A DNA stretch of 64,000 bases from Hydractinia symbiolongicarpus. Its lineage: Eukaryota; Cnidaria; Hydrozoa; Anthoathecata; Hydractiniidae. Position numbers and translations under genes: made by a program. The notes beneath the pieces are model-generated. The model saw only the letters and a list, made by a program, of their open reading frames with translations, had not been told where the DNA came from and did not search any database. Each line of letters begins with the position of its first letter. Position 1 is the stretch's first letter. Shown here in pieces: positions 1 to 64,000 of this stretch. The stretch is taken from NCBI RefSeq assembly GCF_029227915.1, contig NC_079878.1:25071501-25135500 (forward strand), in the 5' to 3' direction.

Positions 1-1290
1 AACTGGGGTTGAAAGATTGTGGTAAAACTGACCAAACAAGGTTCAGCTGGGGTAAATAGAAACCGCTAGGGAACGATTCCCTCCCCTCTTTAATTCGTGC
101 ATAGAAACAAGCTAATTTCTAGCGAAAAAAGTATGTAAGCCAAGGAATTGTTAAGGTGGGAAGCACACACCCTCGGAAATAGAGCGGTTTTCACACTTAA
201 GCCAGGTGATTTGCCGGTTTTTGATAAATGCCCAGTAATGCCCGGCTGTCAATGTACTAAAATGATTGATGGTTGCAACTAATTGGTAATTGTTATTGAA
301 CGATACGTCATCCGTTGGGTGGGATGGAACTTTTAAAACATGATGTTTCATGGGAAGGCTCTCCTGATGTATCCAACACTGGGGACAAAACCATTCGTCA
401 CCACCCAGAAGCAGTTGTGGTTGTAAAAGTGTGTTGAAACCGTCTGGTATTGACTTGCACATAGGTAAGGTTAGTATGGTTTCCTTTTGTTCCCTTGAAG
501 ATGTAAAAAAGCAGTAGTTACACAACGTTGTTGTTGTTAGAGTTATAGAGAGAAGATTGTCAACCACAGGGGATGACCCAATCAGCTCGTCAAAAACTGC
601 CTGTAGAATTTCTGGAACATCCTGCTGAGAATTAAAATAAAAATCTTTTTTATCCACTGCCTGCATTTTGTTTTGCAAAGCCCGTAGGAAATTGGAGGGG
701 TCGATTGGTGAGTTGGAACGCTTAATGAGCGACATAATTAAGGAAATGGACTTGACTACTGGTGATGAAAAGGTGGATTCAAATGGCAATTGAGACCAGA
801 TTCTCGGAAAGACTGTTAATATTTGCAGGATAGAGTTTGCATAACACGCATTACCTTTATTTATTATGCCGACCTGAACCTTCCTTCGTTTACTGATTGG
901 TTAGGCTTAGAAATGGTGGTCAGAGATGGGTTACTGTTTGGTGGCTTCCCCGGCGAATGTAATGCATGTGGTGGGAAACTCTTCTGCGTTGAAGATGGTG
1001 ATGGACTGCTGCGGTAAATCTCTGGCAATTCAAATGCAGAAAGAGGCTTTCATGCTTAAGTCACCCAGCTTGCGTGCAGTCAAGAATGCAGATTCAGTGG
1101 GAAAACCAAGATTTTTTAGGCAACATGTAACAGATCTGGAAGAGTAACCTCTCGCACCAACCTTAATGGCAAAAGATGAGGGGACCACCCATTACTACGG
1201 ATTATTTCAACCAAGGGGGAGTACTTTGACAGTTTGTTGAGTGCTATGACACCATATTCTCCTCGCATGGACAGGTCAGTTTAATAAGAA
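1..1290 (-). mobile_element. Family 1 USP retrotransposon, copy A (3' part, runs off the left edge)
   Basis: Read on the minus strand, the RLE tail (about 1285-1015: ELTCPCEE-like, KLSKYSPL and VGARGY motifs split by frameshifts) is followed by a roughly 60-residue degenerate linker, then a USP domain (about 870-151) and 3' UTR to the window edge. The USP Cys box reads GNACYANS at about 825-865, so Thr is replaced by Ala but the Cys is kept. The QQDVPEIL box and WFCPQC of the zinc ribbon are present, and the His box reads INHFSTLTAGHYWAFIK. The domain spans two frames. The order RLE then USP on one strand matches copies B, D and F. It is a 5'-truncated, inactive copy. Confidence 0.8.
151..870 (-). 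pseudogene. USP (C19) deubiquitinase-like domain of copy A
   Basis: A 212-residue open stretch (789-151) holds most of a ubiquitin-specific protease fold, including QQDVPEIL, the zinc-ribbon half WFCPQC and the His box with GHYWAFIK. The Asn/Asp box is replaced by WLKCENRS. The Cys box lies just upstream in another frame (about 825-865). USPs hydrolyse the isopeptide bond after the C-terminal glycine of ubiquitin. As a domain it is recognisable along its full length, but it is frameshifted, so it is a relic. It is joined to a retrotransposon endonuclease upstream rather than to a host gene. Confidence 0.8.
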
Positions 1291-1299
1291 TGACGATCT

Positions 1300-1715
1300 T
1301 TTATTTGTTTTTATTTTTATTATGACTACTAGGTGTCCAATCGTTACACCCAAAGACAAGGCAATTGCCAATTCCCCTTGCTAAGCTTCTTATAATTGCT
1401 TTCTAGAAAAGCGACGAGTGAGCCAACTCGTGAATAACAGTATATTGTATCTAAAACACACAGCAGGGGTAATTTCAAACCGCTAAGAAAAAAAAAAACC
1501 CTAACCCTTTTAATATAATGTACTCCCGTTTTAGTACGAATTCACACTATTTAAGTTTTAACAAAAAATAACACATACACTGTGGAGTTATCTAGATCAG
1601 ATGGCTTGACACTAATCACTGCCCTATCATCACATTTTAACCATGTATTAAGACACTGATCTCTTATGTAAGCCAGATAGTGATCAGTCGCCAGTGTAAC
1701 ACCAATGCCAGCTAG
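1300..1715 (-). mobile_element. Family 1 USP retrotransposon, copy A2 (3' end only)
   Basis: This stretch aligns by eye with the 3' UTR and USP C-terminus of copy B (3590-3990). On the minus strand the USP end reads with a GDHYLAYIRDQ-like His box, WLKCDDRAV and a VYVLFF end. A degenerate copy of the structured GGGG/CCCC motif lies at about 1325-1385. The copy is 5' truncated near 1715 and abuts copy A. Confidence 0.65.
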
Positions 1716-1734
1716 CCTAATTTTTTGCTATTTT

Positions 1735-2440
1735 CATGAGATTTTTATTCAGTTTGGAACTTAACCTGTTTCTGGTGTTTCTTTTTGATTCAAGTGAAAG
1801 TTGTAAAAAGTTTTTAAAAAAGGTATTTCGCCTATACGGATATGCTACATGGTTTATCTGTATACACTCAGAGCTCAGCCTGATGACACAATTAGTTTAT
1901 GATCTTTTACTGGAACTTTTCCCCACAAAATTAACCAATGTTGCATAATTGGTTTTGTTTCACAGGGTAAAAACAAGCTTTGTGTTTTTATTTTTAAATT
2001 TAACCCAAACTTTTTCCACAAAATAAAATTGCTGAATGATATTTTTTACCTGTACAATGTAACACCGGGCTTCATCCTGTCTTGTTATTCAAACAGAAGT
2101 TAGGATTCTTTTTTAGGCAAGGGGATATATACTGTGTTTACGAGGGGCTCTTTTCTGTATTTTTGGTTTAAACCGAAGTTGTGACGAAGTTTTCTTGGAA
2201 AAGAGTGTTATGCCTATACGGTTTGCTTGTACTGCGCGCTCACCTGGGGTTTAAATACATCTTGAAAATTTCACCAAGAAAATTTCGTGAAAAATAAAAA
2301 GGTTGGCTAAATGTTTTTGCTATGACAGTGTTTATTTCAGTTTAAGTTGCAGGAAATTTATTATTTGGACAATATAGTGCATCCAAACACCTTAATGCTG
2401 TGCGCACTTTACTTGATTTACAAATTATGCAATTGTAAAG
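1735..2440 (+). repeat. Interspersed repeat upstream of a tRNA-like module
   Basis: Pieces here, for example the ATTGCTGAATGA block near 2028-2040 and the CCTATACGG-containing modules near 1830 and 2210, resemble the reverse complement of the repeat at 43.1-44.4 kb. In both places the repeat runs into the same tRNA-like sequence. No protein is recognisable. Confidence 0.45.
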
Positions 2441-2444
2441 TTTT

Positions 2445-2530
2445 GCATTGACACTCATGCAAATGAGAGATCCAGGTTCACATCCTGGACAGGGCTAGGA
2501 AAAACGTAATTATCTTTCCTCTGCAACAAG
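2445..2530 (+). repeat. tRNA-like (SINE-type) module, 5' part missing
   Basis: It shares the segment TGACACTCATGCAAATGAGA, a T-arm of the type CCAGGTTCACATCCTGG, the acceptor strand ACAGGGC and the tail AGGAAAAACGTAATTATC with the copy at 42.8 kb. The half that should hold the D-arm is replaced by unrelated sequence, so it cannot be a working tRNA gene. Confidence 0.6.
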
Positions 2531-2865
2531 CAGGTAATAATGAGTATATGGTAAGTGCTAGTCGTTAACCCGCGGAAAAATCCACTGGATCGCCCGCCCT
2601 TTATATATCACATTTCGTGTTTGCGTAACAAAAAGACAAATAGACGCACCAACAGACAAATGACGGCTATTATTATAGAGATATAGCTACTTTAGAGATA
2701 ATGGGTATTCTTCCAATGACGGGTAGTGTGGCCTTTATTTATAGAGCACAAAATGTCATGTCAAGATATACTTGTTCGACTTGCCATATCTCAAATTATA
2801 CTTTCAGAATAAGACTCACTACAAATTTTCGCTTGTGAGTACACCCTTATTTTCACACTTTTGCC
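2531..2865. other. No gene seen
   Basis: AT-rich sequence between the tRNA-like module and the family 3 3' end. I see no ORF with a recognisable domain and no clear repeat. Confidence 0.5.
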
Positions 2866-2867
2866 AA

Positions 2868-3050
2868 GAGAGGAAAGTTGTGAACATTGCAGCAAGGCAC
2901 AATGAAATACTCAACCTGTTAACTTTTAGGGTTAAATCATAGAGGTTTTGTTCCTCCAAAGTTGCCGCCAAAAAACAGTTAAACTTCCTTTTCGCAGGAT
3001 ACACAATATTAGTGAAAAAAAAAACATAAAACACAGATTGCACAATCCCA
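2868..3050 (-). mobile_element. Family 3 (X) 3' terminal block, left half of a split element
   Basis: The block matches 9996-10228 and 23928-24110: GCAGCAAGGCACAATGAAAT, hairpin A (GAGG/CCTC), hairpin B and CTTTTCGCAGGA. It stops at the sequence CACAATCCCAA. Family 3 sequence resumes at 6746 with CCTTGACACC, which directly follows CCCAA in the uninterrupted copy at 10.2 kb. Copy B is therefore inserted into it. Confidence 0.75.
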
Positions 3051-3799
3051 ATGATTGTGAGATAACAAAACAGCAAGCTGTAATGATGGAACTAGTCTAC
3101 TGACTCTTTTGTTTTTGAATTGTAGAGGTTACACCCTCTAGAGATCTATATTCAGTGCAAGATCTCCCAGTTTACAAGGATAGTCTGCAGAATCAAGGTA
3201 ATTGAACTAAAGACCTTCTATAAACATTACATCACAAACACCTACTGACAGTTACAAATTGCTATACGACATAGAAAGAAACAAATAAATATAAAACTAT
3301 AAATACAAAACTATAAATAAGAGCAGACAACCACCCATGCACCAGGACTTGTGAACCTGGCCGTAGCTTTCCACATGTGTTACGGGATCCCAACACTCAG
3401 CCTTACACAGGTGATTGACGCTTCGGACCAGCCTTATGTCAGGACCAACCTGAAGTTACTGGGGTAAAATGCGTTGGCGTAAATCCACGAAGACCCGAAA
3501 AAGAAATTTCAAACCCCCTTGCAAAGCTTCTTATAACAATAACTGTGTGTACATCAGGATCTTAAACCCTGTAGACAAAGTGAGCAAACTTGGCCTCCCT
3601 AATGGACTGGGGTTAAAAGTGGGGCCGTCACACCCAAAGACAAGACAGATTGTCAAACCCCCTTGCTTAGCTTCTTTTAATTACTCTGTAAGAAGAGTGG
3701 GGAGTGAGCAAACTCCTGAATTACGGTAGGCTGCCGGTGAAAATAACAGCCGGGGTAATTAAACCGCTAGGAAAAGAAATCCTTCCCATTTTGCAAAGT

Positions 3800-4856
3800 A
3801 AAACTTGCGTTTTCACAGCTTGAGAAAGAACAACACATACACTGTTGAGTTATTTATATCAGACGGCTTAACCTTAACTACTGCCTTGTCATCGTATTTC
3901 AACCACTCGTCTACATTCCGATCTTTAATAAATGCCCAATAATGACCTGCTGCTAGTGTGCCTGAATGATTTATAGTTGCAACTAGTTTGTATTTGTTGG
4001 TGAAAGATACATCATCTGCAGGATGTGAAGGTACCTCCTATATGTTGCCAGAGTGAGAGATACAATTAACATATTGGTTGTTTTTTACTGATCTTCCCTC
4101 GACACAGGTAAATCTTTTTAGTTGAAGAATCAACAAATCTCCACACTGACTAAAAGCTATCCCTCTTGTACTATCCTGGAGGGAAGAACACAGTGGACAA
4201 AGCCACATGTCATTGCCAGTCAGCTTTTCGGGTTGGAAAAACAAGTGAAAGGAGTTTGCAACGCTACTTGAGGTAGCAAGTGGCACAATACCCTCTCCTC
4301 CCTACTAGATGAAAAGAGACACGAATTGCATGACATGGTCGTTGTTAGATTAGTAATGCTATTGTTAGCAATAACCGACGGTCCTGTTAATTCATTTAAG
4401 ATGTGTAAAAGTATCTCTGGAACGTCCTGTTGAGTGTTAATAATAAATGGAGGGCCCCTAATGCCTGACATCTTACACTGCTCTGAGAAAGTTGGACGGG
4501 TCTATAGCAGAGCGTAATATATACAGCAGAGATAAGTTCAGTAAAACTGACTTGGAGAGAGGAGAAACATAAGAGGACTCAGATGCACATTGTGACCAAA
4601 GTGTAGGAGTTACAGTTAAAGCTTGCAAAATAGAATTGGTGTAGCACGTATTACCCTTATTTATAAGCCCTGCATGTAAAGTTATTGAAGCAGTCTTGTG
4701 GGTAGGCAAATCAGGGAAAGGCTTTTCTGACGGGTTGCTTTTACAGTAAGTTCGGTTTTGTTTCTGTGGCAAGGTTTTTGTTTTTGGCATTTGAGAATCA
4801 GGCCCCGTTGGTGTGGAGGATATGGAGATAAGTCCATTCACTTGAATTTCTTGCAA
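3800..4856 (-). pseudogene. USP (C19) domain of copy B, catalytic Cys box intact
   Basis: Three overlapping reading frames (4856-4473, 4471-4220, 4286-4038) carry the USP domain. The Cys box GLINKGNTCYTNSILQAL lies at about 4668-4615 and fits the family pattern GLxNxGNTCYxNSxLQ. QQDVPEIL, a CxxC pair (CNSC) and WLCPLC follow. The region to 3800 holds the remains of the His box and a W-K-D box. Frameshifts split it. The N-terminal part is preceded by a linker continuous with the RLE reading frame, which supports expression as one polyprotein in the active ancestor. Confidence 0.82.
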
Positions 4857-5194
4857 TCCAAATACAAAAAGAGGATTTCATACATACATACATCAACAAG
4901 GTTACGCGCAGCTCGGAAAGTTTTGTTGTTATTCAACCCTAATCTTTTTAAACACAGTGACACTGATTGGGAGCAATAACCTCGAGCACCTACTTCAATT
5001 GCGAAAATATCTACATTCCATCCGTTCTGTTTAATAATTTCAACTAAGGGTGAATACTTCGAAAGCTTCTTTGAATGCCAGATTGCCATATTTTTCTCAC
5101 ATGGACAGGTAAGCTCTATCAAAATTACACGTAACTGCATAGCCATACTTATATGGTCTTCTGCATCGATGTCTCTAGCAGTTTCTGTTACCAA
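4838..5194 (-). pseudogene. Restriction-like endonuclease (RLE) of copy B, internally deleted
   Basis: The 118-residue frame contains VILIELTCPCEKN, KLSKYSPLVEII and AIEVGARGYCSQSV, the hallmarks of the RLE in R2/NeSL-type retrotransposons (PD..E..K fold that nicks the target). The segment before VILIEL is the pre-knuckle sequence (ARDIDAEDHISMAMQLR), so a deletion has removed the CCHC knuckle and the RPD part of the active site. It ends with a conserved tail leading into the linker. Confidence 0.8.
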
Positions 5195-5197
5195 TCT

Positions 5198-5760
5198 TCA
5201 AGGGTAACATCCCTTGACCGTGGGTACTTTAGGGTTGGGATGCATACCTAGGCCACTTTTACCATGTTGAGGTGAACCTATTATGGATCTAACCTTCATT
5301 TCAGCTTCAGCCGTCCTAACTGTGCCCAACACACTCCATTTACCCGCGTTTAATATTGGCAAGCCTGCTGAAACCAATGGGTCCATCGAATCCCCTTAGG
5401 AGCAAGTGTCCACTAATTTTAGATGATTTTAGTTAGATTTTTTATCGGTAACGGACAGGGTGTACATGACGCGTACAAACATTGGTGGTGGAATGATGCA
5501 GATGAAGCCACTTTCTTATAAAAGATGATACCTTTTGCTCAAGAGTACTGGCGCACGACATTGAGACTTCATAAATCAGCAATGCCCATTGGATACGCGG
5601 GATTAGAAGGTGTTGTAAAATCCACAACTTTTGGGGACCTTTGTAAACTGACTTATCTATGGTTGAAAGGCCTACAGATAATTTCTCCTGAAGTTCGTCA
5701 ATAGCTTTCCTATCAGAAATAGAACCATCTATGACGCGACCTAAAAAGCGTACTGGCATG
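5198..5760 (-). pseudogene. RT thumb/connector region of copy B
   Basis: The frame 5759-5442 reads RFLGRVIDGS, KLWILQHLLIPRIQWALLIYE and IRKWLHL, the thumb-to-connector block that follows the RT palm in RLE-type elements. 5386-5198 continues with the segment (DPLVSAGLPILNAGKW, GKSGLGM) seen intact in copies D and F. Stops between the two pieces show decay. Confidence 0.75.
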
Positions 5761-5848
5761 GAGTGGATAGATGGTATATAGGAAGAGAAGTCTGTAGGGT
5801 TTGCAGGCTTTTGGACGGTGAAAGGTGTAGAATTCAGAGACTTGCCTT

Positions 5849-6745
5849 TTATAATACCAATACTTCACGACTTCTGGGTTCGGAAGTCCATACCAGCCAA
5901 TTTAAGTGCGGTAGCACATCTGTATAATAGCTTTTGACTACCCGGAAAGCTCTCATTAAGGGAAGTGCCACCTTGCTTGATGTGATAAATCTTGGAACGG
6001 AAGCCAATAAGGTATATTCAAGAATAATATTGATGCCAGCTAAAAAGAGGACAATGGATAGCGTACAACCAGAAAATATGCCTCGCATTTGTTTATGCCA
6101 AGAACTTGGTGCATATTCAGAAAATGATTTACTGTAGATACCAATGTAGTAGTTCCTAACAAAAGCAATCCAAGGTGGTGGAACACCGTACCGCTGAAGA
6201 GCAAAGAAAATAAGACGGTGAGGAATTGAAGGATATGCATTTGCGATATCTAGCCAAATAGTTGCTAGATCTGACTTTGATGAACGGGCATCTTTGAGTG
6301 ATGACCAAACCATTGACATATGTTCCCAGCAGCCCGGAATCTTTTCCATACAACCTTTTTGGACAGATGTATTTATAAACTTGTTGTTTGTTATGATATG
6401 AGCTTCCAACCGCTTGATACAAGGCTGAAGAGAAGCTTACCTTCGACATTTGAAATTGCTATAGGTCGAAAGTCTTTTATGTTTGACTCCATAGGAGTTT
6501 TCGATTTAGGTATAAAAATTTCACGAGCAATATGCCATTGAACAGGTACGACACAATTTTTGACACAACATTTAAAAACATTAAACAAGAGGGTAATCTT
6601 AGGACACTTTTTATAAACTTTGTAAGGAATTGCATTAACACCAGGAGATGAAGCGTTTCTCCTGCTTGCTAGAAGAGTTAAAAAATCTTTGTATTTAAGA
6701 GAAGACGAGTTAAAAGCTTTCAGAATTGATGGGCCAGCAGGAAGC
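5849..6745 (-). pseudogene. Reverse transcriptase core of copy B
   Basis: Two overlapping frames (6783-6391 and 6409-5849) carry the RT motifs of the R2/NeSL group: SSPGVNAIPYKVYKKC, FIPKSKTPMESNIKDFRPIA, EGKLLFSLVS, SVQKGCMEKIPGCWEHMSMV and WLDIANAYPSIPHRLI. The FxDD catalytic motif expected after LPLMRAF has been destroyed (RAFRVVKSYY). The first 12 or so residues of the upstream frame come from the flanking family 3 element, which marks the 5' truncation point. RTs of this group reverse-transcribe element RNA at the nicked target. Confidence 0.85.
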
Positions 6746-7260
6746 CTTGACACCAAACGGTTTCGCCCCAAAGCCTCAACCAAGGGGTGTCAGGATTCCA
6801 GGCGGGGCACCTCTAATCTGAGGTCCACTAAGTGGTCAACAGGAGGCCCTGGAATCCTCTTCTGTCATCAAATGTTCTTTAATCCGTGCAATCTATTGTC
6901 ATATAAAACAAGGGTTGACTGGGGTAATAGTGGGGTCGTCACACCCAAAGACAAGACTTGTAGGAACCTGTAAAAAGGAAACTAAGCAAGTCAAACCCCC
7001 TTGCTATGCGACGTTTTTATTTCTAATTTTTATTTTATTTTTTAAATTTTCCTATTTTTATTTTATTTTCTATTATTTTAAACTGCCTGGAAGAAACAGA
7101 CGTAGGATAGTTTGCTGTTAAGTTCCTTCCGAACGTCACATTGTGTCACAGCTCTGTCATTGCAGTGAACCCACTGGTCTGTCTTTTAGTCTTGAACAAT
7201 GGCTGTATAGTGCCCATTATTAGGAGAACCAGAGTGGTTTATAAGCGCTCAATTGGTAAC
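6746..7260 (-). mobile_element. Family 3 (X) element, right half: USP C-terminus and 3' UTR
   Basis: From 7255 to 7075 on the minus strand the USP end is legible: INHSGSPNNGHYTAIVQD, then QWVHCNDRAV, so family 3 also encodes a C-terminal USP. The 3' UTR contains the structured GGGG/CCCC motif (7004-6918) and the segment beginning CCTTGACACC that joins to the left half at 3050. It is 5' truncated near 7260. Confidence 0.75.
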
Positions 7261-7610
7261 TCTTTAATGAACATGACCTAGGTGTTGAGGTTATAAAAAT
7301 ACCTTAAAACGCTAAAAATCTGACTGCTTAATATGTCTACTTTCCATTACCAATCAATACTAATGATAAACTGATACGTTTTGTGCTTTTTAAGGCTTTA
7401 TAAACTCGTTTATAGCAAAAAAGCTCCTTAGCAACGCCCATAGTTACCACAACAAGACGTGTTAACCCGAGTTTACCTCTTCTTTTATTGCTCAAAACTT
7501 AGAGTCACGGGTATGGCAGAGATATTGACATATCTTCTTTGCTTTCTAATTATATTGCCAGTCTAAAACCCACATATTGAAATCAAAAACTCAATTCTAA
7601 GTAAAGTTAG
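7261..7610. other. No gene seen
   Basis: AT-rich DNA between the family 3 fragment and the Mutator-like pseudogene. No domain, RNA gene or repeat is recognised. Confidence 0.4.
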
Positions 7611-7621
7611 CTAGCTACATT

Positions 7622-10005
7622 TTGACCAAAGATTGTGTTGTGGAAAATCTGTATAACGTTGTCAGTATGGATAAAAATAATAAGAAAAGAATTTACAAAG
7701 AGGTGGCAAGCCACCGCAATGATGAACTCAACCTGTTAGGTCTTTGGAAACAAGCTAGAGGTTATACTCCTCTAGGGAAAATGCCTCTAAAAGCACAATT
7801 CTCCCTTTTTACAAGGAATTAATTAAAAATATATATAAAAAATAAAAAGGACACAACACAATTGAAAGGATGAACAGAACTTTAACCAAGGGCAGGTAGG
7901 TTTCGACCCATATTTCTGAACCTAAGTACCCTGGATGTCTAGCTGGGTCACCTCGAAGAGGTCCGCGGACGGTCCTCAGCAGAAACTAGACATCCCTAAC
8001 TCAGGTAATAAGTGGAGTCGTTACTCTCCAAAGACAAGATCATCTGTGATCAAACCTCCCCTTTTTTTTAACTGGGGAAATAAGTGGAATCGTCACTCTC
8101 CAAAGACAAGACTGAGTGTAGTCAAGCCCCCTTGCTGACTCATTCTGGTTAAAATATTCTTACCTAAGCTCTTCTAAAAAGAAAACACATGACTCGTGAC
8201 TGTTAATAAGGCGGTCATCACAGAAAATTACTGCTCTATCGTTGCAATGTATCCACCTGTGAACTATTTGGTCGAAGGCTATGGTTGTATAGTGACCATT
8301 ATTTAAGTTGCCGCAATGGTTGATAAAACAACAAGGTACTAACAAAATTACTAAAAGTAGCAACAAACAAAACTATAGCCCTAAAAGAAAAAGAAATTGG
8401 AAAAATGTGATCGTTGCTGGTGCTTTTGATACACCTTTAAGCTCAACTTCTAACTCCAATTTGAGTGAAAGAAAATTATCTTCAGCATCTACGCGTGATA
8501 ATGGTAACAAAATAACTTATGATGTTATGTCTTTAGAAGATATTCATAATGAATTATTTATTATCATTCATCTTAACGTGCTCAAAAATATATGTGGAAA
8601 ATTTGCCTGTCCGAATTGTGCTGGCGAAGTGAGCAATTCTGATGACAAATTAAAACAACGAGGTTTTGTTCATTCCTTAAATATCAGTTGTTTGCAGTAT
8701 GGCTGGATGAATTCATTTTCTACATCTCATGAAACAACTACAAACAAAAACACTGAAGTCGTAGAGCATTTGATGTGAACAATAGGACGGTTACTGGATT
8801 TCGGGAAACAGGATGTGGATGTTCAGCCATGGAGACATTTTCATCAGTCATGAATGTCAAATGCTTGTCATCTTTTCCTTCTAAACAGCTCAATAAAAAA
8901 AGCAATGATTGAGTATAAGAAGTGCAGCAGAAAGCAGTATGGAAGCTGCAGCAAAAAAGTTCCAAAAATTGAGTTTGTCAATGACATATCGTATACGCGA
9001 CTTTCAATTAATGGCTCCTGGCGAAAAAGATGACATTCCTCATTACATGGGGTTGTAACATCTATCTCTGAGGACAAATGTATAGACATGGAAGTGAAAT
9101 CAAGACATTGCTTTGGATGTAAAATGGGGGAGAATAAAAAAGACACCCCTGAGTATGAAATTTGGAAGCTTGAATATAACTGTCAGATAAACCATGATAA
9201 ATCATCAGGCGCAATGGAGTCTGCAGGTGACATTGACATATTTAATCGTTTGATTACCACACGTAATCTAATTTACAAGGAATATTCAGGGGATGGGGAT
9301 ACTTTATCATCTAATGTGGTTAGGGTTCCTATGAGGAGAATGGCATTACACCAATTAAACTGGAATGTGTTGGACATGTTCAGAAACGCCTTGCAACACG
9401 TTTACGCAACCTTGTGAAATCTCACAAGGGTACCAAAACTCCTTTATCCAGTGAAGGAAAGTTTACAAATAAATGCATTGATTTAATGCAGAATTATTAT
9501 GGTATGGCGATAAAAAATAACATTGGAAACCTGTATGTAGTGAAAAAACAGTTTATGCCATACTTTTTCATTTTACAGATTTTGATGATTTTGCGACATG
9601 TCACCAGTTCTGTCCCCGTGATATTAGCAGCTGGCGTAAGTACTGGTCAAAAGGTGATAGAAGGTACAAACCTTCCAACACTATACCTGTACTTATTGAA
9701 AACTGATTATTAGAAAAGTGCATGTATGGAAAAACACGAAATGCTAATGAGGCGTTGTATGGTCTAGGACACCAAAAGCCATTTTTGTTGGCAGGGAAAC
9801 CATTAAAATGGGTGTTCACTCTGCTGTCGTTCATTACAACGGTGGTAAAAAGGATTGCTGGTGCAATTTCCCAAATTATGGCAGAAAAGATAGATGAATC
9901 ACGCATGGCTCGTATGAGTAGGAGATCAACCGACCAAGATAAAAAGCAAAGAAAGAGGTTAAAAGCTAAGAAGAAAGGTTTCACAGATGAGGAGAGAAAA
10001 TTTTG
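7622..10005 (+). pseudogene. Mutator-like transposase, interrupted and frameshifted
   Basis: Frames at 8308-8778, 8940-9080, 9088-9417, 9414-9713 and 9722-10006 together follow the Mutator-like transposase found widely in cnidarians and sponges: a Cys pair (CPNC), SINGSWRKR, HSSLHGVVTSIS, KSRHCFGC, NHDKSSGAMESAG, SGDGDT, NYYGMAIK, a CPRDISSW-type segment and GKTRNANEAL. Stops, frameshifts and a family 2 retrotransposon fragment (7680-8325) break it near its start. The probable first codons (MDKNNK) lie just left of that insertion. The end is overwritten by a family 3 tail at about 9996. The assignment rests on motif memory, but the run of matches is long. Confidence 0.75.
7680..8325 (-). mobile_element. 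Family 2 USP retrotransposon, 5'-truncated insertion
   Basis: It contains the USP C-terminus (8320-8163: NHCGNLNNGHYTTIAFDQ, WIHCNDRAV), two structured 3' UTR motifs (8135-8070, 8060-7998), the closed stem GGATGTCTAG/CTAGACATCC (7933-7998) and the terminal hairpin block ending at AAGAAAA. It lies inside the Mutator-like pseudogene near its 5' end and is therefore younger than that gene. No clear target-site duplication could be read. Confidence 0.8.
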
Positions 10006-10330
10006 AACATTGCAGCAAGGCACAATGAAATACTCAACCTGTTAAGTTTTAGGGTTAAATCATAGAGGTTTTGTTCCTCCAAACCTACTGCCAAAAAGAC
10101 AGTTAAACTTCCTTTTCGAAGGATACACAATATCAGTGACAAACAAAAACAAACAAAAAAAAAACACGAACAGACACACACACACACACAAAACACACCC
10201 ACACACAACACAGATTGCACAATCCCAACCTTGACACAAAACGGTTTCGCCTTAAAGCCTCAACCAAGGGGTGTCGGGATTCCAGGCGGGGCACCTCTAA
10301 TCCGAGGTTCAACAGATGAAAGAAAAAGAG
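9996..10330 (-). mobile_element. Family 3 (X) 3' end, 5' truncated
   Basis: This is the uninterrupted reference copy of the family 3 terminus: terminal block, a CA-rich low-complexity stretch (10140-10210), then CCCAACCTTGACAC joining directly to the 3' UTR. It is truncated near 10318 and overwrites the end of the Mutator-like gene. Confidence 0.7.
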
Positions 10331-11500
10331 GCTGTAGATTCTTATCAAGCTGGTGCATATTAACATAATATAGACTTTTTAATATAGAGACTGTTTATAA
10401 AACTTATTTTTGTTTTGTGCTATTCAAATGATTGTGTTTTTCAACTATATCCGAAAATTCAAAACATGATAATTTGAGATTGCATAAAGCTTTTGACTTC
10501 AATTCAAGTAAAATGATTTAAGTTTTTATTTTTCTCTTTTATGTGTTGTTAACTGTTGATTTCTTTTATTATAAGTAAAATTTTGAGACGGTTACTGTGT
10601 ATGCATAGACTGCATAGACGGAATATCTGATTTGGTATGGTGAATTACAAACTGCAAATTGTGGAAATTCTGTAATAACCTTTTTTTACGACTTAACGGA
10701 ATAATTGGGGTTTTTTAATGGTACACTATATTCCCTGCTGTTGTACTTGTGGCATAAGTATAAAAAATTTTTCATAACGGTTGTTAGACACCGATTTCGT
10801 TGGACTAATTGCATTTTTAGTTTATTTTTGTTTTTCGTTGCACCTGCCTTTATTTTTAAACGTTTTGTTTCAGGGGGTAGATTAATCTAGATTGTAAGTT
10901 TTAAAAATTACTATGTTGTATGTTTGTGTCTGCTATCCCTAACATGGATTTAATGAGAGATTTAGTGGATTTTTCCACGGTAGTACGGCTATTACAAAAT
11001 TATTGTATGTGAAAAAACTTAGCTAACCTATCAAGCAGGTTAATCGAGATTTTACTTGCGTATCAACGTATTGTATTCTACACTCTTGTTCTTCATAAAC
11101 AACACAAAATTTTGGCTAAGGCTTGATATTGAATAATGTTCTGAAAAACAATTTTCCTGAAAATTTATATGCATTATTTACCCCACCATTTCAAAACACC
11201 AAAATGATGTTTTTATAGGTCTTTCAAAAAAACTGCTTTTTATAGCCCTACCACCTTGTCACCACCGCTTTTTTTTACAGATGCCCGCTTTAAATGGCTT
11301 GCCAAACAAACCTTTAAAAAATCGTAAAATTTTCACCCATTAGGTATTTTGTTATTCTTATTGAGTTCTCTTGAAAATATACACTCTGAAATTCAAAAAC
11401 AAAAATACAAAACGGCTACTACAGGATGGATGAAAGGGTTGATGACGTTAGCGTATCACGGCTCATCATTTAAAAGCTAACAATAATGATTACAGATAAG
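10331..11500. other. No gene seen
   Basis: AT-rich intergenic DNA. Short ORFs (for example 10705-10890) have no recognisable domain and no splice context. Confidence 0.4.
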
Positions 11501-11508
11501 GATACTCG

Positions 11509-11748
11509 CTACTTACATATCCAGAACTGGTCTTCTCTGAAGTGTCTTTCACATATATAAACTTGGCTAGCATCAATTCTCTTCTTTAGCAAGTCATCAA
11601 CAACACGATCTTTCGTAATTTTATTCAAAAGTTCACTTCTCCATTTCTTATTAAAATCATTGTTAGGAGATGGAATTTTGAATATACTGAACTTTTTATT
11701 TCTTCGAGAAACAGAACAACCATAAACTGAGCAATTTGCGCCAGGCAT
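11509..11748 (-). CDS. THAP-domain protein, first coding exon
   Basis: The 79-residue frame begins MPGANCSVYGC, with the paired Cys of a THAP (C2CH) zinc finger, then SRRNKKFSIFKIP, WRSELLN and the YICERHFREDQF end of the module, so nearly the whole DNA-binding domain is in this exon. A canonical donor (ATAT then GTAAGT on the minus strand) lies at about 11519, so the true exon ends at about 11520 and the last ORF residues are intronic. THAP domains occur in host transcription factors and in P-element, ISL2EU and PIF-type transposases. No downstream exon was found in the lower coordinates, so this may be an orphan exon or a decayed transposase start. Confidence 0.6.
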   Translation of the reverse strand: MPGANCSVYGCSVSRRNKKFSIFKIPSPNNDFNKKWRSELLNKITKDRVVDDLLKKRIDASQVYICERHFREDQFWICK

Positions 11749-11759
11749 GTTGTAAATAC

Positions 11760-12640
11760 ACTCAAAATATTACACAACAACTTCAACTGATGGGAGTAGC
11801 CCACTAATAATCAGCCAATTTGAAGTTCTTGTGTACTTTCGGAGGTCTGGGCGCTAGCTAATTAGCTAAAGGCTAAACAATGGGTCATCGCCGGCCTCCA
11901 GACTATCTTTTTTTCTTATGACTATGTTTGGAAGTAGGGAGGGATTTTGGGTTTTTATTTTTTCAGGTGTGGGTGGTTGTGTTTCAAAGCCCAAAGCATT
12001 TGGGAAACTTTCATGACAATGTAACTAACCAATATAAAATTATATAAAAGTATTGAACACCAAAAAATGAAAGTCATAAAATTATCAGCCTCATCTATAA
12101 AAAGGCTACTGCGTCTTCTTTTATAAAAAATATCAGACTGGAACTTTAGGTCAAAACAAGAGATCTATTCTTTAGAAAAAATAGACAATCAAGAATAATA
12201 ACAAGCCTAGTTAGAATTTAGTGTTTTTACAAACAAAATCGTGTATTGCAAATACTTTGCTTGGGTGGAAAAATTACCCTCCCTGCATTATACTCTTTTC
12301 CCCAAAAAGGATCAACGACTCAGTTGCAGAAAGTTAAATTAAATGACTTACATGTTCGCGCCTGTAATACACAATTTCAACATATAGTCCGCCATTATGA
12401 AATTGCGTTTAAGAAAGAGCCTGGGTACTAAGAAGGGGGGGACGGTGATCGAGCTCTCTTACAGCTTCTTCCACTTCACTTGAGAAAACGAAGTATCAAC
12501 ACCACATTTTTACAGTCTTTAAAAACAAAATATAACAAGAATAAATTTAATTAAACGTAAATTGCGCTGTTGTAAGTTGCTTTAACAGTACTCAGAAAAT
12601 CAAGAAATGAAAACAGCAGTTATGTGAAGTACATAAAAAT
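11760..12640. other. No gene seen
   Basis: If the THAP exon is live, its promoter should lie just above 11748, but I see no convincing core element. The remainder has no recognisable coding or RNA feature. Confidence 0.35.
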
Positions 12641-12679
12641 GTTAAACATGGACACTGTGGTTGTGACCTCCCTTTTAGA

Positions 12680-12835
12680 ATGTACTCCTTCCAAGTATTC
12701 GGTACAAAGATGAACTAATGCAATGAAACGAAAAAATATTGACAAATCAAAATGGGCACCCAAATCAAGTGATCGTGTGTGCTCTATACACTTCGTTGGG
12801 TCTACAACTGAGGTGGATTTAGACAATAGAGATAT
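12680..12835 (+). pseudogene. THAP-domain fragment (C-terminal half)
   Basis: The plus-strand frame reads MKRKNIDKSKWAPKSSDRVC then SIHF, the W-P and C-x2-H-F end of a THAP zinc finger. The upstream half is out of frame or absent. A G-run (12853-12862) and a retrotransposon scrap follow. Confidence 0.5.
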
Positions 12836-12854
12836 TCAGCAAGACAGACCTAGG

Positions 12855-13300
12855 GGGGGGGGGGTGATAACAACAGAGGACTCCGATTCACTTTGTGACC
12901 AAGGTGCAGGAGTTACAGATAATGCTTGCGGGATAAAATTAGCATAATAGCATGTATTCTCTTTATTAATCAGGTCTTGGTTTTGCTGGAGTGCTGTTGG
13001 TAGGTGGTTCTGGGTCTGGGTGTAAGTGACCTTTAGCCGTTGTAGGCCTTTCTTGTTGATGATGTTTCCGTTGTTGCAGGCTTGTAACCTTTGGCAATAA
13101 AGGGGTAGTCACAGATGTTGTGCCTGACGCAAGATTGCAGCTGCCTTGGTTCCACGTAATTAAGTTCCTGGCTAGCCAAATGCAGAAGGATGCTTTTATA
13201 CAAACGTCGCCTAATTTCCAGACGGCTTGGAAAGCTTTTTTGTTTGGGAAACCCAATCGATTGCGAACAGATTTACTTGCCATCATTATGCTCGATGATA
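12855..13300 (-). pseudogene. RLE tail, linker and start of USP (retrotransposon scrap)
   Basis: On the minus strand, 13286-12966 gives RNRLGFPNKKAFQAVWKLGD and IKASFCIWLARNLITW, the C-terminal tail of the RLE. A Pro/Thr/Ser-rich linker follows, and then, in a neighbouring frame at about 12975-12900, a decayed Cys box LINKENTCYYANFIPQAL. This scrap is direct evidence that RLE and USP are separated only by a linker of about 60 residues. Relative to the Cys box consensus it carries G to E and an inserted residue. Confidence 0.75.
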
Positions 13301-13805
13301 ATTATCAAAGGTATATCTAAAACCTTTACCCCCCAAAAAGTTAAAACTGTGTACCTCAGATATGGAAAATCAGGGTAGCTCTTCCACATCTAATATTGAT
13401 ATTGATGCTGATGGCTTGTTTACTCCACCACTTGAACACACCTAATTTAAAACTCCTGCTTCTATAAGCTGAAGTGAGTGCACTGGTAAACAAGGCTAAT
13501 AAATTCTTTAGTATCTAAAGTAAACTCCGTTACACTACAAAACCAAACATTATCTCGAGAAAAGATTTTTAATAGGGAGTTGGACATTCATATAGCGAAA
13601 AATAAAGAGTGGCGAGGAGATGAACTTTTACACAGGATTCATGACCATTGCTTTATTTAATGCAATCTTTATTTTTCCCAAGCTATATTTATCAAATTTG
13701 AGGTTCTGGAGAGGTCCAAAGCAAGCACTAAGTAACAAATAAACATACAAAGCCTTACAAAACTGGATTAAAAAATTAAAACACAGTGGCAAATTTTTAT
13801 TGACA
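13301..13805. other. No gene seen
   Basis: No recognisable domain on either strand; it ends at the 3' terminus of copy D. Confidence 0.35.
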
Positions 13806-14377
13806 TTATTAAGAAAATAATTTACAAAGAGGTGGCAAGCCACCGCAATGATGAACTCAACCTGTTAGGTCTTTGGAAACAAGCTAGAGGTTGTACTCCT
13901 CTAGAAAACATGCCTCTAAAAGCACAATTCTCTCTTTTCACAAGGAATTAATTAAAAAAATATAAAAAAATAAAATAAAAAGGACACAACACATTTGAAA
14001 AGATGAACAGAACTTTAATTAAGGGCAGGTAGGTTTCGACCCATACTTCTGAACCTAAGTACCCTGGATGTCTAGCTGGGTCATCTCGAAGGTCACCTCA
14101 TCAGCAGAAACTAGACATCCCTATCTTTCTAAAATTAACTTTGACCACTTTCTGTTTAACTGTGCTATTGTTTGTTTTTAACTCAGGTAATAAGTGGAGT
14201 CGTTACTCTCCAAAGACAAAATCATGTGTGATCAAACCCCCCTGCTAATATTTTTTTTATTATTTTTTATTTATTATTATTTTTTTTAACTGGGGTAATA
14301 AGTGGAGTCGTCACTCTCCAAAGAGAAGACTGAGTGTAGTCAAGCCCCCTTGCTGACTCATTCCGGTTAAAATATTC

Positions 14378-15175
14378 TTATCTCAGCTCTTCTATAAAGA
14401 AAACATAAGACTCGTGACTGTTAATAAGGCGGTCATCACAGAAAATTACCGCTCTATCGTTGCAATGTATCCACCTGTGTACCATTTGGTCGAAGGCTAT
14501 GGTTGTGTAGTGACCATTATTTAAGTTGCCGCAATGGTTGATAATAGCCCTTAATTGAAAGTTTTTACGAAATTTCACTTCTCCATCTACGGTTAAAGGT
14601 ATGGAAAGGGTACCAGGGTAAGCAGTAATACGAGAGGCAATTTTTGACACAAGGCCGTTGGCACTGGCAAAACGTTTTAGCTGTAAAATGAGATGGGAAC
14701 CGCACGACACTACTTCTTTTTCAACTACAGCAGTTTGATGAGCGTTGCAAACATGGCAGAAGTAGGCATTGGTGTCTGACAACTCCTCGCTTTCGAAGAA
14801 ATTATCTAAGGAAGATTGTAACGTAGCGTGAAGAGAAAGTTGGATGCATGGTGCTATAACTTCTGAGGAGCTGGTAAAATGACATGAATTGCAAGTGGTT
14901 GAGGTCTTGATGCCAATACTAAAAAGACTTCCAAGAAATGGAAAGTCTAATGACAGACCAGGTAAGAGATATTCAAGAACCTCGGGGACGTCATGCTGAG
15001 CAAAGATATTAAATGCACTTCCCTTCGCAGCTGAGATATGATGTTTCACAGCACGCAAAAAATAGGAGGGATCAACTGGACTTCTAGAAACAGCCAAACT
15101 TTGAAGAACACCTACAAATGCTTCGCCTAACTTTGAGGTTGTTTTGCTGACAGAAATGGCTTCTTTAACTTTTGG
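14378..15175 (-). pseudogene. USP (C19) domain of copy D, nucleophile box deleted
   Basis: The 239-residue frame (15097-14378) has QHDVPEVL (35-42), zinc-ribbon pairs CNSC (69-72) and CHVC (114-117), LILQLKRF (136-143), His box NHCGNLNNGHYTT with His196, and the HCNDRAV box with Asn213/Asp214. Upstream, the linker reads GLKN and then, in the next frame, LHQCFYNLPKVKE: the GNTCYxNS nucleophile segment between them is missing, which causes the frameshift. Otherwise every USP landmark is in place and spaced as in cellular USPs, although the domain (about 260-270 residues) is on the short side. Confidence 0.88.
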
Positions 15176-16075
15176 AAGGTTATAAAAACATTGATGAAGT
15201 TTTTTAGACCGCTATTCCTAAAATCAGGGTTAGATGACAATGCGACTGTTGTTTTGGAAGACCTTGTAGCAAGTTTTTCGGGTTCTTTGATTTTACAAGA
15301 TTTTGTGTGATTTGCGGAAGATTTCTCAGGGGTTTTTGATTTCTTACATTCCATATTTGTAACAGAAGAAACTTCAGGAATGATTGGGGCCTTTTCAGGC
15401 TCAACCCAAGTGGTAGAATTTCGAGACATCCAGATGTAAAAAGAAGCACTCATGGAGGTAAAAGTTAGGGATTTTAATAGGGAACGTAAAGGCTTGTTAG
15501 GGAAACCAAGGCGACGAAAACAGGTCCTTACTGATTCTGAACAGAAACCCCTTGCACCCACCTCAATGGCAAAGAAATGCACGATCCATCCATTGTTTTT
15601 CATAGCATAACAAAGTGAAGAATATTTGTTAAGCTTTCGTTTGTGCCAATATTCCGTGTTCTCTTCACATGGACAAGTCAGTTCTAACATAATAACAGTT
15701 TTGGAAGAACTGGATATTAATAACACGTCTGGGCGTAGTTGTGTTATTGCAATGTATCGTGGAACAACTAAAACGGAATCTAAATCTGACAGTATTTTCC
15801 AATCGGAAGCAAGGTGAAGAAGGCCTGGACACTTTGTATGCCTCTTCTTAGATGGTGATTGACCAGCTGGAATGAAATTAATTTTGTTGCACTTGGAAAG
15901 CTTAAGAGGTTCATATGATACCAAAAACTCTTTTAATGCCTTAACCAAAACTATTAAAACCGAGTCATGACGGTATGTGTATCTACCCTGCGTAAGGGAG
16001 GTCCTACAGGCACCCAATATGTGAGAGACATTTGAGGATGGTTTCTTGCACAGAATGCAACTTTTGTCTTTCTCA
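15127..16075 (-). pseudogene. CCHC knuckle and restriction-like endonuclease of copy D
   Basis: After a knuckle CILC..H..GAC and GRYTYRHDSVL, the RLE active site reads RPDVLL (Asp97 of the 296-residue frame), VIMLELTCPCEE (Glu112) and KLNKYSSL (Lys131), then FAIEVGARGFC (148-158). This is the PD-(D/E)xK arrangement of R2/NeSL endonucleases, which nick one strand of the target. The frame continues through the tail RRLGFPNKPLRSLL and a Ser/Thr/Pro/Lys-rich linker of about 80 residues and would run into the USP but for a deletion. RLE and USP were therefore one reading frame in the ancestor. Confidence 0.88.
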
Positions 16076-16083
16076 ATTCCTCA

Positions 16084-16728
16084 TCACACAAGCTTGGTTG
16101 GAGAGGGAAGGGTGTCGTAGGTTGCCCCTATACAAAAGGAAGTTAGACATTGTGGGAGTGAAAGAATTGTTCTCCAAGATAAATCATTTTTCACATAAGA
16201 GCACCATCTCGTCCAATTGCCTTGCAAATGCAACTGTACAGCTCTGGCATTGTAAATATCTTCTTCATTTTCTTCAATGATATTGGAAACAAGCTTTTGG
16301 TAAGCATAAGTGCCTTTTGGTGGTATATTTTTGTGGTCTAAGAGCCCTAAGCCAGCTCCACCAGTCTGATGCAAACCTAAAATCTCTTTGAAATTGAGCT
16401 GACTATCTGCCGAAAGAACTGCCTCACTAACTTTCCAATTTCCAGCTTTCAAAACTGGTACGCACTTAGACACACAAGGGTCGACAGAATCTCTTAGTAA
16501 CAGATGTCCACTGAGGAGCTCTAACTTAATCCCCGTAAATTTGAGTGCAGCCTTCCATGCCAAGCCGGGTGCGCTGTAGAAGTGAGCGCGTTTTGGCATT
16601 CTAACAGGACTAGCATCCAGTGTTTTTACAACATGGATCAAAGTGATTAGTTTGATTTCAGGCAGACCTTTGGTTGTTTGGTTATCAAGAGAAAGTATCC
16701 GTGAGAATCCGCCAGAAGTATTTGTCAA
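16084..16728 (-). pseudogene. RT C-terminal connector of copy D
   Basis: The 214-residue frame contains SRILSLDNQTTKGLPEIKLI, LAWKAALKFTGI, VDPCVSKCVPVLKAGNWKV, LHQTGGAGLGLL and VQLHLQGNWTRWCSYVKNDL, the segment between RT thumb and CCHC knuckle in this element family; copies B and F show the same blocks. It ends at two TGA codons. An identical copy lies exactly 2,778 bp away at 18862-19506. Confidence 0.75.
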
Positions 16729-16969
16729 GCCTGGCTATTCGAAACTATCGTGTGATATTGAATGAACCAAATCTTTATTAAATCAGACATGTACTTGCTC
16801 TGATTATAAGCATCATAACACCCTAAAATTCATGAATGGTATATCACCCACTGGCTTTATTATATTTTTGTCAAACTGCTACGATGGTCGTTCAAGTGAC
16901 AAATTTATAACAAAGGACAGTGGATTTTTAAACTTTTAGAGCGAGACGATAAATTTTAATGGCATCATG

Positions 16970-17720
16970 ATAGATGAAGGCAGATAAGGACTTTCAAATA
17001 CAAGAGGAATTGTTACCGATACTTTGTAAGCTAGTTGTTCCATGTGGTGCACGATTAAAAAGCCAAATGACCAGTGCAGAATGTTGTACAACAAAAGATG
17101 TCCAAACCTTAGAATTTATATGGAACGAGCATTTATATGGAATGAACAGAATTCTCTCCACTCAAGCCATAAATTCTCATCAAAAAAATTTTTGTATTCC
17201 ATGTGGTTTCCATACAACAAGTAAGAAAACTTTGTCCAGTTACAGACATTTGTATCTGACACTGCGTAAAGTATTTCTTTAAGGTGAAGCACTCCATTTT
17301 TATCTTTACTCAAATATGGTAAATTTTCATCTGGCGCAGATGTCTTGATTCGTGATTAATTAAATAAGGGCACTTGATTTCTAAGCATGCTTGTGGACAC
17401 CAAGAACAAATAGTTATTCTGTCCGGACTTCTACCTATAAATGGTATCTCACTGTCCAAATACAAACCACATTCAGAAAATACCACATCCTTATTATCTG
17501 ATTTAAAGATGCTGTAAAATTTATTCACAACATCGCTTTCCGTTGTACGGCCGTACTTACGGGCTGGTATGCTGAGGTGCACAAATGTTAAACCAGAAAC
17601 TTTTTGGTTACGTGCCCACATATCCAAATATCCACCACCATCCTTGGCCACTCGCTTCATTTTAGATAACACATCATGTACTTTAGATTTTTGAAATAAA
17701 AAACAATTTCTTTCGACTGA
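16970..17720 (-). pseudogene. YqaJ-like nuclease relic (unit 1)
   Basis: The frame 17672-17310 reads GLTFVHLSIPARKYGRTTES, DVVFSECGLYLDSEIPFIGR-SPD and ACLEIKCPY, the PD-(D/E)xK core of YqaJ/lambda-exonuclease domains (Asp of SPD, E-x-K of LEIKCP). Past a frameshift, 17300-17116 continues with a TQCQIQMSVTG-like segment in one frame and YLLYGNHMEY in another. YqaJ proteins accompany several eukaryotic DNA transposons such as ISL2EU. No transposase lies next to it, so the parent element is not identified. Confidence 0.7.
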
Positions 17721-17882
17721 CTCCTTTTAACCATCTTTGTGGCATGGTCAATAATTCTCGACTTATTTGATGACATAAGAATTATGTCATCTATACTGGG
17801 TAAATCTTGTGGCTTCGTTTGCTCATTCTCTGTCTCAAGTGACTCACGAAAAAGTTAACTTCAGGTTTAGGAACTGCAGTAA

Positions 17883-18340
17883 ATAGAATAAGAAAACAAT
17901 TTACAAAGAGGTGGCAAGCCACCGCAATGATGAACTCAACCTCTTAGGTCTTTGGAAATAAGCTAGAGGTTGTACTCCTCTAGAGAAAATGCCTCTAAAA
18001 GCACAATTCTCCCTTTTTACAAGGAATTAATTAAAAAAAATATAAAAAAAAAATAAAAAGGACATAACACATTTGAAAAGATCAACAGAACTTTAACCAA
18101 GGGCAGGTAGGTTTCGACCCATATTTCTGAACCTAAGTACCCTGGATGTCTAGCTGGGTCACCTCAAAGAGGTCCGCGGACGGTCATCAGCAGAAACTAG
18201 ACATCCCTATGTTCCTAAAGTAAACTTTGACCATTTTCTGTTCAACTGTGCTATTGTTTGTTTTTAACTCAGGTAATAAGTGGAGTCGTTACTCTCCAAA
18301 GACAAGATCATGTGTGATCAAACCCCCCTGCTAATACTTT
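17883..18340 (-). mobile_element. Family 2 3' end fragment (unit 1)
   Basis: Terminal hairpin block (GAGGTGGCAAGCCACC, TAGAGG/CCTCTA), closed stem GGATGTCTAG/CTAGACATCC (18144-18208) and one structured GGGG/CCCC motif (18266-18332). It is truncated upstream before the USP. An identical copy lies in unit 2 at 20661-21118. Confidence 0.75.
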
Positions 18341-18861
18341 TAAACGACGGTGAATCCTACTTTTTAGCGGCAAAGGTTTCGCTGCTAGTTTTTGACCAAT
18401 CAGAACGCGGTTAACTAATGTAAACAATGAATTTGGCGCCTTTTTATTTTGTCGTAAAAATTAAAAAGCGAATTCGCCGTTTAATTCGCTTCGTGCAAAT
18501 CTCCCTTTAATAAGACGTCGGGGTGTAGTATGAATGGTGGAACAACTAAAACGGAATTTAAATCTGACAGTACTTTCCTATCAGAAGCAAGGTGAAGAAG
18601 GCCTGAACACTTTGTATTCCTCTTCATAGATGGTGATTGACCGGCCGGAATGAAATTAATTTTGTTGCACTTGGAAACCTTAAGAGGTTCATATGATACC
18701 AAAAACTCTTTTAATGCCTTAACCAAAACTATTAAAACCGAGTCATGACGGTATGTGTATCTACCCTGCGTAAGGGAGGTCCTACAGGCACCCAATATGT
18801 GAGAGACATTTGAGGATGGTTTCTTGCACAGAATGCAACTTTTGTCTTTCTCAATTCCTCA
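18341..18861 (-). pseudogene. Truncated RLE/knuckle at the chimeric junction
   Basis: The frame 18795-18481 reads GACRTSLTQGRYTYRHDSVL through to HPDVLL, then diverges into unrelated residues (KGDLHEAN), so the RLE is cut in its active site near 18525. The sequence beyond (18341-18525) is unrelated to the element. The left part matches copy E (21259-21461); the right part matches copy D. Confidence 0.7.
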
Positions 18862-19506
18862 TCACACAAGCTTGGTTGGAGAGGGAAGGGTGTCGTAGGT
18901 TGCCCCTATACAAAAGGAAGTTAGACATTGTGGGAGTGAAAGAATTGTTCTCCAAGATAAATCATTTTTCACATAAGAGCACCATCTCGTCCAATTGCCT
19001 TGCAAATGCAACTGTACAGCTCTGGCATTGTAAATATCTTCTTCATTTTCTTCAATGATATTGGAAACAAGCTTTTGGTAAGCATAAGTGCCTTTTGGTG
19101 GTATATTTTTGTGGTCTAAGAGCCCTAAGCCAGCTCCACCAGTCTGATGCAAACCTAAAATCTCTTTGAAATTGAGCTGACTATCTGCCGAAAGAACTGC
19201 CTCACTAACTTTCCAATTTCCAGCTTTCAAAACTGGTACGCACTTAGACACACAAGGGTCGACAGAATCTCTTAGTAACAGATGTCCACTGAGGAGCTCT
19301 AACTTAATCCCCGTAAATTTGAGTGCAGCCTTCCATGCCAAGCCGGGTGCGCTGTAGAAGTGAGCGCGTTTTGGCATTCTAACAGGACTAGCATCCAGTG
19401 TTTTTACAACATGGATCAAAGTGATTAGTTTGATTTCAGGCAGACCTTTGGTTGTTTGGTTATCAAGAGAAAGTATCCGTGAGAATCCGCCAGAAGTATT
19501 TGTCAA
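18862..19506 (-). pseudogene. RT C-terminal connector, duplicate in unit 2
   Basis: A base-for-base counterpart of 16084-16728, including the two premature TGA codons at its end. That identity shows both stem from copy D and not from separate retrotranspositions. Confidence 0.8.
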
Positions 19507-19747
19507 GCCTGGCTATTCGAAACTATCGTGTGATATTGAATGAACCAAATCTTTATTAAATCAGACATGTACTTGCTCTGATTATAAGCATCATAACACC
19601 CTAAAATTCATGAATGGTATATCACCCACTGGCTTTATTATATTTTTGTCAAACTGCTACGATGGTCGTTCAAGTGACAAATTTATAACAAAGGACAGTG
19701 GATTTTTAAACTTTTAGAGCGAGACGATAAATTTTAATGGCATCATG

Positions 19748-20498
19748 ATAGATGAAGGCAGATAAGGACTTTCAAATACAAGAGGAATTGTTACCGATAC
19801 TTTGTAAGCTAGTTGTTCCATGTGGTGCACGATTAAAAAGCCAAATGACCAGTGCAGAATGTTGTACAACAAAAGATGTCCAAACCTTAGAATTTATATG
19901 GAACGAGCATTTATATGGAATGAACAGAATTCTCTCCACTCAAGCCATAAATTCTCATCAAAAAAATTTTTGTATTCCATGTGGTTTCCATACAACAAGT
20001 AAGAAAACTTTGTCCAGTTACAGACATTTGTATCTGACACTGCGTAAAGTATTTCTTTAAGGTGAAGCACTCCATTTTCATCTTTACTCAAATATGGTAA
20101 ATTTTCATCTGGCGCAGATGTCTTGATTCGTGATTAATTAAATAAGGGCACTTGATTTCTAAGCATGCTTGTGGACACCAAGAACAAATAGTTATTCTGT
20201 CCGGACTTCTACCTATAAATGGTATCTCACTGTCCAAATACAAACCACATTCAGAAAATACCACATCCTTATTATCTGATTTAAAGATGCTGTAAAATTT
20301 ATTCACAACATCGCTTTCCGTTGTACGGCCGTACTTACGGGCTGGTATGCTGAGGTGCACAAATGTTAAACCAGAAACTTTTTGGTTACGTGCCCACATA
20401 TCCAAATATCCACCACCATCCTTGGCCACTCGCTTCATTTTAGATAACACATCATGTACTTTAGATTTTTGAAATAAAAAACAATTTCTTTCGACTGA
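19748..20498 (-). pseudogene. YqaJ-like nuclease relic, duplicate in unit 2
   Basis: Counterpart of 16970-17720 with the single T to C difference noted at 20079 (Lys to Glu in the frame after the first frameshift). The same frameshifts are shared, so the gene was already dead before duplication. Confidence 0.75.
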
Positions 20499-20660
20499 CT
20501 CCTTTTAACCATCTTTGTGGCATGGTCAATAATTCTCGACTTATTTGATGACATAAGAATTATGTCATCTATACTGGGTAAATCTTGTGGCTTCGTTTGC
20601 TCATTCTCTGTCTCAAGTGACTCACGAAAAAGTTAACTTCAGGTTTAGGAACTGCAGTAA

Positions 20661-21118
20661 ATAGAATAAGAAAACAATTTACAAAGAGGTGGCAAGCCAC
20701 CGCAATGATGAACTCAACCTCTTAGGTCTTTGGAAATAAGCTAGAGGTTGTACTCCTCTAGAGAAAATGCCTCTAAAAGCACAATTCTCCCTTTTTACAA
20801 GGAATTAATTAAAAAAAATATAAAAAAAAAATAAAAAGGACATAACACATTTGAAAAGATCAACAGAACTTTAACCAAGGGCAGGTAGGTTTCGACCCAT
20901 ATTTCTGAACCTAAGTACCCTGGATGTCTAGCTGGGTCACCTCAAAGAGGTCCGCGGACGGTCATCAGCAGAAACTAGACATCCCTATGTTCCTAAAGTA
21001 AACTTTGACCATTTTCTGTTCAACTGTGCTATTGTTTGTTTTTAACTCAGGTAATAAGTGGAGTCGTTACTCTCCAAAGACAAGATCATGTGTGATCAAA
21101 CCCCCCTGCTAATACTTT
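20661..21118 (-). mobile_element. Family 2 3' end fragment, duplicate in unit 2
   Basis: Duplicate of 17883-18340 with the same terminal block, closed stem (20922-20986) and structured motif (21044-21110). Confidence 0.75.
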
Positions 21119-21258
21119 TAAACGACGGTGAATCCTACTTTTTAGCGGCAAAGGTTTCGCTGCTAGTTTTTGACCAATCAGAACGCGGTTAACTAATGTA
21201 AACAATGAATTTGGCGCCTTTTTATTTTGTCGTAAAAATTAAAAAGCGAATTCGCCGT

Positions 21259-21770
21259 TTAATTCGCTTCGTGCAAATCTCCCTTTAATAAGACGTCGGG
21301 GTGTAGTATGAATGGTGGAACAACTAAAACGGAATTTAAATCTGACAGTACTTTCCTATCAGAAGCAAGGTGAAGAAGGCCTGAACACTTTGTATTCCTC
21401 TGCATAGATGGTGATTGACCGGCCGGAATGAAATTAATTTTGTTGCACTTGGAAACCTTAAGAGGTTCATATGATACCAAAAACTCTTTTAATGCCTTAA
21501 TAAAAACTATTAAAACCGAGTCATGACGGTATGTGTATCTACCCTGCGTAAGGGAGGTCCTACAGGCACCCAATATGCGAGAGACATTTGAGGATGGTTT
21601 TTTGCACAGAATGCAACTTTTGTCTTTCTCAATTCCGCATCTCACAAGATTGGTTGGAGAGGGAAGGGTGTCGTAGGTTGCCCCTATACAAAAGGAAGTT
21701 AGACATTGTGGGAGTGAAAGAATTGTTCTCCAAGATAAATCATTTTTCACATAAAAGCACCACTTTAGTC
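21259..21770 (-). pseudogene. Family 2 copy E: CCHC knuckle with truncated RLE
   Basis: The 163-residue frame keeps the knuckle start lost in copy D: LVRCGIEKDKSCILC, then NVSRILGAC, where Arg replaces the usual knuckle His. GRYTYRHDSVL follows, and the frame breaks in the RLE after HPDVLL. It is truncated upstream near 21765 inside the connector. It is the diverged partner of the unequal crossover. Confidence 0.75.
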
Positions 21771-21983
21771 CACAACTAAAAAATGCTTAAGTTAAATACC
21801 GTTAGAGAGTCGTTCCCGTTAGCTTATGACGATAATATGATCACTGATGATGACTTTGTGCTTTTGTATGATCTCAACTCTTCAAAAAAATCCAGAAATA
21901 CCCTAATGGCTGTATAATAGATTTAATCTTGAACTACTATGTGATGATGAATGCCGAACTGAATTTCGCTTTTGGAAAATAAG

Positions 21984-22280
21984 AAAATAATTTACGAAGA
22001 GGCGGCAAGCCACCGCAATGATGAACTCAACCTGTTAGGTCTTTGGAAATAAACTAGAGGTTGTACTCCTCTAGAAAAAATGCCTCTAAAAGCACAATTC
22101 TCCCTTTTTACAAGGAATTAATTAAAAAAATGTATAAAAAAAATAAAACGGACACAACACATTTGAAAAGATGAACAGAACTTTAACCAAGGGCAGGTAG
22201 GTTTCGACCCATATTTCTGAACCTAAGTACCCTGGATGTCTAGCTGGGTCACCTCGAAGAGGTCCGCGGACGGTCATCTT
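21984..22280 (-). mobile_element. Family 2 terminal block, short 3' fragment
   Basis: It starts at AAGAAAATAATTTACG, contains GAGGCGGCAAGCCACCGC, TAGAGG/CCTCTA and half of the closed stem, and breaks at GGTCATC. It joins directly to the Harbinger relic. Confidence 0.7.
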
Positions 22281-23145
22281 TACAGCCTTAATGATGTTTA
22301 CAAATAGCAGATAAAATTTGCTGTTATAATGGCACTGTATGCACATCGAGAGAAGCACTATGCATCCTACTAGAACGGTCTGCTTATCCCTACAGATACC
22401 TTGACATGGTCCCTCGTTTTAGTAGACCTATACCTGAACTGTGTATCATTTTGCAACATATGGAAATTTTTTATTTTTCTACGCTGGGGTGATTTACTAA
22501 ATTCTTTCAACCAAGTTTGGCTTACACGTGATTGTGTAGAAGTTTTTGCTAACAAAGTTCATGACAAGGGTCACCACTTGAAAACTGTTGGGGCTTTATT
22601 GATGTAACTGTCAGACCAGTTAGTCGGCCAGGTGAGAATCAGCACATAGTCTACAATGGACACAAAAGAGTACACACCCTTAAGTTTTAATCAGTAGTAA
22701 CACCAAATGGGCATATAGCAAATGTTTGGTCCTATAGAGGGAAAACGTCATGACAGTGGTATGCTGGCAGATTCAGGGCTTCTTACCCTCCTTTAACACC
22801 ATAGCTATGACAGTAATGGATATCCGCTGTGCATCTATAGAGACCCTGCATATCCCATCCGGGTTTACCTGCAATCTTGTTTTAAAGGAGCTAATTTAAA
22901 TGCACAACAGAAAGACTGGAATAAAAGAATGAGTGAGGTTAGAGTGGCTGTTGAATGGTCATTTGGTGAGATATTGAGCTATTTCAAATTACTTGATTTA
23001 AGAAAAAAAAATTGGTTTAAGTTCAGTTGGAAAGACAAACTTTATTTGTGCCTTATTAAGTAATGCTAGGAACTATTTACATCGAAATCAAGTGTCAAAG
23101 TATTTTCATCTTGAGCCTCCTGTTTTAGAAGAATACTTCTAGTGA
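22281..23145 (+). pseudogene. PIF/Harbinger (HARBI1-like) transposase relic
   Basis: Across frames: SREALCILLERSAYPYRYLD, MVPRFSRPIPELC, VTVRPVSRPGENQHIVYNGH, KRVHTLKFQSVV, GPIEGKRHDSGMLADSG, YGYP-like NGYPLCIYRDPAYP and EVRVAVEWSFGEI. These are the DDE_Tnp_4 signatures of Harbinger transposases: first Asp in the D(G)T segment (here IDVT), second in the GP-E-G-RHD region, Glu in VEWSFG. There are several frameshifts. It converges on the accessory gene at 23.4-23.9 kb, the usual two-gene make-up of Harbinger elements. Confidence 0.85.
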
Positions 23146-23406
23146 TAATTTATGTTGTTCGTCCCACTAAGCCATCAACAGTCACTAGAGTAAATGCAAT
23201 GCATATAAAGAAATACTTTTTTCATTTTTATAGCTCCACAACAAAATGCATCTTTCAACTAATATAACTATACACTACCAAATAGCTGGTAAAACAAAAC
23301 AGCTAAAACAACAACAACAAAGTATAATACGCTACCAGTAAAGTGGTTCCCTTTTCCAAAACAAAATTAAATCAACTAGGAGAGAAATGTTAAACATTTG
23401 ATAAAC

Positions 23407-23925
23407 TTAGGGGCCATGCAAAAAATATGTTGCCTTGAGGGGAGGGGAGTCAGTCAAAATGAACGAAAGTGAGCAAGGGGTGGAGTGGCTCACAATTCCA
23501 GGAATTTTTAGGTGAGCTTTTTGTTGAAGTTCTTCTTTTCTGAGCTGCACCTCCATGGCAGCTTTCTCCTTAAGATAAGCTACAGCTTCAGAGCCATTAT
23601 TTCTTGAACGTTTACAAAAATTTTCTTCCATACTACGATCTTTTGTTTCCGAAAAAGTCTCTAAACATCTTGTTTTCATCTCCTTAGCTTTTTGCATATC
23701 TCCTTGTTTTGCTTTCCTGTTTGGTGTTTGTTTCGATTGCTCTTCTTCAGCTTCATCTAATCTTTCCATAATATCCTGTAGGGCTATATCTAACTATGTG
23801 TCTTCAGGACTTATACCTGATGCACGTTCTTCTGCATTAATTTTCTTTTTAAAGTGTTCTAGCAAGGAATTCAAGTGATCTATAACCAATCTAACATTTA
23901 CACGAAAGCTGGGTTCTTCAATTAG
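23407..23925 (-). pseudogene. Harbinger accessory (Myb/SANT-type) protein, C-terminal part
   Basis: On the minus strand, from the break at 23925: LIEEPSFRVNVRLVIDHLNS, LLEHFKKKINAEERASGISP and, after an in-frame stop, DIALQDIMERLDEAEEEQSK. A charged region with GSEAVAYLKEKAAMEVQLRK then forms a probable coiled coil. The ASGI segment and the AVAYLKEK tail are typical of the DNA-binding partner protein of PIF/Harbinger elements in cnidarians. The N-terminal Myb part is missing because family 3 sequence begins at 23928. Confidence 0.7.
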
Positions 23926-23927
23926 AA

Positions 23928-24560
23928 AATTTTGAACATTGCAGCAAGGCGCAATGAAATACTCAACCTGTTAAGTTTTAGGGTTAAATCATAGAGGTTT
24001 TGTTCCTCCAAAGTTACTGCCAACAGACAGTTAAACTTCCTTTTCGCAGGATACACAATATCAGTGAAGAAAAAACACACAAAAAAACAACAACACAAAA
24101 CACACACAACACACATTGCCTTGACACCAAACGGTTTCGCCTTAAAGCCTCAACCAAGGGGTGTCGGGATTCCAGGTGGGGCACCTTTAATCCGAGGTCC
24201 ACTAAGTGGTCATCAGGAGGCCTTGGAATCCTCTTCTGTCACCAAATGTTCTTTAATCCACGCAATCTATTGACATATAAAACAAGGGTTGACTGGGGTA
24301 AAAAGTGAGGTCGTCACACCCAAAGACAAGACTTGTAGGAACCTGTAAAAAGGGAACTAAGCAAGTCAAACCCCTTTCCTATGCCACGTTTTTATTTCTA
24401 AATTTTTTTTTATTTTTTAAATTTTTCTATTTTTATTTTCTTTTCTGTTATTTTAAACTGCCTGGAAGAAAAAACGTAGGATAGTTTGGTGTTAAGTTAC
24501 TTCCGAACGTCACATTGCGTCACAGCTCTGTCATTGCAGTAAAGCCACTGGTCTTAAGAA
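23928..24560 (-). mobile_element. Family 3 (X) element: USP end, 3' UTR and terminal block
   Basis: Terminal block (23930-24070), CA-rich segment, CCTTGACACCAAACGG, structured GGGG/CCCC motif (24292-24380) and, at 24555-24440, a USP tail with CNDRAVTQCDVRK. It is 5' truncated near 24555 in the USP, next to the TAA microsatellite region. It cut the Harbinger accessory gene. Confidence 0.75.
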
Positions 24561-24627
24561 GGACTTACAGGACGTAAATTTATAACAGTATTTTTTACTG
24601 ACATACTCATCCTGTATATAAATTGGG

Positions 24628-24791
<164 letters not shown>

Positions 24792-27390
24792 ATCGTAGTT
24801 TGGTTGTATCACTCTGAAAAAATATGCAAAGCGTTTTTTTTATGGATAAACCTAAAATTATCAGTGACAATTTGGTTCATACATTGTTGTTGGCTCAATT
24901 GTACAAAACGCAAGCGAAAAAATAGTATTTCTATAGCTGAATGTCACCTTTTTGCGACAAACGGCAGAATAGCACAACCAAAATAAACTCTCATTATTAG
25001 GCTTGTGTGTCAATGTTACTTCTCAAACTTTGGAAACTTTATTTAAAACGACATAAACAATCGACACATCAAAATGATTAGGTTGATTATCGATCTTAAT
25101 TTATTAAATCTCAAAGTTCCACAAAATATTTTTGACAGTTTTTTAGTTAAAACATAAAAAGCAAAGTTGCACTAATGACTTAAGACACTTGACACGGCTG
25201 GACAATGACAAATACTGCCCTAAATGTGATTTTGAATATCAAACTATCAGAATAATACAACCCAGAACTCTGTAACCATTATTGGTGTGATCAACCACCG
25301 GGTTGCCAATAAAAAAATAACGGACTTCGATAGGCATTAATAAACGGCCAGCCCAGTACAACATAAACAGACTGAATGGACAATGGATGTGTTGCGTTGT
25401 TACGTTTAGGAGGCAAACTGTCTTCTCTTCATGTCTTGTTTTATTTTGTGCCAAAGTTTTTACTGAATTTGTTAAAATAATAATAAATTTCCCGGGACCT
25501 TTTTGTAGCTAGCTAGCTCGACCTACTACCAGACTTTACACGTGCAGCCAGTAGCTAGCTAGCTAACTCCACCCAGCTACAGTACACTATAAAAATATAT
25601 TCAAAACATTTGTATAGATGATAATTTATTGCCTGTTAATTAGCCTATGTGCTTAAAAGGTAGGGTAGGATTAAAAGAAAGGCTTTATAGCTACCCCACT
25701 ATCGTGGTGAATGTAGCTAATACTCTCAAACTTTATAATGTGAACCTTTTAAAACCGATGCTAAAGTGAATGAATATATGGACAGTCCTGTTGGAAAAGC
25801 TACAGTGTGTTAATCATGCTTTTTGTCTTTTTCATCAGACCTTCCAAACCCCTCTTTTTTGGAAAAATACTGTGACACATGACAAAGTTGTTGGTTCAAT
25901 TTGAAAAATAGCCAAAGATGGGTTGAGTGTAAACTTTGACTTAAATATAAATGATGATATATGTTTTAAGCAAAGAATAGTAGTAAAAAGTCTGTGAAAC
26001 GTGACATAATTCATTTGTCGCTGACCTTTTCTATGGCCAAAAATGAAATTTTAAGTGTTATATACAGAGACGGCACTGTCAATTATCAATTATTTCCTGA
26101 AAAATGACATATTTTCCCACTTGATATTCTTATTAATATTAGGAGAAGGTGAGTGGGATTTTTGTTTATATTGGAATGTTAGAATTTTTAGGTATATACA
26201 CATGTTATATAAGAAACCTGTTTATTTGAATAAAACATTTATTTGTTTGTCTTTTAACGTTGTAACATATTTACACATAGACAATATTGATTCATGAATG
26301 GTTTTACTTATTGTAATCTACAGATTTTTAAACAATGAATAACAAAAGGATTGTTGTAAGTATTGTTTAAATTATATTTATTAAATAAGGTATGATGACG
26401 GTTAACCTACCATGGTAGTTTAAGCCATGGGAGCATAGGTAACTCCTCAGTAAAAATTAACAAGCTTATGTTCTTATCACAAAAAATGGTAACCTGTGTC
26501 ACCAGTTTAGCTTTTTTTTACTTGCAACACTTTCCTGGAACTTCAAAATTTAGCCAGTAACATGTGACAAGATCAAATTAATTTAATTTTATATCTCGTT
26601 CATGAGTAAAAAATGTCTGTATTAGAATGTCTGTATTTTAAACTAATCGATAAGGTCTGTGGAAAATTTACTTAGACAGGATAAAAATGAAAAAAATATA
26701 GGGTGTTTAGGGAGTTTTGCTGACATCAGCAGTGCGTATGAAAATTATCTTCCGAAGCAGTTTGTTAGCCCATTGCCTGTAATGTGTATAGCACGGAATG
26801 CTGATAAAAATGTATATATTTTTGTGCTTTAATGAACGTAAAAGGATTGAAAATTTTTGATGGGTTTTTTGATGACGTCATCAACATGTCCATTTCAAAA
26901 CGGATTCTGGGACTCAGGTTTGGAAAAGTTACCCAAATTGGTCCCAAACTGTCCCTAGTTACCCACATACTTAAAAATAACTGATGCCACCACCACCCTG
27001 TTTCCAAGCTATTTAGCCTAAAAGTTACAACTGCATTGCAATGGCTTAATTAATTGTAATTAAAATATTGACATTAAATTAGTGTTATTGACATCACAAG
27101 GTTTAATTTATCAATTCACATTTGAGACATGCATTTTTTAGCGATATCAAAGAAAAACGAACACGTCAAATTTGGCCCCGTGGATAATTTTGAGCATGTA
27201 TATAATCTCTATCTGTGTTAAGTTAGTTCAAAAAAGATTTTTCATTTTGTATGCAATGGCCGTATTGGATTTAAATCGCTATAATTTTGAACTATAGATA
27301 ATTCACAGAAAGTTGTAACAAATGATTTAATTCTGCATCTTTTTTATACATATTGCCAAATTAAGGAAAAGTAATGTTAAGTTTGTAATT
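24792..27390. other. No gene seen; TAGC-rich patch
   Basis: AT-rich DNA. A patch of TAGCTAGC palindromes lies at about 25507-25570, like that at 44.5 kb. An ORF at 26765-27007 (minus) has no domain I recognise. Confidence 0.4.
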
Positions 27391-27394
27391 GCAT

Positions 27395-29345
27395 TTTAGA
27401 CTCGTTCAAAAAATCCAACTGTGAGCCAGGAAGATATTGCTAAAAAGTATTGTTGCCTACATATTGATCCAGAAGGCCTCATAAAAAAATAGATTCATTC
27501 TGAAATCAGTTGGTTTAACAGCTTTTTTTTAGTTTTTTTGTTTATTGTGTCAGGGTCAGAAAATTTTCCAGTTTTTCTCTCTCAATTATGTATTGAAGAG
27601 AGTTTATGTTTGATCTATAAGTGACGTAAATATTTTATTTAGGTTATGGAATTTTTACAACAAAAAATTTTGGAAAAGGAGATTTTCTCTTAGAATATGC
27701 AGGAAACTCTATACCATATGAAAAAGGTGAAGAGTTATTTGAAAGAAAAACAACAAGTGGTTCATATCTTTATTTCTTTACTGTGAACGGAGCAGATGAT
27801 TTGCGATGGTAGGTTACTAAAATATGCTATGATATGCTAAAATATAAAGTGAAGTACTATTAAAGGGATTGTTGTGGAGAATAAATTTATCAAGTCCTTT
27901 GGAATTTTTAAAAATAGATTTCAATATTTAAATTTTAGGGAACTGATGAAATCATCAGTAAGTTTTAAAAAATGCTGACATTACAATTCTACATACCTAA
28001 AGTTGAAGATAAGATCATTCTTAAACTACAAAACTTTACATATGCTAAAATTCCATCCAGAGGATTAGTTAAACATTTAAGCTGAATATGTTAAAAACGA
28101 AAAAAGATATTTTAAAAATTTTCTCCTTTATAAGGTACAAAATATCATTTTCAATGCAGGAATCTCTAACGTATTATTAATATGTTTTAGCATTGACGGC
28201 TCAAAATCCATACAAAATGGGAAGTTTGTAAATGATTCTTTATATGGAAATTGTGTGATGAGAAAAATTGTGTGTGATGGTAATGATGTACGGCTTTGTC
28301 TCTTTGCAACAAAAGATATTTCCATTGGGAAGGAATTAAGATATAACTATGGAGATGACAAAAATATTTGGTGGAGAAAAAATGTAATTATTTAAATATT
28401 TAATTATTGAAGTGTTCAACCTCCTACATAAAATATACATTGATTTGGCTTATTGGTTTTGTCACAGTTGATTATAAGGTTTGCTAAGAAGCAGGCTAAG
28501 TCTCCGTAGAATTAAAGATGTTATCCAGATAAGAAGATTGAATTGGCTGGGGCACTTGGAAAGAATGGAGGAGGATAATTGGGTAAGAAAGTGTAGAGAC
28601 TTGATAGTTCCTGGGGCAAAGCCCAGAGGCAGACCGAGAAAGACTTGGCAGGAGGTTATAAGGACAGACTTGATACAGAGGAAGTTGAGTTTAGATCTAA
28701 AAAAAAAAGATCAGATTGGAAGAGGGTCATTAATATACCCCGTCCAACCCATGCTAGCATGGAAAACGGACGTTTCGCCGAGAATGATGATGATGATGAG
28801 GGTATATCTGTACAGGAAAGGGTTTATAGTTTTCCTACTGTTTTCATAAAGTATTTTTTATTGCATTTCAGGATGTGTTTAAGAAGCCTCTCACTATTTA
28901 GGTATATATAACTGTGTAGCTGTACAAGTATGATCTGGTTACATCCTTAATGCCTACACATTTTTAGTAAAAGTTGTTGTATTTTTAGATGGTCGAATGT
29001 GGAACAATGTATGATGAAAGTTTTCACTCAGATTTGGCCTGAATTAAAAACTTCCTAATTCTGTTGTATTGAGTTGTGGAAAATTGTATTTTTTTCATAT
29101 AGCCAAAGGAGAAAAAGAGTGCACCTCCATGTCCTTCACAAATTCTTCAGTTAATGAATGGGGAAATAAGCTTAAATAAGGTAGATTATTATGTTTTAGA
29201 TTTAGTTTGGAATTGCAACCATAGTGTTAAATGTGTTACATTAAACTAAAGGTAGTTATGGAAACTCTTTTTTTAGGCAACAGGGGAATCAGTGACAGAA
29301 ACAGCTCATTTTGAATGGACAAAATATAAGTATAAAATCATTTAA
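27395..29345 (+). CDS. SET-domain lysine methyltransferase (KMT5A-like), multi-exon
   Basis: Exons, with coding phases that agree: 27643-27808, 28191-28383, 29103-29180, 29277-29345 (stop TAA). The first reads GYGIFTTKNFGKGDFLLEYA then YLYFFTVNGADD. The second opens CIDGSKSIQNGKFVNDSLYG-N and ends in LFATKDISIGKELRYNYGDD, giving the SET motifs GxG, ND and the ELxYxYGD end. Donors GTAGGT, GTAATT, GTAGAT and AG acceptors are present. A likely upstream exon (27397-27490, KNPTVSQEDIAKKYCCLHID) ends at a stop where a donor is expected, so the 5' end is unresolved. KMT5A-type enzymes methylate histone H4 Lys20; such genes are expanded in cnidarians. The target is inferred from family only. Confidence 0.72.
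28465..28805 (+). mobile_element. LINE 3' end in an intron of the SET gene
   Basis: The frame reads RRLNWLGHLERMEEDNWVRK, GRPRKTWQEVIRTDL, the familiar C-terminus of endonuclease-RT LINEs. It is followed by a conserved 3' tail CCCATGCTAGCATGGAAAAC and a (GAT)n run (28785-28798). Only the last 100 or so codons remain, as expected for a 5'-truncated insertion. It lies between SET exons ending at 28383 and starting at 29103. Confidence 0.85.
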
Positions 29346-29574
29346 TTATTTAATCCCATTGATAAATCCATCTAAACAGTCAACAGTCAACCTACCTTTC
29401 TATGATGTTATATACAAAATTTAAAAATATAAATTTTTTTCTTGACATGGGTCCAAAAAAATAAAAAATGATAATTAAATTTAACAAAAGTTTATTTTCT
29501 GTGTAAACCAGTTCATACTTTTCTCATCTTATAATTTAAATTTACATATTTCATTTCCGAATTAAATGTACATC

Positions 29575-29924
29575 ATCCCAGAGTGGTTAATTATAGCCCT
29601 TAAGTTTTAGTGCTTGCAACAAGAGACTTCACTGTCTACAGTGATAGGTATAGAAACGGTGTCCAGGTAAGATGTGACAGGAGAACAAACCTTAGACACA
29701 AGACCTTTGTTATAGGCAAAGCGCTTTAATTGCAGAACCAAAATTGAACCGCACTCTGCAACCTCTTTTTCAACTGTTGCTGTTTGGTAACTATTGCAGT
29801 AGTGACAGAAGTACGAGTTGACACCTGACAATTCTTCGCTCTCGAAAAAGTTATCTACTGAAGATTGTACAGTCGATGTCAAGGGCAGTTGAAGAAATGG
29901 ACTTACTTGCTCAGAGGTGCTAAT
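29575..29924 (-). pseudogene. USP domain fragment, family 2-like
   Basis: The frame 29882-29607 contains SSVDNFFESEELSGVNSYFC, the zinc-ribbon pair CHYC, LVLQLKRFAYNKG and the start of the His box (LRAIINHSG, other frame, about 29600-29580). It is closest to copy D but diverged, so probably another family. Its N-terminal side is cut at 29924 by the 3' terminus of copy C. Confidence 0.78.
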
Positions 29925-30699
29925 TGATGATGAGGTGACAAAACAGCTAGCTGTAATGATATTTCTTGTCTAATGACAGCTGGTTCTACTATAGTTAGAG
30001 GTTGCAACCCTCTGGAGATTTTTCAAAAAAGCAAAATCCCCCTTTTTGCAAGGATTTCCTAAAAACATTGACCGTAAAAGGCAGAAAAATACAACAGAGA
30101 CAGAACACAACACTAAACAATAAATATTAAAGCAATTCAAAATGAATTGAATAGGTACAAATGAGATAAATAAAACTTATCATAACGTGAATATCCTTAA
30201 ACGGATAAATTTAAAATTATTCTTTAGAGAATGTGTTTAAGAAGCAAACAACTATCTGCGCGCCAGGACTTGTGACCCTGGCTGTAGCTTTCCACATGTG
30301 TTATGGAGCTCCAACACTCAGCCTTACACAGATAATTGTTGCTGTGAACCTGCCTAATGACAGTACCAGCCTGTCATAACTGGGGTAATATGCGTGGGCG
30401 TAACACCACGAAGACCAGATAAGAAAATCTAACCCCTTTGCAAAGCTTCTTCTAAAATGACTAAGGGCAGCAGGATTGTCAATCCTGAAAGCAAAGTGAG
30501 CAAACTCTGCCTCCCTACTGGACTGGGTAATAAGTGGGATCGTTAAGCCCAAAGACAAGATATGATATCAAGCCCCCTTGCTGTGCTTCTTACAGTGTCT
30601 CTATACAAAGAGAGGAGTGAGCAAACTCCGGTTTCACGGTGCACTGACCAACATAAATCAGCTGGGGCAAATAAAACCGCTAGGGTCATGGATTCCCTC

Positions 30700-31620
30700 C
30701 CCCATTTGTTGTGTGACATACAAATAAGCTAACTTCTGGAAAAGAAAAGTATGTATGACAAAGAATTATTCAATGTGTCTACTTGAGAAATACAGCGATC
30801 GTTGCATTTGAACCAGGTGTTTTGTTGGTCCTTAATGAAGGCCCAGTAATGACCTGCTTTAATGTACCTGAGTGGTTAATGGTAGCAACCAAGTTATACT
30901 TGTTGTTGAAAGACACATCGTCAGTTGGGTGAGATGCTACCTTTAAGACATGATGTTTGTTAGGCAAGCAATTGACTAACTTGTTGTCTTTAAAAGAAGA
31001 CCCATTTACTGATGTGTATCTTAACAATTGTACAACAAGGAAGTCGCCGCAATTAGAAATCTGAGTTTCAATTGTGGCCTCTTGATGCGATGAAAACTGG
31101 GGGCAGAACCACTTGTTGTCACCTAGAAGTTCTTGAGGTTGTAAAAATTTGTTAAAAGAGTCTGCTATTAACTTACACGTTGGTAAAATTAAAATTGAAT
31201 CCTTTTGTTCCCTGGAAGTGGAGAAACAACAGGAGTTGCATGACGTTGTTGTGGTCACAGTTACAGACAGTAGATTGTCAACCAAAGGGGAAGATCCAAT
31301 AATTTCGTCAAAAACAACTTGAAGGATCTCGGGCACATCTTGTTGGTGATTGTGATAAAACGCGTTATTGTTAAGAGCATGCATTCTGTTTTGCAGTGCT
31401 CGTAAGAAATTGGAAGGATCAATTGGTGAACGAGAACGATTCAGTAGTGACATATTTAGGACTATAGACTTTACTAGAGGAGAGGACAAAGAGGACTCTG
31501 ATGGTAATTGAGACCCAAAGTCTTGGAAGAACCGTTAATGCTTGCAAAATGGAGTTTGCGTAGCATGTGTTCCCCTTGTTTATCAAACCAGCGTGAACGA
31601 TGCTCACCTTTTGTTTAAGT
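30700..31620 (-). pseudogene. USP (C19) domain of copy C
   Basis: The Cys box HAGLINKGNTCYANSILQAL (about 31600-31540) is intact and fits the USP consensus fully. After a frameshift, the 236-residue frame gives QQDVPEIL, CNSC, WFCPQF (second Cys of this zinc pair lost to Phe), FLVVQLLRY and INHSGTLK. One missing base in an A-run then shifts the GHYWAF His box out of frame. Near the end the WFKCNDRC Asn/Asp box is legible in the other frame (30810-30785). The catalytic boxes can all be found, so decay is modest. Confidence 0.87.
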
Positions 31621-31699
31621 TCCTGGCTAAGGTTATGGTGTTCCGTGGGTTTTGGCATGTCAGAGATGGCTGAAGGGATGAATGAAGAGAAGTCGGTTT

Positions 31700-33539
31700 G
31701 TGACGAGATGTGAGACACAGAAAAAGGTGTGGAGTTTACAGATCTACCTTTTATAAGGATTATGCTCCTTGACTTACGAGGGCAAAAACTCATGCCAGCC
31801 CATTTTAAAGCAGTGACGCACCTGGAAAGGAGGCTTTGAGCTCCACAGACAGAGGATGACATTAGGTTGATATCAGCCATGAAAGCTCTGACTAAAGGAA
31901 GGGGCACGTTTTAGAAGTAATATAATTTGGGGCCGGTGCCGCAATAGTGTATTTAAGAATAATGTTTATACCAGCAAGAAACAAAATGATGGAAAGAGTG
32001 CAACCTGCAAAAATACCTCGCATATACTTGTGCCAGTTGCTTGGTGCAGACAAAGAAAACGATTTGCTATATAAACCAACGTAGTATGACTTAATGAATG
32101 ATATCCAACTCTGAGGGACTCCATACCTTTCCAGTGCAAAAAATATAAGCTTGTGTGGAATTGAAGGATACGCATTTGCAATATCCAGCCATATATTTGC
32201 AAGGTGTGATTTTTTGGCCCAGGCCTCTTTTAAGTGCACACCAAACCATTGACATGTGTTCCCAGCATCCTGGGACTTTCTCCATACAACCCTTCTGAAC
32301 CGACGTGTTAATGAATTTGTTATTATGTATAATGTGAGCTTCTAATCGCCTTGATACAAGGCTAAATAAAAGCTTGCCTTCGACATTTAATAATGCGATA
32401 GGTCGAAAGTCTTTAATATTAGACTCCATAGGAGTTTTTGATTTGGGAATATAAACTTCACGAGCACAACGCCATTGAATAGGGACAACACAATTTTTGA
32501 AACAAGACTTAAAAACATTAAACAAAACAGTATTTGCTTTATTACATTTTTTATAAACTTTATAAGGTATCCCATTGATACCTGGGGAAGAGCCATTTCG
32601 CCGAGTGACAAGAACTTTCACAAAATCTTCATATTTAAAGAGAGAAACTGGAAACGATTTCAAAAGAGGTGGAGTGGATGATTCCCCATCTAGATTACCT
32701 AAAGGTACATCATACAATTTGTCTTTAACTGATTCAAGTTTAAAGTTATCCAGCGTTTCTTGTTCGATCCTTAAAACTGATTTGCACTTCGGGTCAAGAA
32801 GATCTTTTCCTGCCTTGTATGGATTGTTCTTAAAGGCGGTCTGGGCTTTTTTGAATTGATGGCGTTTTTTTCTAGACCTTTCAGCTCGGCGCAATAAAGT
32901 TATTCGACCTTTTACATCCGTAAGAAGTTGGTGTAATTCCTTCCTTTGACTTAGGTAGCAGGATGACTGTATTTGACTAGTTAGGGAATTTTTCTCTTTA
33001 ATTAGATTGATGGATTGAATAGTTCTTCGGCTTTTTCCTGACAGCTTTCTGCCACCCTTATGAACTGAGTGACCACAAATTTGTGCTGCCTTATTATAAA
33101 CGGTGTCTTCAAGCAGTTGTACTTTTTCGGACAAGGAATTACACAAATGAAGCTTATTAGAAAGAATATTTGAAGCAGCATTATCCAAATTGGACCAGCG
33201 GTCGTCAATCATTTTCCCCCAAGATATTGGTGTTTTAATCTGCAAGTTATTAAGATACTTCTCCTCAGTGTGATGGGAATGTCTCGTGTGGGGTTTATCC
33301 GGAGAATCATTGACCTTCTTAAGCTTTTCAGAACCACATTTAGGGAAGATATCCTGAAGAACAACTTTGCATTTGGTAATAGGAGGATGTTTTATTGGAC
33401 TATTTGGAAATGCTGAATTTGTGATCTCAAAATCAATTTCAGATTCACCGCAGCGATTGTTAGAGTTTGTTAAGGATTTATCTATAGCTACAGTGAGTAA
33501 AATGCACAGGGCAAAAGACCACCCTGAGTTGCCTGGCAC
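31700..33539 (-). pseudogene. Reverse transcriptase with N-terminal domain, copy C
   Basis: The 482-residue frame (33539-32091) has a basic, helical N-terminal domain (WGKMIDDRWSNLDNAASNIL, KGRITLLRRAERSRKKRHQF) and RT motifs NGSSPGINGIPYKVY, IPKSKTPMESNIKDFRPIAL, EGKLLFSLVSRRLEAHI, SVQKGCMEKVPGCWEHMSMV. A frameshift leads to 32239-31892 (WLDIANAYPSIPHKLIFFAL, RGIFAGCTLSIILFLAGIN) and another to LVRAFMADINLM. The YxDD-type box is F-M-A-D, so the first catalytic Asp is Ala. The start shown is not ATG (a stop lies just upstream of a GTG), so the true N-terminus is missing. Confidence 0.85.
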
Positions 33540-33801
33540 ACAGGGCTAAGCTATAATTTTCACAGTGTCGCCACTACTGCGAGGATTCGCTAGGGACTAA
33601 TTAACCTAATAGCCATTCATCTATTGGCGCGTACCGTAGATTAAGGTCCGAGTAAAATAAATTTTAAAATCAAATCCGAAAGAATAGTCCATTAACGGTC
33701 AAGGTATTTATGGAGCGCATCTGGTCTTTCCCAGCGTCACTAGTCTTTCCCAGGGTCAGCTAGTCTTTCCTAGCAGCCATGAAACCGTTACGGTGAACAA
33801 C

Positions 33802-34068
33802 AATTGATGATGAGGTGACAAAACAGCTAGCTGTAATGATATTTCTTGTCTAATGACAGCTGGTTCTACTATAGGTAGAGGTTGCAACCCTCTAGAGATT
33901 TTTCAAAAAAGCAAAATCCCCCTTTTTGCAAGGATTTCCTAAAAACATTGACCGTAAAAGGCAGAAAAATACAACAGCGACAGAACACAACACTAAACAA
34001 TAAATATTAAAGCAATTCAAAATGAATTGAATAGGTACAAATGAGATAAATAAAACTTATCATAACGT
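33802..34068 (-). repeat. Second copy of the family 1 terminal block
   Basis: It matches 29922-30188 at a constant offset of 3,880 bp with only about three visible mismatches over 267 bp. It includes the 12-bp palindrome ACAGCTAGCTGT, hairpin A (AGAGGTTGCAACCCTCT), hairpin B and CTTTTTGCAAGGAT. It is either the 3' end of a second, head-to-tail element or a terminal direct repeat of copy C. Confidence 0.8.
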
Positions 34069-34074
34069 ATTGAA

Positions 34075-34868
34075 AGAAAGGAGAAAATAATTTACAAAGA
34101 GGTTGATGAACAATGATGAACTCAACCTGTTAGGTTCTTGGAAATAAGGTAGAGGTTGTACTCCTCTAGAGAAAATACCTCTAAAATCACAATTCTCCCT
34201 TTTTACAAGGAATTAATTAAAAAAATATAAAAAATAATAGGGACACAACACATTGAAAAGATGAACAGAACTTTAACCGAGGTAGGTAGGTTTCGACCCA
34301 TATTTCTGAACCTAAGTACCCTGGATGTCTAGCTGGGTCACCTCGAAGAGATCCGCGGACGGTCATCAGCAGAAACTAGACATCCCTATCTTCCTAAAGT
34401 AAACCTTGACCACTTTGTGTTCAACTGTGCTATTGTTTGTTTTTAACTTAGGTAATAAGTGGAGTCGTTACTCTCCAAAGACAAGATCATGTGTGATCAA
34501 ACCCCCCTGCTAATACTTTTTTTTTTTAACTGGGGTAACAAGTGGAGTCGTCACTCTCCAAAGACAAGACCTAGTATGATCAAACCCCCTTTCTAACTTA
34601 TTTTTTATTTCATTTGGAAAAGGTTTACAATACAGCAAGCTGCACTGAAGTATCTTGTCTACAGGGACGGTGGATGTAAATAAAATTGGGATTAGGCTCC
34701 CAGAAGAAGGTGCTGAATACACTTTCTTGCTTATTACAAGCATGAGTACTGTCCAACTTGGACCTATAACTATTCACTTGTTTTATTTTTGACTGGGGTA
34801 ATAAGTGGAGTCTACAAAAAGACTAAGTGTAGTCAAGCCCCCTTGCTGACTCATTCTGGTCTAAAATA
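34075..34868 (-). mobile_element. Family 2 3' end, 5' truncated before the USP
   Basis: Terminal block (34080-34210), closed stem (34321-34386), and three structured motifs (34445-34510, 34528-34592, 34792-34846; the last lacks its middle hairpin). Coding sequence is absent: the copy stops at CTCATTCTGGT, just before where the USP stop codon region would begin. Confidence 0.75.
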
Positions 34869-35601
34869 AAAAGGAATCTGTGCACGAGCTGGTTAAGAAG
34901 CGTACTAAAAATTTGAAACCAATAAAGAGGGAATACAGTTAGGAAAATCCTACATTTGCGGTATACTCCAATTGCGGTATAAAATTTTTTGCTCTTGCCC
35001 AAGAAGGCTTGCATCAACAAGGTTTTTTTCGTTTTCGCATCGGATGGCTAAAAATCGCATCCAGTGAAATATGTCATCGGGAGCTCCAGGCTATGACCTT
35101 TATTCTTGCCTGCGGGAAAAAAAACGTATTACGCGTTTGTATACTGCAATTGCAGTATAAAAGACTATGCGTGAACGTTGTGGGAATAAAGTTTGTATAC
35201 TGCAATTGCAGGATATGAATTTGCGGTATACTGCAATTGCGGTACATATCCTGCAATTTCAGTATATACATTTTTTAAAGAAACTTTTGTCTTAAGTTAA
35301 ACTTAAGTTTACAATTCCCCAGCAGGTGTTATTATAATTTTTTAAATCTTAAACTTATGATCTTAGAAATCTTGGACGTTCGATTTTTAATGCAGCTGTT
35401 CTAAATTCGAATCCTAATGTATAAATACCAAATTAAAGAAAAATTGTTTCAGTGTCCTTAGAGAAGTCATTAGAGCGGTAAATAACACTTGATCGACTGC
35501 GATAGGAAGTCTCTTTTATTTGCATTATTAGTCACAAGTGGAATAACCTGTTTAAAATTTGCTAATTAATTGCTTTTTTCATAGCTTATCAACTCAACAA
35601 A

Positions 35602-36715
35602 ATGGATCCCTTTCAACCAACTTTGGATTTATCCAACGAATCATCTGAAAGTCTCCCGGTGTTAAAGGATATTACAAGCATTATTGGAAATTGCGGCCCG
35701 TTAGAAATTTCAAATTTTAATAATTCGTCATTTTTTAATGCATCCTCGCCCATTCAACCATTCACTTTTTTAACTCAGCAGCGCTCCACAAACACTCATA
35801 CAAATATTTCAAATGGGACTTCTGTTCCTGATGAGCAGCAACAGGTTCAAGCTGAAAATATTGAAGAAGAAGAAGAAGAACCTGTCAACAACATCACTAT
35901 TTACAGCGAACACGGAGAAATAAAGCTAGAGCGAAGAAAATTAACAACGCACCAGCAAGAAATCAAGAAGAAATTGTCGATAATATCTTTATACGTGGAA
36001 AAAGATGCACCCAATATCAGAAAAACTCCGCCTTTAGGGCAAAATCGCGTTACAACAACACAAATGGGCTGCTACGGAAAATGCAGGACTTAAAAATGGC
36101 AACTGGGGACGAAGTGTTTCTAAAAGTCTTCAAGGATTATGGCAAAGACAATTGCTGTGTCAAAAAATTTGCAACTCTGCCCGTTCTTTGAATGACCGAG
36201 CAGCGATTTCAGGTGCACAGGCTGCTGTTGCTCCATTGCCGTCGATAGAACTTTTGACCGAAAACTCGCCATCAAAGGCGAGAAAAAAAAGATTCAAATA
36301 TGTATGTCAACTTTGCGGTATCGAATACGATAGTGACAGGGACAAGCGACGAAGTGTATATTCGTACGCACTTTTGCCCATTTTTGCGTACGTATATGTT
36401 CATCCGCTATTCGTACGTAAAGTGCTTCAGGGTTAGGGTTAGGGTTAGGATTCTTTTTCCTTTTTTCTACGTATGAATAGCGCTACGCACTATTAATATG
36501 CACTTTATGTCATATTAAAGTGCGTACGAATATACAGTTCCGACAAGCGATATGACTCATCGTGGATTGGTTGCGAACACACTGGCTGCGACCGGTGGCA
36601 GCATTATAAGTGTATGGGCCTGATAATGCCACGTAATATAAAGTCAGTAAAGTGGACATGTCAGGAACATACACCTGCTCCACCGAAAGCAGCCAGCAAA
36701 AAAAAAGGGTAAAGA
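35602..36715 (+). pseudogene. PHD-finger protein gene inside the TIR element, split by a MITE
   Basis: It begins MDPFQPTLDLSNESSESLPV, with an acidic EEEEE stretch (about 35866-35880). A change of frame leads to RGKRCTQYQKNSAFRAKSRY and MATGDEVFLKVFKDYGKDN, a segment I associate with Ulp1/PHD proteins of cnidarians. After another frame change comes RFKYVCQLCGIEYDSDRDK. A 192-bp MITE then interrupts the PHD finger, which resumes with SSWIGCEHTGCDRWQHYKCM and KWTCQEHTPAPPKA before TAA at about 36711. PHD fingers usually read histone H3 tails. The frame changes could be small introns or decay; the MITE makes this copy non-functional unless it is spliced out. Confidence 0.6.
36350..36541. mobile_element. 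192-bp MITE with 9-bp TSD and telomere-like core
   Basis: It is flanked by GACAAGCGA at 36341-36349 and 36542-36550. The ends form a 24-bp inverted repeat with one mismatch (GAAGTGTATATTCGTACGCA / GAACTGTATATTCGTACGCA). It contains TTAGGG repeated about three times near 36430-36450. It is inserted between the first Cys pair and the rest of the PHD finger. Confidence 0.85.
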
Positions 36716-37872
36716 CAGTTTCAGCAAAAAAATGACAATTCTAGTTGCATAGTTCCTAATATTGTTTAATATTATTATTTCAATCTTCTTTATAAGATTC
36801 CACGTAAAGTAAATTATCAATATCCTTTTCAGGCACAACGCGTAGATAGTCTACTTTTACATTACAAATATCACCAGATTCTTCTACTTGCTTCCAAATA
36901 TTGGTTCGCTTTTAAAACAAGTGATATATATATCGCAATTGCGGGATATATTTGAATCCCGTATATCCCGCAATTGCGTGACAAAATTTTCAGATTATTT
37001 TTATACCGCAATTGGAGTATACCGCAAATGTAGGATTTTCCTAACTGGAATATTTCCCCGCAAATTTTCACCGAAGGAAAAAAAATTATCGCAGCCTCTT
37101 TCTGCAATTCCGTAAAATGGTTCTGAGAACGGGTAACGGTTTCCCCAAAAGGGAAACCCAAAGTAAAATAAAAAAAATTAGTGTAGGAAAGTTTCCCTAT
37201 GCGGGAAACCATTTCCCTATATGACATAGGAACTTCCCTATAAAACATGGGAAACCATTTGAATTAAAATATTAGGTACCCCCAAAATAAAAGGTACCCC
37301 CGTAGGTTTCCGCTGATGGTTTTTAGAACTTCAGCTCTTTAGTTATTTGTCCGGAACTCCAGTGTTAAATTATTTCCAAAATGGTAGACTGGCAGTGCAC
37401 AAATAACTTGGATATTTGTGGAAGCTCCACACAGAGTAAAAAAGAATTACCATTGAACGGAATTAACAAAATAGCTAGTACCTTTTCTCACACATTGTTA
37501 GCTATTCTAAAGAGTGACAAGGTAAAATGTTTTTGGTTTCTAACATGTTAAAGTTCTGGAAGAAGTGATGGCAACAATTTCAAATGCAGGATATTGATAC
37601 TCATCCAAGAAAGTGCCAATTTGCAAAGAAATAAATTACTTTCTAGGGCATCATCTATGGGGCAGATGGTGTATAATCTGATCCAACATAAGTTAAATCC
37701 TTAATTTCTATTTCATCACTATACATGCAAGGAGAACTTGGTCAGCTTTCTTTGCAAAAGGGTGAATTTATTCCTAACACATCTCCCAAAAAACTTAATG
37801 ATTTACGGTATTTCTATATGAAAATGTTGTTTATATTCCCTTCTTTAATAAGTGTGTTGATATTACACAGTG

Positions 37873-40663
37873 CATTTTATTGGAGCTATGTCATATAATG
37901 TCTGTTTACTCTTTAGAAATGCTTGCATTAAAGTCATCAATTGAAAGCAAAAAAATTATCATAAGCCGATTTCCAGAATTTAGAAGCGTGCCACTGACCG
38001 ATGTTTTGTTAAAGGACGCTCTGCACACCAGTGTAAATGACGAAATCATTTACACATATTTACAGATACTTACCCGGGAAAGTAATAATAAGGTAACGAA
38101 TTTGAATACCATTGTTTCGACTTGCAAGTTTTCCATACAAATTGATAAGATTAATTTCTTCTTAGAGTGTAAATATTATCCCCAGGAGAGATGGCCTGGA
38201 TGTTCAACGCGCCAGCATCAAAAATAAAACAGGTAAATACAGGCAATCTCGAGACTGTTTTCCAATTTACCATTTTCACATAAAGGATTTTCTTAGTTCT
38301 TGGTCCTTTTTGCAAGTTACTGCGTAAAACATTTCTTGTTATTCACACTATGTACCACTCGCCTCGTTCCCATCACTTTTTTACCATGTCGAAAAGCAAA
38401 AAAGGGCCTTGGGAAGGAGGTTGCGCATAAAGAAAAGGAGATTCCAAATTGAAATCTCTTGTTTAAGCAAATCATGAGATTGTATTTGTGCTAAGCTTTT
38501 GATACCATGACGTGTTTCTTTTAGCGTGGTGATATATCACAATATGATTTAATTGTTGGTTGCCACTGTAATGGATACCACTGGACGTTATCGATACTAA
38601 AACCTTCACTTGTTTATTAGTGTTTTATTTGTACAATGTATTCATTTGTCTTCCAACATACTTCTAACAGCTGGTACTTACATCCAGGTTGTCATTCCAT
38701 CTGCTGCAACAATAATTTATTTCAATCCAATGGGAGAATTGTTAAAGAACTTGTGCAGGTAAAACAGCAATGGAAGTAAGTAAAAAATGGATTACAAATT
38801 AAAAAGTATTACATATTTATCCTAAAAAATCGTGTTATTATTCTATATTCCATACTTTTTAGTTCTTATCTTTCTGCTAATTATGGAGTTGCCGAAACCT
38901 TTCGTGTTGGCCACATGCACGACAACAGGATAGCATCTTGTGTGGCATATTTTGTTTAAAAGTAAGTATACTTCTGTTTTTCAAATTACTACATATCCAA
39001 ATAAATTTTAACAACAATGCTTTCTTTTTGTTTGCAGAATGCCTGATATTAGAAAAACAAGAAGTACCTACAACATGGACAAGAGAAAGCGTCCAAAGTT
39101 ACAGAGATGAAATCGTAACAAAGTTGGTCGAAGAGGGAGGTATACGGTAATGCTTCGAATAAACGCCCGGGGCGTTTATTAAATTTTTTGACATTTTTTG
39201 GGGGCGTTTATTCGAGGGGGGTGTTTAAAAGGGGGGCGTTTATTAAATTTTACACTTCGTCTCTTTTGCAGTTTTAAAGGATGCCTATAATATATATCTT
39301 CACAACAGAAAATAAAAGATATTCACGTTTTAATGAACTTCAAATTTCCAACCTTAAACCTAAGATTTAGGAAAAAAGTAAGTAAGTATACTTTTATTAT
39401 TGCCTCGAATAAACGCCCCTTATGAGGGAGGGGCTTCTATTCGAGGGGGCGTTTATTTAAAAAATGACTGAAAAGGAGGGGCGTCTATTCGAGGAGGCGT
39501 TTAATAGAAGGGGGGCGTTTAATAGAAGGGAGCGTTTATTCGAAGCATTACGGTACGCTGGGTTTATTTTCACCTTACAAGTTGTTTTAGAGAGCGTACT
39601 TTACGATTTAAATATGCTTAGGTCAAGAACAATGGTGTAGTAGTATCTGCAGAGTGTGTGAAAAGGCAGAAGGGCCAAAGGTCCAAGACAAACCAACTGA
39701 CTCTTGGGTATGGCGTTTGGAACTATGTCAGTACCTGGTAAATATTGTTTCGCATTTTTAATATTTTTCATAAGTTGTCGCTCTGTTTAATAGGTTTGCT
39801 GTGATACTTGCTCACCTGCAAGATGGTATCACCAGCAGTGCTTACATCAGTCTCTCAGGAAAGCATACAGAAATATGCAATTCAATTGTTCTATGCTCGA
39901 AGTGGCACCTCTCGAATTTAATTGGACACTGGAAAGTAATGGACAACAGGAAGTAGTTGTAATAGAAGACAAGGAAAATAATGTACGTCTTTTTGAAGGC
40001 TTAGAATAAAAAGTTACTTTAACAACTCGAACATAAAACCTAAAAATGAATATATTATTATTTTTTCCTATATTACAACGAAAATTTAAAAAAACGTTAG
40101 TCGACATTAAGAACTAAAAAGACAGGTTTCGGTGAGTTCGAAAAAAAAAATTATACAGAACAATATAAAATATTATAATGCATTTCAAATTTTATTTAGA
40201 ATAAAAAAAAACAGCAGAAGTAAAGGTATGGTTCCATGGAACATAATGAACCAATAACATTTCCAAGATTGGCCAGGGTGCATTTTGTAGTTCCCTCTGT
40301 GTGTACTGTTGTTGTGTAACTTTATAATCATACCTTTAGAAGAACGTTATAGAAGTTGAGGGGGGAAAATTCATTATTAAACCAACGAATAATTATATGC
40401 GAAAATGTGCAGCGTGTGGTGGCAACTTCGCAAACACTGACGTGTGCTTAATGGCCACGAAGTTGCGCCTAATCAGAGGGGAAAAGTCGCCCAATGGAAA
40501 AAGAAAGAAAACAAATGTACATTATCACATGGACAAAAAATGCTTGGAGACGTGATTTAACATAGAAGAAGTATCAAATCCATTGAATGTTTTCATTTCT
40601 AAAGACCAGATGAAAGCTTTCAAAAAAAGAGGCATAGATTTAAATAAAAGCAACCATTTGTAA
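37873..40663 (+). pseudogene. Ulp1-like (C48) cysteine protease with PHD finger, multi-exon
   Basis: Exon around 37873-38097: TDVLLKDALHTSVNDEIIYT-YLQ, the start of the Ulp1 fold. 38525-38610: LIVGCHCNGYHWTLSIL, the His box HW. 38680-38758: VVIPSAATIIYFNPMGELLK, where Asn replaces the usual catalytic Asp. 38869-38958: HMHDNRIASCVAYF, the Cys box. 39039-39139: PTTWTRESVQSYRDEIVTKL. 39609-39724 and 39793-39983: CRVC, VCCDTCSPARWYHQQC, a PHD-type finger across an intron, in consistent phase. 40340 on: RKCAACGGNF and HYHMDKKC, then TGA at 40553-40555 followed by 36 open codons to TAA at 40661. Ulp1 enzymes process or remove SUMO-like proteins. The Asn and TGA suggest decay. Confidence 0.65.
39147..39556. 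mobile_element. GC-rich MITE-like repeat in an Ulp1-gene intron
   Basis: The ends GGTAATGCTTCGAATAAACG and its inverted counterpart (CGTTTATTCGAAGCATTACGG) face each other. The interior is built of GGGGCGTTTATTCGAGG-type subrepeats. TA dinucleotides flank it, as for Tc1/mariner-type insertions. It lies between exons ending at 39139 and starting at 39609. Confidence 0.7.
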
Positions 40664-40734
40664 AATACTTAACATTTCAATTATAGAATTTTTTTCTAGT
40701 AACAAAACCACTTTTAGTCATGGGCACTTAGTTA

Positions 40735-41700
40735 CCATGAAACGCCATAGGGGGGACCACATATTTTAAGTGTAAATCCCTAAAATATAAGGTCCCCCCA
40801 TTGGTTATGGGCAAATAAATCCATAAAAACGTGGCAGTAGGTACCAAATATTTCAGGTAGAGATGCTTGAAATACAAGGTACCGCTTTTCGTAATGGGCG
40901 CTATTTTATGAGCAAACGCCATAGGCCGGACCACATATTTTAGGTGTAAATGGCTAAAATATAAGGTCCACCCAATGGTTATAGGCGAATAAATCCGAGA
41001 AAAACTCACAGTTGGTACCAAATATTTCGTGTATGGATGCTTGAATTAAAAGTTACCCCTTTTGGTTGTGGGCGCTTAGTTATGAGGAAGCACCATAAGT
41101 GGGACCACATATTTTAGGTGTAAATGGCTAATATATAAGGTCCACCCTTTGGTTATAGGCGAATAAATCCGAGAAAAACCTACAGTTGGTACCAAATATT
41201 TCGTGTATGCATGCTTGAATTCAAACCCCTTTTGGTGATGGGCGTTTTTTTATGAGCAAACGCTACAGGGGGGACCACATATTTTAAGTGTAAATGACTA
41301 AAATATAAGGTCCCCCCTATGGTTATAGGCGAATAAATCCATGAAAACGTTAAGGTTGGTACCAAATATTTCATGTATGGATGCTTGAATTAAAAGGTAC
41401 CCCTTTTGGTTATGGGTGCGCGTAGTTCTGAGGAAACGCCATAGGGGGGACCACAAATTTTAGGTGTAAATGTCTAAAATATAAGGTCCCCCCCTTTGGT
41501 TATAGGCGAATAAATCTGATAAAAGCTCACAGTTGGTACCAAATATTTCGTGTATGGATGCTTGAATTCACAGTTACCCCTTTTGGTTATGGGCGCTTTT
41601 TTATGAGCAAATGCCATAGGAGGGACCACATATTTTTAGTGTAAATGGCTAAAATATAAGGTCCCCCTTTTGGTTATAGGCGAATAAATCCATGAAAACG
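40735..41700. repeat. Tandem array of about 175-bp units
   Basis: Six units marked by GGACCACA at about 40753, 40928, 41102, 41272, 41449 and 41633, each with AAATATAAGGTCC and TTGGTACCAAATATTTC. Spacing is 170-184 bp. They sit directly inside the right TIR of the Ulp1 element and appear to be subterminal repeats of that element. They create the small minus-strand ORFs seen there. Confidence 0.85.
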
Positions 41701-42062
41701 CCATAACATTATTTGACGTCGAATATATCCAAATCTTTGGCGAAATTAAATCAGGTAAGCTGCAGTGAGCGTTCCGCCCGGAAGCTGTCGTTTTGTGATC
41801 GGTCACCGTAGAAATGAATCTACGGAGAAATTGTTTGTAATAAAAGTAATACATGGAAACCCAAGGGGGTACCTTTTATTTTGGGGGTACCTAATATTTT
41901 ATTACACATTTCCCTTTTAGTGTCATCTCCCGAACTGATAAACTAATGACATGTGTACTCATGAGCTGAGCAAAAGAAAAACATATTTTTAAGTTTGTTT
42001 TGCTACACGATTTTGTGTATTAAAACTAAGCTCCTATAGCGCTCTAGCCGAAGGCTAATCAA

Positions 42063-42305
42063 TATAGAAAGAGTTGCGGAGAGGTTGCCAAGGCAAAGGC
42101 ATTAACCACGGCAAGGAAAGGGCAAAGGCAGGCAAGGAAACAGGAAGAGGAATCAGGAAGGCAGGGGTGGGTAAGGCATAGTAGGCACAGGCATGGGAGG
42201 CACAGGCAAGGACATAGTAGGCAGGCACCAGAAAAGGCATAGGAAGGGTAGGCAAAGAAAGGCACGGTCAGTGCTGGCAAGGAAATGGAACGGCAAGGCA
42301 GGGGT
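42063..42305. repeat. Purine-rich GGCAAG/GGCA minisatellite
   Basis: Irregular short repeats of AGGCAAAGGCA, GGCAAGG and AGGCACAGGCA. Minus-strand ORFs rich in Pro, Cys, Leu and Ala come from it and are not genes. Confidence 0.8.
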
Positions 42306-42809
42306 GCATGACTTTAATAGAAAATATCCACCTTACAACTCAAAGATTGTGTATACTCAATATATCTAAGATAAGTATCATATTAGTCCAGGAGTATAGA
42401 AAGTATTGAGGTGCAAATATTTCAAATTCAATATCTCAAAAAAAGTCTCAAATTTATCTCAGGTCAATATACAGTGAATCATGTTAGCAGAATTATGTGC
42501 CATTACAAGTATTTAAACAATCGGTCATAACGCCATATGATTTTTTGATAAACCTGAGATTAACTTGATTCCAATGACAACAACATTAAAAAGTCAAGCT
42601 ATGGAAATAATCAGAGAAGTCCACGAGAAAGGCAAAAAAAATTTAAAAAACGTCTTTTTTAGTTTCTTGTGCCTACCAGGTATGTCAACACAAAACTTTT
42701 TACCATAAAGTGATAGATCTATTACAAAAAACAAAGCACTTTTGGGCTCTATAAATGAAAGTGACAAATCTACAACTCAAAGATTACATATAATAGGCCT
42801 GGTTGTTGT

Positions 42810-42910
42810 AGGTGCAAGATAATTATGTTTTTCCTAGCCCTGTCCAGGATTCGAACCTGGATTTCTCATTTGCATGAGTGTCATAGCCATTAGACCAGCA
42901 GGGCATAAAT
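42810..42910 (-). repeat. tRNA-like (SINE-type) module, full-length form
   Basis: The minus strand reads GCCCTGCTGGTCTAATGGCT, then a D-arm-like GTC..GAC, CTCATGCAAATGAG, the T-arm CCAGGTTCGAATCCTGG and ACAGGGC. A- and B-box promoter words are good. The acceptor has a C-A mismatch at its seventh pair, and the anticodon arm folds with a loop that is too short, so it is tRNA-derived and not a working tRNA gene. The same module with the same tail lies at 2445-2530. Confidence 0.7.
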
Positions 42911-44450
42911 ATATATATATACAAAACTTTACAGGTGAACATTATATACACTTAGGAATTTACCGCACACAGCCTAGTTAATTAACCTTTTGAGAAATGC
43001 TGGTTAAGCCACAAGTAACTGTGTTACCTGGCGTAAAATGCTTGGTGGAACAGTTAATACAAATTGAAAACTGTACCACACATTCAGGTGGAGCGCCTTA
43101 GTACAGATGTGCAGTATATCGTAAATCGAGTGAAACACACAACATTTAAGGTGTTTCGGGTGTAATTATATTTATCCTTTAGCTTGAATAAAAACACAAT
43201 TTACATATTGTGCCATGTCATAGCGAAAACAGTCAGCAAACCTTTTTTATTTTTCACAAAATGTTCCCGGTAAAACTTAAAATATATGTACTTTTATCTG
43301 TGGTGCGCCATTAGTATAGGTAAAAAAACCCTTTCAAAAAAACTTTAGCACAACTTCTGTTAAATAGAAACACAGGTAATAGCTTGTCGTTAACACTAGG
43401 CTGAGTGATTAGTACAGATATACTGTGGCGCACATATACGTTTCGATATAATATCCCTTTCCGAAAAATATCCTAACTTTGGTTCAAATAAACAGACAGT
43501 AAACACCCTGTTGTTATCCTACACAGCTAAAACAGTCATTCAGCAATTTTATTTTGCGGAAAAGTTTTTGTAACATTTAAAAATAAAAACACAGTTTAAA
43601 ACCTGTTATTACACTCCTAAAGCAAAAAGAATCCTGCAATAGTTTATGGGAAAAGTTCTTGTGCAAGATCAAACATTAATCGTGAAATCGGATAGCCGTA
43701 ATACATTTTTCCAAAAACTTTACTGCAACTTTGGTTACCCTGCATGACAATAAAAAATTCTTATTTCCAACTGAGCAGAAACTTTAAAATAATAGCAATT
43801 AATTAGACTATTGAGAAATTAAATAAGAAATACATGTTTCAATACATGTTGATGATTGCACAAGAACAGCTTGTCAGAATTTAAAAAGCCTAAAAAAAAC
43901 GTAGACGTTGATGTTAAAGTTAGAATTTAAAACGCCTGGGTAATAACAAATGCAGATGTTGAAAAATTAAATAATAAAACAGGTATGTTGCACATCCATA
44001 TAGGTTTAATACCATTTCAAACCAGACATAATCAACATTCAATGTGGCAGTTTACAAAACGTATAAATCGCGCCAGGTGTTATAGTTACTTGTGACTAAA
44101 CCAGATTAGCTTAAACTTCTGTTAAATAGAAACACAGGTAACAGCTTGTTGTTAACACAAGGCTGAGTGATTTGTACAGGTAGCTATACTGTTTCGCACA
44201 TACATACGTTTCGGCACAATACCCATTTCTAAAAAACTATCCTAACTTCAGTTCAAACAGACAGTTAACAACCTGTTCTTATCCTATGCAGCTAAAACAA
44301 TTTTATATACTTTGTGGAAAATTTTGTAACATTTAAAAATAAAAATGCAGTTTATAACCTGTTTTTACCTTCTCTAAGCAAAAAAACCCCGCAATATTTA
44401 ATGGAAAAAGTTTCTGTTAAAGATTAAAAATTAAACACGGCACTATGATT
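42911..44450 (-). repeat. Interspersed repeat with internal 360-bp direct repeats
   Basis: 43330-43690 and 44080-44445 are diverged direct repeats (both start near TAAATAGAAACACAGGTAA and contain AACATTTAAAAATAAAAA). Parts match, in reverse, 1735-2440. In both loci the repeat leads into the tRNA-like module. No coding potential is seen. Confidence 0.65.
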
Positions 44451-44479
44451 GAGTGTATTATCTCACTCACTGTGTATTA

Positions 44480-44690
44480 TATGTAGAGCTATAGCTAGCT
44501 ATAGCCAGAAAATCTATTTCTTTGTAGCTAGCTAGTTTTATACTAGCCATTATGATATTGCTTGATCTTTTTTATGCTATTAGCTAGCTAGCTCTTCAAT
44601 TCAAGTAGCTCTAGCTAGCTATTTAAGTTCTATTATTATTCCAGCTCAGTCAGTAGTTTTATGCTAGCTAGCCTTAGGTGTGAGTGAGAA
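44480..44690. repeat. TAGC-palindrome patch
   Basis: Repeated TAGCTAGC words (44490-44510, 44525-44538, 44578-44594, 44612-44622, 44663-44673). Function unknown; a similar patch lies at 25.5 kb. Confidence 0.7.
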
Positions 44691-45287
44691 TAAGAAAGGG
44701 TTCATTACATACCCTTTCTTTCTTCGCTTTCTTGAACATAACAAGCCCTTCCGTCAGTTGCAATATGGCTTAGATTGAGTTTGAGGCGCTATGTGTCCGA
44801 GAAAATGTCACGTGATGTTAGTAAAAGTGATTTATGTATCACGTGGCTAAAAAGTGTAGGCAGATTTAACCTAAACTGGAAACGGCACCATTAACGCTTG
44901 GTACCATATTTAAAAAACAACAAAAACTCCATCGCCGTGCTAAAAACATGTTGTCTCGCTCACTAGAAAAATGTACTTGAGAATGACCATATGAAATCGC
45001 TGGGAGACTGGGCCCCAAAACGACGGATTTTTGATATTTTTGATGTATAGGGGGACGGGGCGCGGAAATCGTATAGAAATCCTATATACTCTCCACCGTG
45101 CTTACTTTTTCTTTTATATTTGGCTTATTTAATGAGGAAATGGGCTCCGCTACGCTCCGGGCGCTGACGCGCCCTCCGCTACTCTCCGCAAAAATAAAAT
45201 ATGACGCATTTCTCACAAAGCAGTACGGGATTGAAATGCGGACAAACACCATAACATTAAACGTCGAAAGGGGCAACATTAACGTCG

Positions 45288-46806
45288 AAAGGGGCAACAA
45301 AGCATTGTTGTTGGGGAAAATGCAATTCTGATTCTAGATATGCAGATCGATTGCCTACAGATGTGTTTTTTATACGTTTTACAAAGCCAGGAAATATTAA
45401 GGAAGTAATGACAAACTGGGAGAAGCAGCGAGAAGGTGAAAGAACGGATAAATGTAAACGATGGGTTCATGCTTGTGGTCGAAGAGATTTTTCAAAGTTG
45501 TGTCAAGTGAAGAAGGACACTTACATCTGTTCACTCCACTTTGTTGGGGGAAATGGACCTACTGATGACAATCCTGATCCTTTAATTGCAACTTTATCAG
45601 AAGAGCAATTAAAACAAAAATCTTCTGGAAAGAGAAAAGTACCTAAGTCTAGAACCCCAATATTAAAAAAGAGGGCCAAGCTGCAATATGATAGCCTTGA
45701 AACCAACGAGGACACAGAGGAAAACTTTGACAATGGTGATATGGAGCAAGTTGATGAGGATGATACAATATTTACGAAAAATAAATACACTCAAACCATT
45801 TACGAGAAGACCGTTCTTGGATCAAAAATTGAAAATATTGTGTTGAGAAACAAATTCAAGATAGGGGAAACTTCATTACCATCAATCTGGGTAATCCTAT
45901 GTCACCAGATATTATTTTAAAAGATCAGGACAAGTGTAAGTATTTTATTGGTTTGTATCCAGATGAATTCGATATGTTGTTTAACTTCCTTGGTCCTTCA
46001 AAGTATGAGTTTACACTTACTGGAAACACAGAAATAATGTACTTTCATCTCCAGCATTAAAATCAAAATGTTTAAGTGTAAGAGATCAACTGTTTGTAAC
46101 CTTGTTACGCCTGCGTCGAGGTTTTAATTTGTCATCCCTAGCACATATGTATAGTGTGAGTGATTCATACATTAGTAATATTTTTACAACATGGATAATG
46201 TTTTTATATCAACATTTTAAAGACTACGAAACAGTAATGTTTCCAGAAAGACAGGTTTTTAAGCAATTTATGCCCAAAGTCTTTAAAAAGTTTAAAAACA
46301 TCAGAGCTTCAATTGACTGTACAGAGTTTTTTTGTGAAGTTCCTAGAGATTATGGTTGTCAAGGAAATATGTATTCATCATATAAACACCATACAACAAT
46401 GAAATGTTTAATCGCAGTGAACCTGAATGGTGCAGCTTGTTTCGTATCTGATCTATATGAAGGAAGTGTTGATGATGTCCGTATTTTCAAAACTTGTGGT
46501 CTTTTCAACCCTGGTGATAGCTTTTTAGTGGATAAGGGTTTTACAGTGCAAGATGTACTCCTGTCCAAGCAAGCTACGATTTTCATTCCACCATTTCTTG
46601 GCAAACGTGATTCATTAACGAAAAAAGAAATAATGCTGACCAAAAGGATTGCAAAAGCTGGTATCCACGTAGAAAGATTCAATGAGCGATTAAAGAAGTT
46701 TAGATTGACATGTGGGACAATACCTTTAGTGCTATCCCCAATGGCTTCACAGCTTGTGTATGTTAGTTGCTGTCTTGTTAATTTTCAAGACTGTTTATGT
46801 AAATAA
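45288..46806 (+). pseudogene. ISL2EU transposase (THAP + HTH + DDE_Tnp_4), two frameshifts
   Basis: A THAP zinc finger begins at about 45305 with HCCWGKCNSDSRY, then RWVHACGRRDFSKLC, YICSLHF and DNPDPL. A charged linker follows. After a frame change near 45890: KYFIGLYPDEFDMLFNFLG. After another near 46030: LLRLRRGFNLSSLAHMYSVS (helix-turn-helix) and the catalytic domain with SIDCTEFF (Asp72 of the 234-residue frame 46102-46806), FLVDKGF (Asp144) and HVERFNERLKKF (Glu191), a plausible DDE triad. No ATG lies in frame just upstream of the THAP finger, so an upstream exon is likely. Confidence 0.83.
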
Positions 46807-47409
46807 TATTCTGTACTCAAAACCTACTTTATTTGTCTTCCTTATATGTCCCTTTGCTAAATACATGCGAAAATTAGTACGCTTCTGAACTCGAACTATT
46901 TTCGAAGATGGTAAAGAATAGATTCATTTTTGCGGGAATAAACTTTCGTGAATGGCCCCTTCGAGATATTTCGCGGGTAAAAAGTTTCGCTAATGGAGGA
47001 AAAAGTGGTTCAGAGAAGGACAACAATCTTTGCCCCCTTTTTGAAAAACACGGTTCGCAACGCGAGAGAGACATTGAAACGAGGCTCAAATCAATCAAAT
47101 GTTGATGTTATTGATGTACGGATCAGGATCACTCGTTAGCTTATTATGAATTTACATGAGGTATCCTGTTAATTTTTATGCCGTCTTGATTTGATTGGCT
47201 AATAATGTAAACATCCGTCTCACGTGAGGTAAAGGGTTGGGAAGCAGAACAAAAAGTTCAATGAATGTTTGTCATCTTTATGATACACTAATATTTAAGA
47301 TTTACACAAAAACTACTGAATACAAACATAGGATCCTTAACAACAGGAAAAGCACACTTCCTCAGAAATCGCTACCAACTATTCAATTTTGTATAAATAA
47401 ATAAAAACA

Positions 47410-49240
47410 CTATGCCATATTTACTGATGGTAAAAGATTACGTGGCACACGCTTTAAAACATATTCAGGCACAAGGACACATTTCCAAAATTTATAGCAA
47501 TGTCTTATTATTTCACCTTGAACTTGCTCATCTTGAAAAATGCGCTCAACATGTGGAGGACCAACACCTGAATGTAACACAAAGTCACAATAATTTGCTT
47601 CTGTTAGAAGCAACTGTAGTTGTATCTGATAGTAGTATGCATGTGATTTCCGTAAAAAAAAACTGTTCATTCACTACTTGAAAACCCTGTCGAACTATAG
47701 TTTTAATTGTTTTTCTATTTTCTAGAAGTTCTTGAACACTTCTAGTTTTTAGTATTTTCAAACATTTAACCTCTAAAATTCCAACTAGCTGGTTTTCAGC
47801 AATAATCAACCCAACTGGTGATGCAGCTAAATATGGGTATGCTTTATTAATCCGTAGCCCACTTTTTGTCACGGTTACCTTCATGAATTCTTCATATTTC
47901 TTGACAGCATAAGGTTCTTCATTTATTCCATACAGCATGTCAATTGTTGTAAAATGTTGCTTATGCCAGAATTTATTCCATACCCAGTTATAAAACACTG
48001 TACGATTGTTTACATCGTAAACTCTCTTTCCAAGGTCAGTTACAGTTTTGCATATTGAAGCTGTAATTCTACACCATCTTGATTGATGCCAAAGTTCTGA
48101 ATCACTCTGAAGTTCTGTCCCAGTAATTGAACCAGCATTCTTGTCATCTGGAATAATTAATTTAACTGATTCAATGAGTTCATTTTCAAACTGTTCAGTT
48201 AGACTCGCATAATAATCTGCATCATCAATATAAATTGCAAAGTCTACATAATGAATCTGCAACAAAGTTTCCCACATCGAAAGTTGTTTTTTTGGCGCAT
48301 TATAAACTTGCAAATCAGATACAAAATTATTTGCATCGTCAATAGATATTATTTGTCTGTATCTTTGTGGTCGAGGATCCCAGTTATACTTTTCGCAAGC
48401 TTTTATTCTTTTGCTTGAATTATATGAAACAACATGTAGGGGGGGGGGGGGGGGTAGGGTTTTTAATACGTTTCTTGCCTTTGTTCCATTGATGTAGATG
48501 GTGTAACAATAATCATGTCCATTTTTTGAAACGTAGTCACTTAAGTGCATCAAAACTGCAGCAACATGTGCGCATCTTCCAAGCCCATTTGCCTTGCAGT
48601 TGCATGTAGAAGATTTAATATAACCACTTGCTTTGCTAAGTGACACAAACACTTGAAGAGGTAAATCAGATTTCATTGAGTGATGCACATGTGCTCTAAC
48701 AAAATAGTGGGAATCATCATCAACATTTTGAAGATTTTCAATGAAATTACTTTCCAGAAGATTTCTCCCCTTTCGAAGTGGCTTTGCTGTCACAGTATCT
48801 TCTGCAAAATCATCATTGTCACCCTCAGTCTCTAAAAGATGATCTACTGATTCAACTAGATAGTGATAGACATGACCATAGTTAAACATGGTTGGAATAT
48901 TTAGAGAGGGGAACTCTTTCCAGCCTTGAACAGGAAAAGCATCATCTTTGAAATTTATATTTTGATGTTCTACAACTTTTCCACACTTTTTTAAGTTGTA
49001 CCATTTCCCACCATCGATTTTTGGATCAACTTTGAAATCCAAGAGTGTGGACCCTCTGACTCTTTCTTGCAACTCTGCTTTTTTTCCACATTTTTTTTGC
49101 CCATGACATTCCAGCCAATGCTTTAACTCCACCACCGTACATTCACAAACATCTTTCAAAAGTTTTGCGCCAGGAACATCATCTTCTGTTAGAATAAGTT
49201 CTTGTAGAGGTAAAGCAGCATCCATCTTTCCCCCCGCCAA
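47410..49240 (-). pseudogene. ISL2EU SAP-SWIM-YqaJ nuclease protein
   Basis: The 551-residue frame starts MAGGKMDAALPLQELILTED. A SAP-like DNA-binding helix pair (33-62: CTVVELKHWLECHG, KKAELQERV) comes first, then a SWIM zinc finger (Cys213, Cys215, Cys223, His225 in STCNCKANGLGRCAHVAAVL), a poly-Pro stretch from a long G-run (48439-48455) and a YqaJ nuclease domain in the last third (SRWCRITAS, YGINEEPYAVKKYEEF, LAASPVGLII, VGILEVKC). The catalytic Asp of SPDG is Val. A frameshift near 47640 moves the end (YYYQIQLQLLLTEANYCDFV) to 47670-47410. The nuclease is therefore probably dead. Confidence 0.83.
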
Positions 49241-49290
49241 GCAAACTAATTATTACATGTTTGTCCGCACTTCAATCCCACAATGCCCGA

Positions 49291-49900
49291 TAAAAATAAA
49301 TTGTGACGTCGGCCGGCTGGAGCGCTATTAAATCCATACAAGACGTATGATATACGCAAACAACCTCGCGAATAAAGTATACAAAAGGCTGTCTATCAAA
49401 TTGTGATTTTTGTTACGAAGTTAGTTAGACACGACATATTTTGCTATTCGGATAGACAATGATATTTGTTACGCACTACGCAGTTATTTTTCAAAATTGA
49501 TTTGTGAGATCTTCCTGAACGGAAAATTCCTCGAAATCCGTCTTGGGTGAACCGACTGACAGGAAGAAGAAACGCAATGGCTATTCATACGTGACCGTAC
49601 TTTAATATTTTTTTTCTATTCTTACGTAACTCTCACGTACTTTATTATTTTTTTCTATTCGTACGTGACACTCACGTACTTTATTATTTTTTTATTTTTT
49701 TCTGTATCTGCGATTTTCTATATCTTTTCTTCGTACGTAAAATCTTTTCTTTCCCGTTTCATTAAAAAAGATTTTTTATACTTAGCATAAAATTTCAATT
49801 TGTTATGAAGAAAGTTTTAGTAGTAGAAACCAGCCTTTTCAGCTTCATTACAATTTCAATTGCAAAAAGACGCGAATAGGACTTGTATGCTGAAGGAAGA
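49291..49900. repeat. Minisatellite with TACGT words; no gene
   Basis: At about 49575-49750, units of roughly 55-60 bp (CTATTCGTACGTGACACTCA-CGTACTTTATTATTTTTTT) recur three to four times. The CGTACG words resemble those at the ends of the MITE at 36.4 kb. The remaining sequence may hold the promoter of the PHD gene, but no element is recognisable. Confidence 0.6.
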
Positions 49901-49902
49901 AG

Positions 49903-51632
49903 ATGGAGGTCGGACAGAGTTTTTCGAGCTTCGAGCAGTTAAATGAAGCAATTTGTAGTCATGAAAAATCTAATTATATTCAACTTTATGTCAGGAGTTC
50001 TCGTTCTATAGAGAGCGCAGCTAAACATGCAACGAAAAAAAAGTGTAATACAAACCTAAAATTCTCTGAGATTGATTATTGGTGTATTAATGGTGGCAAG
50101 AAATTTTTATCCATTTCAACTGGAAAACGTCCAAAACAATCGTGAGTATTATAGAACTGAATCTATATGCGTCATAATCAAGTTCTATTTTTTAAGATGG
50201 GTATCTCGATGATAGTCTATGATTTTCGTTTCATAGTAAAGTTAAAAAATATATTTCGTTTACATAACATTTATCTATTATTTAGCTACCTTGATATCAA
50301 CAACATCTTCGTCAGCAGTTGTACGTAACTGCGGTATTGAAACTTCTTCTTTACTGGTTTCTAAAAAACGTAAGTTTGTTTTTGATTGGGTGTCCCCACT
50401 CTCCAGTGGAGGATTCGAAGTATCGTATGTAGAGAAAGGATGTTGTGTGGGTAAAGGGATGACCTAAGAAACAAAGGCTTCATCAGACGGATAGGCCTTG
50501 TTTCTTATACCGCTTTCTGCTCGAGTAGTGAAATTGATCCATGATAGAATCAAAACCACCGACCTGGCGTAAGCGGTCGGTCATTATGAAGGGTCTGTTT
50601 ATAACGAATGGGTTAACTCTATATAATTCTTTCTCGGTTTGTTTGTTGGCCATGTTTAACATATTTGATCAGTGATTGATAACAAACCACGTGCGATTAT
50701 TAGCGAGGAGAAATGGAAAGGGAAAAAATGTGCTGTCTTGTTGCTAAAGAAGACTAAGTCACGTGATTTTATGGGTAAATTTAGTTGGTAGGTGAAAGGC
50801 ACCTGTAATAATGAGATTTTAATTGGTTGAGAGCACCACTGTTACTTGTTTTTTATTCAGCTCCAACTATTTCAAACACCTTTTCTGAGGTGAAAGGTGT
50901 AAAAAGCCTTGTTGAATCGAAGCCATTTGAAGATAATAACGATTCGAATTTTAACCGTAAGTACTATAGTCTATAATTCTCTGCAATTTTTTAATTTTAG
51001 CGTATTGTTATATAAAAAATAATTCTTAATTTAGGGTTCTTCCTCATCAAATTGCCCCAAAAATGTGCAAAAAAGGAAGACCGAAAGGGATTTATAAGCT
51101 ATTGGCCTGCCCAACAGAAAAACAAAAGAAAAGATGGTACCATTCGTTAATTTGCCGACCAATAAAAGTAATTAAATGTTAGTTGTAGAAACTTCATTTT
51201 ACTAAGCTTTTTTGTGTATACTCTTTATTTATCATTTTATATTTCTTTATTTTTAGTAATGTTAGAATGGGTACTAAAAGAAAAGACTACAGCAGACATT
51301 CCAGTCATATTATCTGGAAAGAAAACAATTACCCTGGAAATGATGCAGACAGAATTTCATCCAAAACTGTCTGATCAAGACAACATCGATTTATCGATGA
51401 TCCAACACTTGTGTGGTAAAGCTGCGTGGAAGCATGTTATAAAAAACACAAAAAATAAGAAATGGTTTTGCGAAGTTTGCAAAAACGATCTTTCCGAGGA
51501 AACGTATGTGGGATGTGATGGTTGTCTGTGCTGGTGCCATCTATCTTGTATTGGCAGAACAAAAATGCCATATTCCATATTCTTTGGAGAGAAACCTCCT
51601 TTTTTCATTAACATCTCTGTCTTAAAAGGCTA
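49903..51632 (+). CDS. PHD-finger protein with N-terminal FAR1/ZSWIM-like domain, multi-exon
   Basis: Exon 1 (49903-50141) begins MEVGQSFSSFEQLNEAICSH and ends YWCINGGKKFLSISTGKRPK at a GTGAGT donor, resembling the N-terminal domain of ZSWIM3/FAR1-type proteins. Candidate exons 50286-50369 and 50861-50956 have GTAAGT donors and agree in phase. Exon 51035-51177 has the KLPQKCAKK / GRPKGIYKLLACPTEKQKKR segment, split by a frame change in an A-run near 51070. The last exon from 51258 ends in a PHD finger (WFCEVCKNDLSEETYVGCDG, CHLSCIGRTKMP). The phase of the first junction does not fit. It may be a host gene or part of a decayed Mutator-like element. Confidence 0.55.
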
Positions 51633-51884
51633 GTTATATCTGCATTGCGATGTAGTTACTCCTATTCTCCTTCTTTAAAACTGAGTCCTGGCATTTTTCT
51701 GCAACTCCAGTTCATATAGTCTACCTTTCTCTGTGAGACTTCTTGCTCAAACTGGTCTTCCATTAGTGGAGGACATACTAACTGTCTAGGTTGTGTGAAA
51801 TTGTGTACTATAGTTGGGTTTTTTTGTATCTTGTTTTAGAGTCTTGGATCGTATACGATATTCTTGTGTGACTATATACAAATC

Positions 51885-53424
51885 CTTGTCAGTAAAAATC
51901 CTCACAGTAGTTTTGTTTGTTCTGCTGTAACAGTGCCTGATATATCTGTTCATTTATTTGAGCAAAATGACATATGTGTCTTTGGAAAGATCCAGGGCAG
52001 CAAATAATGTGGATACGCAATGCCGGTTTGTCGTAGGCTTCATATTTTGTGGCTCTTTTAATTGCAAACGGTCACACACATTATGCATTGAATGCCAGCC
52101 TGAAACATGGTTGTCTGATAACCTGGTTGACGGGAAAACATATTGATTGTCCCTTCTCACACCACAAGCACATGTCACTTCCGAATCACGCAAAATGTCG
52201 ATAGCAGCGATAGTGTCTTCGGTTATAAGTAACGGCACTAGATTATTGTTTCCCTTACTAGTTAAATATGTGAGTTTCAAGGAATCAACCATCATCCTGT
52301 CAAGTTCATCCATAGAATCTTTCCTCTGCTTATCAGTCCACTTGTTGCATTTCTCATCGTTCCACTCCGCAATGGGAAGTCTAGCAGGCTCTCCACCTCT
52401 TCGTCCACTTATTACGGTTAGCACTATCTCGGAGCTGAACAAACATGGATTCGTCAAAAAGCGTACATTTGTCACTTGTTAGGGACTTTATAGTTAAAAG
52501 GACTTCGTTTCTCACCAATGTCACATCAGCTCATTTGGGAGATTCTCTGGACGTCACAAGTTCATTCGGCGCCGCTTATTTAGTTCTTACTGTGAATCTC
52601 AAAGATAAAATCTTCCCGTAGTTCAAGGACGTCAGTGCATGACACCACTTCCTTAGTTTCGTCATCCATAGACTTAGCCATGTAAACAGCTTTCATCACC
52701 TTTACGATCTCTTTATCAAATGCAGTGATTTTGTTTCAAACCGGGCTTTAATTTCCCATCATCTGTTGTCGAGTATAATCAATGGCTTCTCTAAGACCAT
52801 CAAAATTACATCTTAAAAACATATCATTACCATTGTTGTAACGAGCAGTGAGTCCAGGTCTTTCCTTGAAATGCAAATGAAGGTGCCCCAATCGCCCCAT
52901 CTCGAGCCTAACTGTTTTCTTCACTTGCGCAGCTTTGTCTGTTTTTCTTTTTGTTCGCCAATAAATTACAGATCCAACCTTCAATAATTCCCGTCAAGAT
53001 CCTCACTCTCTGGGACGGATAGTAATGACGTTGGTACACTAATAATGCTGCGGCAATGATTTTTCTGACATCTTTTTAAATATTTGCTAAATCCTCTGGT
53101 TGCAATAAAGGCATTGCAGGAGCCACATGAGTTTGTACTTTTCCATTTCAATCCTTTTCTTTCTCGTTGATAGATAGGATTTTCAGACCGTGCCTGCTGG
53201 TTGTTGTAGCACAGGATTCTTTCCCTTCCAAATTGGTTGAATTCTCCAATCCTCTGCCGCGTTAATAAACTCATGGCGTGATTTACCCTTGGCTTCAGTT
53301 CATGACAAAGTCCTATGTGCCTTGAGAGTTTAGTCTGCATTCTTCTACAAAAAATGCAATTTCTTTCGGACGCTTTCCCTTTCTCTCTCTGCGTTGTTGA
53401 CTTTATTTTCTTAAAAAAGAGCAA
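51885..53424 (-). pseudogene. Crypton-like tyrosine recombinase with zinc fingers
   Basis: 53424-52981: CIFCRRMQTKLSRHIGLCHE and CGSCNAFIATRGFSKYLKRC, paired C2H2-like fingers. 52984-52748: a basic segment. 52475-51954: VLTVISGRRGGEPARLPIAE with a catalytic-type Arg, NLVPLLI, FPSTRLSDNHVSGWHSM, TTNRHCVSTLFAALDLS. Then, past a frameshift, HICHFAQINEQIYQALLQQN with a candidate nucleophile Tyr near 51920. This R..H-x-x-R..Y layout fits the tyrosine-recombinase-derived proteins common in cnidarians and sponges. At least three frameshifts or stops break it. Confidence 0.68.
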
Positions 53425-55410
53425 ACGCCAAAATGCCTAAGGTCACAACTCTTTTTAATGCACATGAATGAAACATCATTAATGAAAAGGATCCGCACAC
53501 CAAAGTACTGTAACATTTTAGTGTATTGTAATCTTACACGGTCATAATTAATTCTAGTGAAAAAACATACCTTGAGGGGTTTCTTTCCACAAGAGTTCAA
53601 GGTAGTTGTTTTGGCACTTAGGTTAGCGACATTGGTTATGAAGGGAAGAAGTTCTTTATTTAATTCCTAAAATAGAAAATTTGCACACTGTAGAAGAGCA
53701 GGGAAGGCATAGTATAGAAGCAACATTATAGACCAATTGGTATGAAATAACACATCTAGCACTTAAATTAGTTAAAAAAAGCCAGACTTTAGCAGGGTCA
53801 AGCTCACATACCAACAGATTGATTATGCTAAAATGATAGATTTTGTTGCAAAGACTGAACTAGATTGGTACCAGGCTTGCGAAGTTTATAAGTATATAAA
53901 ATAAGTTTTAATAAAATATGTATTTTGCCAAGAATTTGCTACTCTTAAATGGATACAATGTTGTGTACCTTTTTAATCTCTTCATTAGCACTGTCTTCAT
54001 TTTTTGAGTTTGTGTTTAGAATGGACAGGTCAGCGTCAAAAGAACATAGTCATTGGAAATTGACTTTTGACAATTCTGAAATGTAAAATAAACATGATAA
54101 AACACTCACAATTGATATCTTTTAAACCTCTTAAACAATTTCGATTTAATTAAATTTTTTTAATCAAATTTTAAATTCCAGCCGCCATCTGAAAATGTAA
54201 CAATTAGTGTTTTATTATCGTTATTGGATAAACTTACCAATTGACCAAATAGGAAAAGAGAACACCTCATTATTGGTGGAATCATCAGAATAATCAAATC
54301 AAGAGAAATTTTGATATAATTGTCACAATCCTTGCTTCTCTGTGTGATTATTTTATAATCTGCCATGTAACTCTAGAGTTAAAAAAAGTCATAATTGTAA
54401 GCCGTGTGGACAAAAAAGAAAATGAGGAAGAGATTTGAAATTTGAAATTTTCAAAACTAATAAAAAATGAAATTTACCTTCACACTGGGCATAACTGGAT
54501 AGATTTTTTAGACAGATTCAAGAACTTCGCTCAACTTAATTAATGAAAGAACAAAAAATAGTATCAATCTGCACCTTTAAAGGCATGTAAACATGCAAGA
54601 TCGTTCTGACATCAACGCAAAAAGCTTACCAATTTTGTATCCACTGGTGACGATTGATTAATCTGCAGTGGACTACATGAGACAATTCCTTCTTCAGCAG
54701 CCTTATTTTTATTTTTGATTTCTTTAAGTCCCTTGCCTCACTTCCCTATTCGAAGTTGCGCATAAAAAGTGAAGACATCCTGCATTGTACAAAGTAGCTT
54801 TAAAACCCACAACAACAAAACACTAATGATTTTGTACCCGCGATATGCAACGATTATTTTTCGTCAACTTTCTTTTCTTTTAGTCTCTCCGTATCCTCCT
54901 TTGACTCACTTTCCTGTGCTTAATTTTATATATAAGGAATGTTAACATAGGCTGAATAGGCTTTTTCTAGCCATTAGAACGCATAAATTAAGGTCTGGAG
55001 AAGAATTATAAAAGACAGAACAGTTTTTTAAGGTATGTTTTACGTATGATGTGGTAGACAACTGCTTCAAAAAATTAAACTTTGCCTGCCACACACGGAC
55101 GGAATTAACGTATTATTATATAGATTATTATACAGAGAGAGAGAGAGAGAGAGAACCTTGGCTGGAACGCTGGTTATATCCTCATTATATAGGTGATATG
55201 TTAAAAAATCCAAAATTTTGCTGATTTTCTACCAATATTTGAAATTTAAAAAACTTGTACTCTGCAAATTTATTGGGTGCAAAAACGGCAAAATACCTTG
55301 TCTGTCCAATTTTTTATGTTCTGTAAAAATCTGGCTTAGTGAGACAACGAATTACAAAATGCCTTAACAGACAAGGTATGGACTTGACCATAAAATAGAT
55401 TTAAAGGAAC
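53425..55410. other. No gene seen; (GA)n microsatellite
   Basis: AT-rich DNA with a (GA)n run at about 55135-55154. Short ORFs, for example 53600-53403 and 54366-54160 on the minus strand, have no recognised domain. The first may be an extension of the recombinase gene. Confidence 0.4.
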
Positions 55411-55414
55411 TAAA

Positions 55415-56010
55415 CCAAAGTTGAAGCCTTCCTCCGTTCCATAGTTATCATCCACTCCACCTCTTTTGAAATCGTTTCCAGTTTCTCACTTTAATTATGA
55501 AGATTTTATGAAGGTTCTTGTCAGTCGGCGAAATGGCTCTTCCCCAGGTATCAATGGGATACCTTAAAAAATGTAATAAAGTAAATACTGTTTTGTTTAA
55601 TGTTTTTAAGTCTTGTTTCAAAAATTGTGTAGTCCCTATTCAATGGCGTTGTGCTCGTGAAGTTTATCTTCCTAAATCAAAAACTCCTATGGAGTCTAAT
55701 ATTAAAGACTTTCTACCTATCGCATTATTAAATGTCGAAGGCAAGCTTTTATTTAGCCTTGTATCAAGACGATTAGAACCTCACATTATAAATAATAACA
55801 AATTCATTAACACGTCGGTTCAGAAGGGTTGTATGGAGAAAATCCCAGGATGCTGGGAACACATTTCTATGGTCTGCACTTAAAGAGGTCAGGGCCAATA
55901 AATCACACCTTGCAAATATATGGCTGGATATTGCAAATGCGTATCTTTGTATTATATTTTTTGCAATGGAAAGGTATGGAGTTCCTAAGAGTTGATATGG
56001 TTGTTTATTT
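55415..56010 (+). pseudogene. Family 1 RT fragment, copy G
   Basis: Plus-strand frames give FNYEDFMKVLVSRRNGSSPG, then CFKNCVVPIQWRCAREVYLP, SKTPMESNIKDFLPIALLNV, EGKLLFSLVSRRLEPHI, SVQKGCMEKIPGCWEH and, past a frameshift, ANIWLDIANAY. It is nearly the same as copy C but truncated on both sides and missing the motif after ANAY. It shows that the family has inserted in both orientations. Confidence 0.85.
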
Positions 56011-56014
56011 GTAG

Positions 56015-56180
56015 CAAAATTAAATATATATGTACAACAAAAAAATATATATGCAAGAAAAAATATATATGTGCAAGAAAATCGGTAATATATATGGACA
56101 ATAAAGATATATGCAACAAAAATATATATATTCAAGAAAATCGGTAATAATATATGCAACAAAAATATATACTTCGCATC
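56015..56180. repeat. AT-rich minisatellite
   Basis: Irregular units of AAATATATATGCAAGAAAAT with or without TCGGTAATA. Low-complexity ORFs on the minus strand come from it. Confidence 0.75.
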
Positions 56181-56299
56181 CAAAAATATATGTTCAATGT
56201 TTGCTATATGCAAGGTTTTTACTTAAAACATATCTGGTTCGGGTTTTGTTTAAAAACATATTCGATATACTTTACGCTCCTATCCTCAATATAAAAACA

Positions 56300-57885
56300 A
56301 AGATGGAGTTAAGTCATCTGCATGCGTTTTTTCAAGAATCGAACAGAGTAGTAAAAAGAGCCGAGCAAAGGGATAATTTGGACAAAAAACAGCTAAATGG
56401 TATATTGGACAAAATTGGAATTTCTTGCAACACACTTTCAAATTTGTCTTGTCAAGACCAAATATTATCTTTTGATTTAAAAACTATAATTAATTCACTC
56501 GTCGAGAATTTACTCGTGATTCTTTAGGAAGTAAAACGAGAATCTGTAGGTTTTATATCTGATAGAGTAGCTATTATTGATTATACCCCAAATAAACTTT
56601 ACAGGAATGGACCTGGTAGACCCAAGTGGGATATATCGGAGGATGTATTACTTTACTTTCGTGATCTGGGTTATTGTTGGAAGGAAATTTCATCAATGCT
56701 ATGTGTCTCAAGATGAACTGTGGGTAGAAGAATTAGGGAACTCGGTATTTCAGAAATTACTGGCTACTCTTCCATATCTGATGAGGCACTTGAGCAGACT
56801 GTTAAAGACTTTAAAGATAGTCACGGTTCTTTTGTTGGAAGATCCTTGGCCCTTGGGATTTTACGATCTCTTGGTTTACGTGTACAGCATAAAAGAGTAA
56901 TTGAAACTTTAAGAAAAATTGATCCTGAAACTTCAAGAATACGTTGGAATTGGAAATTTGTAATTCACGGCGGAATGGATGGATATTCGCGTGTGGTTAT
57001 GTATTTGTGGTGCAGTACAAATAACAAAAAAGATACTGTACTAAAATTATATGATATGGCAGTAAATCAATGGGGTATCCCTTCACGCGTTCGATCAGAT
57101 AAAGGTGGTGAAAACGCTCTAGTCTGACAAAGGATGGTTGAGCTTAGGGGTGATGGTAGGGGAAGTTATTTAGCTGGATCGTCGGCCCATAACCAGGGGA
57201 TAGACGTCTTTGGTGGGATGTATGGAAATATGTTTGTGCACAGTTTTACTACACTTTTTAAGTCATGGAGACACAAGGTTTGTTTAATACCGATTCACTT
57301 ATTGTGCACTTTAGAATGGCACGGTTATAACCGACTTATAGCTTAAACCATGTCAAAAATTAAGCAACTTACTTAGCAACCCCTTGAAAAGACTTTTAAG
57401 ATTTTTAAACATATTTTAAGCGTAAAGACATTACCGCTGAAAATTTGTACATTTTTTACACCGCTCTGCATGTTTTTTTACATTACGTGTTTCTACCAAG
57501 AATAAACAGAGTTATCACTTCTTTTACTGCCGGCTGGAATAATCATACCCTCTGAACAGAACGCAATTGGTCACCCAATAGAATCCAGAACAATGGATGA
57601 TTGACAGAAGAAATAGAAGTCAACATCAAGTGGCAGAACTGTTTAATAGTGATGGTACATTAGAGGACCTTGAATGGTATGGTATGGACTGGGCTAAGTC
57701 CGAATGATGATGGCTTATCGACAGTAGAACTTGACGATGTAAATTTTGAAATAGCTGAAAATATTTTACAAACATTGAACTCGATTGACCCTTTGCGGGA
57801 TTCAACATGTTATGGAATAGACATTTACCTGGAAGCTTTAGCATTATTTTCAGTTGATACTAATCCAGGGACTTGGCAGTGTTAA
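56300..57885 (+). pseudogene. rve-type integrase protein (IS3EU-like), internally deleted
   Basis: Frames give MELSHLHAFFQESNRVVKRA, then RNGPGRPKWDIS, LGYCWKEISSMLCVSR (helix-turn-helix), RRIRELGISEITGYSSISDE, HGSFVGRSLALGILRSLGLR, VQHKRVIETLRKIDPETSRI, WKFVIHGGMDGYSRVVMYLW and VRSDKGGEN. Later frames give YLAGSSAHNQGID and, at the end, HYVFLPRINRVITSFTAGWN, then PNDDGLSTVELDDVN. The order matches a metazoan integrase-core protein family with a DDE/rve fold. The stretch carrying the first Asp (HIDG) between RIRW and KFVIHG is missing, and the Glu region reads QGIDVFGG. It is a relic. Confidence 0.78.
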
Positions 57886-57889
57886 TTTT

Positions 57890-58450
57890 TTTTTTTCAAA
57901 AAAAATTGCGCAAGCAATTTCTACCTGAGACCGAAATCGAATTGCCTAAAAAGGTGTGCCACCCTAGACTACCCTTAAACCAAAGAAACGTCAACGTGAA
58001 TTTGTCGTATATTGTTTATATTATCGTTTAGCTTGAAATGTAACATCATTAAAGTTATGTTCGTCTTTAAAAAATATAAAATGAAATCTGCGAATTGTTT
58101 GAAACTTTTGTCAGTATAAAATTAGATTGGGCCAAATCCGTAAAAATAGATTTCGCAAAAATTTAAAAACAATTTTTTTGTAAAGATGTCTTTTCTGTTA
58201 TACAAAGTAAACATAAATTGGGCCTTAAAATATCATTAAAGAAACAGCTATGACGAAAAGGTGTAGGCTGAACAAGAAACGAAAATTTTAAAACTTAATT
58301 AACAAAACCCTACTGACTAATATCAATTCTACCAAGAATGATTGAACAAACATGAGGCACATGTTAAAAAATATGACTCAACAAAATATACAGTTTAAAA
58401 AAATCTCATATATATACATTTTAAAAATAAACAAAAGGTTATAAACAAAA
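57890..58450. other. No gene seen
   Basis: AT-rich DNA between the integrase relic and the 3' end of the HECT gene. No coding or RNA feature is recognised. Confidence 0.4.
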
Positions 58451-58461
58451 AAATTGTCCTC

Positions 58462-60400
58462 TCAAACTGCGGAAAATGCTTTGGCAGTGCGAATGTCTTT
58501 TAAAACGGTATCCATATGCAAATAAAGTTGCTTTTTATCACTAGAGTTTTCTGGAATTACCAATTCCAAAAGACATGTAGAAGCAAATATTTGATTACAT
58601 TTACCAAACTTCACCTTAATTGTAGATATAGGTAGAATCATACTACCAGTACAATGAAGTAGAAAGTTCTTTAATTTTTCAGCATCAGCATCCTTAAGAT
58701 AACATAATAACCATGACTTTGAAGTTTCCGAGTATTCTTCAGTGCAAAAGTCCAATTTTGCTTTTATTTTATCAAAATTTAGGTGACTGGGATCATGGAC
58801 AAATAATGGTTCAAACAATTTAGGATTTTCAATAATAACGTCCAATACACTAAGTATAGCCAATCCTTTTCTGATTTGTTGAAGAACTGGTAATCTTTTC
58901 CCAACTACTTCATTAAAAATTAAACGGTTTTCCATCTATAAAAATAATGTATAGACACTAGGTATAAATGAGAAAGCACAATTTCTTAAGCAAATAAAAC
59001 TAGAAGTATTGGCAGGGTGTAGACGGGATAAATTTGTGCGGATATGTAAAGCATACTATACCTTTAGTAGCTTTGTGCAGCCCAAATCAGACAAAAGCTG
59101 TTGAAAATTACCTTCATGGTATATCTGTTTCAGCTCTTCATCATCCTTACAAGCATATATCTAAAATAACAATAACTCCATAAAATTACACATTACTTGA
59201 TACTACTACAAACAAAATATAAATAAAGTGGAACCTGCAGAAAGAAATTTTTGCGAATTAGTAAACTCCTGCTGAATTTACAGAAATAATCAAGAAACAT
59301 ACTTTCTTAATATAGTCTTTAATGTGAAGAATAAACACATCCTCTGGTGAGATACTGTTTGTCACCTCTGATATATCTCCAGTAACAATAAATTTGTACA
59401 CAGCCGGCGAACAATATCCAAAACTCGATCCACACAAGCACAGAGCATGAGCCATGATCTTGGCAACAATTTTATGCAGCCCTGATAGCACTGCAGCAGC
59501 ACTGTAACATGGAAGTTTTCTTCTGTTATTTCCTTCAAATAATGGTGGAATATCTTCCATTTCAGTAACCATTTGAGCAAAGACATTGGTATAGAACTGG
59601 CGTAGAATACCACCAGTGTCCACAGCTGGTTGGCCGTATGTTATTACAATTTTAGATGCAGCATCAAAGTCGCCAGACTTGTAATAACACAATGCCTCTT
59701 CCAATGCATTTTCTGCTTTTAATCGTAACCGTTCCTTATCTCCTGTCATTTTTTATCAAAATAATCAACAAATTCATCCAGAGATTCAAACTTTGGTACA
59801 ATTTTCTTTCTATCATTAGCTTCCGGCAATTCATTCACTAGTTGTTCTGCATCAGAAACTGAACTTGGTGTAGCTTCGGATGTCGTTGAGGGCAGTTCTA
59901 GAAATTAAAATAAAATGATATCTAAAAAATGGATTTTGCATGGAAGTTTCACAACTTTCACTTTGTCAGAATTGAAGTAGAATCCTAAGTTCATCATATG
60001 TTTGTTTATGTCACATCCTACTAACAGCACCATGTTGTGTTTACGTTCAAAAAGACCAATGTCAGACCTGTAGTCAAGGACTGTATAGACCTTTACGGGA
60101 GAGATAATGATTTTCTAAAAATGCTATATTATAAATTTAAATATATAAAGATATATAAATATATCTATATATGTACCTGTACGGGAGCAGCAAGGTTTTT
60201 GCAAGTCATCGTTCTTTTTATCACCTTCCTCCTCCTCTATCTTAACAATTTCTTTTTCTATTGTGTAATTGTTGTCTCCAATTACAAGGTCTCTCTATTG
60301 TCCTTTTAACACACAATATAGTTTTCCTTGTCCACATAATCTTCTTAAATTTTGGAAACCCCAAGAGTGACCAGGTCCTGTTTTTAAGCAAACTAGATTA
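58462..60400 (-). CDS. HECT-domain E3 ubiquitin ligase-like gene, multi-exon
   Basis: Minus-strand exons. About 60400-60192: GHSWGFQNLRRLCGQGKLYC then a TAG codon and DLVIGDNNYTIEKEIVKIEE, donor GTACAT. 59896-59290: PKFESLDEFVDYFDK, a frame change in a run of six A (59746-59751), then ASKIVITYGQPAVDTGGILR-QFY and PLFEGNNRRKLPCYSAAAVL. 59160-59063: IYACKDDEELKQIYHEGNF. 58935-58462: SVLDVIIENPKLFEPLFV, FLLHCTGSMILPISTIKVKF and QIFASTCLLELVIPENSSDK. The last part is a HECT C-lobe with the thioester Cys in the STCLLEL segment. The HECT domain alone is recognised; substrate unknown. The A-run shift and TAG make pseudogene status possible. Confidence 0.66.
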
Positions 60401-60413
60401 TTTCTTTCTCTAT

Positions 60414-60743
60414 TCACGTAAAAAAATCACTTAGTGAGATGAGCGTAAACTCGCAACTGAATACTTCACACAAAGATTGTCTGATAGCCGTCTTGAAAGT
60501 TTCAAGAGGATTTAACTCAACAGTTTCCTTTAAAATTACCATTTCTTCGCTAAAAATAATTTCGGAGAAACTGCCTTCACCAAAGGAAGGTCTTTCCTCC
60601 TCTGGATTTGAATTTTTCAAATCCATAGACATTAAGAAGCCAAACTTTTTATTAGAAAATAGCCCTGCCCAATTCTGCGTCAAACATTTACCTATACAAC
60701 TCCTGCTCGCCTTGTCCAATGCCAATTCAGAGCTTGACGTCAT
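60414..60743 (-). CDS. Hypothetical upstream exon of the HECT gene
   Basis: The 109-residue frame begins MTSSSELALDKASRSCIGKC and ends TAIRQSLCEVFSCEFTLISL then SDFFT just before a possible GTGAAT donor (60420). It lies directly upstream of the HECT exons on the same strand and has an acidic middle. A plus-strand ORF overlaps it. No domain is recognised; assignment to the HECT gene is by position only. Confidence 0.35.
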   Translation of the reverse strand: MTSSSELALDKASRSCIGKCLTQNWAGLFSNKKFGFLMSMDLKNSNPEEERPSFGEGSFSEIIFSEEMVILKETVELNPLETFKTAIRQSLCEVFSCEFTLISLSDFFT

Positions 60744-60819
60744 TGCTTATATGCTCCAAAATAAGTGGTCATTTTCTTTTATTCCAAAGATTCCAAAGAT
60801 CCTCTTGTGTCTAACAGTG

Positions 60820-61360
60820 CACCTACTTTAAAAGCTGACATGTGGAAAGTGGACAACGCAGTAAGAACAGCAGAAGCAGAGGTGAAAATAAAGTCAGTCG
60901 TGGAACTCCCCAGTATGGAAAAGCAGGTCTAGGGATCAACAAACCTTTCAAGATTCCGATTTCAAAACAGTGCTATGCTTATCGTATATTGATATCGAAC
61001 ACAGCTAAAGATATCGATGAGGAAGCCAACTTGGGTAGAGCATTGCAATTGCAAGTGCAGGGTCGGTGGACAAGATGGGAAAATTACATAAAAAAATGAT
61101 CTATCTTGGAAGTCACTTGCTTTCCTTCTGCCTTACTTACGATCAAGATTCCGATTTCAAAACAGTGCTATGCTTATCGTATATTGATATCGAACACAGC
61201 TAAAGATATCGATGAGGAAGCCAACTTGGGTAGAGCATTGCAATTGCAAGTGCAGGGTCGGTGGACAAGATGGGAAAATTACATAAAAAAATGGTCTATC
61301 TTGGAAGTCACTTGCTTTCCTTCTGCCTTACTTACGATGTTCTTCCCTCACCTAGCAATT
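60820..61360 (+). pseudogene. RT connector of copy F with a 195-bp in-frame duplication
   Basis: Blocks KADMWKVDNAVRTAEAEVKI, QYGKAGLGI, KQCYAYRILISNTAKDIDEE and LQVQGRWTRWENYIKK match the connector of copies B and D. The 195 bp at 60949-61143 are repeated at 61144-61338 (65 codons, so the frame is kept). The first copy has TGA where the second has TGG after IKK. Confidence 0.8.
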
Positions 61361-61394
61361 TAAAGCCTTTGTACTGAATCCTTTGTATTGAATC

Positions 61395-61910
61395 TGCTTG
61401 TGCATTATGTTCCAAACAAGTATGTACAACTGCGCATGTTTTAGCGCTTGCAAGGTTGTTTATTACAAGGAAGGTTCACTTTCCGACACGATGCTGTGCT
61501 TCGCGGGCTCCTGTTAAGTTTACAGCGTTTTTCATCTGAAGTTGTTCCGGAAACGAAAAAGTACCTTAAAGTGTCATTCGTAGCTATACCTCCGCTAAAA
61601 GATCAAATCCAACTGGTCTATTCCACCATGCTAATAGTGACTGGGTGATTTTAACAGATCTGAATGAAAAATTTGTGTTTCCTGGCCATAGTGCAATCAC
61701 ATCCCTCAGGCCAGACATTGCAATATACTCAAATTGTTCTAAGCGCATCACCATTATTGAACTAACTTGTCCTTGTGAGGAAAGCATGGGATCCTGGCAT
61801 TCACCCAAGCTTTCCAAATACTTCCCTTTGGTCGAGGTAATACGTAGCAACGGGTCGTTTCCGCATCTTTTCACAGTAGAAGTGGGTGCTAGGGGCTACT
61901 CTTCAAGGTC
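61395..61910 (+). pseudogene. CCHC knuckle and RLE of copy F
   Basis: SACALCSKQVCTTAHVL supplies the knuckle Cys, Cys and His; the last Cys is out of frame. GRFTFRHDAVLRGLL follows. The RLE active site is complete in one frame: ITSLRPDIAIYSNC, ITIIELTCPCEES, KLSKYFPLVEVI and FTVEVGARGYSS. This is the best-preserved RLE core in the window, with Asp, Glu and Lys at the R2/NeSL spacing. The N-terminal part of the RLE (61510-61640) is frameshifted. Confidence 0.86.
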
Positions 61911-61919
61911 TCTGGAACA

Positions 61920-62800
61920 CCATAACTTTAGCCGGGAACTTAAACAAAAAGTGAGTATCGTCCACACAACAAGAGAACACATGCTACGCAAACTCCATTT
62001 TGCAAGCATTAAAGGTTCTTTCAAGACTTACCAATTACCATCAGAGTTCTCTTTGTCATCTCCTCTAGTAAAGTCCATAGTCCTAAATAAGTCACTACTG
62101 AATCGCTCCTGTTCACGGATTGATCCTTCCAATTTCTTACGAGCGCTGCAAAACAGAATGCATGCTCTTAGCAATAACGCGTTTAATCACAATCACCAAC
62201 AAGATGTGCCGGAGACCCTTCAGGTTGCTTTTGACGAACTTATTGGGTCTTTTCCTTTGTTGGCAATCTGCTGTCAGTAACTGTGACCACAACAACGTCA
62301 TGCAGCTACTGTTGTTTCTCCACTTCCAGGGAACTAAAGGATTCAATTTTAATTTCACCAACGTGTAAGTCAATAGCAGACTCTTTTAACAAATTTTTAC
62401 AACATCAGGAACTTCTAGGTGATAACAAGTGGTTCTGCCCCCAGTGTTCATCGCATCAAGAGGCCACAATTGAAACACAAGTGAAAATTGTTGAGATACA
62501 CATCAGGAAATGGGTTTTAAAGACAACAAGTTAGTCAATTGCTTGCCTAAAAAACATCATGTCTTAATGGTACCATCTCACCCAACTGCAATGTGTCTTT
62601 CAACAACAAGTACAACTTGGTTGCTACCATTAACCACTCAGGTACATTGAAAGCAGGTCATTACTGGGCCTTCATTAAGGATCAACAAAACACGTGGTTC
62701 AAATGCAACGATCGCTGTATTTCTCAAGCAGACACATTCCACTTGAATTATTCTTCTCCAGAAGTTAGCTTATTTGTATCTCACACAACAAATGGGGGAG
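61920..62800 (+). pseudogene. USP (C19) domain of copy F
   Basis: Following HHNFSRELKQKVSIV, a small deletion shifts the Cys box (NTCYANSILQAL is readable in a neighbouring frame at 61976-62012). Then come RIDPSNFLRALQNRMHAL, QQDVPETL, the ribbon pair CSYC (other frame), WFCPQC, and the last frame with YNLVATINHSGTLKAGHYWA (complete His box) and WFKCNDRCIS. All boxes can be found, and the His and Asn/Asp boxes are intact. Three frameshifts break it. Confidence 0.85.
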
Positions 62801-62842
62801 AAAATCCATGACCCTAGCGGTTTTATTTACCCCAGCTGATTT

Positions 62843-63623
62843 GAATGATAATTTTAAAAGTAGATATCGAAAAGCATCTAACAGATTGCAACTCCTTAAT
62901 AAATTACGACAATATGTCACGAAATCTGTTTCCGTCATGATATACAATGCAATGATTGTGCCAATACTCACTTACTGTGGTACATTAAACTTAAATCTGA
63001 ATTGTTCCCAAAAATCAAAATTGGAGTCAATTGAAAATAGAGCGCGTAATATTACAGAAACCAATAATTTGACACCCATACAAAATCGGATTGAAGAACG
63101 GGCAAATATAGTTTTTAGACAATCGCTTGATCAAACATTGTGTAGCAATTTCCACTCGTATTTTGAGATAAATCGTCACGCAAAAGGAACTCGGAATCAG
63201 AACTTCCAAATCAAATTACCTAAAGTCAAACTAGAGTTTGCGAAAAAATCGTTCTACTTCTCAGGCGCAAAATTATATAACGCCTTACCAATTGTCATTC
63301 GGAAGGAAAACTCTATCGTTATCTACAAGAAACTCCTGAAGAATTTTTATTGTAAATAAAAATAAACTTGTAAATATTTAAGTTAATCTGTGACCTTCCT
63401 GTTACATTGATAGTTCAGCCTAATCCATCCATAGCCCAGTCTAATTGTCTAATTGTCCATGCTGCTGGGAGTTCACAGTATTCGTTTTTTTTTTTTCTCT
63501 CTCTGTCTCTTTTTTTCAGTTCAACTTTTTCTTTTTTCTTTTTCTCTTTCTTTAACGCAGGACACAAATTAATAGCAGTATATACTTAAATACTGAATTG
63601 TACATATCCTGGGTAAAAATTCA

Positions 63624-63655
<32 letters not shown>

Positions 63656-63656
63656 T
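62843..63656 (+). mobile_element. 5'-truncated LINE inserted in copy F's 3' UTR, with (AAT)n tail
   Basis: The frame from 62843 to 63359 reads SRYRKASNRLQLLNKLRQYV, IYNAMIVPILTYCGTLNLNL, IENRARNI, GTRNQNFQIKLPKVKLEFAK and FYFSGAKLYNALP, the C-terminal region after the RT of CR1/jockey-like LINEs. A short 3' UTR ends in (AAT)n at 63627-63655. The flanking element sequence CCCCAGCTGATTT and TATGTTAGTCAG is continuous in copy C (30643-30668 in reverse), so the LINE is inserted between them. The first residues of the ORF belong to copy F. Confidence 0.82.
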
Positions 63657-64000
63657 ATGTTAGTCAGTCACCGTGAAACCAGAGTTTGTTAACTCTTCTC
63701 TTTGTATAGAGACACCGTAAGAAGCACAGTAAGGAGGCTTGACATCATATCTTGTCTTTGGGCGTGACGATCCCACTTATTACACCACTCCAGTAGGGAG
63801 GCAGAGTTGGCTCACTTTGCTTTCAGGATTGACAACTCTGCTGCCCATAGGCATTTTAGAAGAAGCTTTGCAATGGGGTTAGATTTTCTTACCTGGTCTT
63901 CGTGGTGTCATGCCAACGCATATTACCCCAGTTACGACAGGCTGGTACTGTCATTTAGACAGGTCCACAGCAACAATAATCTGTGTAAGGCTGAGTGTTG

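What the first reader, a model, noticed from the sequence alone, without database searches (positions are those of the whole stretch)
12855..16745. RLE-type non-LTR retrotransposons with a C-terminal ubiquitin-specific protease (USP)
In copies A, B, D, F and the scrap at 12.9-13.3 kb, a full USP (C19) domain lies directly downstream of an R2/NeSL-type restriction-like endonuclease on the same strand, joined by a linker of roughly 60-80 residues. In D the linker reading frame runs from the RLE almost into the USP. Because the order recurs in independent, diverged copies and at least three families, chance adjacency is excluded. NeSL and Utopia elements are known for Ulp1-type (SUMO) proteases and Dualen for an OTU protease. 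I know of no description of a USP at the C-terminus of an RLE element. A mobile deubiquitinase could stabilise the polyprotein, release its domains, or free chromatin by removing ubiquitin from histones.
Basis: partly seen in the sequence, partly recalled or inferred. Interest (0 to 1): 0.93.

Follow-up and report, generated by a model that had tools for sequence, protein, structure and literature searches.

The report
Jumping gene carrying a deubiquitinase
A family of animal jumping genes makes one long protein that copies RNA into DNA, cuts DNA and ends in a ubiquitin-removing enzyme, and intact, almost identical copies show that it moved recently.

The parts
16084..16494 (-). Copy D: end of the thumb region of the retrotransposon ORF (the open frame runs on to 16734, but 16734-16495 does not match relatives)
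   Evidence: Aligns from residue 734 of intact ORF P0062; open frame repeated 100% at 18862-19512
16006..16080 (-). Copy D: CCHC zinc finger (C-x2-C...H-x4-C)
   Evidence: Read from the frame; Pfam zf-RVT matches the sister copy 21259-21786 weakly (E 0.0066, below cut-off)
15402..15888 (-). Copy D: restriction-like endonuclease with RPD...EL...K
   Evidence: Maps to P0062 residues 936-1098; motif conserved in 22 long ORFs
15212..15401 (-). Copy D: linker between RLE and USP; frame change near its end
   Evidence: Open in the RLE frame to 15127; linker identity 13% across 22 long ORFs
14378..15211 (-). Copy D: USP (C19/UCH) domain, Cys box damaged, GHY and CND present
   Evidence: Pfam UCH 2.2e-21
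12725..13283 (-). Scrap: RLE end, linker and damaged USP start
   Evidence: tblastn with intact ORF L009 (E 7e-12) and with USP_F1 (E 3e-4)
154..1294 (-). Copy A: second part of the RLE, linker, USP
   Evidence: Pfam UCH 1.2e-18; tblastn E 7e-116
3819..6756 (-). Copy B: RT, thumb, second part of the RLE, USP, with frame breaks; zinc finger and RLE start missing
   Evidence: tblastn with intact ORFs
7081..7248 (-). USP C-terminal fragment
   Evidence: tblastn
8160..8324 (-). USP C-terminal fragment, 95% identical to copy D
   Evidence: tblastn
18481..19512 (-). Second copy of D's thumb end/zinc finger/RLE start (tandem duplication, 2778-bp spacing)
21259..21786 (-). Third copy of D's thumb end/zinc finger/RLE start (same tandem duplication)
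29571..30038 (-). USP fragment, 54% identical to copy D
   Evidence: tblastn
30732..33545 (-). Copy with N-terminal region + RT joined to linker + USP; thumb, zinc finger and RLE deleted
   Evidence: About 97% DNA identity to intact family L018 on both sides of an internal gap
34615..34778 (-). 164-bp 3'-end piece of the recently active L009 family, 99.4% identical
   Evidence: blastn
55389..56076 (+). RT fragment of the L018 family
   Evidence: 88-91% DNA identity to L018/L019
60662..62775 (+). Copy with thumb end, zinc finger, most of the RLE, then USP (RLE end and linker mostly deleted)
   Evidence: 87-91% DNA identity to L018; tblastn

Best explanation
A clade of RLE-type non-LTR retrotransposons (relatives of R2) carries a host-type ubiquitin-specific protease as the C-terminal domain of its long ORF: N-terminal region - RT - thumb - CCHC zinc finger - PD-(D/E)xK nuclease - flexible linker - USP. 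Shown by sequence: one polypeptide, intact young copies, intact catalytic residues, purifying selection, and joint descent of USP and RT. Inferred: the USP is an active deubiquitinase. Because it is covalently tied to RT and nuclease and encoded by the same RNA, it would be present in every ribonucleoprotein and at every target nick. Most likely mechanism: it removes ubiquitin from the element's own protein and its immediate neighbours in the complex, sparing the RNP from host ubiquitin-proteasome restriction until target-primed reverse transcription is finished. My estimates: identity 0.97; active deubiquitinase 0.85; self/RNP protection as its main role 0.4.
Against: No biochemical or expression data. 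Nothing in the sequence shows the substrate; self-protection is preferred only by economy. Two of 56 complete USPs lack a triad residue (P0101 has Tyr for His; one has Ser at the Asn/Asp place). Some relatives inside the clade do without a USP (P0136, P0139, P0142, P0171, P0172), so it is not indispensable to this kind of element. Among the six young copies there are only 29 variable codons (17 non-synonymous, 12 synonymous), too few to show selection.
Confidence: 0.6

Rival explanations
1. The USP acts on the target: it strips ubiquitin from histones (H2A/H2B) or from replication/repair factors at the nick so that reverse transcription and second-strand synthesis can be completed.
For: The USP is fused behind the DNA-cutting domain by a flexible linker, which would place it at the nick; the nearest solved USPs are USP2, USP8, USP15 and USP36, a group that includes nuclear enzymes (recalled). 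PMC2836005 (passages) suggests that ubiquitin/SUMO proteases of transposons act on repair.
Against: No histone- or PCNA-binding feature was looked for or seen, and USP sequence class does not predict substrate.
Confidence: 0.3
2. Counter-defence in trans: the USP blunts ubiquitin-dependent host silencing or innate signalling, as viral deubiquitinases do.
For: The USP is the fastest-evolving of the measured domains apart from the linker (mean identity 36% against 58% for RT), as expected in an arms race; large DNA viruses encode structurally similar USPs.
Against: The fusion to RT/RLE limits free action in trans; fast divergence can also mean weaker constraint.
Confidence: 0.15
3. Polyprotein processing: the USP releases domains of its own protein.
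For: It sits C-terminally in a single multi-domain ORF; viral polyproteins use proteases.
Against: USPs cleave after ubiquitin; no ubiquitin domain in the six proteins scanned, and the linker is not conserved (13% identity). Only a weak APG12 match (E 0.04 in L009; 0.05 in P0030) in the thumb.
Confidence: 0.04
4. Chance adjacency or a host USP gene beside LINE debris.
For: The window copies are broken and in copy D the domains are in different frames.
Against: Intact single ORFs at several genomic loci, 70 of 96 hits with RLE and USP, 65 of 148 against 0 strand-flipped adjacencies.
Confidence: 0.005
5. The USP is a non-catalytic ubiquitin-binding module.
For: Pseudo-USPs exist among hosts (recalled).
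Against: Triad kept in 54 of 56 complete domains.
Confidence: 0.08

Closest known systems
R2 (RLE-type LINE)
   Same: RT and thumb homologous to R2 proteins of solved structures (9nl2, 9nl3, 9dou); C-terminal CCHC zinc finger and PD-(D/E)xK nuclease by motif; 5'-truncated copies with a common 3' end
   Different: R2 ends after the RLE (recalled); here a linker and USP follow. No conserved target flank was seen in the L009 family, whereas R2 targets 28S rDNA
NeSL and Utopia-1_TSP (Ulp1-like protease LINEs)
   Same: RLE-type LINE with a ubiquitin-like-modifier protease domain (PMC4640811, passages)
   Different: Their protease is Ulp1-like and N-terminal and is reported there for nematode families; here it is a USP (C19) and C-terminal
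Dualen
   Same: LINE with a deubiquitinase-class domain
   Different: Other protease family; Dualen also has an APE-type endonuclease (recalled), not found in the six proteins scanned
Ginger1 DNA transposons with C-terminal OTU or Ulp1 domains; T. vaginalis transposase_11 + Peptidase C19 protein
   Same: Transposable elements with ubiquitin/SUMO hydrolases, C-terminal in Ginger1; the T. vaginalis protein carries the same C19 family (PMC2836005, passages)
   Different: DNA transposons, not retrotransposons
Helentrons with OTU protease
   Same: Mobile element with a cysteine protease of the ubiquitin system (PMC6431247, passages)
   Different: Rolling-circle DNA elements, OTU not USP

Membership tests
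RLE-type non-LTR retrotransposon (R2 superclade, broad sense) | RT of LINE/R2 type with x-x-DD catalytic motif | tested here: met
   RVT_1 8e-16 and 5e-17 in L009 and L018; R2 proteins in PDB E 2e-36 to 4e-34 with profile A1; FMDD in 22 of 22
RLE-type non-LTR retrotransposon (R2 superclade, broad sense) | C-terminal CCHC zinc finger and PD-(D/E)xK nuclease | tested here: met
   Zinc-finger C/C/H/C columns invariant; RPD 21 of 22, EL 22 of 22, K 22 of 22. PDB matches to R2 covered RT/thumb, not the RLE; the motif assignment is partly recalled
RLE-type non-LTR retrotransposon (R2 superclade, broad sense) | Target-primed insertion signature: common 3' end, variable 5' truncation | tested here: met
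   L009 family; no target-site duplication above random in the 8 copies tested
NeSL/Utopia clade | Position in the RT tree with NeSL/Utopia | not testable with these tools
   No reference sequences held
NeSL/Utopia clade | Insertion in one fixed gene (spliced leader or U2) | tested here: not met
   3' flanks of the 17 L009-family junctions printed differ except where another unit follows; judged by eye, other families not tested
NeSL/Utopia clade | N-terminal Ulp1-like protease (only some members) | tested here: not met
   No Ulp1 match in two Hydractinia ORFs and four database relatives
HERO clade | Position in the RT tree with HERO | not testable with these tools
   No reference sequences held
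Dualen | Both APE and RLE endonucleases | tested here: not met
   No endonuclease/exonuclease/phosphatase match in the 6 proteins scanned
USP / peptidase C19 | UCH profile, Cys and His boxes, Asn/Asp | tested here: met
   UCH 3.7e-32 and 3.8e-31 in intact genomic ORFs; triad 54 of 56
USP / peptidase C19 | USP fold with zinc-ribbon fingers | tested here: met
USP / peptidase C19 | Deubiquitinase activity | not testable with these tools
   Needs an assay

The most novel reading that the evidence does not exclude
A mobile endonuclease-deubiquitinase: the USP works at the target nick, clearing ubiquitin from chromatin or repair factors, and is needed for retrotransposition. Its retention across a deep clade, together with Ulp1 and OTU domains in unrelated elements, would make local removal of ubiquitin or SUMO a general step of transposition.
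Probability: 0.25. Interest if true: 0.92.

Novelty: new variant of a known kind. Interest (0 to 1): 0.76.

Why it matters
Ubiquitin-family proteases occur in several unrelated transposons, and a role in transposition was proposed in 2010 (PMC2836005, passages) but I saw no test of it. Here the protease is fused in one polypeptide to the RT and the nuclease, is conserved across a large clade, and exists in intact, almost identical copies in Hydractinia, a laboratory animal. A single catalytic-site mutant could therefore test what a deubiquitinase does for a jumping gene. For annotation: USP counts in such genomes are inflated by these elements; 65 of 150 listed UCH matches here have an RLE directly upstream (capped lists).

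Tried and rejected
Chance adjacency and host-gene neighbourhood: rejected. Target-site duplications: none above random in the 8 copies tested. Rfam on L010:1400-7900: no match at E up to 5, so no known HDV-like ribozyme seen. Prokaryote genome contigs and viral contigs, one scan each with the single protein P0062 (reaches close relatives only): no relative. Single origin of the USP: with 27 LINE, 11 host and 1 Helitron-like USP the best tree does not unite all LINE USPs, but forcing them together is not rejected (p-AU 0.303); an earlier tree with 30 LINE and 4 host USPs set the 4 hosts apart with support 84, unstarred. The number of captures is unresolved. dN/dS: L003 and L007 are USP frames of about 300 codons whose upstream RLE I did not check, so I left them out of the stated range (with them dN reaches 0.86; L003 against L007 dN/dS 0.38). 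L005 gave no complete USP frame. Structural matches to the RLE part: the 50 rows shown cover residues 199-494 except one (109-494), so the RLE was hardly tested. Clade placement among NeSL, HERO and R4: not possible without Repbase. Taxonomic breadth: nearly all other carriers are unnamed (sources ena, lgn, jgi); only Hydractinia is named, and P0124 is labelled as a bacterial MAG, which I take for contamination (inference).
Full report
WHAT IS IN THE WINDOW. The minus-strand block 16494-14378 is a decayed, 5'-truncated retrotransposon: thumb end, CCHC zinc finger, restriction-like endonuclease (RLE), linker and ubiquitin-specific protease (USP). The open frame reaches up to 16734, but its first 80 or so residues do not match relatives, and there is no RT in this copy. 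Thumb to linker are in one frame, interrupted by two adjacent stop codons (16086-16081); the USP lies one frame change further on. Pfam recognises the USP (UCH, 2.2e-21) and gives no hit for the RLE frame. Frame-tolerant comparison with intact relatives finds RLE sequence followed by USP on one strand again at 1294-154 (-) and 6756-3819 (-), where only the second part of the RLE is left, at 60662-62775 (+), where zinc finger and most of the RLE are left, and, very worn and without a full USP, at 13283-12725 (-). The copy at 33545-30732 does not show it: an internal deletion removed thumb, zinc finger and RLE. The other long USP segments of the window are 26-64% identical to that of copy A, so several families are present.

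THE GENOME. The window lies in a 480.9-Mb, 76-contig assembly at C4:25071501-25135500. Five of its contig lengths (C1, C4, C7, C13, C14) equal the longest-contig values printed for proteins named Hydractinia symbiolongicarpus, so I identify it as that hydrozoan (inference from matching numbers).

INTACT ELEMENTS. A Pfam UCH search of the genome gave 150 matches (149 of 1015 candidates scored), several in open frames of 1422-1426 codons without stops. Of 20 stretches fetched, six (L009, L010, L012, L014, L015, L016) hold the same 1426-codon frame with 7-12 pairwise differences in 4281 bases; L020 holds 1423 codons of the same family (99.6% in the aligned part). A second family has 1422 (L018) and 1379 (L019) codons; its DNA is 66-74% identical to L009 over the parts that align. 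Pfam on L009 and L018: RVT_1, zf-RVT (below cut-off) and a full-length UCH match ending 3 residues before the C-terminus. One query thus matches both R2 retrotransposon proteins and human USPs among solved structures. L009-family copies share a 3' end and are 5'-truncated at different points, one with a 5' inversion (L027, by eye), without target-site duplications above random: the signature of target-primed reverse transcription. At least 40 copies of the terminal 480 bp are 98-100% identical (40 of 603 candidates scored). The D family of the window gave 135 matches (125 of 982 candidates scored). In seven places searches list adjacent D-type RLE and UCH matches with the same open-frame length (667, 571, 563, 551, 507, 489 and 459 residues), so the break in copy D is its own decay.

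IS THE FUSION GENERAL? One search (D's zinc finger-RLE-linker frame) gave 60 proteins, 8 of them with a precomputed UCH domain. One search scored only thumb end to linker, so it did not select for USP: of 96 hits 70 carry RLE + USP, 24 RLE without USP, 2 no RLE; 43 carry RT + RLE + USP (my own domain profiles). Of the 24 without USP, P0002, P0086, P0114 and P0130 show the beginning of a USP before they break off; 12 distant ones (P0136, P0139, P0140, P0142, P0144-P0151) end within 30 residues of the RLE match; the other 8 end short of where a USP would show, cause not settled. Search 3, with a divergent member (P0137) and scored on zinc finger to USP, hence biased towards USP, added 45 new proteins, 25 of them LINE-type; 19 of the 25 have the USP (one partial), each time C-terminal. 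In an RT-to-RLE tree of 61 rows (36 of the 68 plus these 25), rooted on P0151, the USP carriers fall in one 53-row clade (98*) that also holds P0130 (remnant), three truncated rows and five rows that end after the RLE; the 8 rows outside lack it; the fewest changes are 3, consistent with one gain and a few losses. The earlier tree of 68 rows needed 11 changes because truncated rows were counted as lackers.

IS THE USP KEPT BY SELECTION? In 22 long ORFs, picked by hand for length and motifs, the catalytic Cys and His, the Asp of CND and four zinc Cys are invariant. In the less selected set of all 56 database USPs with complete ends (of 84 with any USP) 54 keep Cys, His and Asn/Asp; P0101 has Tyr for His and one has Ser at the Asn/Asp place. 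Mean identities in the 22 are RT 58%, thumb 51%, zinc finger + RLE 49%, N-terminal region 40%, USP 36%, linker 13%: the USP is more variable than RT but far above the linker. Between RLE-attached USPs of three families in this genome (L006; L008/L018/L019; L009/L020) dN is 0.38-0.53 with synonymous sites saturated (Nei-Gojobori; RLE attachment). RT and USP distance matrices correlate (r = 0.905, 0 of 5000 permutations; 0.872 without the three most divergent): the domains descend together.

HOW IT MAY WORK. Shown: one protein carries RT, RLE and an apparently complete USP. Inferred: catalytic activity. The USP is tethered by a probably disordered linker to the DNA-cutting end, and no ubiquitin domain was found in the proteins scanned, so I favour deubiquitination of the retrotransposition complex itself (0.4) over chromatin or repair factors at the nick (0.3), action in trans against defence (0.15), a non-catalytic role (0.08) and processing (0.04). 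These numbers are judgement.

LITERATURE. Ten searches listed no paper that I recognised as describing a LINE with a USP; two returned no paper and others mostly off-topic lists. Passages read: PMC4640811 (N-terminal Ulp1-like protease in nematode NeSL and Utopia-1_TSP); PMC2836005 (Ginger1 with OTU/Ulp1; a T. vaginalis transposase_11 + Peptidase C19 protein; the proposal that the ubiquitin pathway is involved in transposition); PMC7650587; PMC6431247 (OTU in Helentrons); PMC3747384. The other papers were seen only as search listings with the start of the abstract. Repbase Reports were not searched.

VERDICT. A real, widespread, recently mobile retrotransposon group with a domain combination that I found nowhere described: new variant of a known kind. 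The ubiquitin-family proteases of transposons that I met in these papers are Ulp1 or OTU, with C19 reported beside a DNA transposase.

Noticed in passing
L009, L010, L012-L016, L020, L025, L026 (G000 loci): Each start of the 5368-bp unit seen in the fetched stretches (11 sightings, 9 distinct places because L012/L013 and L025/L026 overlap) directly follows the exact 3' end of another unit; no free-standing start was found there, and the upstream pieces range from 111 bp to a full unit. This suggests multi-unit RNA templates, template jumping, or a promoter in the upstream unit's 3' end as in HeT-A (recalled).
   Followed up: partly
P0187 (database protein, 1013 aa, jgi): PIF1-type helicase + endonuclease/exonuclease/phosphatase domain + C-terminal USP: looks like a Helentron-type element that took a USP.
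   Followed up: partly
P0185 (database protein, 2257 aa, ena): N-terminal USP + Helitron_like_N: a second rolling-circle-type protein with a USP.
   Followed up: partly
window 15127-21786: Tandem duplication with 2778-bp spacing of part of the D element (three copies) together with a YqaJ-domain fragment (17310-17726, same reading at 20088-20504).
   Followed up: partly
window 45261-46806 (+): THAP-domain ORF next to a DDE_Tnp_4/HTH_Tnp_4 ORF, a PIF/Harbinger-like transposase pair by recall.
   Followed up: no
window 47585-49249 (-): 554-residue open frame with SAP and YqaJ-like nuclease domains.
   Followed up: no
window 56717-57127 (+): Integrase core domain (rva_4) fragment.
   Followed up: no
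P0124: A LINE-USP protein labelled as a Pseudomonadales MAG, probably animal DNA in a bacterial bin.
   Followed up: no
P0134, P0136, P0137, P0156: Some divergent members have N-terminal C2H2 zinc fingers (P0136; P0156; weak in P0137; by eye in P0134), which Pfam did not find in L009 and L018.
   Followed up: no
L027 5' junction: Foldback of the element's own 5' part at the truncation point, like a twin-priming inversion (by eye).
   Followed up: no
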